The notes under the pieces: generated by a model
Databases searched by the model: none
The model's input: only the letters and a program-made list of their open reading frames with translations
What the model was told of the DNA's origin: nothing
Source: Coriobacteriia bacterium
GTDB taxonomy: Bacteria > Actinomycetota > Coriobacteriia > Anaerosomatales > SLCP01
Length of the DNA stretch: 47,314 bases
Assembly: GCA_007121015.1 (NCBI GenBank)
Contig: SKMN01000010.1
Span: 1-47,314, forward strand
Reading direction: 5' to 3'
Part shown: positions 1 through 47,314 of the stretch, in pieces
How the letters are laid out: each line of letters opens with the position of its first letter
Numbering within the stretch: position 1 is the stretch's first letter
Translations under genes and position numbers: made by a program

Positions 1-84
1 GAAGGTGGACTCGGGAGAGGATAGAACAGGGCGCGGAGCGCGCCGGGGTCACACGAGGCGGGGCGGAGGGCCCTGCCAGACCAA

Positions 85-102
85 GTGCAAGACCACTTGC
101 AC
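85..102. promoter_or_regulatory. Inverted repeat upstream of iorA, possible operator
   Basis: GTGCAAG, a 4-nt spacer and CTTGCAC form a perfect 7-bp dyad about 120 nt before the iorA start. The rest of 1-224 holds no convincing gene. A TATCAT hexamer at 169-174, preceded by TGG, could be an extended -10 element, but I see no good -35. A dyad of this size upstream of a catabolic operon suits a dimeric repressor; which protein would bind is unknown, and no regulator gene lies next to it inside the window. Confidence 0.35.
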
Positions 103-224
103 TAACTTTGTCAATTCGCGGGTGCGTTCCCGGTTTCCGCACGCGAGTCACGTGCCCGCTTGCTGTGGTATCATCCGTCCAATCATCGCCACGTCTCGTC
201 CCTGCTCACGATGGAAGGACCTCC

Positions 225-1976
225 GTGTCGCACACCCTTCTTTCCGGCAACGAAGCAGCGGCTCGCGGCGCATGGGAAGCGGGTACGGCCGTGGGAACCG
301 GCTACCCGGGAACCCCATCGACGCAGGCTCTTGAGGTGTTCGCTCGCATGGAAGACGTCTATGCCGAGTGGTGCCCCAACGAGAAGGTCGCTCTCGAGGT
401 CGCGGCCGGTGCGAGCATGGGCGGGGCTCGTTCCTTCGTGACGATGAAGCATGTAGGGGTGAACGTCGCGTCCGACCCGCTCATGACCCTCGCGTATACC
501 GGGGTCGGTGCGGGGCTGGTGTTGTGGGTCGCCGACGATCCAGGCATGCACTCCTCGCAGAACGAGCAGGATTCGAGGAACTGGGGACCGTTTGCGCGCG
601 TCCCGGTGCTCGAGCCGTCCGACAGCGCAGAGGCGTTGACGTTCGTGCGGGACGCGTTCGAGATGTCAGAGCGCTTCGATACGCCGGTCATCGTCCGCGT
701 GACCACCAGGATCGCTCACTCGAAGGGTGCGGTGGAAATCGGGGAGCGGGTCCAGCTCGAGGAGTCGCGTGGCTACGAGAAGGATCTCGGCAAGTGGGTC
801 ATGATGCCGGCGATGGCTCGAGCGCGTCGGACGCTCGTGGACGAGCGTATCGAACGTCTGGCGAGTTTCGCCGAGAAGACCGGGTTGAACCGCGTCGAGA
901 TGCGCGACACGGCGCTCGGCGTCGTGACGTCGGGAGTGTGTTACCACCACGTCCGGGAGGCGGTGCCCGACGCTTCGGTCTTCAAGCTCGGCCTCGTGTT
1001 CCCGGTACCGGGTGAGGCGCTTCGCGAGTTCGCCCGCGCCGTGGACCGCGTCGTCGTGGTCGAGGAGGCAGACCCATACCTGTACTCGAGGTTGAGGATA
1101 GAGGGGGTCGAGATCGAACCGATACCTCTACCTCAGGCTGGCGAGTTGACACCGGGCCTTATCGGTCGGGCGCTTGGATCGGAGCAGCCGGATGTGCGCG
1201 AGGAAGTCGACGTGCCGCCCAGACCGCCGCTGATGTGCCCTGGCTGTCCGCACCGCGGCGCCTACTACGCCCTCAAGAAGGTGAAGGCAATCGTCACGGG
1301 AGACATCGGGTGTTACACGCTTGGGGCGCTTCCCCCGCTAGCGATGATGGATTCGTGCGTATGCATGGGCGCTAGCGTCGGCATGGCTCATGGTATGACG
1401 CTCGCAGGTCATGGAGCCGGGCGGCCCGTCGTCGGAGTCGTCGGCGATTCGACGTTCGCTCACTCGGGGATCACGGGACTGTCGGACACGGTGTACAACG
1501 GTGGCTGCGCCACGGTGTGCATCCTCGACAACCGTATCACCGCGATGACTGGCCATCAGCCCAACCCCGTGAGCGGGAAGACGCTGCAAGGCGCTGACGC
1601 CGTCGAGATGGACCTGGAAGCACTGACGCGTGCACTCGGTGTCACCCGGGTGAGGACGGTCGATCCCCACGACCTCGAGGCATCGGTCGAGGCGGTACGC
1701 GAGGAGGTCGCGGCGGACGAAGTGAGCGTGATCATCTTTCGCGCGCCGTGTGCGCTCCTCATCAAAGAACGCGAGCAGCCGTATGCCGTCGATGACGAGG
1801 CATGCACCGCATGCGGGGCGTGTATCCGACTCGGATGTCCGGCCATCAGCACGGTCGAGGGGCGCAAAGCATCCATCGACATCACGCTATGCGTAGGGTG
1901 TGGTGACTGCGTACAGGTGTGCCGGTTCTCGGCCATCGAGCTCACCGGGCCCGCGTGCGATATCGGAGGTGTGTGA
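225..1976 (+). CDS. iorA: Indolepyruvate:ferredoxin oxidoreductase, alpha subunit
   Basis: The large subunit of the thiamine-diphosphate enzyme that oxidatively decarboxylates arylpyruvates (from Trp, Phe, Tyr) to aryl-acetyl-CoA while reducing ferredoxin, in the cytoplasm. The 583-residue protein has an N-terminal pyrimidine-binding part (GTGYPGTPST), a TPP/Mg part with the family signature GDIGCYTLGALPP and GDSTFAHSG, and a C-terminal bis-[4Fe-4S] domain with CTACGACIRLGCP and CVGCGDCVQVCR. I start at GTG 225 because GAAGGA lies 5 nt before it and the homologous sequence begins there; an upstream ATG at 108 would add 39 unlikely residues. It overlaps iorB by one base (TGATG), so the two are translationally coupled. 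Confidence 0.95.
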   Translation: MSHTLLSGNEAAARGAWEAGTAVGTGYPGTPSTQALEVFARMEDVYAEWCPNEKVALEVAAGASMGGARSFVTMKHVGVNVASDPLMTLAYTGVGAGLVLWVADDPGMHSSQNEQDSRNWGPFARVPVLEPSDSAEALTFVRDAFEMSERFDTPVIVRVTTRIAHSKGAVEIGERVQLEESRGYEKDLGKWVMMPAMARARRTLVDERIERLASFAEKTGLNRVEMRDTALGVVTSGVCYHHVREAVPDASVFKLGLVFPVPGEALREFARAVDRVVVVEEADPYLYSRLRIEGVEIEPIPLPQAGELTPGLIGRALGSEQPDVREEVDVPPRPPLMCPGCPHRGAYYALKKVKAIVTGDIGCYTLGALPPLAMMDSCVCMGASVGMAHGMTLAGHGAGRPVVGVVGDSTFAHSGITGLSDTVYNGGCATVCILDNRITAMTGHQPNPVSGKTLQGADAVEMDLEALTRALGVTRVRTVDPHDLEASVEAVREEVAADEVSVIIFRAPCALLIKEREQPYAVDDEACTACGACIRLGCPAISTVEGRKASIDITLCVGCGDCVQVCRFSAIELTGPACDIGGV

Positions 1977-2575
1977 TGGGTACGACGACGACCACGGTCG
2001 TACTGGCCGGTGTAGGCGGGCAGGGCACGATCCTCGCCGCCGACGTACTCGCGAAGACGGCCATGGCCGCGGGTCTGGACGTCAAGCTCTCAGAGGTGCA
2101 TGGCATGGCGCAGCGTGGCGGCGCGGTGGACACCGTCGTCCGTTTCGGTGAGCACGTCGCCTCGCCGCTCACGGACCCCGGACACGCAGACCACCTCGTC
2201 GCGTTCGAGCTCATCGAGGCTGCGCGCATGCTCGGGGTGCTCAAGGCGGGTGGGCGCCTCGTCGTGAATTCGCGTGTCATAGACCCGCTGCCCGTCCTCA
2301 TCGGGAAGGCGGAGGTCCCTGACGGCCTCGAAGCGCGTCTCGCCGAGGAGGGCGCGACGTTCCTCGACGCCGAGGCGCTTGCGTGCGAGGCGGGGAGTCC
2401 CAAGTCGGCGAACGTCGTCTTGCTTGGCGCGGTCTCCACAGGTCTTGCATTCCCGGTCGACCTGTGGCGGACGGTGATCGCGGAGCGGGTGCCGCCGGCG
2501 ACCGTCGACGTCAATCTTCTCGCATTCGAGCTGGGACGCCGCGCGTGCGGCGAAGGAGGGGAGTGCTTGCTATGA
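1976..2575 (+). CDS. iorB: Indolepyruvate:ferredoxin oxidoreductase, beta subunit
   Basis: The small (gamma-domain) subunit that completes the IorAB heterodimer. The 199-residue protein starts with a variable Thr run and then the typical VVLAGVGGQGTILAADVLA segment. VHGMAQRGGAV, another hallmark of 2-oxoacid oxidoreductase gamma domains, follows. GGAGGT at 1965-1970 serves the ATG at 1976, inside the iorA stop. Its own stop overlaps the next start as ATGA. The tight coupling of iorA, iorB and the ACT gene suggests equimolar production and a shared function. Confidence 0.94.
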   Translation: MGTTTTTVVLAGVGGQGTILAADVLAKTAMAAGLDVKLSEVHGMAQRGGAVDTVVRFGEHVASPLTDPGHADHLVAFELIEAARMLGVLKAGGRLVVNSRVIDPLPVLIGKAEVPDGLEARLAEEGATFLDAEALACEAGSPKSANVVLLGAVSTGLAFPVDLWRTVIAERVPPATVDVNLLAFELGRRACGEGGECLL

Positions 2576-2988
2576 AGGTGAAGCAGCTATCGGTGTTCAT
2601 CGAGAACAAGGCAGGTCGCGTGAGCGAGGTGACCGAGTTGCTCGGTGGGGCCGCTATCAACATCCGTGGATTTGCAGTCTCGGATACGGCAGAATACGGG
2701 ATACTGAGGCTCATCGTCGACAAGCCGGACGAGGCACTCGAAGTCTTGAAGGGCGCGGGCTTCACCGTCAAGCCGAGTGAGGTCATCTGTATCGATCTAC
2801 CCGACCAGCCAGGCGGTCTCGCGGGGGTTCTCAAGATCGTCGCCGATGCGGGGGTCAACATCGAGTATGTGTATTCGCTCGTCGCGACGTACGTCGTGCT
2901 CAACGTGGCCGACGTCGATCGCGCGGTCGGACTCCTCGCGGACCAGCCGGTACGGCTCGTGTCGCAAGAGGAGATATCGCGGTTCTGA
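2572..2988 (+). CDS. Tandem ACT-domain protein, probable amino-acid sensor
   Basis: A 138-residue soluble protein built of two ACT domains (about residues 3-66 and 71-136), with the beta-alpha-beta pattern of small-molecule-binding ACT folds and nothing else. Stand-alone double-ACT proteins are known next to iorAB and phenylacetate-CoA ligase genes in anaerobes, where an amino-acid sensing role is assumed rather than proven. ATG 2572 overlaps the iorB stop by four bases, with AGGAGGGG about 12 nt upstream. The second domain (IDLPDQPGGLAGVLKIV) has the DxPG turn that often contacts ligand. Specific ligand unknown. Confidence 0.85.
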   Translation: MKVKQLSVFIENKAGRVSEVTELLGGAAINIRGFAVSDTAEYGILRLIVDKPDEALEVLKGAGFTVKPSEVICIDLPDQPGGLAGVLKIVADAGVNIEYVYSLVATYVVLNVADVDRAVGLLADQPVRLVSQEEISRF

Positions 2989-3011
2989 CCGGCACGCACG
3001 AGGCGTGCCGG
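2989..3011 (+). other. Intercistronic stem-loop
   Basis: CCGGCACGC and GCGTGCCGG form a perfect 9-bp stem with a 5-nt loop directly after the ACT-gene stop codon. No T-tract follows, so it is unlikely to be a strong terminator. It may protect the upstream mRNA or let the binding-protein genes be expressed at a different level, a common arrangement around ABC binding-protein genes. Confidence 0.55.
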
Positions 3012-3043
3012 AGGAGCGGGAGTGTGTGAGGAGGTAGGGGCAC

Positions 3044-4252
3044 ATGGCAGGAGCGAGAACGTACTTCGCGCTGCTGGTCGCGCTGCTGGTCGCGATCGCC
3101 ATCGTGCCGGTGTCGGGGTGCGCACTCGAGACCGGGCCGGGAGACGATGGCACGACCGAGAATGGAGCAGCGACCGGAGAGCCCTACCGCATCGGGGCGG
3201 TGCTGTCGCTGAGCGGCACACTTGCGGGTCTAGGGGAGCCGGAGCGCAACACCCTTCTTATGGAGGTGGAGCGCATCAACGAAGCCGGCGGTGTGCACGG
3301 CCGTCCGATCGAGGTGTTGATCGAGGACGATGCGAGTGACGCCGAGAACGCGGTCGCGGTCACGTCGCGACTCGTCGAGCGCGAGAACGTCATCGCGCTC
3401 ATCGGCGCGACGGGGACCGGTGGGACCATGGCGATGCGCCAGGAGATCGATCGCGCGGGCCTTGTGCAGGTCTCGGTAGCGGGCGGTACCGTGATCACGG
3501 CGGACTTCCATCCGTACGTGTTCCAGACGCCGTGGTCGAACAGCATCGTCGTGCCGTTCACGTTGAGCTACCTGGAGGACCAGGGGATCGACAGGATCGC
3601 GCTCATCGCCGATTCAGGCGGCTTCGCGAAGGACGGCGTCGAGGTGATCAAGCAGTTCATCGATGACTTCGACATCGAGATCGTCATCGAGGAAAGCTTC
3701 AACCCCGGTGACGCGGATATGACGAGCCAGCTCACCAAGATCCGTGCCACCGACGCCGAAGCGGTCGTGATGTGGAACGCCGGTGCAGAAGCGGCCACGG
3801 TCGCCAAGAACATGGCGGCGCTGAACTTCGACATCCCGCTGTTCGGGAGCCATGGTAACGCGCGTGTCGAGTTCATCGAGGGCGCGGGAGAAGCCGCCGA
3901 GGGCTTCCGCTTCGCGGCGGGCAAGGTACTCGTGCCCGAGGCCTACGGCGTGGGCACGCCAGAGTACGAGGTAGCGACCGATTTCATCGCGCGCTACACG
4001 GACCGGTTCGGTAAAGCACCGGACACGTTCGCGGGTCACGCGTACGACGCACTCCACCTCATCGTCGAGGCGATGGAGCGTTTGTCCGAGGAGTTCACCT
4101 CTGAAGAGCTCCGTGACGAGATCGAGGCCACGAGCGGGTTCGTGGGCATCGGCGGGACGTTCACGTTCTCACCGACCGACCATAACGGGATGACCGAGGA
4201 CAATCTCGGCATGTACGAGATCCGCAACGGGGAGTGGACGCTCGCCGATTAG
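3044..4252 (+). CDS. ABC transporter substrate-binding lipoprotein (branched-chain/aromatic amino acid type), copy 1
   Basis: A 402-residue extracellular solute-binding lipoprotein of the Peripla_BP_6 (LivJ/LivK) family. The N-terminus has one hydrophobic segment ending in the lipobox VSGC (Cys26), so the mature protein would be lipid-anchored. The type I binding-protein fold is visible from YRIGAVLSLSG near residue 62, through GTGGTMAMRQEI and VFQTPWSNS, to AGHAYDALHLIVEAM near the C-terminus. A GAGGAGGT Shine-Dalgarno precedes ATG 3044. It lies beside livHMGF and a close paralogue. Linkage to iorAB suggests aromatic or branched-chain amino acids, but the ligand cannot be read from sequence. 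Confidence 0.9.
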   Translation: MAGARTYFALLVALLVAIAIVPVSGCALETGPGDDGTTENGAATGEPYRIGAVLSLSGTLAGLGEPERNTLLMEVERINEAGGVHGRPIEVLIEDDASDAENAVAVTSRLVERENVIALIGATGTGGTMAMRQEIDRAGLVQVSVAGGTVITADFHPYVFQTPWSNSIVVPFTLSYLEDQGIDRIALIADSGGFAKDGVEVIKQFIDDFDIEIVIEESFNPGDADMTSQLTKIRATDAEAVVMWNAGAEAATVAKNMAALNFDIPLFGSHGNARVEFIEGAGEAAEGFRFAAGKVLVPEAYGVGTPEYEVATDFIARYTDRFGKAPDTFAGHAYDALHLIVEAMERLSEEFTSEELRDEIEATSGFVGIGGTFTFSPTDHNGMTEDNLGMYEIRNGEWTLAD

Positions 4253-4287
4253 GCGAGATGCCACATCCAGACCTGGGAGGGATCCGG

Positions 4288-5493
4288 ATGAGCAGGAGTA
4301 TAGGAGCGCGCCTGGCTCGTGTGTTCGTATCGACTTGCATCGTCGCGCTGACGGTGCCGGTCTTCCTCGTCGGTTGTGACGGGGAGACCGGCTACGGCGA
4401 CGGTGAGACGGTGCGTATCGGTGCGGTGCTCTCGCTCTCCGGTTCCCTTGCGGGACTCGGCGAGCCGGCACGTCGTGCGATCGAGGTCGAAGTCGACCGC
4501 ATCAACGCCGACGGCGGCGTGAACGGGCGGATGGTAGAAGTGCTCTACGAGGACGACGCTAGCGACGAGGCTCGGTCGGTCGCTGCTGCGAGCCGCCTGA
4601 TCGACCAAGAAGGCGTCGTTGCCATCATCGGTGGGAGTGGGACCGGGCAGTCGATGGCGATGCGCCAGGAGATCGAGCCCGGCGCTGTCCCCCAGGTGGC
4701 CCTGGCTGGCGGCTCGATCGTGACCGACCAGTTCAGCCCGTGGGTGTTCCAGACGCCGTGGCCCAACAGGGTCGTCGTGCCGTTCACCCTCGAGAACCTG
4801 CAGGCGGCAGGCATCGAACGGCTTGCCATCATCGCCGAGTCCGGCGGCTACGGCAAGGACGGCTCGGACGTGACGAAGGATTTCGTCGACGAGTTCGGGA
4901 TCGAGATCGTCGCCGAGGAGCAGTTCAACCGGGGCGACACCGACATGACGCCACAGCTGACGAAGGTCCGCGCCGAGGCTCCCGACGCGGTCCTCATGTG
5001 GGCTGCCGGAGCCGAAGCCGCGACGATCCTTAAGAACAACGCCGCCATAGGCGGGGCTGCCCCGCTACGCTTCTTCGGAGCGCCCGGCAATGCGCGCTTA
5101 GAGTTCGTCGAGGGTGCCGGAGATGCAGCGGAAGGATTCATGTTCGCCGCGGGCCATATACTCGTCCCGGAGACGTACGGTGTGGATACCGAGGCCTACG
5201 AGGTCGCGACGAGCTTCATCGACCGGTATACGGAGCGATGGGGTGCGGGCCCCGATATATTCGCCGGTCACGCGTACGACGCGATACACATCATCGTCGA
5301 GGCGGCACGGAGATCGCCAGCGGACTTCACCCCGGGCGACCTGCGTGACGAGATCGAGGCCACGAGCGGCCTTGTCTCGGTGGGCGGCACGTTCACGTTC
5401 TCGCCGACCGACCACAACGGCATGACCGCCGACGACCTGACGATGTACGTCATCGAGAACGGTGCGTGGGCGCCTGTCGAGGAGGTCCGTTAG
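4288..5493 (+). CDS. ABC transporter substrate-binding lipoprotein, copy 2
   Basis: A 401-residue paralogue of the preceding protein, alike along its whole length (shared GAVLSLSG, GLGEP, RINADGGVNGR-type, AGHAYDA and GGTFTFSPTDHNGMT segments). The lipobox is LVGC (Cys30) after a single hydrophobic signal. I start at ATG 4288 because GGGAGG sits 7 nt before it and the signal peptide then has a normal length; an upstream in-frame start at 4234 would overlap copy 1. The two look like a tandem duplication, and differences in the ligand-facing region may broaden the range of solutes given to one shared permease. Confidence 0.9.
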   Translation: MSRSIGARLARVFVSTCIVALTVPVFLVGCDGETGYGDGETVRIGAVLSLSGSLAGLGEPARRAIEVEVDRINADGGVNGRMVEVLYEDDASDEARSVAAASRLIDQEGVVAIIGGSGTGQSMAMRQEIEPGAVPQVALAGGSIVTDQFSPWVFQTPWPNRVVVPFTLENLQAAGIERLAIIAESGGYGKDGSDVTKDFVDEFGIEIVAEEQFNRGDTDMTPQLTKVRAEAPDAVLMWAAGAEAATILKNNAAIGGAAPLRFFGAPGNARLEFVEGAGDAAEGFMFAAGHILVPETYGVDTEAYEVATSFIDRYTERWGAGPDIFAGHAYDAIHIIVEAARRSPADFTPGDLRDEIEATSGLVSVGGTFTFSPTDHNGMTADDLTMYVIENGAWAPVEEVR

Positions 5494-5497
5494 TAGC

Positions 5498-6379
5498 GTG
5501 GGCGCCGTCGAGCTGCTGCAGTTCGCACTTGCGGGTTTGAAGAACGGCGCCATCTACGCGCTCGTAGCGCTCGGCTTCACTCTCGTATATGCGGCCACCG
5601 GCGCCATCAACTTCGCACAGGGCGAGTTCTACATGCTCGGCGGGATGCTGTCGGTATGGGCGTACGCAGGTCTCGGCCTGCCGCTCCCACTCGCCGGACT
5701 CGTGGGCGTCGCGATGACCGCCCTTGTGGGTGGGGTGTTCGAACTCCTCGCGGTGCGACCCCGCAAGGACGGAGACCTGCTCGCGATCATCATCATCACG
5801 GTGGGTGGATCGATGGTGCTGTCGTCTGCTGCCCGCCATCTGTTCGGGCCGCTGGAAAAGGCGCTCCCGGCGTTCACCAGCACCGGTACGGTGTCGATAT
5901 TCGGTGCGGTGCTCGAGATACAGTCGCTGTGGATACTCGGCTTGACCACACTCGCCGTCGTAGCTTTGTGGTACCTATACAACCGCACGAGCCTCGGACG
6001 GGCGATGCGTGCGTGTGCCGTGAACCGCGATGCGGCTCGCCTCGTAGGCATCGACCCGCGGCGGATCGTCACGGTGAGCTTCATGCTCGCCGCGGCGCTC
6101 GGTGCGCTAGCTGGTCTCGCCGTCACCCCGCTGACCCAGACTGCCTTCGACGTCGGACCGTCGGTTGGCATCAAAGGGTTCGCAGCGGCGATACTCGGGG
6201 GCCTCGGCAACCCGATCGCGGCAGTCGCCGGCGGTATCGTCCTCGGGATGCTGGAGAGCATGTCCATCGCGTTCATCTCCTCGACGTACAAAGACGCCAT
6301 CGCCCTCGTGGTCCTGCTCGGCGTGCTGTTCTGGCGCCCACAGGGCATCTTCGGCGCATCGCGGCGCGAGAAGGTGTAG
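5498..6379 (+). CDS. livH: Branched-chain amino acid ABC transporter permease LivH
   Basis: An integral membrane permease of 293 residues that pairs with LivM to form the translocation channel. About eight hydrophobic segments are visible. The family segment GAIYALVALGFTLVYAATGAINFAQGEFYMLGG is near the N-terminus, and AAILGGLGNPIAAVAGGIVLGMLE, the EAA-like loop contacting the ATPases, is near the C-terminus. I start at GTG 5498: GGAGG at 5481-5485 is rather far away (12 nt), but no better in-frame start exists. It begins 4 nt after the copy-2 stop, in the middle of the operon. Confidence 0.92.
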   Translation: MGAVELLQFALAGLKNGAIYALVALGFTLVYAATGAINFAQGEFYMLGGMLSVWAYAGLGLPLPLAGLVGVAMTALVGGVFELLAVRPRKDGDLLAIIIITVGGSMVLSSAARHLFGPLEKALPAFTSTGTVSIFGAVLEIQSLWILGLTTLAVVALWYLYNRTSLGRAMRACAVNRDAARLVGIDPRRIVTVSFMLAAALGALAGLAVTPLTQTAFDVGPSVGIKGFAAAILGGLGNPIAAVAGGIVLGMLESMSIAFISSTYKDAIALVVLLGVLFWRPQGIFGASRREKV

Positions 6380-6390
6380 AGGCGATCGTG

Positions 6391-7377
6391 GTGAAGCGTC
6401 CCGACATCCGGCTCATCGCTATCGTCGCGATCGCACTCGTTGCGGTCTTCGCCCTGCCGATGTTGACATCGGAGCGCTACCTCCTTCGGGTGTTCACCTT
6501 CGTTGGGGTCAACGTCATCATCATCACGGGTATGGCGCTCCTGTTCGGATACGCGGGCCAGGTGTCCCTCGGCCATGCAGCCTTCTACGGGATCGGGGCC
6601 TATGCCTCGGCGTTCGCAGTGCTCACACTTGGCTGGCCATGGGTCGCGGGGGTCGCGCTCGCCCTCGTTCTGACGGCGGTAGGGGGACTGCTGCTCGCGC
6701 TTCCGTCATTGCGGCTCAAGGGTCATTACCTGGCGATGGCCACGCTCGGTTTCGGCGAGATCATGAAAGTCGTGTTCGTCGAAGCGCGACCTGTCACCGG
6801 TGGGCCGGACGGCCTCTCCGGCATCCCGTACCCGACCCTCGGGCCGCTCGAGTTCGACACTGCGGGCACCGCGTATTGGCTCGTGTGGGGAGTCGCGGCC
6901 GTCGCGCTCCTTCTCGCCTACAACGTGGTGCGTTCGCGCGCCGGACGCGCCATGCGGGCGCTTCATGGGTCGGAACTCGGAGCCACGGCGTGCGGCATCG
7001 ATATCACCGGGGTGAAGGTGCGCGTGTTCGTCATCTCCGCGGCTCTCGCGGGACTTGCGGGCGCGCTCTACGCCCACGTCGTCGGGTTCGTGTCTCCGTC
7101 GACCTTCTCGCTCCATGTCTCTGTGCTGCTCGTAGCCATGGCGGTCCTCGGGGGGACCGGATCGCTTGCCGGACCGGTCATCGCGACGGTGATCCTGACG
7201 CTCATTCCTTACAGCGACGCTGTGATCCCGGGGCTGTCGCGCACAGCGCTCGAGACGATCCAGGAGTGGCAGGAGGACATCTACGGCCTGACGATCATCG
7301 CCGTCATGCTGTTCGTCCCCGGTGGCATAGGCAGCCTGATCCGACGCATCTTCCCCGAGCGGGGTGATGCAGGGTGA
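6391..7377 (+). CDS. livM: Branched-chain amino acid ABC transporter permease LivM
   Basis: The second membrane permease, 328 residues with about eight to nine hydrophobic segments. LLFGYAGQVSLGHAAFYGIGAYASA is the standard LivM signature, and VAMAVLGGTGSLAGPVI is the ATPase-contact loop. Two GTG codons (6388 and 6391) could start it; GAGG at 6380-6383 is better spaced (7 nt) for 6391. The open frame continues far upstream inside livH, but that part is a shadow. It overlaps livG as GTGA. Confidence 0.92.
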   Translation: MKRPDIRLIAIVAIALVAVFALPMLTSERYLLRVFTFVGVNVIIITGMALLFGYAGQVSLGHAAFYGIGAYASAFAVLTLGWPWVAGVALALVLTAVGGLLLALPSLRLKGHYLAMATLGFGEIMKVVFVEARPVTGGPDGLSGIPYPTLGPLEFDTAGTAYWLVWGVAAVALLLAYNVVRSRAGRAMRALHGSELGATACGIDITGVKVRVFVISAALAGLAGALYAHVVGFVSPSTFSLHVSVLLVAMAVLGGTGSLAGPVIATVILTLIPYSDAVIPGLSRTALETIQEWQEDIYGLTIIAVMLFVPGGIGSLIRRIFPERGDAG

Positions 7378-8147
7378 GCCTGTTGCAGGTCAGAGGTGTG
7401 ACGAGGCGATTCGGAGGTCTGGTCGCGGTGGACGACGTGTCCTTCGACGTGCATGACGGCCAGATAAAGGCCGTCATCGGCCCGAACGGCGCGGGCAAGT
7501 CCACGCTCTTCAACGTGATGACCGCGTTCGATCGGCCCGATGCGGGCAGCGTGCTGTTCGACGGCGACGAGGTGACCGGCAAGCGGCCGCACCTTATAGT
7601 CCGTTCGGGTATTGCGCGGACCTTTCAGAACACACAGCTCTTCGAGGACATGACGGCGCGCGAGAACGTCATGGCCGGAGCTCACGCTGTCACGAAGGCC
7701 GGGTTCTTCGCTTCGGCGCTGCGTCTGCCATGGACGGTGCAAGAGGAGCGCGACGTGGCCGAGGAGGCCGCACGCCTGTTGCGTCTCGTTGGGCTCGGCG
7801 AGTGGACGAACACCCCCGCGGCCGACATGCCGCATGGGTTGAGACGCCTGCTCGAGATCGCGCGGGCGCTCGCGGCACGTCCGCGCGTGCTCTTGCTCGA
7901 CGAGCCTGCGGCTGGACTGAACATGGCGGAGACGGTTGCCCTTGCCGAGGCGCTCTATCGCATCCGTGACGAGGGGACCACCATCGTCGTCGTGGAGCAC
8001 GACATGGGTCTCGTCATGGAGGTCTCCGACGAGATCGTCGTTCTCGATCGCGGACGCAAGATCGCCGAGGGGCCGCCGCGCCTCATCCAGAAGGACCCCG
8101 TGGTGATCGCGGCCTACCTCGGGGAGGAGGAAGCCGATGAACTCTAA
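7374..8147 (+). CDS. livG: Branched-chain amino acid ABC transporter ATPase LivG
   Basis: A 257-residue ABC ATPase that powers the LivHM channel. Walker A is GPNGAGKST and Walker B is VLLLDEP. The usual LSGGQ-like signature is replaced by MPHGLRRLLEIARAL, which matches the loose signature of LivG proteins (typically LPYGxQRRLEIARAL). VVVEHDMGLVMEVSDEIVVLDRG carries the H-loop. GTG 7374 overlaps the livM stop by four bases. The stop lies inside livF (11-bp overlap), so this four-gene block is fully coupled. Confidence 0.94.
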   Translation: MSLLQVRGVTRRFGGLVAVDDVSFDVHDGQIKAVIGPNGAGKSTLFNVMTAFDRPDAGSVLFDGDEVTGKRPHLIVRSGIARTFQNTQLFEDMTARENVMAGAHAVTKAGFFASALRLPWTVQEERDVAEEAARLLRLVGLGEWTNTPAADMPHGLRRLLEIARALAARPRVLLLDEPAAGLNMAETVALAEALYRIRDEGTTIVVVEHDMGLVMEVSDEIVVLDRGRKIAEGPPRLIQKDPVVIAAYLGEEEADEL

Positions 8148-8877
8148 GTCCTCGGCAGCCCTCGACATCTCGGGACTGTCGGCCGGGTACGACAGGGTCG
8201 ACGTGTTGCGTGGGATCGACCTCACCATCGCGCCCGGCGAGATGGTCACCCTCATCGGTGCCAACGGAGCGGGGAAATCTACCCTGCTCAAGGCGGTCGT
8301 CGGGCTCGTGCCGCCAGCGGCCGGGACTGTGAGCCTATTTGGCAAGGACATCACTCGGATGTCACCCGAGCGCTCGGTGCGCGAGGGACTCGCCCTCGTC
8401 CCGGAGGGACGGATGCTGTTCGGACCGATGACGGTCGAGGAGAACCTGCGGCTCGGCGCACATACGCGCGATGCCGAGGAATTCGCCGCCGAGCGAGACC
8501 GGGCCTTCGAGCTCTTCCCGGTACTCTCCGAGCGTCGGACCCAGAGCGCAGCGACGCTCTCCGGCGGAGAACAACAGATGCTTGCGGTCGCGCGTGCGCT
8601 CATGGCACGGCCACGCATGCTCTTGCTCGACGAACCCTCTCTCGGACTGGCGCCGCGGATCATCGCCGAGATATTCGCCGCACTCGAGACCTTGCGTACG
8701 GGCGGGCTGACGATCCTGCTTGTCGAGCAGGACGCACGTCTTGCGCTCAGGCATGCGGACAGAGGGTACGTGATGCGCACGGGATCCATAGCATTGCACG
8801 GAGCGGCGGAAGAGCTGCTTGCCAACGATGACATCAGGCTCATCTATCTTGGAGCCTGGCGTGGGGAAGGGGAGTAG
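8137..8877 (+). CDS. livF: Branched-chain amino acid ABC transporter ATPase LivF
   Basis: The second ABC ATPase, 246 residues. Walker A is GANGAGKST, the signature is LSGGEQQMLAVARALM, Walker B is MLLLDEPSLGLAP, and the H-loop region is LLVEQDARLALRHADRGYVMRTG. The PEGRMLFGPMTVEENL segment is typical of LivF. ATG 8137 is preceded by GGAGGAGG and lies within the end of livG. With LivG it forms the heterodimeric motor of the transporter. Confidence 0.94.
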   Translation: MNSKSSAALDISGLSAGYDRVDVLRGIDLTIAPGEMVTLIGANGAGKSTLLKAVVGLVPPAAGTVSLFGKDITRMSPERSVREGLALVPEGRMLFGPMTVEENLRLGAHTRDAEEFAAERDRAFELFPVLSERRTQSAATLSGGEQQMLAVARALMARPRMLLLDEPSLGLAPRIIAEIFAALETLRTGGLTILLVEQDARLALRHADRGYVMRTGSIALHGAAEELLANDDIRLIYLGAWRGEGE

Positions 8878-8883
8878 CGAGCC

Positions 8884-10188
8884 ATGATCTGGAACCCCGA
8901 GTACGAGACGATGGACCGCGACGCGCTGCACGATCTGCAGCTGCGCCGGTTGCAGTCGACGGTCGCGTGGGTGCACGAGCGCGTACCGCACTATCGGGAT
9001 GCGCTCGACGAGCGGGGCGTGCGTCCGCGCGACATCAAGTCGCTCGAGGACGTTCACAAGCTCCCGTTCACCGACAAGACGGCCCTGCGGGACACCTACC
9101 CGTTCGGCCTGTTCGCCGTACCCCTCGACAAGGTGGTCCGCATCCACTCGTCCTCCGGCACGACCGGAAAGCCGATCGTGGTCGGGTACACGAAGGGTGA
9201 CATCGCGACGTGGACGGAGCTCACTGCCCGGGTCGCCTCGGCGGCGGGCGTGGTCCACACCGATCTCGTGCAGATGGCCTTCGGCTACGGCATGTTCACT
9301 GGCGGCTTCGGCATGCACTACGGTATCGAGCGCATCGGTGCGACGGTCATCCCGGCGAGCGCCGGCAACACCGAGCGACATCTCATGATGATGGCCGACT
9401 TCGGCACGACCGTACTCGTGTCCACACCGAGCTATGCTCTCTACATGGCCGAGGTCGCCGAGGAGATGGGCATCGACTTGAAGGGGTCTTCGCTGCGCCT
9501 CGGCCTGTTCGGGGCCGAGCCGTGCACGGACGCGGCGCGCCGCGAGATCGAAGAGAGACTCGGCATCGTGGCGACCGACAACTACGGGCTTTCCGAGGTC
9601 ATGGGCCCCGGCGTTTCCGGCGAGTGCGAGTGCAGGTGCGGGTTGCACATCGCCGAGGATCACTTCCTCGCCGAGGTGGTCGATCCGGCGACCGGCGAGC
9701 CGCTCGACGACGGACAGGAGGGCGAACTCGTTTTCACCTCCCTCACCAAAGAGGCGTTTCCCGTCCTGCGGTACCGGACGCGCGATCTCACCGTCCTCGA
9801 CCGCACCCCGTGCGAGTGTGGCCGGACGCTTGCGCGCATGCGCACCGTGCGCGAGCGCACCGACGACATGCTCATCATCCGCGGCGTGAATGTCTTCCCG
9901 AGTCAGATCGAAGATGTGCTCTTCAAGATCGAAGGGGTACGACCCCACTACCTCATCGTCGTCGACCGCAAGCACGGCCTCGATGACATGGAAGTACAGC
10001 TGGAAGTCGCCGAAGAGGTGTTTTCCGATATCATGGCTGACATGGTGGCGTTCACGAAGAACGTCACCGAACGGTTGCACGGGGTCCTCGGCCTCCACGT
10101 GAAAGTGACGCTTGTGGAGCCGGGTTCGATCGAACGGACCGCGGGCAAGGCCAAGCGGGTGCTCGACAAGCGGGACGGCACCTGCTGA
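8884..10188 (+). CDS. paaK: Phenylacetate-CoA ligase family enzyme
   Basis: A 434-residue adenylate-forming enzyme converting an aryl acid (phenylacetate is the reference substrate), ATP and CoA to aryl-CoA, AMP and PPi. The ATP-binding P-loop SSSGTTGKP is near residue 96. [15 protein letters not shown] (A5-like) and RYRTRDL (A7) follow, then the C-terminal swivel domain with [13 protein letters not shown] and [10 protein letters not shown] carrying the catalytic lysine. It begins 6 nt after livF. In anaerobes with IorAB it can recycle free aryl acids or run backwards to make ATP from aryl-CoA; the direction here is inference. Confidence 0.9.
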
Positions 10189-10195
10189 CCTACAC

Positions 10196-10214
10196 GCAGG
10201 CCACCGAGGCCTGC
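10196..10214 (+). other. Stem-loop after paaK
   Basis: GCAGGCC and GGCCTGC form a 7-bp stem with a 5-nt loop right after the paaK stop, followed by TTGCTG rather than a proper U-run. It may partly separate the catabolic operon from the small unassigned genes downstream. Confidence 0.4.
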
Positions 10215-10237
10215 TTGCTGAAGGGACGAGAACGCAG

Positions 10238-10798
10238 GTGATCGATGTATCCGGAGTTCCCGCATGGGCGTGGGCCGCAGGTGCGGTCTCGGCGCTCATG
10301 CTCGTCATCGCACTCACGTTCGCGGCATGGTTGACGTGGCGCCGGGCGGTTCGCCACCATTTGGTCAAGGTAGTCGGTCGCTGGGAGGGCGTGGTCGCGA
10401 GCAGGCGCACGCTCGAGGCGATCATCCGCCACCTGGCCGATGAGGACGACGCTCGCCTGACGTTCTTCGCCAAGCATCCGGAGTCGGAGGACCGTCGCGC
10501 GCTCGCCGAGACCGCGGCTCGCACCGCGATCGCAGCCGAAGAACTCGACACGATGCCGTTGCCGCGATCGTTGTGGCCGGCCGCCGAGGCGCTCGCCGAC
10601 GCAGCGTTCGTCGTCGGTGAGGAAGCAGGTAGGGTAGGGGAGTCCGGCGATACCGACACCGTGTTCACAGGACTTGCCGACATCGACCTCGAAAGAGTGG
10701 AACGTGTGTTCGAGGTAGCCGATGCTCGGGTAAGAGAAGCGTGTGAACGGTACGATCTCGACGAGGCCTCGGTGTACGGTGGAGGGTTGTACATATGA
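10238..10798 (+). CDS. Membrane-anchored protein of unknown function
   Basis: I do not recognise this 186-residue protein. One hydrophobic segment near the N-terminus (about residues 7-31, ending LTWRR) predicts a single anchor with the rest in the cytoplasm. The remainder is an alpha-helical, Ala/Glu/Arg-rich domain with LERVERVFEVADARVREACERYDLDEASVYG near the end and no catalytic motif. GTG 10238 is the most plausible start; AAGGGA lies upstream at a loose 11-nt spacing. It overlaps the next gene as ATGA, so the pair is probably co-expressed. Confidence 0.7.
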   Translation: MIDVSGVPAWAWAAGAVSALMLVIALTFAAWLTWRRAVRHHLVKVVGRWEGVVASRRTLEAIIRHLADEDDARLTFFAKHPESEDRRALAETAARTAIAAEELDTMPLPRSLWPAAEALADAAFVVGEEAGRVGESGDTDTVFTGLADIDLERVERVFEVADARVREACERYDLDEASVYGGGLYI

Positions 10799-11229
10799 CG
10801 GGTGTCCCACGGTTGGTGCGTGCAGTCGTCGGCCTGATCGCTCTTGCGGTGATCGCGTCGCTTGTGTGGGGCTGGTTCGGCGAGTACCGGGCAGAGCGGG
10901 TGCCGGAACACGAGCGCGCAGCCGAAGTGACGCCGACACCTGAACCGGTCGAGAACGGTGATGCCGAGGAAGTGACGGCCGAGGAGCCGGGGGAACCGGC
11001 GGACGAGACCCCGGAACCCACTGCGGAGACGGGTCGGACCGTCGTCGTGACCATCGAAGGCCTCAGTTTCCGCAGGGGTCCGTCCCGGGAGGCGGAGCGC
11101 ATCTCCACACTCACCCGAGGTACGCGACTCGAGTACCTCGGTACCGAGAACGGGTGGTATCGCGTACGTCACTCCGATGGCACCGAGGGATACGTGTCGG
11201 CAAGCGAGCAATACACCGAGTTGCAGTAA
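10795..11229 (+). CDS. Membrane-anchored SH3b-domain protein
   Basis: A 144-residue protein with one N-terminal membrane segment (about residues 9-28). A Pro/Glu/Thr-rich extracytoplasmic linker (residues 40-80) follows, then a bacterial SH3 (SH3b) domain from about residue 83. LSFRRGPSREAERISTLTRGTRLEYLGTENGWYRVRHSDGTEGYVS has the usual LNVRxGPS, GW and V-x-x-x-GxxGYV pattern. SH3b domains generally bind cell-wall peptides, so a wall-facing role is likely. There is no hydrolase domain. The start is coupled to the preceding membrane protein by a 4-bp overlap. Confidence 0.8.
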   Translation: MTGVPRLVRAVVGLIALAVIASLVWGWFGEYRAERVPEHERAAEVTPTPEPVENGDAEEVTAEEPGEPADETPEPTAETGRTVVVTIEGLSFRRGPSREAERISTLTRGTRLEYLGTENGWYRVRHSDGTEGYVSASEQYTELQ

Positions 11230-11264
11230 GCGAAGGCACGCACCCATCCGGTTCGGGAGGGCAC

Positions 11265-11597
11265 ATGAGCGGCATCATCGGTCAGGCGGCTGACTTCTAC
11301 CGGCTGCGCCTCACGCGCCTCGAAGAGCTCAGCGGGCTCGATTTCGAGTGGCGCGACGACATCCTGTACCGCCAACCACCTCGCTCCGACGTGCATGAGG
11401 AAGAGGTCTGGATCGTCGAGGCGGTCGAGCTCGACGATGAGGACGTCGTACGGGAGCTCGGCAGGTTCGCGACCCGGGACCACGCCGAGGACCTGCTGCA
11501 AGAGGCGCAAGAGGCCCTCGACGAGATGACACGCTCACGCTTCGAGGCAAGGTACCTGGATTCCTCGATAGGTTCGGACACCTCTGAAGCAACTTAA
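11265..11597 (+). CDS. Small acidic protein of unknown function
   Basis: A 110-residue soluble protein, strongly acidic (EEEVWIVEAVELDDEDVVRELG), with a helical C-terminal half (HAEDLLQEAQEALDEMTRSRFEARYL) and no recognisable family. ATG 11265 has GGGAGGG 3-9 nt upstream; longer in-frame starts would overlap the SH3b gene. It is the last + strand gene before the strand switch, and its TAA stop (11595-11597) lies inside the dif-like site, so its 3' end abuts the recombination site. Confidence 0.7.
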   Translation: MSGIIGQAADFYRLRLTRLEELSGLDFEWRDDILYRQPPRSDVHEEEVWIVEAVELDDEDVVRELGRFATRDHAEDLLQEAQEALDEMTRSRFEARYLDSSIGSDTSEAT

Positions 11598-11619
11598 CAT
11601 AAGATACATTATCAGACTT
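11592..11619 (-). other. dif: Chromosome dimer resolution site dif (XerC/XerD target)
   Basis: Read on the + strand, the 28 bp are ACTTAACATAA, GATACA and TTATCAGACTT. On the - strand this gives a left arm ending CTGATAA, the 6-bp centre TGTATC, and a right arm TTATGTTAAGT. The right arm has the XerD-arm core TTATGTTAA found in E. coli dif, and the whole fits the actinobacterial-type pattern with GATAAT and TTATGT-AAGT (from memory). Arm-centre-arm lengths of 11-6-11 are exactly those of dif. It lies where gene direction reverses, the place expected for the replication terminus. Confidence 0.85.
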
Positions 11620-11688
11620 ACAAGGGCCCAGGTAACTGACTTGTAGCGAGCGGGTCTCGACCAGCCAGCGCTCTCGTACGGAGACGCC

Positions 11689-11726
11689 GCAGGCCCCGGT
11701 GTGTGGCCGACACGTCCGGGGCCTGC
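11689..11726. terminator. Bidirectional hairpin terminator between convergent operons
   Basis: GCAGGCCCCGG and CCGGGGCCTGC make a perfect 11-bp outer stem, and GTGT/ACAC inside extends it around a GGCCG loop. No U-tract follows on either strand. Its position between the last + strand gene and the first - strand stop suggests a terminator for both directions. The rest of 11620-11820 holds a TACAAG/CTTGTA dyad (11619-11645) around GGGCCC and no gene. Confidence 0.65.
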
Positions 11727-11820
11727 TGTGCGAGACGATCGCTCCGCCGTGAGCGACGTCAGCCGTGGGATATGTGGCGGCATCAGTCCTTCTGTCGGGG
11801 CCTCCACGCGCCCTCAGCGG

Positions 11821-12282
11821 TCAGGGCCTGAACACGCTTCCTGCGTACGTCGTCTCGAACGCAGCACCTTCGCGGACAGCTGCGGTGATGATGTGTGCGA
11901 GTGGTGGCCTCAGGTCGATCGTCGCGAGTTCGGTGAGGTCGACGAGGTCGACTCCCTCGACACGGGGGTCTTCTGGCGCAGATGACAGCACGCCGCCCGT
12001 CACCGAGGCCTCGAACGTGATGTTGATGACGTGACGGGTGCCCGAGGGGTCGATCGTGTCGTTGACGATGAGTGGCCGTCCGATTTCCACGACGAGCCCG
12101 GTCTCCTCGGCGACCTCGCGAACGAGTGCTTCTTCGAGAGTCTCGCCCCACCCGACTCCTCCGCCGGGCAAGAGGTGGTATACATCGTCGCCCTTACGAT
12201 GGCGTACGCAGACGACCTGGCCTTCTCGGGCTATGAGCGCGGCTACGCGGACACGTGGACACTCACGAACCGGTGCTGCCAA
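11821..12282 (-). CDS. Nudix hydrolase
   Basis: A 153-residue Nudix-fold pyrophosphohydrolase for a nucleoside-diphosphate-linked substrate. The complete Nudix box GX5EX7REUXEEXGU is present, running from the G of GVGWGE to REVAEETGL, and supplies the catalytic metal ligands. The start is TTG 12282, supported by GGGGAGGG about 6 nt upstream; no ATG or GTG near the N-terminus fits. The start overlaps the dUTPase end by 20 bp. Following dut and the nrd genes, a nucleotide-pool cleaning role is plausible, but the substrate is not readable from sequence. Confidence 0.85.
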
Positions 12283-12694
12283 AACCGCCCTCCCCCCGTA
12301 CTGTCTCTTCGAGCGTGTCGACCTCGATCAACTCCGCGGAGACGACCGGCTGGACGACGAGCTGCGCGACCTTGTCGCCACGGGAGATCCGGATGGCGCT
12401 GCTAGCATCGAGGTTGATGCAGATGACCTTGATCTCGCCGCGGTAGTGGCTGTCGATGAGGCCGGGAGTGTTGACGAGGCTGAGCCCTTGCTTGATCGCG
12501 AGTCCGCTGCGCGGCTGGACGAAGCCCGCGTAGCCCTCGGGGATGGCGACGGCGATGCCCGTGGGGACGAGTACGCGTTCAAGCGGCTTGAGGGTGACGT
12601 CCTCGGCGGCGTACAGATCGAGTCCAGCGTCGCCCGTGTGGGCGTAGCGCGGGAGCGGGAGCCCCTCGTCGAGTCGTTTGATCGGCAGTCGCAC
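12263..12694 (-). CDS. dut: Deoxyuridine 5'-triphosphate nucleotidohydrolase (dUTPase)
   Basis: A trimeric dUTPase that converts dUTP to dUMP and PPi, keeping uracil out of DNA and feeding thymidylate synthesis. The 143 residues carry all five motifs in order: [35 protein letters not shown] and GEGGFGSTG. The P-loop-like motif V at the C-terminus is intact. I start at GTG 12694 ([10 protein letters not shown]) because family length is about 140-150 residues and a GTAGGA Shine-Dalgarno lies upstream. It sits just downstream of nrdG, so dNTP synthesis and clean-up are grouped. Confidence 0.94.
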
Positions 12695-12701
12695 GGGAGT
12701 C

Positions 12702-13451
12702 CTACACCCCTCTCGTCGTTGTGGGCAGGTAGCGGGAGCACTCGCTCGCTGCACGCGTGAGCGCTTCGGGCGGTACAGGAGTGACGGAAGCCGCGTCCGG
12801 ATCGAGGGTCCGGGCCGGGCGGAACTGCTGGAGGACGTACGCGTCACCCCCGGTGAGCGGCGATGCGAGCCGAGGCAGTTCATCGGAGGTGATGATCGGC
12901 GGGAACACGGTCGTGCGGAACTCGTGGCGTACACCGGAGTCGCGGACGATGTCGATGCTCTCGGCGACCATTTCGGCGGCACCGGGTAGGCCGAGCAAGT
13001 CGTACCGCTCCGGGAACGTCTTGACGTCGAGTGCGACGTACTCTACCAAGCCGTCGGCGAGTACCCTCCCGAGGACATCGGGACGCGTACCGTTGGTGTC
13101 GAGCTTGACGGGTAGCCCGCGCGTCGCAAGGTCCTCGAGCAGTCTCGGAAGTCCTGGGTCGATGGTGGGCTCGCCACCGCTGATGACGACACCGTCGATC
13201 CAGCCGCGACGTATAGCGATGTGCGAGAGCGCGCTCTGCCACATGTGAGGCGGGGCGTCTCCGGTGAGTAGTTCGGGATTGTGGCAGTACGGGCAGCGCA
13301 ACGTGCAGCCGGTGACGAATATCGTCGTGCACACCACCCCCGGCCAGTCGAGCATGCTGGTGGGGACGAACCCTGCTACCCGATCGGCCGTGCAGTCGGG
13401 GGGGCCGGCGGAGACGAGGTCCTCACGGATATCGGAGGTGGAGGTCTTCAA
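12702..13451 (-). CDS. nrdG: Anaerobic ribonucleotide reductase activating radical SAM protein
   Basis: A radical SAM activase of the NrdG type that uses a [4Fe-4S] cluster and S-adenosylmethionine to place the glycyl radical on NrdD. About 249 residues, with [12 protein letters not shown] then [13 protein letters not shown] (the CxxxCxxC cluster motif), VVISGGEPT (SAM binding), and LDTNGTRPD / [13 protein letters not shown] downstream. The start is uncertain: TTG 13451 follows the redoxin stop by 1 nt and has AGGG 4 nt before it, while GTG 13499 would overlap the redoxin gene without a ribosome-binding site. Order nrdD-redoxin-nrdG fixes its partner. Confidence 0.92.
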
Positions 13452-13452
13452 C

Positions 13453-13698
13453 TCACCCTGCCAACGACATACGGAGCGCAGAACGGGTCGGCGCAGCACC
13501 GCGCCATGCGGCTACCTCGGAACCGGTGTCGTCGAACACGAGGATCGTGGGGGTCGCGAGCACGCTGTAGTACGAGGCTTCCGCGAGTCCCTCGACACTG
13601 CCCACGTCGAACACCTCGAGCGACTCGATGCCCTCGCACGCGTGTTTCGCTGCGGGACAGCGGGGACAGTCGTCCTTCACGAAGAGCTTGATCGTCAC
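13453..13698 (-). CDS. Glutaredoxin/thioredoxin-like redoxin between nrdD and nrdG
   Basis: An 81-residue thioredoxin-fold protein with a single CPRC redox pair (residues 11-14, DDCPRCPAAK), a cis-Pro segment ATPTILVF, and the compact length of NrdH/glutaredoxin-like redoxins. GTG 13698 has GGGGGTGA upstream. It lies directly between nrdD and nrdG. Class III reductases that use a redoxin instead of formate as reductant are known, and in Methanosarcina the redoxin gene is linked to nrdD; this gene is the obvious candidate electron donor here. That assignment is inference. Confidence 0.85.
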   Translation of the reverse strand: MTIKLFVKDDCPRCPAAKHACEGIESLEVFDVGSVEGLAEASYYSVLATPTILVFDDTGSEVAAWRGAAPTRSALRMSLAG

Positions 13699-13738
13699 CG
13701 TTCACCCCCGTCGTTCGAGTTCCCGTATCGCATGCGAC

Positions 13739-15865
13739 TCAGCCGTCCTGCGCAACGGCCAGACCGGTGCGGACCCGGTCGTACAACTCCCCTACCTTGC
13801 TGCGGTTCCACGTCTGGACCTTCGAGAAGTAGCCGACGATGCGCGTGACCCCGTACACATCGAGAGAGCCGCAGTGGCTGCACTGCGGCTTGAGGCCGCG
13901 CGCGGTCTTCCGGCAGCTCTCGCACACCGTGAACTCGGGACTGAACGCGATCTGGGAGCACTGGGTGTTGCGGAACGTCTTCTCCACGAAACTCCTGATC
14001 GCCAAGGGCTCCGGTTCGTGCTCGCCGAGCCAGACGTGCACGATCGCTCCGGCTTCGATGAGCGGGTGGAAACGCGACTGCTTCTCGACCCGGTCGACGT
14101 AGTCGACGGGCGCGTCGACGGCAAGGTGGACCGAGTTGGTGTAGTAGTAATTCTGCGAGGTGAGGTCCCCCTTGACCACGTCCGAGGTCTGCTCGGGCCA
14201 GTACTTCATGTCGAGCTTGGCGAGGCGGTAGCCGGCGGACTCGGCGGGACTCTCCTCGAGCACCATGTTGAGCTCGTATCGCTCGGAGAGTTCCTTGCAC
14301 TTGAGGTTCATGGCCGAGATGACCTTCAGGCCGAACCTGAGGGCTCGGTCAGATTCGTGGAGCTGCTCGCCGGTATGGGCTTGTACGAGCTCGTTCAGGC
14401 CGAGGAGCCCGGCGAGGTACGTCAGCCGGTCCATCTTGAGGTACGGCTGCCCGTCCAGGTTCTTCGTGAGCAGGCCGAGCGGACCGGTCTCCCCGAGGTC
14501 GAAGAGCTTTTGGATGAACTCCCGTTTCTGCAGGTGGGCCTTGGCGACAAGCTCGAGCGCTCTGTTGAGTTCCATGAAGAGCGCCTGGTCGTTGCCGTTG
14601 GCCTTGTAGGCGATCCGAGGCAGGTTGATGGTGACGTTCTGCAGCGCCGAGAAGCGCATGATCTCCGGGGTCGAGGTCTCATCGAGCTGCTCCTTGCTCA
14701 ACTTGAGCTTGAGCCTGCAGCATTGGGAGATCGTGACCTCGTCACCGCGATCGAACACGAAGTACGTGATGCCCTGGGCGCTCGCGACGCGGCATGCGAG
14801 GTCGAGGAACTCCTCGTGGCCCCGTGTGCGGAAGAAGTCCTCGCTGATGTGGAGGAGCGGCTTGGGGAACACGAACGTCTTGCCGGTCGCGTCGCCCCGG
14901 AGGTAGACGTTGAACATCGCGCGCACGAACCGCTGCGCCTCGGCCTCGTACTCACGGTAGGTCTTGCCGGTGTATTGACCCCCGGGGCCGATCGCGGGCG
15001 TGTCGGCGAAGTGCCGGGGCACGTTGTAGTAGAGGTTGAAGTCGGTGAACACGACCTGGCTGCCGCGTGCACCCGCAAGCTGGTTGAACTCGAAGATGAG
15101 CATCTGAGCGAGCTGTTCGATCTCCTCGTCGCTCTTGCCTACGAGGTATGGCGCGAAGAAGATGTTGACCGCTTCCCATCCCACGGCTCCCGCGTAGTGT
15201 GCCTGGAGTGCCGATGCCATCTTGACCATGTGGCCGATGAGGACCTCGGCGTGCTTCGCCGGCTTGGAGACACTCGTGATGTTGGGGAGGTTCAGACCGT
15301 ACTTCTTGAGGTACTCGAGGCTGTGGCCGCCACAGTAGGGCCTGATGATGAAGCCGAGGTCATGGAGGTGCACGTCGCCGACGTAGTGGGCCTCGGAGAC
15401 GTCGTCGGAGAATACCCGCCTGAGCGCGAACTCTTTGAGGATCGTTTCGGCGATCGTGAGGTTGACGCTCTCCGGGTTATGGGTGGTGTTGGAGTTCTCC
15501 TTGTTGGCGTTGGTGATGATCTGCTCCACGTCCCACATCGGCAGACCGAGATGGGTGTGGCGCCGGTGTGCGAGCGTCATGCCACGCTCGAGGAGCTCGA
15601 GGTCGACGATCTCGCGGATGACTGCCGTGGTGACCGTGACGAGATTGGTGGCGTCGATGCGGTCTTCGACGGCGAGAGCGATCTCCTCGGCGACGTGCGG
15701 TGCGAGACAGGCTTCCTTGACGAGGGAGTCGGCGATCTTGGAGCGGTCCCACGCATCGATCTGTTGCTTCGAGGCGGTCGACACGAGAAGGGCGATATCC
15801 GTCGAGTCCGTTCGGGAACCGGGCGCAGTCGGCTTGATGACGTTGACGACCCGCTCCATGACCAT
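13739..15865 (-). CDS. nrdD: Anaerobic (class III) ribonucleoside-triphosphate reductase
   Basis: A glycyl-radical enzyme reducing NTPs to dNTPs without oxygen. About 708 residues. An N-terminal helical regulatory part (about 40-115) is followed by the ten-stranded barrel with HNPESVN-type, HDLGFIIRPYCGGHSL (Cys178) and TISQCCRLKL (Cys382-383). A C-terminal zinc ribbon (CESC at 648-651, CSHC at 662-665) precedes RIVGYFSK, whose Gly678 should hold the radical. ATG 15865 is my choice; TTG 15877 has a Shine-Dalgarno too close to it. It is the only ribonucleotide reductase in the window, consistent with an anaerobe. Confidence 0.94.
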   Translation of the reverse strand: MVMERVVNVIKPTAPGSRTDSTDIALLVSTASKQQIDAWDRSKIADSLVKEACLAPHVAEEIALAVEDRIDATNLVTVTTAVIREIVDLELLERGMTLAHRRHTHLGLPMWDVEQIITNANKENSNTTHNPESVNLTIAETILKEFALRRVFSDDVSEAHYVGDVHLHDLGFIIRPYCGGHSLEYLKKYGLNLPNITSVSKPAKHAEVLIGHMVKMASALQAHYAGAVGWEAVNIFFAPYLVGKSDEEIEQLAQMLIFEFNQLAGARGSQVVFTDFNLYYNVPRHFADTPAIGPGGQYTGKTYREYEAEAQRFVRAMFNVYLRGDATGKTFVFPKPLLHISEDFFRTRGHEEFLDLACRVASAQGITYFVFDRGDEVTISQCCRLKLKLSKEQLDETSTPEIMRFSALQNVTINLPRIAYKANGNDQALFMELNRALELVAKAHLQKREFIQKLFDLGETGPLGLLTKNLDGQPYLKMDRLTYLAGLLGLNELVQAHTGEQLHESDRALRFGLKVISAMNLKCKELSERYELNMVLEESPAESAGYRLAKLDMKYWPEQTSDVVKGDLTSQNYYYTNSVHLAVDAPVDYVDRVEKQSRFHPLIEAGAIVHVWLGEHEPEPLAIRSFVEKTFRNTQCSQIAFSPEFTVCESCRKTARGLKPQCSHCGSLDVYGVTRIVGYFSKVQTWNRSKVGELYDRVRTGLAVAQDG

Positions 15866-15926
15866 GCGACCACTCAACCCCTCGTGTCGGTGCGGGAGGG
15901 AGAGTCTCCCGCAGGCGAATCGTCGG

Positions 15927-16379
15927 TTATCGCTTCTTCAGTCCACGAAGCTCGTCGGTGAATTCGGCTACGTCCTCGAAGGACTTGTACACCGAGGCGA
16001 ACCTGATGTAGGCGACCTTGTCGAGCCCCTTGAGGCGTTCGAGCACCATGTCTCCGAGGACGCGCGAGTCGATCTCGTATCGGAACTCGTTGTGCAGCTC
16101 GGCCACGAGATCGTCGATCAGCTCTTCGAGCCGGTCGGTGCCGACGTTGCGTTTCGCCGTGGCGACGACGAGGCCGCGCAGAAGCTTGCCGCGGTCGAAC
16201 GGCTCAGGCGTGCCGTCCTTCTTGATGACCATGAGGGGCATCTCTTCGCGACGCTCGTACGTGGTGAAGCGCTTCTGGCATGCGAGGCACTCGCGGCGAC
16301 GACGGATCGCATCCTGTGACTCGGACACACGGGAATCGACCACCTTGGTCTCATCGTGTCCGCAGAAGGCACATCTCAT
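15927..16379 (-). CDS. nrdR: Transcriptional repressor NrdR
   Basis: An ATP/dATP-sensing repressor of ribonucleotide reductase genes. The 150 residues match the family length. An N-terminal zinc ribbon (MRCAFCGH at 1-8, then CLACQKRF around 32-39) is followed by an ATP-cone (PLMVIKKDGTPEPFDRGKLLRGL and on). The usual MRCPFC is MRCAFC here; the metal ligands are intact. It lies 61 nt upstream of nrdD in the same direction, and two NrdR boxes lie in front of nrdR, so it should repress itself and the whole nrdD-redoxin-nrdG set. Confidence 0.96.
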   Translation of the reverse strand: MRCAFCGHDETKVVDSRVSESQDAIRRRRECLACQKRFTTYERREEMPLMVIKKDGTPEPFDRGKLLRGLVVATAKRNVGTDRLEELIDDLVAELHNEFRYEIDSRVLGDMVLERLKGLDKVAYIRFASVYKSFEDVAEFTDELRGLKKR

Positions 16380-16386
16380 CGTTTCA

Positions 16387-16402
16387 CCCCTACATATTGG
16401 CT
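16387..16402 (-). promoter_or_regulatory. NrdR box, downstream member of tandem pair
   Basis: CCCCTACATATTGGCT matches 11 of 16 positions of the NrdR-box consensus ACACWATATATWGTGT (consensus from memory), with its ACATAT core exactly 31 bp from that of the better box. A spacing of three helical turns is what NrdR oligomers bind. It lies between the predicted -10 and the nrdR start. Confidence 0.65.
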
Positions 16403-16409
16403 TTGAGTG

Positions 16410-16438
16410 AGCCTAGCACACAACATATAGGGTTACAA
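16410..16438 (-). promoter_or_regulatory. Promoter of the nrdR-nrdD-nrdG operon
   Basis: On the - strand TTGTAA (16438-16433) is followed after 17 bp by TAGGCT (16415-16410), a plausible sigma-70-type pair about 30 nt before the nrdR ATG. The stronger NrdR box fills the spacer, so bound NrdR would block RNA polymerase. Confidence 0.6.
16418..16433 (-). promoter_or_regulatory. NrdR box, upstream member of tandem pair
   Basis: ACACAACATATAGGGT matches 14 of 16 positions of the NrdR-box consensus and lies between the predicted -35 and -10 of nrdR. With the copy 31 bp downstream it forms the standard tandem operator. Confidence 0.8.
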
Positions 16439-16502
16439 CGGGAATCATCGAGACTCACTCAGAAGATTGTGGGTCCGGTGCGCGACATCAGTCGGGACCT
16501 CA

Positions 16503-16889
16503 TCACCGTTGGGCCATGCCCGCCTGCTCGATCCCGGCGGGGACCAGCAGTACCTCCCCTGCGAGAATCCGTCCGACGGCGCGGTCGTTGATGGCAAGTA
16601 TCCATTCCACGTTCTGGGCTGTCGTGAGTCCCGGGGTGGGATGTGCGCGCGCAAGCGACCAGACCGTATCGCCGCTTCCGACATGGACGGCGCGTGTCTG
16701 CTCGGAAGACGTCTCTGTGGCGGGGAGGGCCCACGTGAGCGCGGCGAACGCCAACAGGAGTGCGATGAGGCCTATAGCGGCCCATTCGTACCACGCGGCG
16801 CCGCGTGTACGGAGAGCGCGCCGGTATGGAGCGGCCTCGCGCCGCCGACCCCCCTGAAGTGTCGAGCCGGTCGATGCTGTCAGGTACAT
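16503..16889 (-). CDS. LysM membrane protein, probable SOS-induced cell-division inhibitor (YneA/Rv2719c type)
   Basis: A 128-residue protein with a basic cytoplasmic N-terminus, one membrane segment (about residues 33-56) and an extracytoplasmic LysM peptidoglycan-binding domain (about 67-117, VGSGDTVWSLARAH ... LAGEVLLVPAG). Size, topology and position divergent from lexA match YneA of Bacillus and Rv2719c/ChiZ of Mycobacterium, which halt division during DNA damage; the latter also sits between nrdR and lexA. Three SOS boxes lie in the shared upstream region. GAAGGAG precedes ATG 16889 at ideal spacing. Domain call firm; function inferred from context. Confidence 0.8.
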   Translation of the reverse strand: MYLTASTGSTLQGGRRREAAPYRRALRTRGAAWYEWAAIGLIALLLAFAALTWALPATETSSEQTRAVHVGSGDTVWSLARAHPTPGLTTAQNVEWILAINDRAVGRILAGEVLLVPAGIEQAGMAQR

Positions 16890-16965
16890 GACGCTCCTTC
16901 CGCAGTCACACTGTTCGGTGTCTCGGTCGTCACCCTACCGGCGGGTTCTGACATCGGCCGAAAAA

Positions 16966-16979
16966 CGAACGTATGTTCG
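16966..16979. promoter_or_regulatory. SOS box 1 (LexA operator)
   Basis: CGAACGTATGTTCG fits the Gram-positive/actinobacterial LexA consensus CGAACRNRYGTTYG perfectly. It is closest to the LysM gene and probably controls it. Confidence 0.9.
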
Positions 16980-16994
16980 TGTGAGATCTTACAC

Positions 16995-17008
16995 CGAACA
17001 CACGTTCG
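16995..17008. promoter_or_regulatory. SOS box 2 (LexA operator)
   Basis: CGAACACACGTTCG fits the LexA consensus perfectly and is identical to the box in front of recA in this window. Its centre is 29 bp from box 1 and lies between the divergent genes. Confidence 0.9.
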
Positions 17009-17035
17009 TTCGCAAGTGTGGCGTATTCCAGTGGA

Positions 17036-17049
17036 CGAACGCATGTTTG
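17036..17049. promoter_or_regulatory. SOS box 3 (LexA operator)
   Basis: CGAACGCATGTTTG fits the LexA consensus perfectly and overlaps the predicted -35 of lexA, so it should mediate LexA autorepression. A further near-match, CGAACATGCTTTCG (17082-17095), breaks the GTT and is doubtful. Confidence 0.88.
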
Positions 17050-17076
17050 CCACCCACGATCGGAGTGCGCTAGACT
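17047..17076 (+). promoter_or_regulatory. lexA promoter
   Basis: TTGCCA (17047-17052), an 18-bp spacer and TAGACT (17071-17076) form a plausible promoter about 37 nt upstream of the lexA ATG. The -35 shares bases with SOS box 3. Confidence 0.6.
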
Positions 17077-17113
17077 CTGGGCGAACATGCTTTCGGTCAC
17101 GAAGGGGGACCCG

Positions 17114-17740
17114 ATGCCCTACACGCGCGAGCTAACCGACAGGCAGCGGCAGATCCTGGACTTCATCAAGTCCGAGATCCACCGCCGCGGGTTCCCGCCC
17201 TCCGTGCGCGAGATCGGTGACGCGGTGGGGCTCTCTTCCTCTTCTACCGTCCATTCGCACCTTGCCGCGCTCGAGGGGAAGGGTTTCATCCGCCGCGACC
17301 CTTCGAAGCCGCGCGCTCTGGAGGTGTTCGACTATCGCGACGCGGATCGGGCGGTCGACTACGGACAGGCTAGAGCGGTGCCACTCGTGGGTCAGGTGGC
17401 CGCTGGCTCCCCCATCCTTGCCGCCGAGAACATCGAAGCGACCCTCACCCTTCCCGCCGAGATGGCTGATGAGTCCACCTTCGTCCTCAGAGTCCGCGGT
17501 GACTCGATGATCGACGCGGGGATCCTCGACGGCGACTACGTCGTCGTGCGCCAGCAGTCGACCGCCGAGAACGGGGATGTCGTGGTCGCTATGCTCGATG
17601 ACGAGGCCACCGTCAAGCGGTTCTTCAGGGAGGCCGACACGATACGGCTCCAGCCTGAGAACAGCGCGCTCGAACCCACTTTCACGCGAGACGTGACGGT
17701 GCTCGGCAAGGTCATGGCGCTCTTCAGGCGTATCGTCTAG
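17114..17740 (+). CDS. lexA: LexA repressor
   Basis: The SOS-response repressor and self-cleaving protease, 208 residues. An N-terminal winged helix (about 1-68, [24 protein letters not shown]) binds SOS boxes. The cleavage site is Ala97-Gly98 in VGQVAAGSP. The catalytic pair is Ser131 ([10 protein letters not shown]) and Lys168 (ATVKRF). I start at ATG 17114 with GAAGGGGGA 4 nt before it; an ATG at 17018 would run through the promoter and operator. It is the only gene right of the dif site on the + strand. RecA, its co-protease, lies at 30039-31070. Confidence 0.97.
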
Positions 17741-17758
17741 GCGGGCGCCGCGCCCGCC
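17740..17758. terminator. Hairpin between convergent lexA and hflX
   Basis: GGCGGGCG and CGCCCGCC form a perfect 8-bp stem with a 3-nt CCG loop. It fills the whole 19-bp gap between the lexA and hflX stop codons. It lacks a clear U-tract but is placed to end both transcripts. Confidence 0.65.
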
Positions 17759-17759
17759 G

Positions 17760-19094
17760 TCATTCCTCCCCGGCCGGGGTGCCGGGGGCGCTCGACGAAG
17801 GAGCGGTCTCGAACTCGCTCAATCGGCTGGCGACCTCCGACGACGCCTGCACGACGAGGCGGGTCCCCTCCCCGGTGTGGTGCTCGCTGACCACATGCGC
17901 GCGCTCGTGCGCCAGTTGTACGAGGTCGCCGCGAGTGTAGGGCACGAGAGCAGTGAGCGTGCGTCCCCCCCGCGTCGCCTCGCGCGAGAGGCGTTCGAGC
18001 AATGTTTCGACGCCCTCGCCCGTGAGCGCGGAGACGAATACCGCGTCCGGGTGGCGGGCGGCAAGCCGGTCGCGTTCCTCGGACTCGAGCGCATCCACCT
18101 TGTTGAAGACGAGGAGTGAGGGCAGGCCCGTTGCGCCGACCTCTTCGAGAACGAGGTCGACAGCCGACATCTGCGGGTGGGCAAGCGGGTGGCTCGCGTC
18201 GACGACGTGGAGCAGGAGGTCGGCACCTGTGACCTCGGCGAGCGTGGACTTGAATGCCTCTACCAGTCCGTGCGGCAGCTTGTTGATGAAGCCGACGGTG
18301 TCGGTGAGGGTGACCTCGCGGCCGTCACCGAGGACGAGCCGGCGGGTGGTCGAATCGAGCGTTGCGAAGAGCATGTCGTAGGAGAGCGCGTCGGCCCCGG
18401 TCAGCGTGTTGAGCAGCGTCGACTTGCCGGCATTGGTATAGCCGACGAGGGCGACACGGAACACTCCACTCTGAGCGCGTGACTTGCGTTGCGTCTCACG
18501 TGCCGAGGCCACGTCGGCAAGCTCGCGCTTGAGGTCCGCGATCCGTCGTCTCGCGAGCCTGCGGTCGGTCTCGAGCTGTGACTCTCCCGCCCCGAACCGG
18601 GCTCCCCTGCCGCCGCCGAGGCGCTCGCGCTCGAGATGTCCCCACAGGCCGCGCAAGCGTGGTAGCAGGTACTCGAGTTGAGCAAGCTCGACCTGGAGTT
18701 TACCTTCACGGCTGACCGCGTGCATCGCGAAGATGTCGAGGATGAGGGTCGTGCGGTCCATGATCCGGACCTTCGGGATCATGGACTCGAGGTTCGCCTG
18801 TTGCCGGGGGCTGAGGTCGTCGTCGAACACGACGATCGACGCTTCGGTCTCTGCGGCACGCGCGGCGATCTCCTCGGCCTTGCCCGATCCGATGAACGTG
18901 CGCGGGTTGACCTTGTCGAGACGCTGTGTGGCTACGGCGACGGGTTCGATGTCTGCGGTCCGCGCGAGCAGCTTGAGCTCCGCGAGGGAGTCTTCGAGGG
19001 GCCACTCGCCCGGTCCCCGATCGACCCCGACGAGCACGGCGCGGGGCCGGGAGTCATCGCGCTCCCACTCCGGCGGCCTGTTGCGTCCGCTCAT
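17760..19094 (-). CDS. hflX: Ribosome-associated GTPase HflX
   Basis: A 444-residue GTPase that binds the 50S subunit and splits or rescues stalled ribosomes under stress. An N-terminal HflX domain (about 17-205, with NPRTFIGSGKAEEI and GGRGARFGAGESQLETDRR) precedes the G domain: G1 GYTNAGKST (218-226), G3 DTVGF, G4 NKVD and G5 SALTG. A Ser/Pro-rich C-terminal tail is non-conserved. It is the last gene of the long miaB-miaA-dapF-dapL run, 13 nt after dapL, and converges on lexA. The linkage of hflX to miaA and lexA is common in Gram-positive genomes. Confidence 0.95.
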   Translation of the reverse strand: MSGRNRPPEWERDDSRPRAVLVGVDRGPGEWPLEDSLAELKLLARTADIEPVAVATQRLDKVNPRTFIGSGKAEEIAARAAETEASIVVFDDDLSPRQQANLESMIPKVRIMDRTTLILDIFAMHAVSREGKLQVELAQLEYLLPRLRGLWGHLERERLGGGRGARFGAGESQLETDRRLARRRIADLKRELADVASARETQRKSRAQSGVFRVALVGYTNAGKSTLLNTLTGADALSYDMLFATLDSTTRRLVLGDGREVTLTDTVGFINKLPHGLVEAFKSTLAEVTGADLLLHVVDASHPLAHPQMSAVDLVLEEVGATGLPSLLVFNKVDALESEERDRLAARHPDAVFVSALTGEGVETLLERLSREATRGGRTLTALVPYTRGDLVQLAHERAHVVSEHHTGEGTRLVVQASSEVASRLSEFETAPSSSAPGTPAGEE

Positions 19095-19107
19095 CGCGAC
19101 ACCTCTC

Positions 19108-20277
19108 TCAGAGGGTGGCCTCGATCCGCGCGATAGCCTCTTCGAGACGGTCGTCGGGTGTCGAGAGCGAGATGCGGACGTAGCCCTCCCCGCTCGGACC
19201 GTAGGCGTTACCGGGAGCGACGATCACGTTGGCTTCCTCGAGGACCTTCTCGGCGAACCCTGCCGACGTGTGTCCATCGGGCACGCGGGCCCATACGTAG
19301 ATGGTTCCCTTGGGCACCGCGGCGTGCAGTCCGATCTTGGCGAGCGCGGAGATCACGAGGTCGCGTCGGCGCTGGTAGAGTGCGGAGAGCTCGACGACGT
19401 CGTCCTGCGGGCCGAGGATCGCTTCGATAGCCGCGTCCTGGACCGCGGTGAACACACCGGAGTCGATGTTGGACTTGACGGTGCCGAGAGCTTTGATCGC
19501 GCTGGCGTTGCCTGCAGCGAAGGCCACCCGCCAGCCGGTCATGTTGTACGACTTAGAACAGCTGAACAGCTCGATGGCGACGTCCTTGGCACCGGGTCGC
19601 TCGAGGAAGCTCGGCGGACGGTATCCGTCGAAGCCGATCTCGGAGTAGGCGTTATCGTGGATGATGAGCAGGTCGTGCTCGCGTGCGAACGCGATCGCCC
19701 GATCGAAGTATTCGTCGTTCGCGATGGCCGAGGTGGGGTTGTTGGGGTACGAGAGGAACATCATCTTCGCCCGCGCGAGCACGTCGGCCGGGGTGGACTC
19801 GAAATCAGCGAGGAAGCCGTTCTCCTCGGTCATCGGCATGAAGTGGCTCTCGCCGCCTGCGAGGATGCCGCCGGTGTGGTAGACGGGGTAGCCGCAACCG
19901 GGCACGAGCGTGACGTCGCCGGGGTCGACGTACGCGAGGAAGATGTGGGCGATACCCTCTTTGCTGCCGATGAGGGCCACGACCTCGTCGTCCGGGTTGA
20001 CGTCGACGCCGAAGCGCCGATCCATCCACTCGGCGCACGCGTCGCGGTACCGCTTCGCGCCGAAGTAGCTCGGGTACTGGTGGTTGGACGGGTCCTTGAT
20101 CGCGTCAGCCATGGCGTCGACGATCCGGTCGGGGGTCGGCATGTCGGGATCGCCGATGCCCAGTGAGATGACGTCGATGCCCTGCGCCTGTTTCGCCTCC
20201 TTCTTGCGGTCGATCTCGGCGAACAGGTACGGAGGCAGGTTGGCGATGCGCTGCGCGGTTCTCACTTGTTCGTCCAT
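19108..20277 (-). CDS. dapL: LL-diaminopimelate aminotransferase
   Basis: A PLP-dependent class I/II aminotransferase, 389 residues, that makes LL-diaminopimelate directly from tetrahydrodipicolinate and glutamate, bypassing the succinylase or acetylase branch. Visible motifs are GIGDPDMPTP, YPNNPTSA, DNAYSEI and SCSKSYNMTGWR with the PLP lysine, then the substrate-binding Arg in GYVRISLS. A generic aspartate or aromatic aminotransferase is the alternative. dapF immediately upstream, and lysC, dapA and dapB elsewhere in the window, favour DapL. The start ATG 20277 follows a 133-nt gap after dapF. Confidence 0.85.
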   Translation of the reverse strand: MDEQVRTAQRIANLPPYLFAEIDRKKEAKQAQGIDVISLGIGDPDMPTPDRIVDAMADAIKDPSNHQYPSYFGAKRYRDACAEWMDRRFGVDVNPDDEVVALIGSKEGIAHIFLAYVDPGDVTLVPGCGYPVYHTGGILAGGESHFMPMTEENGFLADFESTPADVLARAKMMFLSYPNNPTSAIANDEYFDRAIAFAREHDLLIIHDNAYSEIGFDGYRPPSFLERPGAKDVAIELFSCSKSYNMTGWRVAFAAGNASAIKALGTVKSNIDSGVFTAVQDAAIEAILGPQDDVVELSALYQRRRDLVISALAKIGLHAAVPKGTIYVWARVPDGHTSAGFAEKVLEEANVIVAPGNAYGPSGEGYVRISLSTPDDRLEEAIARIEATL

Positions 20278-20303
20278 CCCCTTCGGATCGGTGACGTGCG
20301 GTC

Positions 20304-20330
20304 GGTGCGCCCGGGTCGTCGGGTCGCACC
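20304..20330 (-). other. Stem-loop in the dapF-dapL gap
   Basis: GGTGCG/CGCACC plus CCCG/CGGG stack into a 10-bp stem with one bulged base and a 6-nt loop, 27 nt upstream of the dapL start. No T-tract follows. It could be an mRNA processing or partial termination structure. I see no lysine-riboswitch or T-box pattern here. A TAACAT hexamer at 20349-20344 (- strand) is a weak -10 candidate for dapL. Confidence 0.4.
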
Positions 20331-20410
20331 GGGCCGTTTGGACATGTTAACAGAGTGCCGACGGGTTCGTGCAGCGGCCACGACGGCGGTGCCGACATCG
20401 TGTGCGGCGG

Positions 20411-21280
20411 TTATGTGGCGGGCTCCTCTTCGATGGTAACGGTGCCCCGGAACACCTCGGCGGCCGGTCCGGTCATGTAGACGTGTCCATCGGTCTCGAG
20501 GCGTATGTGCAACTCGCCGCCGGGAAGCTCGACGGTCGCCTCGCGGCCGATGCGGCATTCGAGCACCGCTGCCATGAGGGTAGCGCACGCGCCGGTCCCG
20601 CACGCGAGCGTCTCGCCCACCCCGCGTTCCCAGACGCGGAGACGGATGTGGTCGCTTGGCAGCAGTTGGGCGAACTCGACGTTCGTCTTGGCCGGGAAGG
20701 CCTCGTGGGTCTCGATGAGGGGGCCGAGGAACTCGACGGGGGCCGTCTCGACGTCGTCGACCCAGATGACCGCGTGAGGGTTCCCCATCGACACCGCTGT
20801 GACCTCGAACGTTCCGAGTTCTGTCTCGAGCGGGTGCTGCAGCACCTGGTCGCCTTCGATGGTGGTCGGGATCCGCGAGGACTCGAGTATCGGTTCGCCC
20901 ATGTCCACGGTGGCGGTCTCCATCGTGCCGTCAGCGGCGCGCTCGACGCGCAGCGGCCGTACTCCACCCAAGGTCTCGACGCGGATCTCATCGGCACTCT
21001 CGGGAACGAGGCCGTGGTCGACGAGGTACTTCGCGAAGCACCGGACGCCGTTGCCACACATCTCGGCGGTAGTGCCGTCTGCGTTGTAATAGAGCATGAA
21101 GTAGTCGGCATCGGGAATGGATGCGGGGCGCACGAGGATGAGTCCGTCGCCGCCGATGCCGAAGTTGCGGTCGCAGAAGTAGGCCACGGCCTCGGGTGCG
21201 AGGTCGAGGGAATCGTCGAGGTCCTCGATTACGATGAAGTCGTTACCGAGGCCGTGCATCTTTGTGAACTCGAGGGTCAC
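20411..21280 (-). CDS. dapF: Diaminopimelate epimerase
   Basis: Converts LL- to meso-diaminopimelate, the direct precursor of lysine and of the peptidoglycan cross-link, by a two-cysteine mechanism. 289 residues. Cys75 is in EMCGNGVRC and Cys227 in ACGTGACAT, and FTKMHGLGNDF opens the protein. GTG 21280 is chosen because it overlaps the miaA stop as GTGA and the family starts at this residue; the open frame upstream is shadow. It follows miaA and precedes dapL. Confidence 0.96.
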   Translation of the reverse strand: MTLEFTKMHGLGNDFIVIEDLDDSLDLAPEAVAYFCDRNFGIGGDGLILVRPASIPDADYFMLYYNADGTTAEMCGNGVRCFAKYLVDHGLVPESADEIRVETLGGVRPLRVERAADGTMETATVDMGEPILESSRIPTTIEGDQVLQHPLETELGTFEVTAVSMGNPHAVIWVDDVETAPVEFLGPLIETHEAFPAKTNVEFAQLLPSDHIRLRVWERGVGETLACGTGACATLMAAVLECRIGREATVELPGGELHIRLETDGHVYMTGPAAEVFRGTVTIEEEPAT

Positions 21281-22296
21281 GTGGCGCCCTTTCTCTCGGC
21301 GGCCGACCCACCTGGATCGTCGAGGTCTCCGAGGCGGGCCGCGGGTGTGTCGGATTCTAGCAGGTCGAGGATGGCGCGGGTACCGTCTTCGGCCGAAGTA
21401 CCGGTGACGTCGACCCACCTGATTCGCGGGTCCGCTCGCAACCAGGTGAGCTGACGTTTGGCGTAACGCCGGGTGGCCTGCTTGATAGCGGCGACGGCTT
21501 CGGGCAGCGGAGCGTCCTCCTCGAGCACCGGAACGAGTTCTTTGTACCCGATCGCCTGCGTCGCGGTGAGCCCGGACCGGTATCCGGCAGCGAGGAGGGC
21601 TTCGACCTCGCCGAGGAGCCCCGCGGCGATCATGGCGTCGACCCGGTCCTCGATCCGCCGATACAGGACTTCACGGTCGACGTGCAGGCCGACGAAGACC
21701 GTGTCGTACACGCTCCGCCGCCGGGAGAACCCCGATGCCTGAGCTGCGTACGACACACCTTCCGCGGCCATCTCGAGCGCGCGTATCGTTCGGCGGGTGT
21801 TGTTGGGGTGGATAAGGGCGGCGGATTCGGGGTCGATCGTCCGGAGGCGGTCGTGCATGACCTGTGCCCCGACCTCATCGGCCAGCCGTTCGAGCTCTGT
21901 CCTGGCGGGACTCGTCTGCTCGCCGCGCGGGAACGACCAGTCGTCGAGTGCGGCACGCACGTACATCCCCGTGCCACCCGCAACGATCGGGACTCGTCCA
22001 CGGCCCGCGATATCCGCTATCGCTTCGCGCGCGGCGCGCTGGTAGAGCGCGGCGGAGAAGGGCTCGCCGGGGTCTGCCAGGTCGATACAGTGGTACGGTA
22101 TGCGGCGTTCGGAGGGAGGCGGTTTCGCGGTGCCGATATCCATGCCGCGGTAGACCTGCATCGAGTCGGCCGAGACGATCTCTCCGCCGAGACGGAGCGC
22201 GAGTTCCTCGGCTACCGTCGTCTTACCCGATGCTGTCGGGCCGAGGACGGCGATCACGCGCCACGTCGGCTCGACGCGGTCGCTGCCGCTACACAT
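21277..22296 (-). CDS. miaA: tRNA dimethylallyltransferase
   Basis: Adds a dimethylallyl group to N6 of A37 in tRNAs reading U-starting codons. 339 residues. The P-loop is GPTASGKT, then SADSMQVYRGMDIGTAKP, VAGGTGMYVRA, and the C-terminal YAKRQLTWLR RNA-binding segment. The product is the substrate of MiaB, encoded two genes upstream. It overlaps the AMMECR1-fusion end by 8 bp and dapF by 4 bp. The extra C-terminal Asp/Gly/Ala-rich tail after ILDLLESD is not conserved. Confidence 0.96.
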   Translation of the reverse strand: MCSGSDRVEPTWRVIAVLGPTASGKTTVAEELALRLGGEIVSADSMQVYRGMDIGTAKPPPSERRIPYHCIDLADPGEPFSAALYQRAAREAIADIAGRGRVPIVAGGTGMYVRAALDDWSFPRGEQTSPARTELERLADEVGAQVMHDRLRTIDPESAALIHPNNTRRTIRALEMAAEGVSYAAQASGFSRRRSVYDTVFVGLHVDREVLYRRIEDRVDAMIAAGLLGEVEALLAAGYRSGLTATQAIGYKELVPVLEEDAPLPEAVAAIKQATRRYAKRQLTWLRADPRIRWVDVTGTSAEDGTRAILDLLESDTPAARLGDLDDPGGSAAERKGAT

Positions 22297-23665
22297 ACCG
22301 GTCCACTGTGAAGCGGTGGCATTCGACGGGCTCGTGAGACCCGATACCCGCCTTGCGACGGGCTATCTCGAGTTGGCGCTCTGGGGTGTCCACGCCCTCG
22401 AGATCGGGCAGGAGGAGCCCTTGGCGGGTACCGCACACGACGATGACCCCGTGACATGCCGGGTCGAGGTCGGCCTCGGTACACTGCTCTGGTGGGTTGA
22501 GGACGTCGACCTTGATCTCGAGACGGTCGAGTTCTTCGGGGTCTAGACGCGCGAAGCGGGGGTCGGCCGTCGCAGCCTGGATGGCGTTCCTGACGACCTC
22601 TGCAGCCAGCGAGCCGGTTGTGGGCACGATCGTGCCGATGCAGCCCCTGAGCGCTCCGTCGAGGTAGAGCGTGACGAAGGCACCGGCCCGCTCGGGCAGC
22701 GAGGTGTCGGTGAGGCGCGGTGGGTCGATGTGCTCGCCCCGGCGGACATGCGCATCGATCGCGGCGCGCGCGAGCGAGACGATCTCGTGTTCCGCTCCCC
22801 CCGCGCGCCCGCCTTTCGAACCGCGTGCCGGGGTCTCCAGGTCGAGTGCGGCGAACGTCTGGCTGTCGGCGGCGAGGGCGGTAAGGTATCCCACGCCCCA
22901 CGGCGCCTCGTACGCGAGGACGCGGGTGCGCACGTCGTCCAGGGCACCGGAAAGAGTGACGAACGATCTCAGACCGCACTCCCCCGCAAGATCTGCGAGC
23001 GTCTCGTCGATCGAGGCGAGTCCGTCGAGGTCGCCATTCACGACGAGTTCGACGACGAGCTCGTCGAAGCGTTCCGCACCGGGCGCGAACCCGGCCGGCG
23101 CGTCGGGTGAGAGGCGGTGGCTCAGGTCTCCGCTCGCTACGAACGCGATCCGGCGGTCGAGGGTGGCCGCCACACGTGTGACCATACGTCCGACGCTGCG
23201 GTGGGCCGACATATCGAGTCCGGAAGGTGACAGGTTCACGATGGGCCGGCGTCCAGCAGCATCGAGGAAGCTCATCGGTACGACTACCCCGTGATCGAGC
23301 AGGCCCGAGCCGAGCCGGGGCACCGTCCTCCGGTCGATGGTGGAGATGCCCGCTCCTTCGAGCGAGGCGATGAGCGACGTGGCGAACGCGGTATCACCGG
23401 TGTACTCGACCGTCGTCCCGGGCGCCCCGAAACGGCCGAGGTCGCCTTGGTAACGCTCGGCGGTGTCGATGACGAACGCGTCGCGGACGCCGGGGCTGTG
23501 AGGAGACATCACGACCAGGGTGTCGGGATCGAAGCGCGCGAGCGCATCGGCGGCCTCGGCCATGGCGTCGGCTGACCGGCGCGTCATGGCAGCGTCACGG
23601 CCACCGACCGCATCGACCATGATCGGCGGGTGGGGCGCTATGATGCCCAGGACCCCGTTAGCCAT
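22289..23665 (-). CDS. LigB/MEMO-like domain fused to AMMECR1 (AmmeMemoRadiSam proteins B+A)
   Basis: A 458-residue two-domain protein. The N-terminal half (about 1-265) is a LigB/MEMO-family metal-site fold (APHPPI at His12, MSPHSPGVRD, LDHGVVVPMSF, ASGDLSHRL). The C-terminal half (about 275-458) is an AMMECR1 domain with its hallmark LRGCIGT. In many prokaryotes the two are linked to a radical SAM protein (AmrS), which is not in this window. The reaction is not established. ATG 23665 has GGAGGAGG before it; the longer frame to 23734 would overlap miaB. It is coupled to miaA by overlap, which may or may not mean a tRNA link. Confidence 0.88.
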   Translation of the reverse strand: MANGVLGIIAPHPPIMVDAVGGRDAAMTRRSADAMAEAADALARFDPDTLVVMSPHSPGVRDAFVIDTAERYQGDLGRFGAPGTTVEYTGDTAFATSLIASLEGAGISTIDRRTVPRLGSGLLDHGVVVPMSFLDAAGRRPIVNLSPSGLDMSAHRSVGRMVTRVAATLDRRIAFVASGDLSHRLSPDAPAGFAPGAERFDELVVELVVNGDLDGLASIDETLADLAGECGLRSFVTLSGALDDVRTRVLAYEAPWGVGYLTALAADSQTFAALDLETPARGSKGGRAGGAEHEIVSLARAAIDAHVRRGEHIDPPRLTDTSLPERAGAFVTLYLDGALRGCIGTIVPTTGSLAAEVVRNAIQAATADPRFARLDPEELDRLEIKVDVLNPPEQCTEADLDPACHGVIVVCGTRQGLLLPDLEGVDTPERQLEIARRKAGIGSHEPVECHRFTVDRYV

Positions 23666-23697
23666 GGCTGACCTCCTCCGGCGCGACTCAGGGACAG

Positions 23698-25029
23698 CTA
23701 CGCTCCAGAGACTATGTACCCGCCCAGGAACCACGTCTGAGCCTCGTCGATGTGGACGCGGAAGAAGCGTCCGGCGAACTCGCTCTCATCGGCGCCCTCC
23801 GGCAAAGCGACGTGGACGACCTTGTTGCCCGACGTCCGTCCCGCGAGCATCGTCTCGTCGCGCTTCGAGACCCCCTCGAACAGGACGTCCTGGACCGAGC
23901 CGAGCAGTGCGGCGTTCTTGGAGACGACCGAGCGTTGCACCGCGTCGACGAGCGCGTCGAACCGTTCCTGGGCGACCTCACGGGGGACCGTGTCGGGGAG
24001 CGAGGCGGCAGGGGTCTCGGCGCGCGGCGAGAAGATGAAGGTGAAGGCCTGGTCGAATCGCGCGCGGGCTACGACTTCCATGGTCTCGGCGAAGTCGGCG
24101 TCGGTCTCGCCAGGGTAGCCGACGATGATGTCTGTCGACAGCGCGATTCCGGGTATCGCGGTGTAGAGGCGTTCGACGAGTCCGAGGTAGTGCTCCTTGG
24201 TGTACCGTCGGTTCATTGCGGCGAGCACCTGGTCGGAGCCGGATTGGACGGGCAGGTGCAGGTAGCGGGCGACCTGAGACGTCTCGGCCATCGCCGCGAT
24301 CGTCGCGTCCGAGAGGTCCTTGGGGTGGCTCGTGGCGAACGAGACGCGACCCAGTCCTGTCGAGGCGACCGCCCGGAGGACCTCGGCGAAGCGGGGCTGT
24401 CCGTAGAGGTCACGTCCGTAGGAGTTGACGTTCTGGCCGAGGAGGGTGACCGAGACCACGCCGTCGGTGACGAGCCGCTCGCACTCGGAGACGATCTCTT
24501 CGAAGGCGCGCGACCGCTCCCTTCCCCGGACGTGCGGCACGATACAGTAGCTACAGAAGTTGTCGCACCCGACGGTGATCGGAACCCATGCGTGCCATGG
24601 GTGCTCTCGCTCGAGCGGCAGGTCGAACGTCGACCCGTCGCCGGCGTTCAGCGTCTCGGCGACGGGTCGTCTCGCCTCGCGCGCGGAATCGAGCAGCGCG
24701 GGGAGACGCGCGATGTTGTGGGTGCCGAACACGACGTCCACGTGCCGGAGCTCGTCGAGGAGTGCAGCCCCATCGCGCTGCCCGATGCATCCGCCCACTG
24801 CGATGAGCTGGCCGGGGCGGGCCGCTTTGATGCTCTTGAGGGACGCGACCTGGCCGAGGAGCCTCACGTCGGCGTTCTCCCTGACGCAGCACGTCATGAA
24901 GATGACGGCATCGGCGTCAGCGGGCTCTTCGACCAGTGTCAGGCCAGCCGAGAGGAGCATGCCGGAGACACGCTCCGAGTCGTGTTTGTTCATCTGGCAC
25001 CCGAAGGTGCGCACGAGGAAGGTCTTCAT
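23698..25029 (-). CDS. miaB: tRNA-2-methylthio-N6-dimethylallyladenosine synthase
   Basis: A radical SAM methylthiotransferase completing ms2i6A37 on tRNA. About 443 residues. The UPF0004 domain holds three cluster cysteines (TFGCQMN, TCCVREN, VGGCIGQ), the radical SAM core has CDNFCSYC, and a C-terminal TRAM domain runs from about residue 378. YLHLPVQSGSD and STDIIVGYPGET are MiaB-typical and distinguish it from the RimO paralogue at 33592-34878. ATG 25029 is preferred over GTG 25038; no clear Shine-Dalgarno is seen for either. Confidence 0.95.
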   Translation of the reverse strand: MKTFLVRTFGCQMNKHDSERVSGMLLSAGLTLVEEPADADAVIFMTCCVRENADVRLLGQVASLKSIKAARPGQLIAVGGCIGQRDGAALLDELRHVDVVFGTHNIARLPALLDSAREARRPVAETLNAGDGSTFDLPLEREHPWHAWVPITVGCDNFCSYCIVPHVRGRERSRAFEEIVSECERLVTDGVVSVTLLGQNVNSYGRDLYGQPRFAEVLRAVASTGLGRVSFATSHPKDLSDATIAAMAETSQVARYLHLPVQSGSDQVLAAMNRRYTKEHYLGLVERLYTAIPGIALSTDIIVGYPGETDADFAETMEVVARARFDQAFTFIFSPRAETPAASLPDTVPREVAQERFDALVDAVQRSVVSKNAALLGSVQDVLFEGVSKRDETMLAGRTSGNKVVHVALPEGADESEFAGRFFRVHIDEAQTWFLGGYIVSGA

Positions 25030-25054
25030 GGCCGGCACAGTGTAGCACGCCTCT

Positions 25055-25900
25055 TCAGGAGGGCGTGCGGGATGGCAGGGTGCGCCCCGCGACGGCGTAG
25101 AGCGCCTCGAGGACCCCGTTCGGGACGTCGACTGTGGCGAGGTCGCCAGTAGGTGCCGCGGGGTCGTGGAAGTCGGTCCCGCCGGTCACTATGAGCCCGA
25201 GGCTCTCGGCGAGTGACGCGTACCGCGCACGCTCCTCGGTGTCGTGTTCGGCGTGGTAGGCCTCGATCCCGGCGAGCCCGACAGACACCAGCGTATCGAT
25301 CAGGTGGTCGCCGCCGGTCACCCCCGGATGAGCGAGAACGGGCACGCCGCCGGCAGCGCGGACGACGCGGACCGCCTCTTCCGGGGTGCGGACGTCTTTG
25401 GGGACGTAGAAGGGTTTGCCTCGGCCGAGCAGTCGCCGGAAGGCGTCGGTGACATCGTCCGCAACGCCCTGCTCGACGAGGACCCGAGCGACGTGCGAAC
25501 GGCCTACCGCGGCTCCCGCGGACAGAGTGAGCACGTGTCGCATCTCGATCGTGTACCCAGCGGCGGCAAGTGCGGCGACGATCGTCTCCGCGCGCCGGGT
25601 GCGCGCGTCCCTCAAGTCGCGGAGGTGTTCGAGGAAACGCTCGTCGGTGTGGTCGACGAAGTAGCCGAGGATGTGCACGTCGCTGTCCCCATGCACCGAC
25701 GACAGTTCAACCCCGGGGATGACGATCGGAGCTTCGGGGTGTGAGGTCGCGGCCGCGAGTGCCTCGGCGACGCCTTGGACCGAGTCGTGGTCCGTGATAG
25801 CGATGGCATGGACGCGCTTGTCGATTGCAGCCGCGACGACCTCGGAGGGTGTCAGCGTGCCGTCAGATGCGGTGGTGTGGACATGGAGGTCGATGCGCAC
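25055..25900 (-). CDS. PHP-domain phosphoesterase (RNase AM / nucleoside bisphosphatase type)
   Basis: A 281-residue PHP-family metal phosphoesterase. Metal-binding motifs are all present: DLHVHTTASDG (HxH), ITDHDS, GVELSS, DVHILGYF, LAHPG and TGGTDFH. The size and the inserted helical domain resemble the YciV/TrpH group, which removes 5' residues from small RNAs or acts on 3',5'-nucleoside bisphosphates. GTG 25900 is preceded by GGAGGTGG. It sits between spoVS and miaB; the substrate is inferred from family only. Confidence 0.88.
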   Translation of the reverse strand: MRIDLHVHTTASDGTLTPSEVVAAAIDKRVHAIAITDHDSVQGVAEALAAATSHPEAPIVIPGVELSSVHGDSDVHILGYFVDHTDERFLEHLRDLRDARTRRAETIVAALAAAGYTIEMRHVLTLSAGAAVGRSHVARVLVEQGVADDVTDAFRRLLGRGKPFYVPKDVRTPEEAVRVVRAAGGVPVLAHPGVTGGDHLIDTLVSVGLAGIEAYHAEHDTEERARYASLAESLGLIVTGGTDFHDPAAPTGDLATVDVPNGVLEALYAVAGRTLPSRTPS

Positions 25901-25924
25901 GGCAAGCCACCTCCGGGAAGGGGA

Positions 25925-26197
25925 TCAGCGGTGCATGTCACGAGGCTCGACGAGAAGACGGATCGCTGTCCGCTCCTCGCCGTTGATCGTGATCTCAGCG
26001 AACGCGGGGACGCACGTGAGTTCGATACCGGAAGGCGCGATGAATCCGCGGGCGATGGCGATAGCTTTGATGGCCTGGTTGAGGGCGCCGGCGCCGACGG
26101 TCTGTATCTCTACGGCTCCCTGTTCCCTGATGACGCCAGCGAGCGCGCCAGCGACGGAGTTGGGGTTCGACTTGCTCGAGACTTTGAGTACTTCCAC
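25925..26197 (-). CDS. spoVS: Stage V sporulation protein S family protein
   Basis: A 90-residue Alba-like-fold protein, very similar to Bacillus SpoVS (EVLKVSSKSNPNSVAG, GAGALNQAIKAIAIARGF, GEERTAIRLLVEPR). The ribosome-binding site decides the start: AAGGAG lies only one base from ATG 26203 but 7 nt from GTG 26197, and Bacillus SpoVS begins at the residue encoded there. SpoVS homologues exist in many non-sporulating bacteria, so its presence does not prove sporulation. Being downstream of rny and a GHKL ATPase matches Gram-positive gene order. Confidence 0.93.
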   Translation of the reverse strand: MEVLKVSSKSNPNSVAGALAGVIREQGAVEIQTVGAGALNQAIKAIAIARGFIAPSGIELTCVPAFAEITINGEERTAIRLLVEPRDMHR

Positions 26198-26333
26198 GGA
26201 CATACTCCTTGCACTGCTGGCATTCTGCTTCGTTGCCCCACGATGACGTGCGGCGGATGCGACTATGCTACGACGGTAAGTGCGCTGCGTTCAGCACACT
26301 AGAGTATAACGTAAAGCAGTCCCTGAGGGAGCC
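26198..26333 (-). promoter_or_regulatory. Intergenic region upstream of spoVS
   Basis: 136 bp without a gene, more AT-rich than its surroundings. It holds candidate -10 hexamers on the - strand (TATACT near 26303 and TAGCAT at 26270-26265), neither with a convincing -35. A small GAGG/CCTC hairpin follows the GHKL ATPase stop. A promoter for the spoVS-hflX operon is likely here but not pinned down. Confidence 0.35.
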
Positions 26334-27419
26334 TCACTCCTCTTTCTCGACGTCGAACCTGACCCTGAGACCGTCCCGGGTGACGGTGACCTTAGGTTCA
26401 CCCTTAAGGTGCACGTAGTATCGCTCGGCGAGGTCGTCGAACACCCGGGCGAGGTCCTGCTTGAAGCGTTCGAGGTCGGTGTGGTGGATCTTGAGCCCCC
26501 GGCGATCGCGATAGATGTCCGGCTCGGATTCAGGCGAGCAATCGTCGTCTCCCGCGACCTGCGAGAGAACGGTGTCGAGACCGGAGAGGTGGCCGCCCAG
26601 GATGCGGTGGGCGGTCCGCTCCGATACAGGTAGTGCGAGATCGCTACAGACCTCCACGAGCTCTAGGGCGTCTGCGGCGGTGGCTGGGCGTTGCCATACC
26701 GGGAGTCGCTCCGCCTGATCGGAGAAGAGGAGCTGAGACGTGTCGAGGGTTTCGCGAGCCGAGGCATGCAGCGTCGCGACGATCTCTGCGGGTGAGCCGA
26801 GATAGATGTCGAGTTCGGGATGCTCGCACGCGAATTCGACGACGCGCCTGATGACGTTGTGCGGGCCACGCACGACCTCGAGGCGACCGGCGGTGTCCCG
26901 TTCGACGACGGGCCACTGGGACTGGTCGGTCCGCTCCGGGAGATCGGTGGTATCGGCCACGACCGTGACGGAGGCTCCCTGATGGGAATCGGAGGCTGCG
27001 ACGCGGATATCGCTCACGTTGGACCGGACCGAGAACAGCGCCATCCCCCGGCCGTGGACTCCCCAACGGTCCATCACCATCGTCTCGAGCTTCGAGGTCA
27101 CGCGGGGTTCGAACACGGCCTCGTGCAGGGAGGGTGGGATTCCGACGCCATCGTCGATCATGGTGAGGATACGCGAGTCCTTGTCACGGCTCGTGGCGAT
27201 GAAGAGGCGCTGTGCGTGTGCGTCCCGGGCGTTGCGGAGCAGTTCGACGACGACGTCTTCGAACCACCGGATATCGTGACGCGCCTGACGGCGCTCGGCC
27301 TCGGAGACACGTAGTCGCACGAAGCCGTCCCCGAGGCTTTCCTCGATCTTCAGGTAGACCTCTCCCGAGACCGAACTCACGAAATCGAGCAGGTCGCCGG
27401 CGTCGCTGTTCTCGTGCAT
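26334..27419 (-). CDS. GHKL-family ATP-binding protein of unknown function
   Basis: A 361-residue protein whose N-terminal half is a GHKL (Hsp90/histidine kinase/MutL) ATPase fold. The N-box is VVELLRNARDA (Asn63), G1 is DDGVGIP (89-95) and G2 is GVHGRGMALFS (120-130). It lacks a histidine-kinase dimerisation domain, so it is not an ordinary sensor kinase. The C-terminal half is unassigned. Similar proteins lie between rny and spoVS in other Gram-positive genomes, but no role is established. ATG 27419 is the likely start, though its Shine-Dalgarno is poor. Confidence 0.8.
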   Translation of the reverse strand: MHENSDAGDLLDFVSSVSGEVYLKIEESLGDGFVRLRVSEAERRQARHDIRWFEDVVVELLRNARDAHAQRLFIATSRDKDSRILTMIDDGVGIPPSLHEAVFEPRVTSKLETMVMDRWGVHGRGMALFSVRSNVSDIRVAASDSHQGASVTVVADTTDLPERTDQSQWPVVERDTAGRLEVVRGPHNVIRRVVEFACEHPELDIYLGSPAEIVATLHASARETLDTSQLLFSDQAERLPVWQRPATAADALELVEVCSDLALPVSERTAHRILGGHLSGLDTVLSQVAGDDDCSPESEPDIYRDRRGLKIHHTDLERFKQDLARVFDDLAERYYVHLKGEPKVTVTRDGLRVRFDVEKEE

Positions 27420-27463
27420 GCTGTGGGTCCGATCCAGTGATGAACGAGGGACTGGACGGCAAA

Positions 27464-27507
27464 GAGGCCGCAATCGCGGCCTCCTCGCGCACGGCTGGTA
27501 GCCGTGC
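27464..27507 (-). terminator. Tandem hairpin terminator after rny
   Basis: Two stem-loops follow rny on the - strand. The first met by polymerase is GCACGGCT/AGCCGTGC (27489-27507, 8 bp, 3-nt loop). The second is GAGGCCGC/GCGGCCTC (27464-27483, 8 bp, 4-nt loop) followed by TTTG on the - strand. The second looks like a short intrinsic terminator and marks the end of the rny transcript before the GHKL gene. Confidence 0.7.
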
Positions 27508-27527
27508 CTAATGGTATCAGACGGCGT

Positions 27528-29057
27528 CTACTTGGCGTAGTCGACAGCCCTGCTCTCCCGGATGACCATGACCTTGATCTGACCGGGGTACTCGAGCTCA
27601 TCCTCGATCTGCTTTGCGATGTCACGGGCGAGGAGCACCGAGTCGGCGTCGTCGAGCTGGTCGGGTTTGACCATGACCCGGATCTCGCGTCCGGCCTGCA
27701 TCGCATAACACTTCTCGACACCGTCGTGCGCCTGCGCGACGGATTCGAGCTTCTCGAGTCGCTTGACGTAGCTATCGAGGGTCTCTCGGCGTGCTCCGGG
27801 GCGTGCGGCGCTGATGGCGTCGGCGGCTTGGACGATGACGGCCTCCACGGTACTCGCTTCGACATCCCCGTGGTGCGCCTCGATGCAGTGCAGGATCGCG
27901 GGAGGCTCATTCATGCGTCTCGCGAGGTCCGCTCCGATGATCGCGTGTGGACCCTCGACCTCGTGATCGATGGCCTTGCCGAGGTCGTGAAGGAGGCCGG
28001 CGCGCTTGGCGAGGCTCACATCAACGCCCAGTTCGGCTGCCATCACTCCGGCAAGGTGTGCGACCTCGAGCGAGTGGTTGAGGACGTTCTGGCCGTACGA
28101 GGTGCGGTACTTGAGTCGTCCGAGGGTGCGCACGATCTCGCTGTGCAACCCGTGGATGCCCGCGTCGAACGCGGCCTGCTCACCGGCCTCCTGGATCTGT
28201 TGGCCGACGAGGGTCTCCGCCTTGTTGAAGAGCTCCTCGATGCGGGCGGGATGGATGCGGCCGTCGGCGATGAGCGACTCGAGAGCGATCCGGCCGATCT
28301 CGCGACGGACAGGGTCGAAGCTCGAGAGGATCACGGCCTCCGGGGTATCGTCGATTATCAGGTTGATTCCGGTGAGCTGCTCGAAGGCGCGGATGTTGCG
28401 GCCTTCACGGCCGATGATGCGGCCCTTCATGTCGTCACTCGGGATATGGACGACCGACACGGTGGATTCTGCGGTGTGGTCTGCTGCGACGCGCTGGATC
28501 GCGATGCCTACGATATTGCGGGCTTTCTTGTCGGCCTCTTCGCGTGCGTACGTCTCCGCCTCTCGGATGATCGCCGCGGCATCGCGTTTGACGTCGTCCC
28601 TGACCCGGTCGAGCAGAAGTTCGCGGGCCTGCTCGGACGACATACCTGCGAGGCTCTCGAGGCGCTCGCGTTCCTGGTCTATCAACTCACTGAGCTCGGT
28701 CTCACGTTTCGTGATCTGGCCTTGGAGGCTGGAGAGCTGGTGATCGCGCTTGTCGAGGGATTCAGCGCGCCGGTCGATGCTCTCCTCACGCTGGATGAGG
28801 CGGTTCTCGAGCGTGCCGAGTTCTTTGCGGCGCTCCTTCGCTTCAGTCTCGGCTTCTTGCTTCATGCGGAAGATCTGATCTTTGGCTTCGATCAGGGCTT
28901 CCTTCTTGAGTGTCTCGGCCTGTTTCTCCGCATCCTGGACGATACGTTCGGCATCTTCGCGCGTGCGCACGTCGCGGCCTTGAACGAGGAATCGGGCAAC
29001 CAGGAAGCCGAGAGCGACACCGATGACTACTGCGACAATGGCTAAGACGAGTTCCAT
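27528..29057 (-). CDS. rny: Ribonuclease Y
   Basis: A membrane-anchored endoribonuclease that starts mRNA turnover in Gram-positive bacteria. 509 residues. An N-terminal membrane helix (about 2-22, [21 protein letters not shown]) is followed by a long coiled coil (about 30-185). A KH domain ([20 protein letters not shown]) and an HD domain follow; the HD motif is in [11 protein letters not shown], with HAIIGADLA and HHGDVE completing the metal site. ATG 29057 has AAGGGAG 8 nt upstream. It stands alone, with its own promoter and terminator. Confidence 0.97.
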
Positions 29058-29370
29058 CGCGTGCACTCCCTTCTCAACGCTTTGGCGTCGGTAGACGGTC
29101 GGATCGGCGGATCGACCGGTCTCCAGCAGCGGCAAGCGGAAGGGCTGGGCGCTACGATACGAGTACCGGACGATGCGTCGTCCGGCATACGTGAGGTCTG
29201 CGCTACGAGTTGGAACGCGATGCCGTATATACAGCTACCAGGCCGGTAATGGCCCGGTACGTTATCACAGTCCGTATCTCATCAGACGAACCGCCGGCAT
29301 TGTTCCCAAACGAAACGCGGCGGAGATTCACATATGCCCTTTGCATACTAGCGATTACCAGCGCAAAGCG
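29058..29370 (-). other. rny 5' leader, 313 bp without a gene
   Basis: No supportable ORF or tRNA. The region is less GC-rich toward recX. It contains a perfect 8-bp stem CCGGACGA/TCGTCCGG with a TGCG loop (29166-29185) about 110 nt before the rny start. With the promoter at 29374-29345 it would form an unusually long untranslated leader, a possible site of mRNA-stability control. Confidence 0.5.
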
Positions 29371-29374
29371 TCAA
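29345..29374 (-). promoter_or_regulatory. rny promoter
   Basis: On the - strand TTGACG (29374-29369), an 18-bp spacer and TAGTAT (29350-29345) form a good sigma-70-type promoter. It overlaps the recX stop codon and lies about 290 nt before the rny start codon. Confidence 0.65.
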
Positions 29375-30030
29375 GATTCGAATCGATTCCTAATTGAGTC
29401 GTTATCGACGCAGGAATGCTGTTCTATCGCTGTCCGGGCGACGTCGTACGAGAACCCGCGAGAGACGAGGCGCCGGACCAGGCGTTCCCGTTCGCGCCGG
29501 TCGCGCGGGGGGTCAGCCGGCAATATCGCGAGCGCACGATCGAGTTCCTGCGCGGCGGGGGCCTCCTCTTCGAGGCGAGGGGCGACCCGGTCCGGCTCCA
29601 GTCCTGCCGCGGTCAATCCCCGGACGATACGGTCTCTCCCCCATCCGGCGGCGACTTTGGTCCTGATGTACGCCTCCGCGAAGCGCGCGTCATCGAGGGC
29701 GCCTATCTGCTCCATGCGCTCGATGACGTCGGTGACGACCTGCGCCGGGAATCCGTCTTCCGTGAGACGAGCGCGGAGTTCGACTCGAGAGCGCTCCCGA
29801 TAGCCGAGAAGTCTCATCGCTCGTGCGGATGCGACATCGTGCTCGACCTCCGCGAGCAACTGTTCGAGCCTCTCCGGGGACATCCGGTCGCCGCTCCTGA
29901 CTCCCGCTGCTGCCAGGACGTCTCGGGATGTGCTCCTGACCTCGTATCCGCCGATCGAAACGACGCGGGCCCTACCGCGTATGGAGGGCGAGGCGACGTG
30001 TATCTCGTCGGCAGGGATCTCGTCGAGCAC
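29371..30030 (-). CDS. recX: Regulatory protein RecX
   Basis: A RecA modulator that caps and limits RecA filaments. 219 residues: about 60 N-terminal residues of variable sequence, then the three tandem three-helix RecX repeats (ARAMRLLGYRERSRVELRARL, DDARFAEAYIRTKVAAGWGRDRIVRGL, RRERERLVRRLVSRGFSYDVARTAI). GTG 30030 starts 8 nt after the recA stop, so it is co-transcribed with recA and would share its SOS induction, the usual arrangement. Confidence 0.92.
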   Translation of the reverse strand: MLDEIPADEIHVASPSIRGRARVVSIGGYEVRSTSRDVLAAAGVRSGDRMSPERLEQLLAEVEHDVASARAMRLLGYRERSRVELRARLTEDGFPAQVVTDVIERMEQIGALDDARFAEAYIRTKVAAGWGRDRIVRGLTAAGLEPDRVAPRLEEEAPAAQELDRALAILPADPPRDRRERERLVRRLVSRGFSYDVARTAIEQHSCVDNDSIRNRFES

Positions 30031-30038
30031 GGTTACCG

Positions 30039-31070
30039 CTACTCCGATTCGCTTCCTTCAGCGGGTGACGTCCCGTTGACCGGCAAGCCGAGGCGCTCGC
30101 GGATCTTGTGTTCGACCTCGGTGCGGATGTCGATATGCTCGCGGAGGAATTCTTTCGCTGCCTCCCGGCCCTGGCCGAGACGCTCTTCCCCGTACGTGTA
30201 CCATGCTCCGGACTTGGCGACGACCGCCTCTTCGACACCGAGGTCGAGGAGGTTCCCCTCCTTGGAGATGCCCAGGCCGTACATGAGGTCGAACTCCGCC
30301 TGGCGGAACGGCGCAGCGACCTTGTTCTTGACGACCTTCGCGCGGACGCGGTTGCCGACGATGTCGGTCCCCTGCTTGATCGAGTCGATACGCCGCACAT
30401 CGATACGCACGGTCGAGTAGAACTTCAGGGCGCGTCCGCCTGTGGTCGTCTCGGGGCTGCCGAACATGACACCGATCTTCTCACGCAGCTGGTTGATGAA
30501 GATGCACGTGGTGTTCGACTTGCTGAGAGACCCGGCGAGCTTGCGGAGCGCCTGACTCATGAGCCTGGCGTGGAGGCCTACGGATGCGTCCCCCATCTCA
30601 CCCTCGAGTTCGGCACGAGGCACGAGCGCAGCGACCGAGTCGATGACGATGACATCGATAGCTCCGCTTCGCACGAGCATGTCGGTGATCTCGAGAGCCT
30701 GTTCTCCGGTGTCGGGCTGCGAGATGAGTATCTCGTCGATATCGACACCGAGCCGTGCGGCGTAGCTGGGGTCGAGCGCGTGCTCTGCGTCGACGAACGC
30801 CACCACGCCCCCCAACGCCTGTGCCTCAGCGATGATCTGGAGCGCGAGTGTGGTCTTCCCGCTGGCCTCGGGTCCGAATATCTCGACGATCCGTCCGCGC
30901 GGGACGCCGCCGATGCCGAGTGCGGCATCGAGTGCGAGCGCACCTGTGGGTATCGCGCACACCTGGGTGACCGCGGCATGTTCGCCGAGCTTCATGAGCG
31001 AGCCCTTGCCGAACTTGCGCTCGATCTGTTCCTTCGTGACGTCGAGCACTTTGGTCTTTTCGGAATCCAT
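30039..31070 (-). CDS. recA: Recombinase RecA
   Basis: The DNA strand-exchange ATPase and LexA co-protease, 343 residues. Walker A is [22 protein letters not shown] is the Walker B region, and loop L2 is around [28 protein letters not shown]. The acidic C-terminus (EGSESE) is usual for the family. ATG 31070 has GAGGAG 9 nt upstream. Its promoter carries a perfect SOS box in the spacer. No intein or insertion is visible. It follows thpR and cinA, as in many Gram-positive genomes. Confidence 0.98.
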
Positions 31071-31118
31071 CGTAACGCGCTCCTCTTCCTCCAGGGGGAC
31101 TCCCTCGGGGCTGCCATG

Positions 31119-31147
31119 ACGCTACACGAACACACGTTCGATGTCAA
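31119..31147 (-). promoter_or_regulatory. recA promoter
   Basis: Consensus TTGACA (31147-31142) on the - strand, a 17-bp spacer and TAGCGT (31124-31119). The SOS box lies wholly inside the spacer. The TGA of the upstream thpR stop codon is part of the -35 hexamer. Confidence 0.85.
31127..31140. promoter_or_regulatory. SOS box of recA (LexA operator)
   Basis: CGAACACACGTTCG on the + strand, identical to SOS box 2 between the LysM gene and lexA and a perfect match to CGAACRNRYGTTYG. LexA here would block polymerase between -35 and -10. Confidence 0.93.
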
Positions 31148-31734
31148 CGCCTGCCCGACAGCGGGACGTCCGCGATACGTTCGTATATCGCACCGCTCGT
31201 GGTGAGTGTGCTTGAGTACAGCGTAACCTTCCCCACTGACATCGAGTACGGCGGTCCTGCAGCGAGATGGGTGCCGAGGATCGCCTCGGCATCGGGAAGA
31301 CCGTGGAACGAGCGTGGACGACGGGCTCGTGCAAGGGTGACGTGCGGTCGGAACCGACGCTCTTCGGTCTCGATACCGTGCAGCGATGCGACTGATTCGA
31401 GTTCGCGGACGACACGAGCGCCCGTGCCGGACGGATCGCTGAAGGTCGTCCAGAGCATCCGGGAAGCACGTCGCCGCGGCGCGCCGACGACAGCCTCGGT
31501 CAACAGCAGGTCGAACGTCGGGAGATCGGCGACCGCCCCGGTGAAGCCGGTGATGATGGGGTCGATGGTCTCCTCGGCGATGTCACCGAGGAACACGCAC
31601 GTGATGTGGAGGTTCTCGGCGGGGACCCATCGCGCGTCGCTCCAGCGAGGGTCGGCGTCGCGTGCGGCCCGGGCGCACTCGGTCAGGGCAGTCCTCCAAG
31701 GTCCGGTGAGGTCGATGCCGACGAACGCTCTCAT
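31144..31734 (-). CDS. thpR: RNA 2',3'-cyclic phosphodiesterase (2'-5' RNA ligase family)
   Basis: A 196-residue 2H phosphoesterase opening 2',3'-cyclic phosphate ends of RNA. The two HxTx motifs are HITCVFLG (about residue 42) and HVTLARA (about 131), on a MRAFVGIDL-type N-terminus. I start at ATG 31734 because it overlaps the cinA stop as ATGA; the upstream open frame is shadow of cinA. Its stop codon is embedded in the recA -35. The cinA-thpR-recA order is conserved in Gram-positives. Confidence 0.92.
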   Translation of the reverse strand: MRAFVGIDLTGPWRTALTECARAARDADPRWSDARWVPAENLHITCVFLGDIAEETIDPIITGFTGAVADLPTFDLLLTEAVVGAPRRRASRMLWTTFSDPSGTGARVVRELESVASLHGIETEERRFRPHVTLARARRPRSFHGLPDAEAILGTHLAAGPPYSMSVGKVTLYSSTLTTSGAIYERIADVPLSGRR

Positions 31735-32972
31735 GCCCGCGGCGCGACGGTGAGGCGGAGGAGGTCGAGCGCGTGGACGGTAGCGCGCTCCCTTACGAGG
31801 GAGCGGTCCCCGTCGAACGCCCGTGACCCGGCTGAGACACTCGAGCCGTCGGCCACAGCGAACCATACGAGACCTACGGGCTTGTCAGGACCGCCACCGC
31901 CCGGACCGGCGATGCCCGTGATGGCCATCGCGACGTCGGCACCGAGCATCTCGCGTGCGCCGGTCGCCATCTCGCGCACGCACGCTTCGCTGACCGCTCC
32001 GTGGGCGGCGAGGACGTCGTGCGACACGCGGAGCGCGCTGCGCTTGATCTCGTCGGCGTACGCCACGATCGCGCCGCGGAACGTCGCCGAGGAGCCGGGG
32101 ACGTCGGTGAGCGCGGCGGCGACGAGTCCCCCCGTGCACGACTCAGCGAGCCCGAGCGTGATGCCGCGGGCAGCAGCACCACCGACGACCACCTCGGCGA
32201 GCGAGGCGCCGTCCGTCGCATAACAGTGCGGGGCGAGGGCGGAGGCGACCTCGTCGGCAGCGGCGGCGAGAGCAGCGGTGTCGAGGTCGTGAGCGATGAG
32301 TACGACGTCGACGAGCGAGGGTCGGCCGAGGACGGTGAGCGAGACACCTCGATGTCCCTCGAGCGCGCGCTCTGCGCGCAACTGGGCGTCCGATTCGCGG
32401 ATGTCCACACAACCGATCACGCGTGGCGGCACCTGTTCCCTGCGGACAAGCGCTGCGAGCGACTCGGCGAGCATGGGACGCATCTCGCCGGGGGGCCCGG
32501 GAAGGAGGACGAGGTGGCCGCGAGCGGTCGGGACGACCTGACCCGGAGCGGTGCCGGTGGACGGTGTCAGGACGCGGGCACCTTCGAGGACGCAGGCCTG
32601 ACGGAGCACCTGAGAGGCGGCCCCGGGTTCGCGGTGTCCCTCGGCGATGCCCTCCAGCGTGGAGGCGACGTCGTGCTCGACTCGGAGCGGCAACCCGAGC
32701 GCATCGGCTGCCGCCTCCCGGGTGACGTCGTCGTGTGTCGGCCCGAGCCCTCCGGTGACCACGACGAGGTCGTGTGCGGAGGTCGCGTCCCGCACGTGAG
32801 CGGCGATCACCGAGCGGTCGTCGGGCAGAGCGGCGATCACCGAGGGCGTGTACCCGGCGGCCGCGACCGAGCGTGCGACGTCGGGACCGTTGGTGTCGGG
32901 ACGCAGTCCGTAGACGAGTTCGGTGCCCACGACGAGCACGGCAGCGGTCGGCACTGGAGCCCCGGCGGTCAC
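31731..32972 (-). CDS. cinA: CinA family protein (NMN amidohydrolase / ADP-ribose pyrophosphatase type)
   Basis: A 413-residue two-domain protein. The N-terminal MoCF/CinA domain (about 8-175) has GTELVYG and TGGLGPTHDD. The C-terminal domain (about 255-410) has AESCTGGLVAAALTDVPGSS and ITGIAGPGGGGPDKPVG, the NMN deamidase (PncC) signature. The protein recycles nicotinamide mononucleotide and is genetically linked to recA and competence in some species. GTG 32972 overlaps the pgsA stop as GTGA. Confidence 0.93.
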   Translation of the reverse strand: MTAGAPVPTAAVLVVGTELVYGLRPDTNGPDVARSVAAAGYTPSVIAALPDDRSVIAAHVRDATSAHDLVVVTGGLGPTHDDVTREAAADALGLPLRVEHDVASTLEGIAEGHREPGAASQVLRQACVLEGARVLTPSTGTAPGQVVPTARGHLVLLPGPPGEMRPMLAESLAALVRREQVPPRVIGCVDIRESDAQLRAERALEGHRGVSLTVLGRPSLVDVVLIAHDLDTAALAAAADEVASALAPHCYATDGASLAEVVVGGAAARGITLGLAESCTGGLVAAALTDVPGSSATFRGAIVAYADEIKRSALRVSHDVLAAHGAVSEACVREMATGAREMLGADVAMAITGIAGPGGGGPDKPVGLVWFAVADGSSVSAGSRAFDGDRSLVRERATVHALDLLRLTVAPRA

Positions 32973-33595
32973 GTCCGTTCAGCTCCCCGGTCGCCCCCGG
33001 GCCGCTTCGTGTCCCACGGACCGGCGAGCACGTCGCGTGCGTGATAGAAGTAGTCGAACATCGAGATGACGGTGAGCACGACCGCGATACCCATGAGGGC
33101 CCACGCCAGCGCTGCGAACCACGCAACCCCGGCCTCGCCGAGCATGCGGAGGAGCGGAGCGGAGTCCTTGACGATGAAACCGACGATGGCGACGACCTGG
33201 AACACGGTCTTGGCCTTGCCGTACGCCGAGGCCGCGATGACCTTACCCTCGGCTATCGCGACCATGCGGAGCCCGGAGACGATGAACTCGCGGCTGATGA
33301 TGACGAGCGCTATCCACGACGGCAGTTCGCCGAGTTCGACCAGGGCGACGAGCGCCGCGGTGACGAGAAGCTTGTCGGCGAGCGGGTCCAGGAACTTGCC
33401 GAACGTCGTGATCTCGTTGCGCGAACGGGCGAGGTATCCGTCGACCGCGTCGGTGGCGGCGAGCAGGGTGAAGAGCGCGGCGGCGAGGATCGGACCCCAG
33501 TCCGGCATGCCGGCGAGCATGCTCACGACGAACACCGGGATGAAGACCACGCGCAGCAGTGTCACGCGATTGGCCCAGTTCAGGGGTATGTTCAC
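32969..33595 (-). CDS. pgsA: CDP-diacylglycerol-glycerol-3-phosphate 3-phosphatidyltransferase
   Basis: A membrane enzyme making phosphatidylglycerophosphate, the first committed step to phosphatidylglycerol. 208 residues with several hydrophobic segments and the complete CDP-alcohol phosphotransferase motif D-x2-DG-x2-AR-x8-G-x3-D-x3-D (DAVDGYLAR ... GKFLDPLADK). I start at GTG 33595, which overlaps the rimO stop as GTGA with GGGGGAGG upstream and gives the typical NIPLNWANRVTLLRV N-terminus. A few non-conserved residues (TKRPGGDRGAERT) end the protein. Confidence 0.94.
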   Translation of the reverse strand: MNIPLNWANRVTLLRVVFIPVFVVSMLAGMPDWGPILAAALFTLLAATDAVDGYLARSRNEITTFGKFLDPLADKLLVTAALVALVELGELPSWIALVIISREFIVSGLRMVAIAEGKVIAASAYGKAKTVFQVVAIVGFIVKDSAPLLRMLGEAGVAWFAALAWALMGIAVVLTVISMFDYFYHARDVLAGPWDTKRPGGDRGAERT

Positions 33596-34878
33596 GGGAG
33601 CACCTCCCCCATCAGGTCGTACCCGTGCGCTTCGGTCACGCGGCACGTGACGAAGGTGCCCGCGTTGACGAGGGTGTCGAGCGTGACGATACCATCGACC
33701 TCGGGAGCCTGACCGCGCCAGCGGCCCACCCCCACGCCGTCCTCGTCCACACCCTCGGATAGCACCTCGAGCTCTCGACCGGCACGGGCGTCCGCACGCT
33801 CGAACCCGACGCTGTCGGCTGCGTCGCGCACCCGCTGTGCCCGGGCGAGGCGTTCGGGCTCGGGAACCTGGTCCGGAAGGGCGGCGGCCGCAGTGCCCTC
33901 TTCCGGGGAGAACGGGAACACTCCCACGTAGTCGAGACTGGAGTGTTCGATGAAGTCGAGCAGTTCCTCAACGTCGGCCTCGGTCTCGCCGGGATAGCCG
34001 GCGATGAGACTGGTGCGCAGGACCGCGTCGGGCATGTGCGCTCGTATCCGGTCGATGAGCGCGAGGAACTCCTCGGCCGAGCCACCGCGGTTCATCGCGC
34101 GGAGCACCGGCGTAGACGCGTGCTGGAGCGGGACGTCGAGGTAGTGGCAGACGTGGGACACGTCGGCCATCGTCGCGAGGAGCTCGTCGGTGATCCCGTC
34201 CGGCTGCACGTACATGAGCCGCAGCCACCGAAGCTCGGGCGTCGCCGCGATGGCACGTACGACGTCGGTCAGCGTGTCGGGAGTGTCGAACTCGCGACCC
34301 CACGACGAGATGTCCTGGCCGATGAGGACGAGCTCTCTCGCCCCGCGCGACGTAAGGAGGCGGGCCTCGCCGACGAGTTCGGGAAGCGGGCGCGAGCGGT
34401 ACGGACCCCTGATCGTCGGGATCGTACAGTACGCGCACGAACGGAAGCAGCCGTCGGACACCTGGAGGTACGCAGAGGGGCGGCTGTCGAGGCGCATCGG
34501 TCCTGCGGTATGCCGGTGCGGCTTTCCGGTGAGGCGCTCTATCACCTCGAGTAAGGAGGGCTCCTCGGCCACAGGGAGGAACGCGTCGGCCTCCGGCATC
34601 GCCTCGGCAAGATCGGCGCCGTAGCGCGAGACCATGCAGCCCGCGACGACCAGGCGTCTGTCCGGCACGGCGTCGCGCCACTCGGCTAAGTCGAGCGCCA
34701 CGCCGACCGCCTCCTCGACCGCGGCGATGATGAAGCCGCACGTGTTCAAGACGACGACGTCGGCGTCGTCGAGCGAATCGACGACGCGGTATGCCGAGGA
34801 GCCGACGAGCGCACGCATGCGTTCGGAATCGACCTCGTTCTTGGGGCAGCCGAGGGTGATGAAGGTGATCCGGGTCAT
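33592..34878 (-). CDS. rimO: Ribosomal protein uS12 methylthiotransferase RimO
   Basis: A radical SAM enzyme methylthiolating an Asp of ribosomal protein S12. 428 residues. UPF0004 cysteines are in ITLGCPKNEVDSE, NTCGFI and VAGCMVSRYG. The radical SAM motif is CFRSCAYC, YLDVPLQHAS is present, and a C-terminal TRAM domain starts near residue 355. GCPKNEVDSE distinguishes RimO from MiaB. ATG 34878 follows yajQ by 10 nt and overlaps pgsA at its end. Confidence 0.95.
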   Translation of the reverse strand: MTRITFITLGCPKNEVDSERMRALVGSSAYRVVDSLDDADVVVLNTCGFIIAAVEEAVGVALDLAEWRDAVPDRRLVVAGCMVSRYGADLAEAMPEADAFLPVAEEPSLLEVIERLTGKPHRHTAGPMRLDSRPSAYLQVSDGCFRSCAYCTIPTIRGPYRSRPLPELVGEARLLTSRGARELVLIGQDISSWGREFDTPDTLTDVVRAIAATPELRWLRLMYVQPDGITDELLATMADVSHVCHYLDVPLQHASTPVLRAMNRGGSAEEFLALIDRIRAHMPDAVLRTSLIAGYPGETEADVEELLDFIEHSSLDYVGVFPFSPEEGTAAAALPDQVPEPERLARAQRVRDAADSVGFERADARAGRELEVLSEGVDEDGVGVGRWRGQAPEVDGIVTLDTLVNAGTFVTCRVTEAHGYDLMGEVLP

Positions 34879-34888
34879 GTGGACTGCT

Positions 34889-35386
34889 CTAACGATAGTT
34901 GGTGAATTGGAGCGGGATGCCGTAGTCCTTGCCCTTGAGGAAGGCGATCACTTCTTGGAGAACGTCCCGCTTCGGGGAGGAGACGCGCAGTTTAGGCCCT
35001 TCGATCTGGACCTTGACCTTGAACTTCTCGTCTCGGATCTCCTTGTTGATGCGGCGCGCCAGTTCGGGTTCGATCCCGTTCACGATAGTGGCGCTGACGC
35101 GCACGCTGCCGCCGGAGGCAGCCTCAGGGTCGCCCCACGAAAGCGCTTTGAGGTCGATCCCTCTCCGGACGAGCTTCGAGTCGAGTACGTCGACGACCTG
35201 CTTGGCGACGAACTCCGCCGGAGCGGCGACGGTGACTTTGCCGTCAGACTTGTCGAACGTGACCGAGGCGCCCGTACTCTTGAGGTCGTAGCGCTGCGCG
35301 ATCTCCTTGGCGGCCTGCTGCACGGCGTTGTCGATCTCCTGCATGTCGACCTCGGACACGACGTCGAAACTCTGTTCTTTGGCCAT
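34889..35386 (-). CDS. yajQ: YajQ family nucleotide-binding protein
   Basis: A 165-residue protein of two ferredoxin-like domains, matching the family along its whole length (QSFDVVSEVDMQEIDNAV, QRYDLKSTG, DLKALSWGDPE, KKxIRDEKFKVKVQIEG-like, and the PLQFTNYR end). Members bind nucleic acid and, in Xanthomonas, cyclic di-GMP; the function here is open. It lies between the rodZ-like gene and rimO in the same run. Confidence 0.93.
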   Translation of the reverse strand: MAKEQSFDVVSEVDMQEIDNAVQQAAKEIAQRYDLKSTGASVTFDKSDGKVTVAAPAEFVAKQVVDVLDSKLVRRGIDLKALSWGDPEAASGGSVRVSATIVNGIEPELARRINKEIRDEKFKVKVQIEGPKLRVSSPKRDVLQEVIAFLKGKDYGIPLQFTNYR

Positions 35387-35424
35387 GGGTTACTCCTTTC
35401 GATGAACGCCCGGACGAGCAGGCG

Positions 35425-36213
35425 TCATTCGGCGGTGAGAGTGACGGTCGGCGGGTCGCCCGGTGGTATCTCGACGTCCTCGTCGTCACGGAAGATGGAG
35501 ACAGCCGCCGGACGGCCGATGCGCACGGATGCCTCGTCCGCCACGGTCCATTCGCGGGTCTGTCCGCCGGCCATGGTGCCTTCGTAGGCGATCAGGCCGT
35601 CGACGGTGACTCGCAGCCACGAAGAGCTGTCGGACGCGACGACGATGCGGAGGTCGAACGGTCCAGTGGTCGCCTCCTGCGGCTCGTCAGGGTCATCGGG
35701 TTCCTCGTCCGGTAGCGGTTCTGCCGAGGGGTCAGGGATGCCGGGAGTGACCGGCGGCGCTGGTTCGGTCGCCTCCAGCGTCGGGGTGGTCTCCGGAGTC
35801 GTAGGAAGTGGTGGTGGCGGTTCCGGCTCGGACGCGATCCGGAGGACACCCCAGACAGCGAGCGAGAGGACCGCGATCACCGCGACGACAGCGGCTATCG
35901 CGCGCAGAGGTATCGCGTCGGCGTGATTTCGCGGTGCGAGCACGGGCTCGGGCAGGTTGATAGGCGAACGGGCGGTGTGCCCGGTCTCCTTCTCGTAGCG
36001 CTCGAGCAGTGGTCCGGGATCCAGGCCGAGGAACTTCGCGTAGTTCTGGATGTAGCCCCGCACGTATGCGGGGTCCGGCAGCGTGTCGTAATCACCGGCC
36101 TCGAGTGCAGCGAGGAGCTTACCGCGGATGAAGGTCGCTTCCTCCACGTCGGTGATGGTCTTGCCGAGGCCACGACGCGTCTCTTCGAGGATACGTCCGA
36201 GCGACTCGGCCAT
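35425..36213 (-). CDS. RodZ-like helix-turn-helix membrane protein
   Basis: A 262-residue bitopic membrane protein. A cytoplasmic HTH_25 domain (about 1-75, with the YVRGYIQNYAKFLGLD hallmark) is followed by one membrane segment (about 102-124). A Pro/Glu/Thr-rich extracytoplasmic linker (about 129-185) and a C-terminal DUF4115 beta domain (about 186-262) complete it. This is the RodZ architecture, which links MreB to wall growth; no mreB is in the window. It begins 5 nt after ftsK, with which it is commonly linked in Gram-positives. Confidence 0.88.
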   Translation of the reverse strand: MAESLGRILEETRRGLGKTITDVEEATFIRGKLLAALEAGDYDTLPDPAYVRGYIQNYAKFLGLDPGPLLERYEKETGHTARSPINLPEPVLAPRNHADAIPLRAIAAVVAVIAVLSLAVWGVLRIASEPEPPPPLPTTPETTPTLEATEPAPPVTPGIPDPSAEPLPDEEPDDPDEPQEATTGPFDLRIVVASDSSSWLRVTVDGLIAYEGTMAGGQTREWTVADEASVRIGRPAAVSIFRDDEDVEIPPGDPPTVTLTAE

Positions 36214-36218
36214 CTCCG

Positions 36219-38474
36219 CTATCCCTCCTCCGACGCGTCGTCTCCGTCTCTGCGCTCGAACGCCTTGACGGCTTCGAGTCCCTCCACGTCGACAAGCACC
36301 TCACGTGGCTTGGAGCCGTCAGGCATGCCGACTACACCTCTTGTTTCGAGCATGTCCATGATACGTCCTGCACGAGCGTACCCCACTTTGAGCCTGCGCT
36401 GTAGCAGGGACGTCGAACCCATCCCCGAGGTGACCACGATGTCGGCCGCCTCCCATAGGAGCGGGTCGTCGTCCCCGGCCTCCCCACCGCTGCCGGATGT
36501 CGCGACCTTGAGGTGGAGGATCTCCTCGTGATAATCGGGTTCGGACTGATCTTTGAGGTGCGCGACGACCTGGCCGATCTCTGATTCCGTGACGAACGCG
36601 CCCTGGATGCGGCGCGGCTTGGGCCACGCGGGGGTGGTGAACAACATGTCCCCTCCACCCACGAGCTTCTCGGCCCCGGGCTGGTCGAGGATGACGCGCG
36701 AATCGATGCCCGAGGAGACGGCGAACGCGATCCTGTTCGTGATGTTCGTCTTGATGAGTCCGGTGATGATATCGGTGGACGGGCGCTGCGTGGCGACGAC
36801 GAGGTGGATCCCTGCCGCGCGCGCGAGCTGCGCGAGCCGGCAGATCGAGTCTTCGACCTCTTTGGCCGCGACCATCATGAGGTCGGCGAGCTCGTCGATG
36901 ACGATCATGAGATACGGCATCTCCTCGGCGGCCTCGGTCACCGTGCCGTCCTGGACCATGGCGTTGTACGCCCCGATGTTGCGTGCCCCCGCCTTCTGCA
37001 GGCGCTTGAGGCGGGCATCCATCTCGGTGACCGCCCAATGCAGCGCGCTCGCCGCCTCTTTGGGCTCGGTCACTACGGGCACGTATAGGTGCGGGACCCC
37101 GTTGTAGAGAGAGAGCTCGATACGTTTCGGGTCGATGAGGATGAGGCGGACCTCGGCCGGTGTGGCCCGCATAAGGACCGACATGAGCAGCGCGTTGATG
37201 CAGACGGATTTACCCGTACCGGTAGACCCTGCGATGAGCAGGTGCGGCATCGTCGCGAGGTCTGCGACGACACTGTCCCCCGCCACGTCCTTTCCTATGC
37301 CGAGGAACAGCGGACCGGCGCTTTGCGTAGCGGGTGACGAGAGGACGTCGCCGAGGGTGACGGTCGAGCGCCGCTCGTTGGGTACCTCGATCCCCACGAG
37401 CGACTTCCCGGGGATCGGCGCGAGGATGCGCACCGTCGGTGCGGCGAGGGCGAGCGCAAGGTCGTCGGCAAGTGCGGTGACCCGGTTGACCTTGATGCCT
37501 TTATGCAGCTCTAGCTCGTACATCGTGACGGTGGGACCGGGTGTCCAGCTGTGGACGCGTGCCGGGATGTCGAACGTGGCGAGGGTCTCTTCTATGAGTC
37601 GCGCGACCGAGGTGAGCTCCTTCTCCGTGGCGCGGTGGCGGCTCGCTGACTCCGGGCTGCGTACCAGCAACGACGATGCGGGGAGTTCGAAGCCCTCCAT
37701 CGCCTTGGGTGCACGAGCCGCAGGGGTAGGTTGAGTGGGGCGTCTCGACTCGGGGTCGCTCGCGGGTCCGCGTTTCTTGCGCGGCGGGTGCGGCGCGTCG
37801 GTGCCGGCATCCGAGAGCGGGACGGTGCGCGGTGCGCGCCGCGCGGCAGGCGTACGGTCCTGCGTCGTGTCGGGCTCGGCGCGGGCGAAGCGCTCCCTGG
37901 CCCACTCCACGACACCCGATACCGACATGCCCGTGATGACGAGTCCGATGAGGAGTGCGGCGGTCAGGATGACGTAGCCGATAGCCGTGCCGAGAAGCGA
38001 CCTGAGACCCCACGCGAGGGCCGCGCCGAGGTATCCTCCCTGTCCTTCCATGATCCGGGGGTCGAACTGAGCTTCAGGTGTAGCGGCAAGAGCGAACATG
38101 CCGACGAGTGAGAGCAGGATGGTTGCGAGGCCGGCACCGACCCGACGTTCACTGATGGCGAACGAGCGCACGAAGAAGGTGAGCCCCCATGCGAGGAGCA
38201 GGACTGGCAGGACGAACGCTCCGAGTCCGACCGCACGCCGCAGGAGCATGGCGACCGCGCCACCGACCACTCCCGCGCTCGCGTTGAGAAGGGCGATCGC
38301 GAGAGCCACCGCGGTAGCCGCCAACGCGATCCCGTAGATGTCTCTACGGGATTCCTCGTCGAGGACGCGGGCCCGGTTCGCCTCGCCGCGCTGGGTCCGC
38401 TTCTTGGAAGCGGGAGCCGATGCGCGTGCGGGGCTCGACTTGTTCGATGCCCTCTTCTTGTTGGACGTCGCCAT
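36219..38474 (-). CDS. ftsK: DNA translocase FtsK/SpoIIIE
   Basis: A septal DNA pump that clears chromosomes from the closing septum and activates XerCD at dif. 751 residues. Basic N-terminal tail, about four membrane segments (roughly 46-185), a Pro/Arg-rich linker (195-260), and the RecA-like motor with Walker A GSTGTGKS (416-423) and Walker B VIDELADLMM. A C-terminal winged-helix gamma domain follows (about 680-745, TSLLQRRLKVGYARAGRIMDMLE) to read polar DNA motifs. It lies 24.6 kb from the dif-like site. ATG 38474 follows rnj by 7 nt. Confidence 0.97.
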   Translation of the reverse strand: MATSNKKRASNKSSPARASAPASKKRTQRGEANRARVLDEESRRDIYGIALAATAVALAIALLNASAGVVGGAVAMLLRRAVGLGAFVLPVLLLAWGLTFFVRSFAISERRVGAGLATILLSLVGMFALAATPEAQFDPRIMEGQGGYLGAALAWGLRSLLGTAIGYVILTAALLIGLVITGMSVSGVVEWARERFARAEPDTTQDRTPAARRAPRTVPLSDAGTDAPHPPRKKRGPASDPESRRPTQPTPAARAPKAMEGFELPASSLLVRSPESASRHRATEKELTSVARLIEETLATFDIPARVHSWTPGPTVTMYELELHKGIKVNRVTALADDLALALAAPTVRILAPIPGKSLVGIEVPNERRSTVTLGDVLSSPATQSAGPLFLGIGKDVAGDSVVADLATMPHLLIAGSTGTGKSVCINALLMSVLMRATPAEVRLILIDPKRIELSLYNGVPHLYVPVVTEPKEAASALHWAVTEMDARLKRLQKAGARNIGAYNAMVQDGTVTEAAEEMPYLMIVIDELADLMMVAAKEVEDSICRLAQLARAAGIHLVVATQRPSTDIITGLIKTNITNRIAFAVSSGIDSRVILDQPGAEKLVGGGDMLFTTPAWPKPRRIQGAFVTESEIGQVVAHLKDQSEPDYHEEILHLKVATSGSGGEAGDDDPLLWEAADIVVTSGMGSTSLLQRRLKVGYARAGRIMDMLETRGVVGMPDGSKPREVLVDVEGLEAVKAFERRDGDDASEEG

Positions 38475-38481
38475 ACGGGCG

Positions 38482-40152
38482 TCAGACCTCCATGACCACA
38501 GGTATCACCATCGGGCGGCTCCGGGTGCGCTCCCAAAGGAACTGAGAGAGTGACTCACGGATCGCGTTCTTGATGACGGCGTGATCGGCGCCCCCTTCGC
38601 GCGCGGTCCTCACGAGAGTCTTGGCGACGCGGGCACGGGCCTCGTCGAAGAAGGTCTCTTCGTCGGCATCGGTGACGATGCCGCGTGCGACGAGTTCGGG
38701 GTCGCCGACAGGCTGACCCGTGACGGTATCGAGGGCGATCACCACGGATATGATACCGTCCCGTGCGAGCATCTGGCGATCCCTCAAGATCACCTGTCCG
38801 ATGTCTCCGACGGACAACCCGTCGACGTATACGACCCCCGACTCGACGTGGCCCACCATGTGGGCGCCACGGTCGTCGATCTCGAGGCAGGCGCCATTGT
38901 CGAGGACGAACACGTTCTCGCGCGCTACTCCCACCTCGCGGGCGAGTGATGCGTGGGTCATCAGGTGACGGGTCTCCCCGTGTATTGGGACGAAGTACGT
39001 CGGTTTGATCAGGTTCAGCATGAGCTTGAGTTCCTCGGCGGCGGCGTGTCCCGAGACGTGGACGTCGGACACACCCTTGTGCTTGACGACCGCACCAGCA
39101 CCTGCAAGGCGGTTGATCACGCGGGAGACCGCCTTTTCGTTGCCGGGTATCGGCGTGGCCGAGATCACGACGGTGTCTCCCTCTTCGATCGACACGGTCC
39201 TGTGGTCCCCGGCGGCCATGCGTGCGAGTGCCGAGAGGGGCTCCCCCTGGCTGCCTGTGGACAGGATGACCACGCGCTCGGGTGGAAGATCTCCCATCTC
39301 ATAGGCGTCTACGAGGTCGTCTTCGGCGATCTCGAGGTAGCCGAGCTGCCGAGCGATCTTCGTGTTATTGATCATCGAGCGGCCGGTCACGACCACCTTG
39401 CGGCCGCACTGGACGGCGGCGTCGCAGACCTGCTGGACCCGATGGATGTGGCTGGCGAACGATGCGACGATGATGCGCTGCTCGACCGAGGCGAAGATCT
39501 CACGAAGCGACGCGCCGACGACCGCTTCCGAGCGCGTGATCCCCGGGGACTCCGCGTTGGTCGAGTCGCTCATCAGCAAGACTACACCCTTCTTGCCGGC
39601 GGCCGCGAGCGCGGTGTAGTCGGTCAGGCGTCCGTCGATAGGGGTCTGGTCGAGCTTGAAGTCCCCGGTGTGGACGACGTTGCCGACGGGCGTTCTGATG
39701 AACAGGGCGACACCGTCGGGGATGGAGTGGTTGACCGCCATGAAGTCGAACCCGAACACGCCAAGGCTGACGTGGCCGCCTGCACGGATCTCGCGCAACT
39801 TGGGCTTCTTGATGCGGTGCTCCTCGAGCTTGCCGGCGATGAGACCGAGAGTGAGTTTCGTACCGAGGATCGGCACCTGATGGCCGATCTCTTTGAGGAG
39901 GTACGGCAGCGCACCCGTATGGTCTTCGTGTCCATGGGTGATGACGATGCCGCGGAGCTTGTCCTTGCGTTTTGTGACGTAGGAGAAGTCCGGGAGTATG
40001 AGGTCGACCCCGGGATGGTCGTCGTCGGGGAACATGATGCCCGCGTCGACGAGGACCATGTCGTTGCCGTACTCGAACACGGTCATATTCTTGCCTATCT
40101 CGCCGAGTCCCCCGAGAGGGATGACGCGGAGGCGGTGCTTCTTCGATGTCAT
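38482..40152 (-). CDS. rnj: Ribonuclease J
   Basis: A metallo-beta-lactamase/beta-CASP ribonuclease with 5'-3' exo- and endonuclease activity. 556 residues. The zinc motif is HGHEDH (73-78), TGDFKLDQTP and SDSTNAESPG follow, and the beta-CASP motif region is SGHAAAEELKLML ... PTYFVPIHGE. The C-terminal domain (about 460-556) ends SQFLWERTRSRPMVIPVVMEV, as in RNase J. With PNPase and RNase Y it gives the full Gram-positive RNA-decay set in one region. ATG 40152 follows a 97-nt gap after dapA. Confidence 0.96.
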   Translation of the reverse strand: MTSKKHRLRVIPLGGLGEIGKNMTVFEYGNDMVLVDAGIMFPDDDHPGVDLILPDFSYVTKRKDKLRGIVITHGHEDHTGALPYLLKEIGHQVPILGTKLTLGLIAGKLEEHRIKKPKLREIRAGGHVSLGVFGFDFMAVNHSIPDGVALFIRTPVGNVVHTGDFKLDQTPIDGRLTDYTALAAAGKKGVVLLMSDSTNAESPGITRSEAVVGASLREIFASVEQRIIVASFASHIHRVQQVCDAAVQCGRKVVVTGRSMINNTKIARQLGYLEIAEDDLVDAYEMGDLPPERVVILSTGSQGEPLSALARMAAGDHRTVSIEEGDTVVISATPIPGNEKAVSRVINRLAGAGAVVKHKGVSDVHVSGHAAAEELKLMLNLIKPTYFVPIHGETRHLMTHASLAREVGVARENVFVLDNGACLEIDDRGAHMVGHVESGVVYVDGLSVGDIGQVILRDRQMLARDGIISVVIALDTVTGQPVGDPELVARGIVTDADEETFFDEARARVAKTLVRTAREGGADHAVIKNAIRESLSQFLWERTRSRPMVIPVVMEV

Positions 40153-40206
40153 AGGTTGATGTTCGACACTCCTTAGGGCACGCGCATTCGCAGCGCGGCC
40201 GGATCG

Positions 40207-40224
40207 GGCGCGCGTGGGCGCGCC
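40207..40224 (-). other. GC-rich stem-loop between dapA and rnj
   Basis: GGCGCGC/GCGCGCC form a 7-bp stem with a 4-nt loop in the 97-nt gap, without a T-run. It may slow or partly end transcription after the lysine genes. Confidence 0.4.
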
Positions 40225-40249
40225 GGGATACTGCTTCGTGCGGGTCGTG

Positions 40250-41146
40250 CTACGCAGGCATCATGCCCACGTGCTCCATCACTCTTACGAGTTCCTTCAC
40301 CTGTTCCTCGGTGGGGGGCACGAGCGGCAGGCGAACGGTGCCGACAGGAAAGCCCCTGAGCTCGAGTGCTTTCTTCACCATGATGGGGTTGGCTGTGAGG
40401 AACAGCGTCTTCATGAGGGGGAGCAGTTCGAGGTGGTTGCGCAGGGCGCGGGTATGCTCGCCCTCGGCCTGTGCGTAGACCATCTCCCTCATCCGCGCAG
40501 ACGCGATGTTCCCGATGGTCGAGATGACCCCCACCCCGCCGAGGGCCATCAGCGGCAGAGTGATCTCGTCGTCGCCGGCTAACACCTCGAAGCCTTCGGG
40601 CGCGCCTGAGATGATCTGAGCACACTGGGCGAGGTCGCCGCTCGCTTCCTTTACCGCGACGATGTTGTCGCAATCGTGGGCGAGGCGCAGCGTCGTGTCG
40701 GCCGTCATGTTCACGACACAGCGGCCGGGGATGTTGTAGAGGATGACCGGCACGTCCACCGCCGAGGCTATCTGGCGGAAGTGCTGGTACATACCCTCTT
40801 GTGGCGGCTTGTTGTAGTACGGGACGACCGCCATGATGGCGTCGACCCCAAGGCCGACGACATCGCGCGCGAAGTCGATGGAATCGGCCGTACAGTTGTC
40901 ACCGGCGTTGGCGATGACGGGTGCCCGGCCGTCGACGGCGTCGAGGACGGCACGGAACAAGTCCATCTTCTGGTCGTAGAAGACGGTCGGGGACTCCCCG
41001 GTGGTGCCGCAGACGACGAGCGCGTCGCTCCCCTCGTCGAGGAGTCGCGTCGCGAGTGCCTGGGCGCGGTCGAGGTCGAGGTCGAGGTCATCGTCGAAGG
41101 GCGTGACCATCGCGGTGATGATCCGTCCGAAACGTGGTTGGGTCAT
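40250..41146 (-). CDS. dapA: 4-Hydroxy-tetrahydrodipicolinate synthase
   Basis: Condenses pyruvate and aspartate semialdehyde, the first committed step of the diaminopimelate/lysine pathway. 298 residues in a TIM barrel. GTTGESPT binds substrate carboxylate, YNIPGRC holds the catalytic Tyr, and VAVKEASGD has the Schiff-base lysine. It lies 114 nt after lysC. That gap holds a CCGGGC/GCCCGG hairpin and no riboswitch I can recognise. DapB and LysC are encoded directly upstream. Confidence 0.97.
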   Translation of the reverse strand: MTQPRFGRIITAMVTPFDDDLDLDLDRAQALATRLLDEGSDALVVCGTTGESPTVFYDQKMDLFRAVLDAVDGRAPVIANAGDNCTADSIDFARDVVGLGVDAIMAVVPYYNKPPQEGMYQHFRQIASAVDVPVILYNIPGRCVVNMTADTTLRLAHDCDNIVAVKEASGDLAQCAQIISGAPEGFEVLAGDDEITLPLMALGGVGVISTIGNIASARMREMVYAQAEGEHTRALRNHLELLPLMKTLFLTANPIMVKKALELRGFPVGTVRLPLVPPTEEQVKELVRVMEHVGMMPA

Positions 41147-41260
41147 GTCGTGCCCCCTGGGATAGATTTGCGGGTCCTTCGTGGCGCCGGTACCACGTGC
41201 AGTATTGTGCCACAGTCGAGGCTGAGATGCTGGCCGGGCCTCCGGACGCCCGGGCTTGCG

Positions 41261-42502
41261 CTAGGAGCCGAGTTCGAAGCCGTCGTGGAGTGCCTGGACC
41301 GCCGTGCACGACTCCTCGGCGGAGACCACGACCGAGATCGTCGTGTGGCTGTCGGCTGTCTGGAGGACGGTGACGGACGCGTCTGCGAGACACTCGGCTA
41401 CGCGTGCCATGACACCAGGCACCCCGTGCATGCCAGCGCCTACGAGAGTCACCTTCGCGAGTCCGGCCTGCACCTGGTAGGTCAGGCCGAGTGAGCCGAG
41501 TACGTCGCACGCACGGTCGAGGACCTCCTCCCGGACCGAGAAGACGAGTGCCTCCCCCACCGGAGTGAACATGTCGAGCGAGACGGCGGCATCGGCCATC
41601 GCGCGGTAGATGCGGGTCTGGGCAGCCATATGCGTCCGCGTGCCCTCCGGCGCGGGAAGCGCCACACGCACGCGGGCCACACCCGACGAACACGTGACCG
41701 AGGTAGCGACCCGGTCGGGGCGGTACGCGGCGATGTCGGCGACACGGGTGCCGGGATGGTTCGAGTAGGTGTTACGGACGGTCACGGCGAGACCGCTCGC
41801 AAGCGCGAGCTCAGCAGCGGGCGTGTGGACGACGCGTGCGCCGTGTCGCGACATCTGGAAGAGCTCGTCTGCCCGGACGGTCTCGAGAACGACGGCGCCA
41901 GCACACGACTTCGGGTCGGCCGAGAGCACGCCGTCGACATCGGTGAAAATCTCGACGGCCTCGGCTTCCAGGGCGACGCCGAGAGCGCACGCGGTGGTGT
42001 CGCTCCCGCCTCTGCCGAGCGTGGTCAGACGGCCGTTGGCGGAGAGACCCTGGAAGCCGGCGACCACCGGCACCGCGCCGACCGAGATCGACGCACGAAG
42101 CATACCTGGGTGGATCTCGGTGATCGCGGCATTGCCGTGGGCGCCGTCGGTCATGACGCCGGCTTCGGGACCGGTGAAAGCCCTGGCCTCGATGCCTGCG
42201 GCGCGCAACTCGTGCGCGCATACGATGGCCGAGACGATCTCCCCGGTAGCCATGAGCCAGTCACGTTCGGCGGGTTCGGCGGGTAGTCCGTCGACAAGGG
42301 AGAGCAGCGTGTCGGTCGCGTACGGGGCGCCTCGTCGGCCCATCGCCGAGACGACTACGACCGGTGCAGAGCCGGATTCGATAGCCGCGGTCACGCGGGC
42401 GGCGATCGCCGCACGGCCTTCAGTGGTGGCTACCGACGTTCCCCCGAACTTCATGACGATCACAGGCCGACTGATCGAGCGATCGGATGCCGGTGCGGCC
42501 AC
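41261..42502 (-). CDS. lysC: Aspartate kinase
   Basis: Phosphorylates aspartate at the head of the lysine, threonine and methionine pathways. 413 residues. The kinase domain (about 14-245) opens VMKFGGTSVA and contains GRGGSDTTA and FTDVDGVLSADP. Two ACT domains follow (about 260-410) for allosteric feedback by amino acids. GTG 42502 has GGAG upstream and begins 1 nt after dapB. A shorter start at the Met of MKFGG is possible. Homoserine dehydrogenase is not fused to it. Confidence 0.96.
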   Translation of the reverse strand: MAAPASDRSISRPVIVMKFGGTSVATTEGRAAIAARVTAAIESGSAPVVVVSAMGRRGAPYATDTLLSLVDGLPAEPAERDWLMATGEIVSAIVCAHELRAAGIEARAFTGPEAGVMTDGAHGNAAITEIHPGMLRASISVGAVPVVAGFQGLSANGRLTTLGRGGSDTTACALGVALEAEAVEIFTDVDGVLSADPKSCAGAVVLETVRADELFQMSRHGARVVHTPAAELALASGLAVTVRNTYSNHPGTRVADIAAYRPDRVATSVTCSSGVARVRVALPAPEGTRTHMAAQTRIYRAMADAAVSLDMFTPVGEALVFSVREEVLDRACDVLGSLGLTYQVQAGLAKVTLVGAGMHGVPGVMARVAECLADASVTVLQTADSHTTISVVVSAEESCTAVQALHDGFELGS

Positions 42503-42503
42503 G

Positions 42504-43289
42504 CTACGGCTCCATCAGGTTCTCGAGACCGATCACGAGACCGCTCAGGGCGCCGACAGAGCGCACGGCGAGCACGACACCGGGCATGAACGAGGTGCGG
42601 TCGACCGAGTCGTGGCGGATGGAGAGGGTCTGACCCTGCCCGCCGAGGAGGACCTCTTGGTGCGCGACCAGTCCGGGCAGGCGTACGGAGTGAACGGCGA
42701 CATCGTCGACGAGGGCTCCCCGCGCGCCGGCTGCGATCTCGGTCTCCGCGCCAGGTGTGGACGGCACCTCCGAGCGTGCCTCGGCGATGAGCGATGCGGT
42801 CCGCAGCGCGGTGCCACTCGGAGCGTCGGCCTTGCGGTCGTGGTGCAACTCGATGATCTCGGCATGCGGCATGAACCGGGCTGCCTCGGCGGCGAGCCGC
42901 ATCATGAGGACGGCGCCTATCGCAAAGTTCGGTGCAAAAAAGAGGCACGTGTTCTCGGGTGCCTCAGCTGCTATCTCGCCGAGGAGCGACTCGGACAGAC
43001 CGGTCGTGCCCACGACGCAGTCGATGCCCGATGCGAGCGCCGTACGCAGGTTGGCCTCGACGGCGTCGGGGTGGGTGAAGTCGACCATCACGTCGGGGGA
43101 CGTGGCGGATATGGCGGTGGCCAGGTCTCCGGAACATAGGATCGAGCCGCCATGGCAGTCGGGCGCCTCATCCCCCGCATATCCGGTGTCGACAGCGGCC
43201 ACCACACGCATCGCGTCCGCAGCAGTGACGGCCGCGACCACCTCGCGGCCCATACGGCCGGCGGCACCTGAAACGAGTACGTCGATCAT
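42504..43289 (-). CDS. dapB: 4-Hydroxy-tetrahydrodipicolinate reductase
   Basis: NAD(P)H-dependent second committed step to diaminopimelate. 261 residues. The Rossmann motif is SGAAGRMGRE and the catalytic segment ELHHDRKADAPSGTA contains the conserved His pair and Lys. FAPNFAIGAVLMMR precedes it. ATG 43289 follows the M16 peptidase gene by 22 nt. dapB-lysC-dapA form one sub-operon making the substrate for DapL. Confidence 0.97.
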   Translation of the reverse strand: MIDVLVSGAAGRMGREVVAAVTAADAMRVVAAVDTGYAGDEAPDCHGGSILCSGDLATAISATSPDVMVDFTHPDAVEANLRTALASGIDCVVGTTGLSESLLGEIAAEAPENTCLFFAPNFAIGAVLMMRLAAEAARFMPHAEIIELHHDRKADAPSGTALRTASLIAEARSEVPSTPGAETEIAAGARGALVDDVAVHSVRLPGLVAHQEVLLGGQGQTLSIRHDSVDRTSFMPGVVLAVRSVGALSGLVIGLENLMEP

Positions 43290-43311
43290 GGCATGACTCC
43301 CCTCGGGCCCC

Positions 43312-44565
43312 TCAGGCGACGAGGTGCTTTACGTCGGATGTGGAGAACGGACCTATCATCGCGAGCACGCGGTCGCCGGTCAACACCTCTGCCGCGACCT
43401 TGCGGAGGTTCTCGGACGTGACCGAGTCGACCCGCTCTACGATTTCGTCGACCGACAGCAGTTCACCATCGGTGACGGCGTTCTTGCCGAGGCGCGTCAT
43501 ACGGTTGCGCGTGTGCTCGAGGCTGAGCACGAGATGGCCCTTGATCGACTCTTTGGAGCGCGCGATCTCCTCATCGGTGAGGCCGGACCGCAAGACGTTC
43601 GCGAACTCGTCCTGGATGAGACGCACGACCTCCTCCGCGTTCGACGGACGCGTACCGGCGTAGACGGCGAACTGACCCGTGTCCTGGAAGTGCGCGTTGA
43701 ACGAGTACACCGAGTAGACGAGACCCTTCTTCTCGCGGATCTCCTGAAAGAGACGTGACGACATACCACCGCCGAGCACGTTGTCGAGCACGGCGAGGGT
43801 GAAGCGGTCATGGTCACGAGCCGAGAGCCCGGTGACGCCATAGCAGATGTGCGCCTGCTCGGTGTCCTTCTCGAGCACCGTGAGGCGTCCGGTCGAGGGC
43901 GACGCGGCTTCCGGACGCTCGCTCCTCGGTCCGACCGGGAGGTCGGCAAGGTGCGTGCGAGCAAGCTCGACGAGCGCGTCGTGGTCGAGGCTGCCTGCAG
44001 CGGCCACCACGCAGTTGCCTGTGAGGTAGTGACGCGTGCGGAACGCGACCGACTGGCTGTGGTCGAAGGAGCCCACCGTCTCACGGCTGCCGAGGATTGG
44101 CAGGCCTATCGGGTGCTCGGGCCACAGCGTCCGGGCGAAGAGCTCGTGGATGCGGTCGTCGGGCGTGTCTTCCATGCGAGCGATCTCTTCGATTACGACC
44201 TCGCGCTCTTTCACGCAGGCCTCGTCAGCGAGGGAGGCGTGGCAGACCATGTCCGAGAGGATCTCGACAGCGGTCGGCAGGTGCTCGTCGATCACGCGCG
44301 AGTAGTAGCAGGTGTACTCCTTGCTCGTGAACGCGTTCAGCTCGGCGCCGATCCTGTCGAACTCCTCGGATATCTGACTGGCCGAGCGGGTCGGCGTTCC
44401 CTTGAACATCATGTGCTCCATGAAGTGGGACATTCCGGCCTCGGCGGGAGTCTCGTCGCGACTCCCTACCGAGAACCAGATGCCGAGGGCCACGGAGCGC
44501 ACCGAGTCGATAGACTCGGTCAGCACCGTGATGCCGTTATCGAGTTCGGTGCGGCGGTAGAACAC
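43312..44565 (-). CDS. M16 family zinc metallopeptidase
   Basis: A pitrilysin/processing-peptidase-like protease of 417 residues. The inverted zinc motif is H47-F-M-E50-H51, and Glu127 lies 76 residues further on (VVIEEIARMED), the expected third ligand. The second, inactive half carries GLVYSVYSFNAHF. There is no signal peptide, so it is cytoplasmic. GTG 44565 is chosen because AGGGAGG precedes it and it begins 16 nt after the pnp stop; the frame upstream runs through the pnp tail and is shadow. Linkage to pnp (as with Bacillus mlpA/ymxG) is common; the substrate is unknown. Confidence 0.93.
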   Translation of the reverse strand: MFYRRTELDNGITVLTESIDSVRSVALGIWFSVGSRDETPAEAGMSHFMEHMMFKGTPTRSASQISEEFDRIGAELNAFTSKEYTCYYSRVIDEHLPTAVEILSDMVCHASLADEACVKEREVVIEEIARMEDTPDDRIHELFARTLWPEHPIGLPILGSRETVGSFDHSQSVAFRTRHYLTGNCVVAAAGSLDHDALVELARTHLADLPVGPRSERPEAASPSTGRLTVLEKDTEQAHICYGVTGLSARDHDRFTLAVLDNVLGGGMSSRLFQEIREKKGLVYSVYSFNAHFQDTGQFAVYAGTRPSNAEEVVRLIQDEFANVLRSGLTDEEIARSKESIKGHLVLSLEHTRNRMTRLGKNAVTDGELLSVDEIVERVDSVTSENLRKVAAEVLTGDRVLAMIGPFSTSDVKHLVA

Positions 44566-44581
44566 GCGTCGGACCGCCTCC

Positions 44582-46780
<2,199 letters not shown>

Positions 46781-46806
46781 ATCACTCCACTTTCCTCTGC
46801 CTCTAC

Positions 46807-46829
46807 TCCCCGCGCCCCGTGCGCGGGGA
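46807..46829 (-). promoter_or_regulatory. Stem-loop in the pnp leader
   Basis: TCCCCGCG/CGCGGGGA form a perfect 8-bp stem with a 7-nt loop ending 26 nt before the pnp start. In E. coli a leader stem upstream of pnp is the target for RNase III and PNPase autoregulation; a similar role here is an analogy only. Confidence 0.5.
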
Positions 46830-46867
46830 CCTCTCGTTCACAGGACACATCTGGCGTCCTGCAGTAA

Positions 46868-46893
46868 GAAGGCGGAGGATGTCCCCCGCCTTC
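46868..46893 (-). terminator. Hairpin between rpsO and pnp
   Basis: GAAGGCGG/CCGCCTTC extended by three inner pairs (one G-U) gives an 11-bp stem with a 4-nt loop, 20 nt after the rpsO stop on the - strand. TTA follows, a very short U-run, so termination is probably partial, allowing read-through to pnp. Confidence 0.6.
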
Positions 46894-46912
46894 CGGAGTC
46901 CCGTATGGGTAC

Positions 46913-47182
46913 TTACCCTCGCAGCCCGAGCTTCGATACAAGCGCACGGTAGCGCTCGATGTCGGTCTCCTTCAGGTAGCGGAGGAGCCGACGGCGCTGA
47001 CCGACGAGTTTGAGGAGCCCGCGGCGGGTGTGATGATCCTTCTTGTGGGTCTTGAGGTGCTCGGTCAGATCCGAGATGCGTCGCGACAGCAGCGCGATCT
47101 GGACCTCGGGCGAGCCGGTGTCGCCTTCGCCGCGGGCGTGCTCGGCGACGATCTCGGCGACGACTTCCTTAGGCAACGACAT
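46913..47182 (-). CDS. rpsO: 30S ribosomal protein uS15
   Basis: An 89-residue 16S-rRNA-binding protein needed early in 30S assembly. The whole sequence is typical: [54 protein letters not shown] 47182 gives the standard length; its Shine-Dalgarno (AGAAG) is weak, as is common when S15 controls its own translation. The leader between promoter and start is about 90 nt and could fold, but I cannot assign a known S15-binding structure. Confidence 0.98.
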
Positions 47183-47277
47183 ATCTTCTGTTCACCATGC
47201 TTCCTGGATTCGCCTCCGTCTGCGATGGCCGTCGGTGAGTCGGCTATCCCGGACGAAGGTACTGACACAACCCGCGC

Positions 47278-47283
47278 AGTATA
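47278..47283 (-). promoter_or_regulatory. Extended -10 of the rpsO promoter
   Basis: TATACT on the - strand preceded by TGG gives an extended -10 element. The expected -35 region (about 47301-47307, AAACGT) is poor. It would start a transcript with a leader of about 90 nt before rpsO. Confidence 0.55.
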
Positions 47284-47314
47284 CCACAGGGTCGCAGCAG
47301 ACGTTTGCGGCTCA

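Follow-up and report, generated by a model that had tools for sequence, protein, structure and literature searches.

The chromosomal dif sites of Escherichia coli and Bacillus subtilis are 28 bp long with an 11-6-11 division, occur as a single copy in the terminus half of the chromosome, and depend on two recombinases (XerC/XerD or CodV/RipX) and on FtsK-family translocases with the FtsK gamma domain; the site described here is alike in all of these respects. Single dif sites near the terminus have been predicted with profiles in bacteria including the Actinobacteria, and dif and the shift points of GC skew were found to be strongly correlated (Kono et al., 2011, PMC3025954). The skew itself has been explained by fork collision or fork traps, not by a stop at dif (Kono et al., 2012, PMC3317982). 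In a later survey the mean distance between the skew switch and dif was about 13 kb, asymmetric chromosomes included, while replication ended opposite oriC even where the skew switched at dif, and a skew switch at dif in asymmetric chromosomes was said to need a special mechanism (Bhowmik et al., 2018, PMC6199493). The asymmetric chromosome of Pseudomonas aeruginosa PAO1-UW from the same study resembles the present case in that dif lies off the point opposite oriC, so that the end of replication and dimer resolution would be spatially separate. A literature search for Coriobacteriia together with “dif site” found no paper; with the present analysis, dif is documented in an uncultured, Coriobacteriia-like order.

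The dif site and its neighborhood

The window, the whole stretch of 47,314 bp that was analyzed, is an entire contig (C71) of a draft genome of 1,944,108 bp in 85 contigs that is 98% complete. The minus strand of 11592-11619 splits 11-6-11, and its sequence is exactly as the preliminary description gave it (Table 1). Its core, ATAATGTAT-C-TTATGTTAA, presumably equals that of E. coli dif except for one base. A 19-bp core has one match in the window at up to three mismatches, against none in 100 shuffled sequences, and a 22-mer has a single match in the draft genome at up to three mismatches in 22, in keeping with one copy per chromosome as far as an 85-contig draft represents it. We also built a 28-column dif profile from the sites of 28 relatives, with the source genome and its congener excluded. 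The two 11-bp arms and the 6-bp center fit this profile, the site scoring 52.1 bits and the next best position in the window -0.4; across 3.9 million scanned positions the best non-site reached 10.3 bits, and the true dif was the top-scoring position in every contig scanned. The expectation that this would be the only full dif match in the genome was thus borne out.

Table 1. Coordinates, strands and supporting evidence for dif and its surroundings in the window.
Feature	Position	Strand	Basis or remark
dif site, 28 bp, AAGTCTGATAATGTATCTTATGTTAAGT	11592..11619	-	sequence read, pattern searches, alignment of relatives, profile
Left (XerC-type) half-site, AAGTCTGATAA	11609..11619	-	XerC assignment by analogy with E. 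coli dif
Central 6 bp, TGTATC	11603..11608	-	6-bp spacer as in dif (PMC5357621)
Right (XerD-type) half-site, TTATGTTAAGT	11592..11602	-	XerD assignment by analogy
Left-side genes (ior, liv transporter, AMP-binding ligase, SH3), all toward dif	108..11229	+	leading-type composition
Conserved 110-aa ORF of unknown function beside dif	11265..11597	+	orthologue beside dif in 10 relatives
Strong hairpin separating dif from the convergent genes	11680..11731	.	fold z-score -4.8 for 11665-11740
NUDIX hydrolase, the gene nearest dif on the right, toward dif	11821..12282	-	PF00293
Right-side housekeeping cluster (dut, nrdG, nrdD, nrdR, hflX, miaA, miaB, rny, recA, rimO, ftsK, rnjA, dapA, pnp), toward dif	11821..46780	-	lagging-type four-fold composition
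lexA, sole right-side gene pointing away from dif	17018..17740	+	PF00717, PF01726; + in all 10 relatives
ftsK, DNA translocase with gamma domain	36219..38474	-	24.6 kb from dif; sole FtsK_gamma found in genome

The core recurs at up to three mismatches in 30 of the 41 genomes of the order, almost always as one copy, and a looser pattern adds four more (G012, G019, G031 and G037). Many Coriobacteriia are among the further matches of the pattern, which makes an uncultured, Coriobacteriia-like order the probable lineage. When the relatives were aligned on the core, conservation spanned the 28 bp and ended at the block edges, with divergent flanks, and the GATAA of the left half-site was kept. The gene order around the site, running from ior/liv through the AMP-binding ligase, the SH3 gene and the 110-aa ORF to dif, and onward through nudix, dut, nrdG, nrdD, nrdR, lexA, hflX, recA, ftsK and pnp, is retained with local exceptions in ten relatives, so that the proposed alignment with the dif of relatives yielded both a conserved block and a neighborhood shared across the order. 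Judged from sequence, 11592-11619 is very probably a bona fide XerC/XerD chromosomal dif, a confidence that covers the identity of the site; that a dif is present is beyond practical doubt, and the site is unremarkable as dif sites go.

The gene orientation pivots at dif itself. As the preliminary description had noted, the well-supported genes left of the site all lie on the plus strand and those to its right on the minus strand, lexA excepted. Orientation flips at dif in all 11 genomes compared, with 86-99% of genes pointing toward it (590 of 676 on the left and 923 of 982 on the right when all contigs are pooled, as called with a crude gene caller). The gene gap holding dif is the best orientation split in 10 of the 11; in the window the best split falls 0.4 kb away, beside a spurious ORF. 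Three minority-strand ORFs (6706-7116, 11169-11510 and 43324-43758) were rejected as spurious, each overlapping a family-supported or conserved gene on the opposite strand. The 110-aa ORF, for which a Pfam search found no family above cut-off, has its TAA stop (11595-11597) inside the right arm of dif; the stop falls within the arm in this genome and its congener, and in the other genomes 27-115 bp separate the end of the gene from dif. The hairpin on the other side of dif is a possible shared bidirectional transcription terminator, a function assigned from its fold and position. Neither an Rfam scan nor a tRNA scan of the window gave a hit.

Recombination machinery

Both recombinases appear to be encoded in the genome. 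XerD scores above its curated cut-off in a profile search, and a XerC-like partner scores 314, below the XerC equivalog cut-off of 335 but above that for tyrosine recombinases in general. A fourth, shorter tyrosine recombinase accompanies these two and an integron integrase. The latter (G000:C79:90698-91288, locus L219; TIGR02249, 467 bits against a cut-off of 265) shares a contig with dnaA, at a distance of about 33 kb. An FtsK with a gamma domain is encoded within the window. If dimers are resolved as in E. coli and B. subtilis, XerD and its XerC-like partner would bind the two 11-bp arms, septal FtsK would pump DNA, pair the sister copies of dif and activate XerD, and an exchange of strands about the 6-bp center would then convert a chromosome dimer to monomers. 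In most genomes the KOPS words GGGNAGGG and GAGAAGGG are polarized toward dif from left and right, with some anagrams polarized more strongly; their polarity is not distinguishable from that of other G-rich words and may have its source in gene orientation.

Strand composition relative to dif

A cumulative GC-skew extremum had been expected near 11.6 kb. There is no skew inflection in the window: left and right of dif alike the skew is positive, and the cumulative curve climbs throughout. A missing inflection had been named beforehand as grounds for rejecting the site; it is indeed missing, but the skew switch is a correlate and not a defining property of dif, and the identity of the site is not thereby refuted. 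In relatives the switch is present and displaced. The clearest case is G019, a single contig of 1,838,614 bp whose closure is assumed, and no second single-contig genome was found among 40 genomes of the order. With dif at 693 kb and dnaA at 1,465 kb, the two lie on opposite sides of the G019 chromosome, and it is from this genome, the source genome being fragmented, that dif is placed in the terminus half opposite oriC. Origin genes close by would have spoken against the site; in the source genome dnaA is on another contig. The arms between the two loci measure 772 and 1,066 kb, which sets the point opposite dnaA 147 kb (8% of the chromosome) away from dif, in the direction that is rightward in the window. 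The total GC skew of G019 flips sharply at dnaA, steps down from 0.08 to 0.03 at dif, is near zero for about 120 kb and becomes negative from about +120 kb. Intergenic skew is likewise about zero between dif and +120 kb, which fits replication from both sides as well as it fits a single displaced switch.

Four-fold degenerate sites were used to separate the effects of gene orientation from those of fork direction. In G019, left-side genes pointing toward dif have values near 0 and the few pointing away -0.12 to -0.20, while right-side genes pointing toward dif have values of about -0.12 up to 100 kb and +0.03 to +0.11 from 150 kb. A change-point model with a free fork-direction switch, in which gene orientation was modeled as well, placed the switch at +135 kb (bootstrap 5-95%, 120 to 145 kb), with an R2 of 0.38 as against 0.05 when the switch was forced at dif. 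The fitted switch lies at +90 kb in G002, +75 kb in G022 and +95 kb in G024, so that in most relatives it falls about +75 to +135 kb right of dif. In most draft contigs, those of G036 and the window included, the fit reaches or nearly reaches the limit of the available sequence and is best taken as a lower bound, which for the window is at least the right end of the contig (+36 kb). The displaced switch is thus shown in the relatives, and the window is consistent with it. The preliminary description had read the locus as a single chromosomal dif, far from dnaA, at which both gene orientation and forks converge; all of this is supported except the convergence of the forks, which probably do not usually meet at dif. 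Its further proposal that the right-side genes are co-oriented with the converging forks is doubtful, as their four-fold sites resemble those of lagging-strand genes.

In one relative, G009, the switch is displaced to the left, at -33 kb or further, which suggests a fork-meeting point left of dif. Contig G009:C26 (L272-L281) has the same dif neighborhood, but its strand composition is the reverse of that in the other relatives compared. This genome served for an orthologue control, in which reciprocal-best pairs on the same side and strand were compared between lineages at four-fold sites. Right-side orthologues average -0.31 in the window against -0.03 in G009 (n = 21, p = 1e-6) and -0.25 in G002 against -0.03 in G009 (n = 73, p = 8e-13), and left-side orthologues +0.06 in G019 against -0.15 in G009 (n = 33, p = 2e-8). 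Because the same orthologues differ between lineages, composition is not inherent in the genes themselves, and gene-intrinsic codon usage is unlikely to be its source.

Proposed displacement of fork meeting and separation of two signals

Read from strand composition, the forks in this family and in most of the relatives compared would meet tens to more than 100 kb to the right of dif, a displacement that, taken alone, we consider somewhat more probable than not. Replication would probably end by fork collision opposite oriC, without a stop at dif, and the fork of the shorter arm would run through dif into the recA-ftsK side. Fork meeting opposite oriC is the likely cause of the displaced switch, as judged from one single-contig genome, G019, where the fitted switch (+135 kb) and the point opposite dnaA (+147 kb) are close, an agreement that represents one case in the order. 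We tentatively suggest a fuller scheme, nearly as plausible as not, in which gene orientation is organized around dif (perhaps through FtsK travel toward dif), composition follows fork collision opposite oriC, and transcription in the approximately 100 kb between is head-on to most forks. The dif site marks dimer resolution and the pivot of gene orientation, but probably not the usual meeting place of the forks.

Forks could instead meet at dif, with the switch masked by a preference of the right-side housekeeping genes for C-ending codons. Many genes on the right are conserved and probably well expressed, and the third-position skew of the coding strand is negative overall, yet the signal is absent from the same orthologues in G009, the intergenic DNA on the right of most genomes likewise has a skew of zero or above, and genes of unchanged orientation in G019 shift their composition at +125 to +150 kb, all of which makes this explanation quite improbable. 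It also seems unlikely, if somewhat less so, that the dif neighborhood was relocated, or one arm extended, in an ancestral lineage and that the composition is a relaxing relic of an older fork-meeting point. In G009 the local gene order is unchanged and the switch lies on the other side of dif, so the offset can vary between lineages, as such a history would have it; the rightward displacement, however, is common to several families, and the G019 switch agrees with where the point opposite dnaA lies today, a match not required of a relic. A third alternative concerns the site itself, since mobile elements that use XerCD carry dif-like attachment sites (PMC5357621). Against such an origin stand the single copy, the housekeeping neighbors on the right, the finding of no phage or integrase gene beside dif, and a neighborhood shared with ten relatives, and the conserved synteny refutes it for practical purposes, leaving it a vanishingly small probability.

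Displaced fork meeting opposite oriC, if true, means that two signals that coincide in most genomes are separated in this order. The displaced switch is more useful than the dif site itself, as the clade allows fork direction, gene orientation and dif-directed processes to be told apart. The pattern agrees with fork collision and breaks the rule that skew follows dif. Compared with E. coli and B. subtilis, the composition switch here is displaced from dif, and the clade departs from the correlation between dif and skew described by Kono et al. (2011, PMC3025954). The offset in G019, at 8% of the chromosome, exceeds the 5% threshold for asymmetry of PMC6199493; in PAO1-UW and the chromosomes of that survey the GC skew nevertheless switches at dif, whereas here composition switches near the point opposite dnaA.
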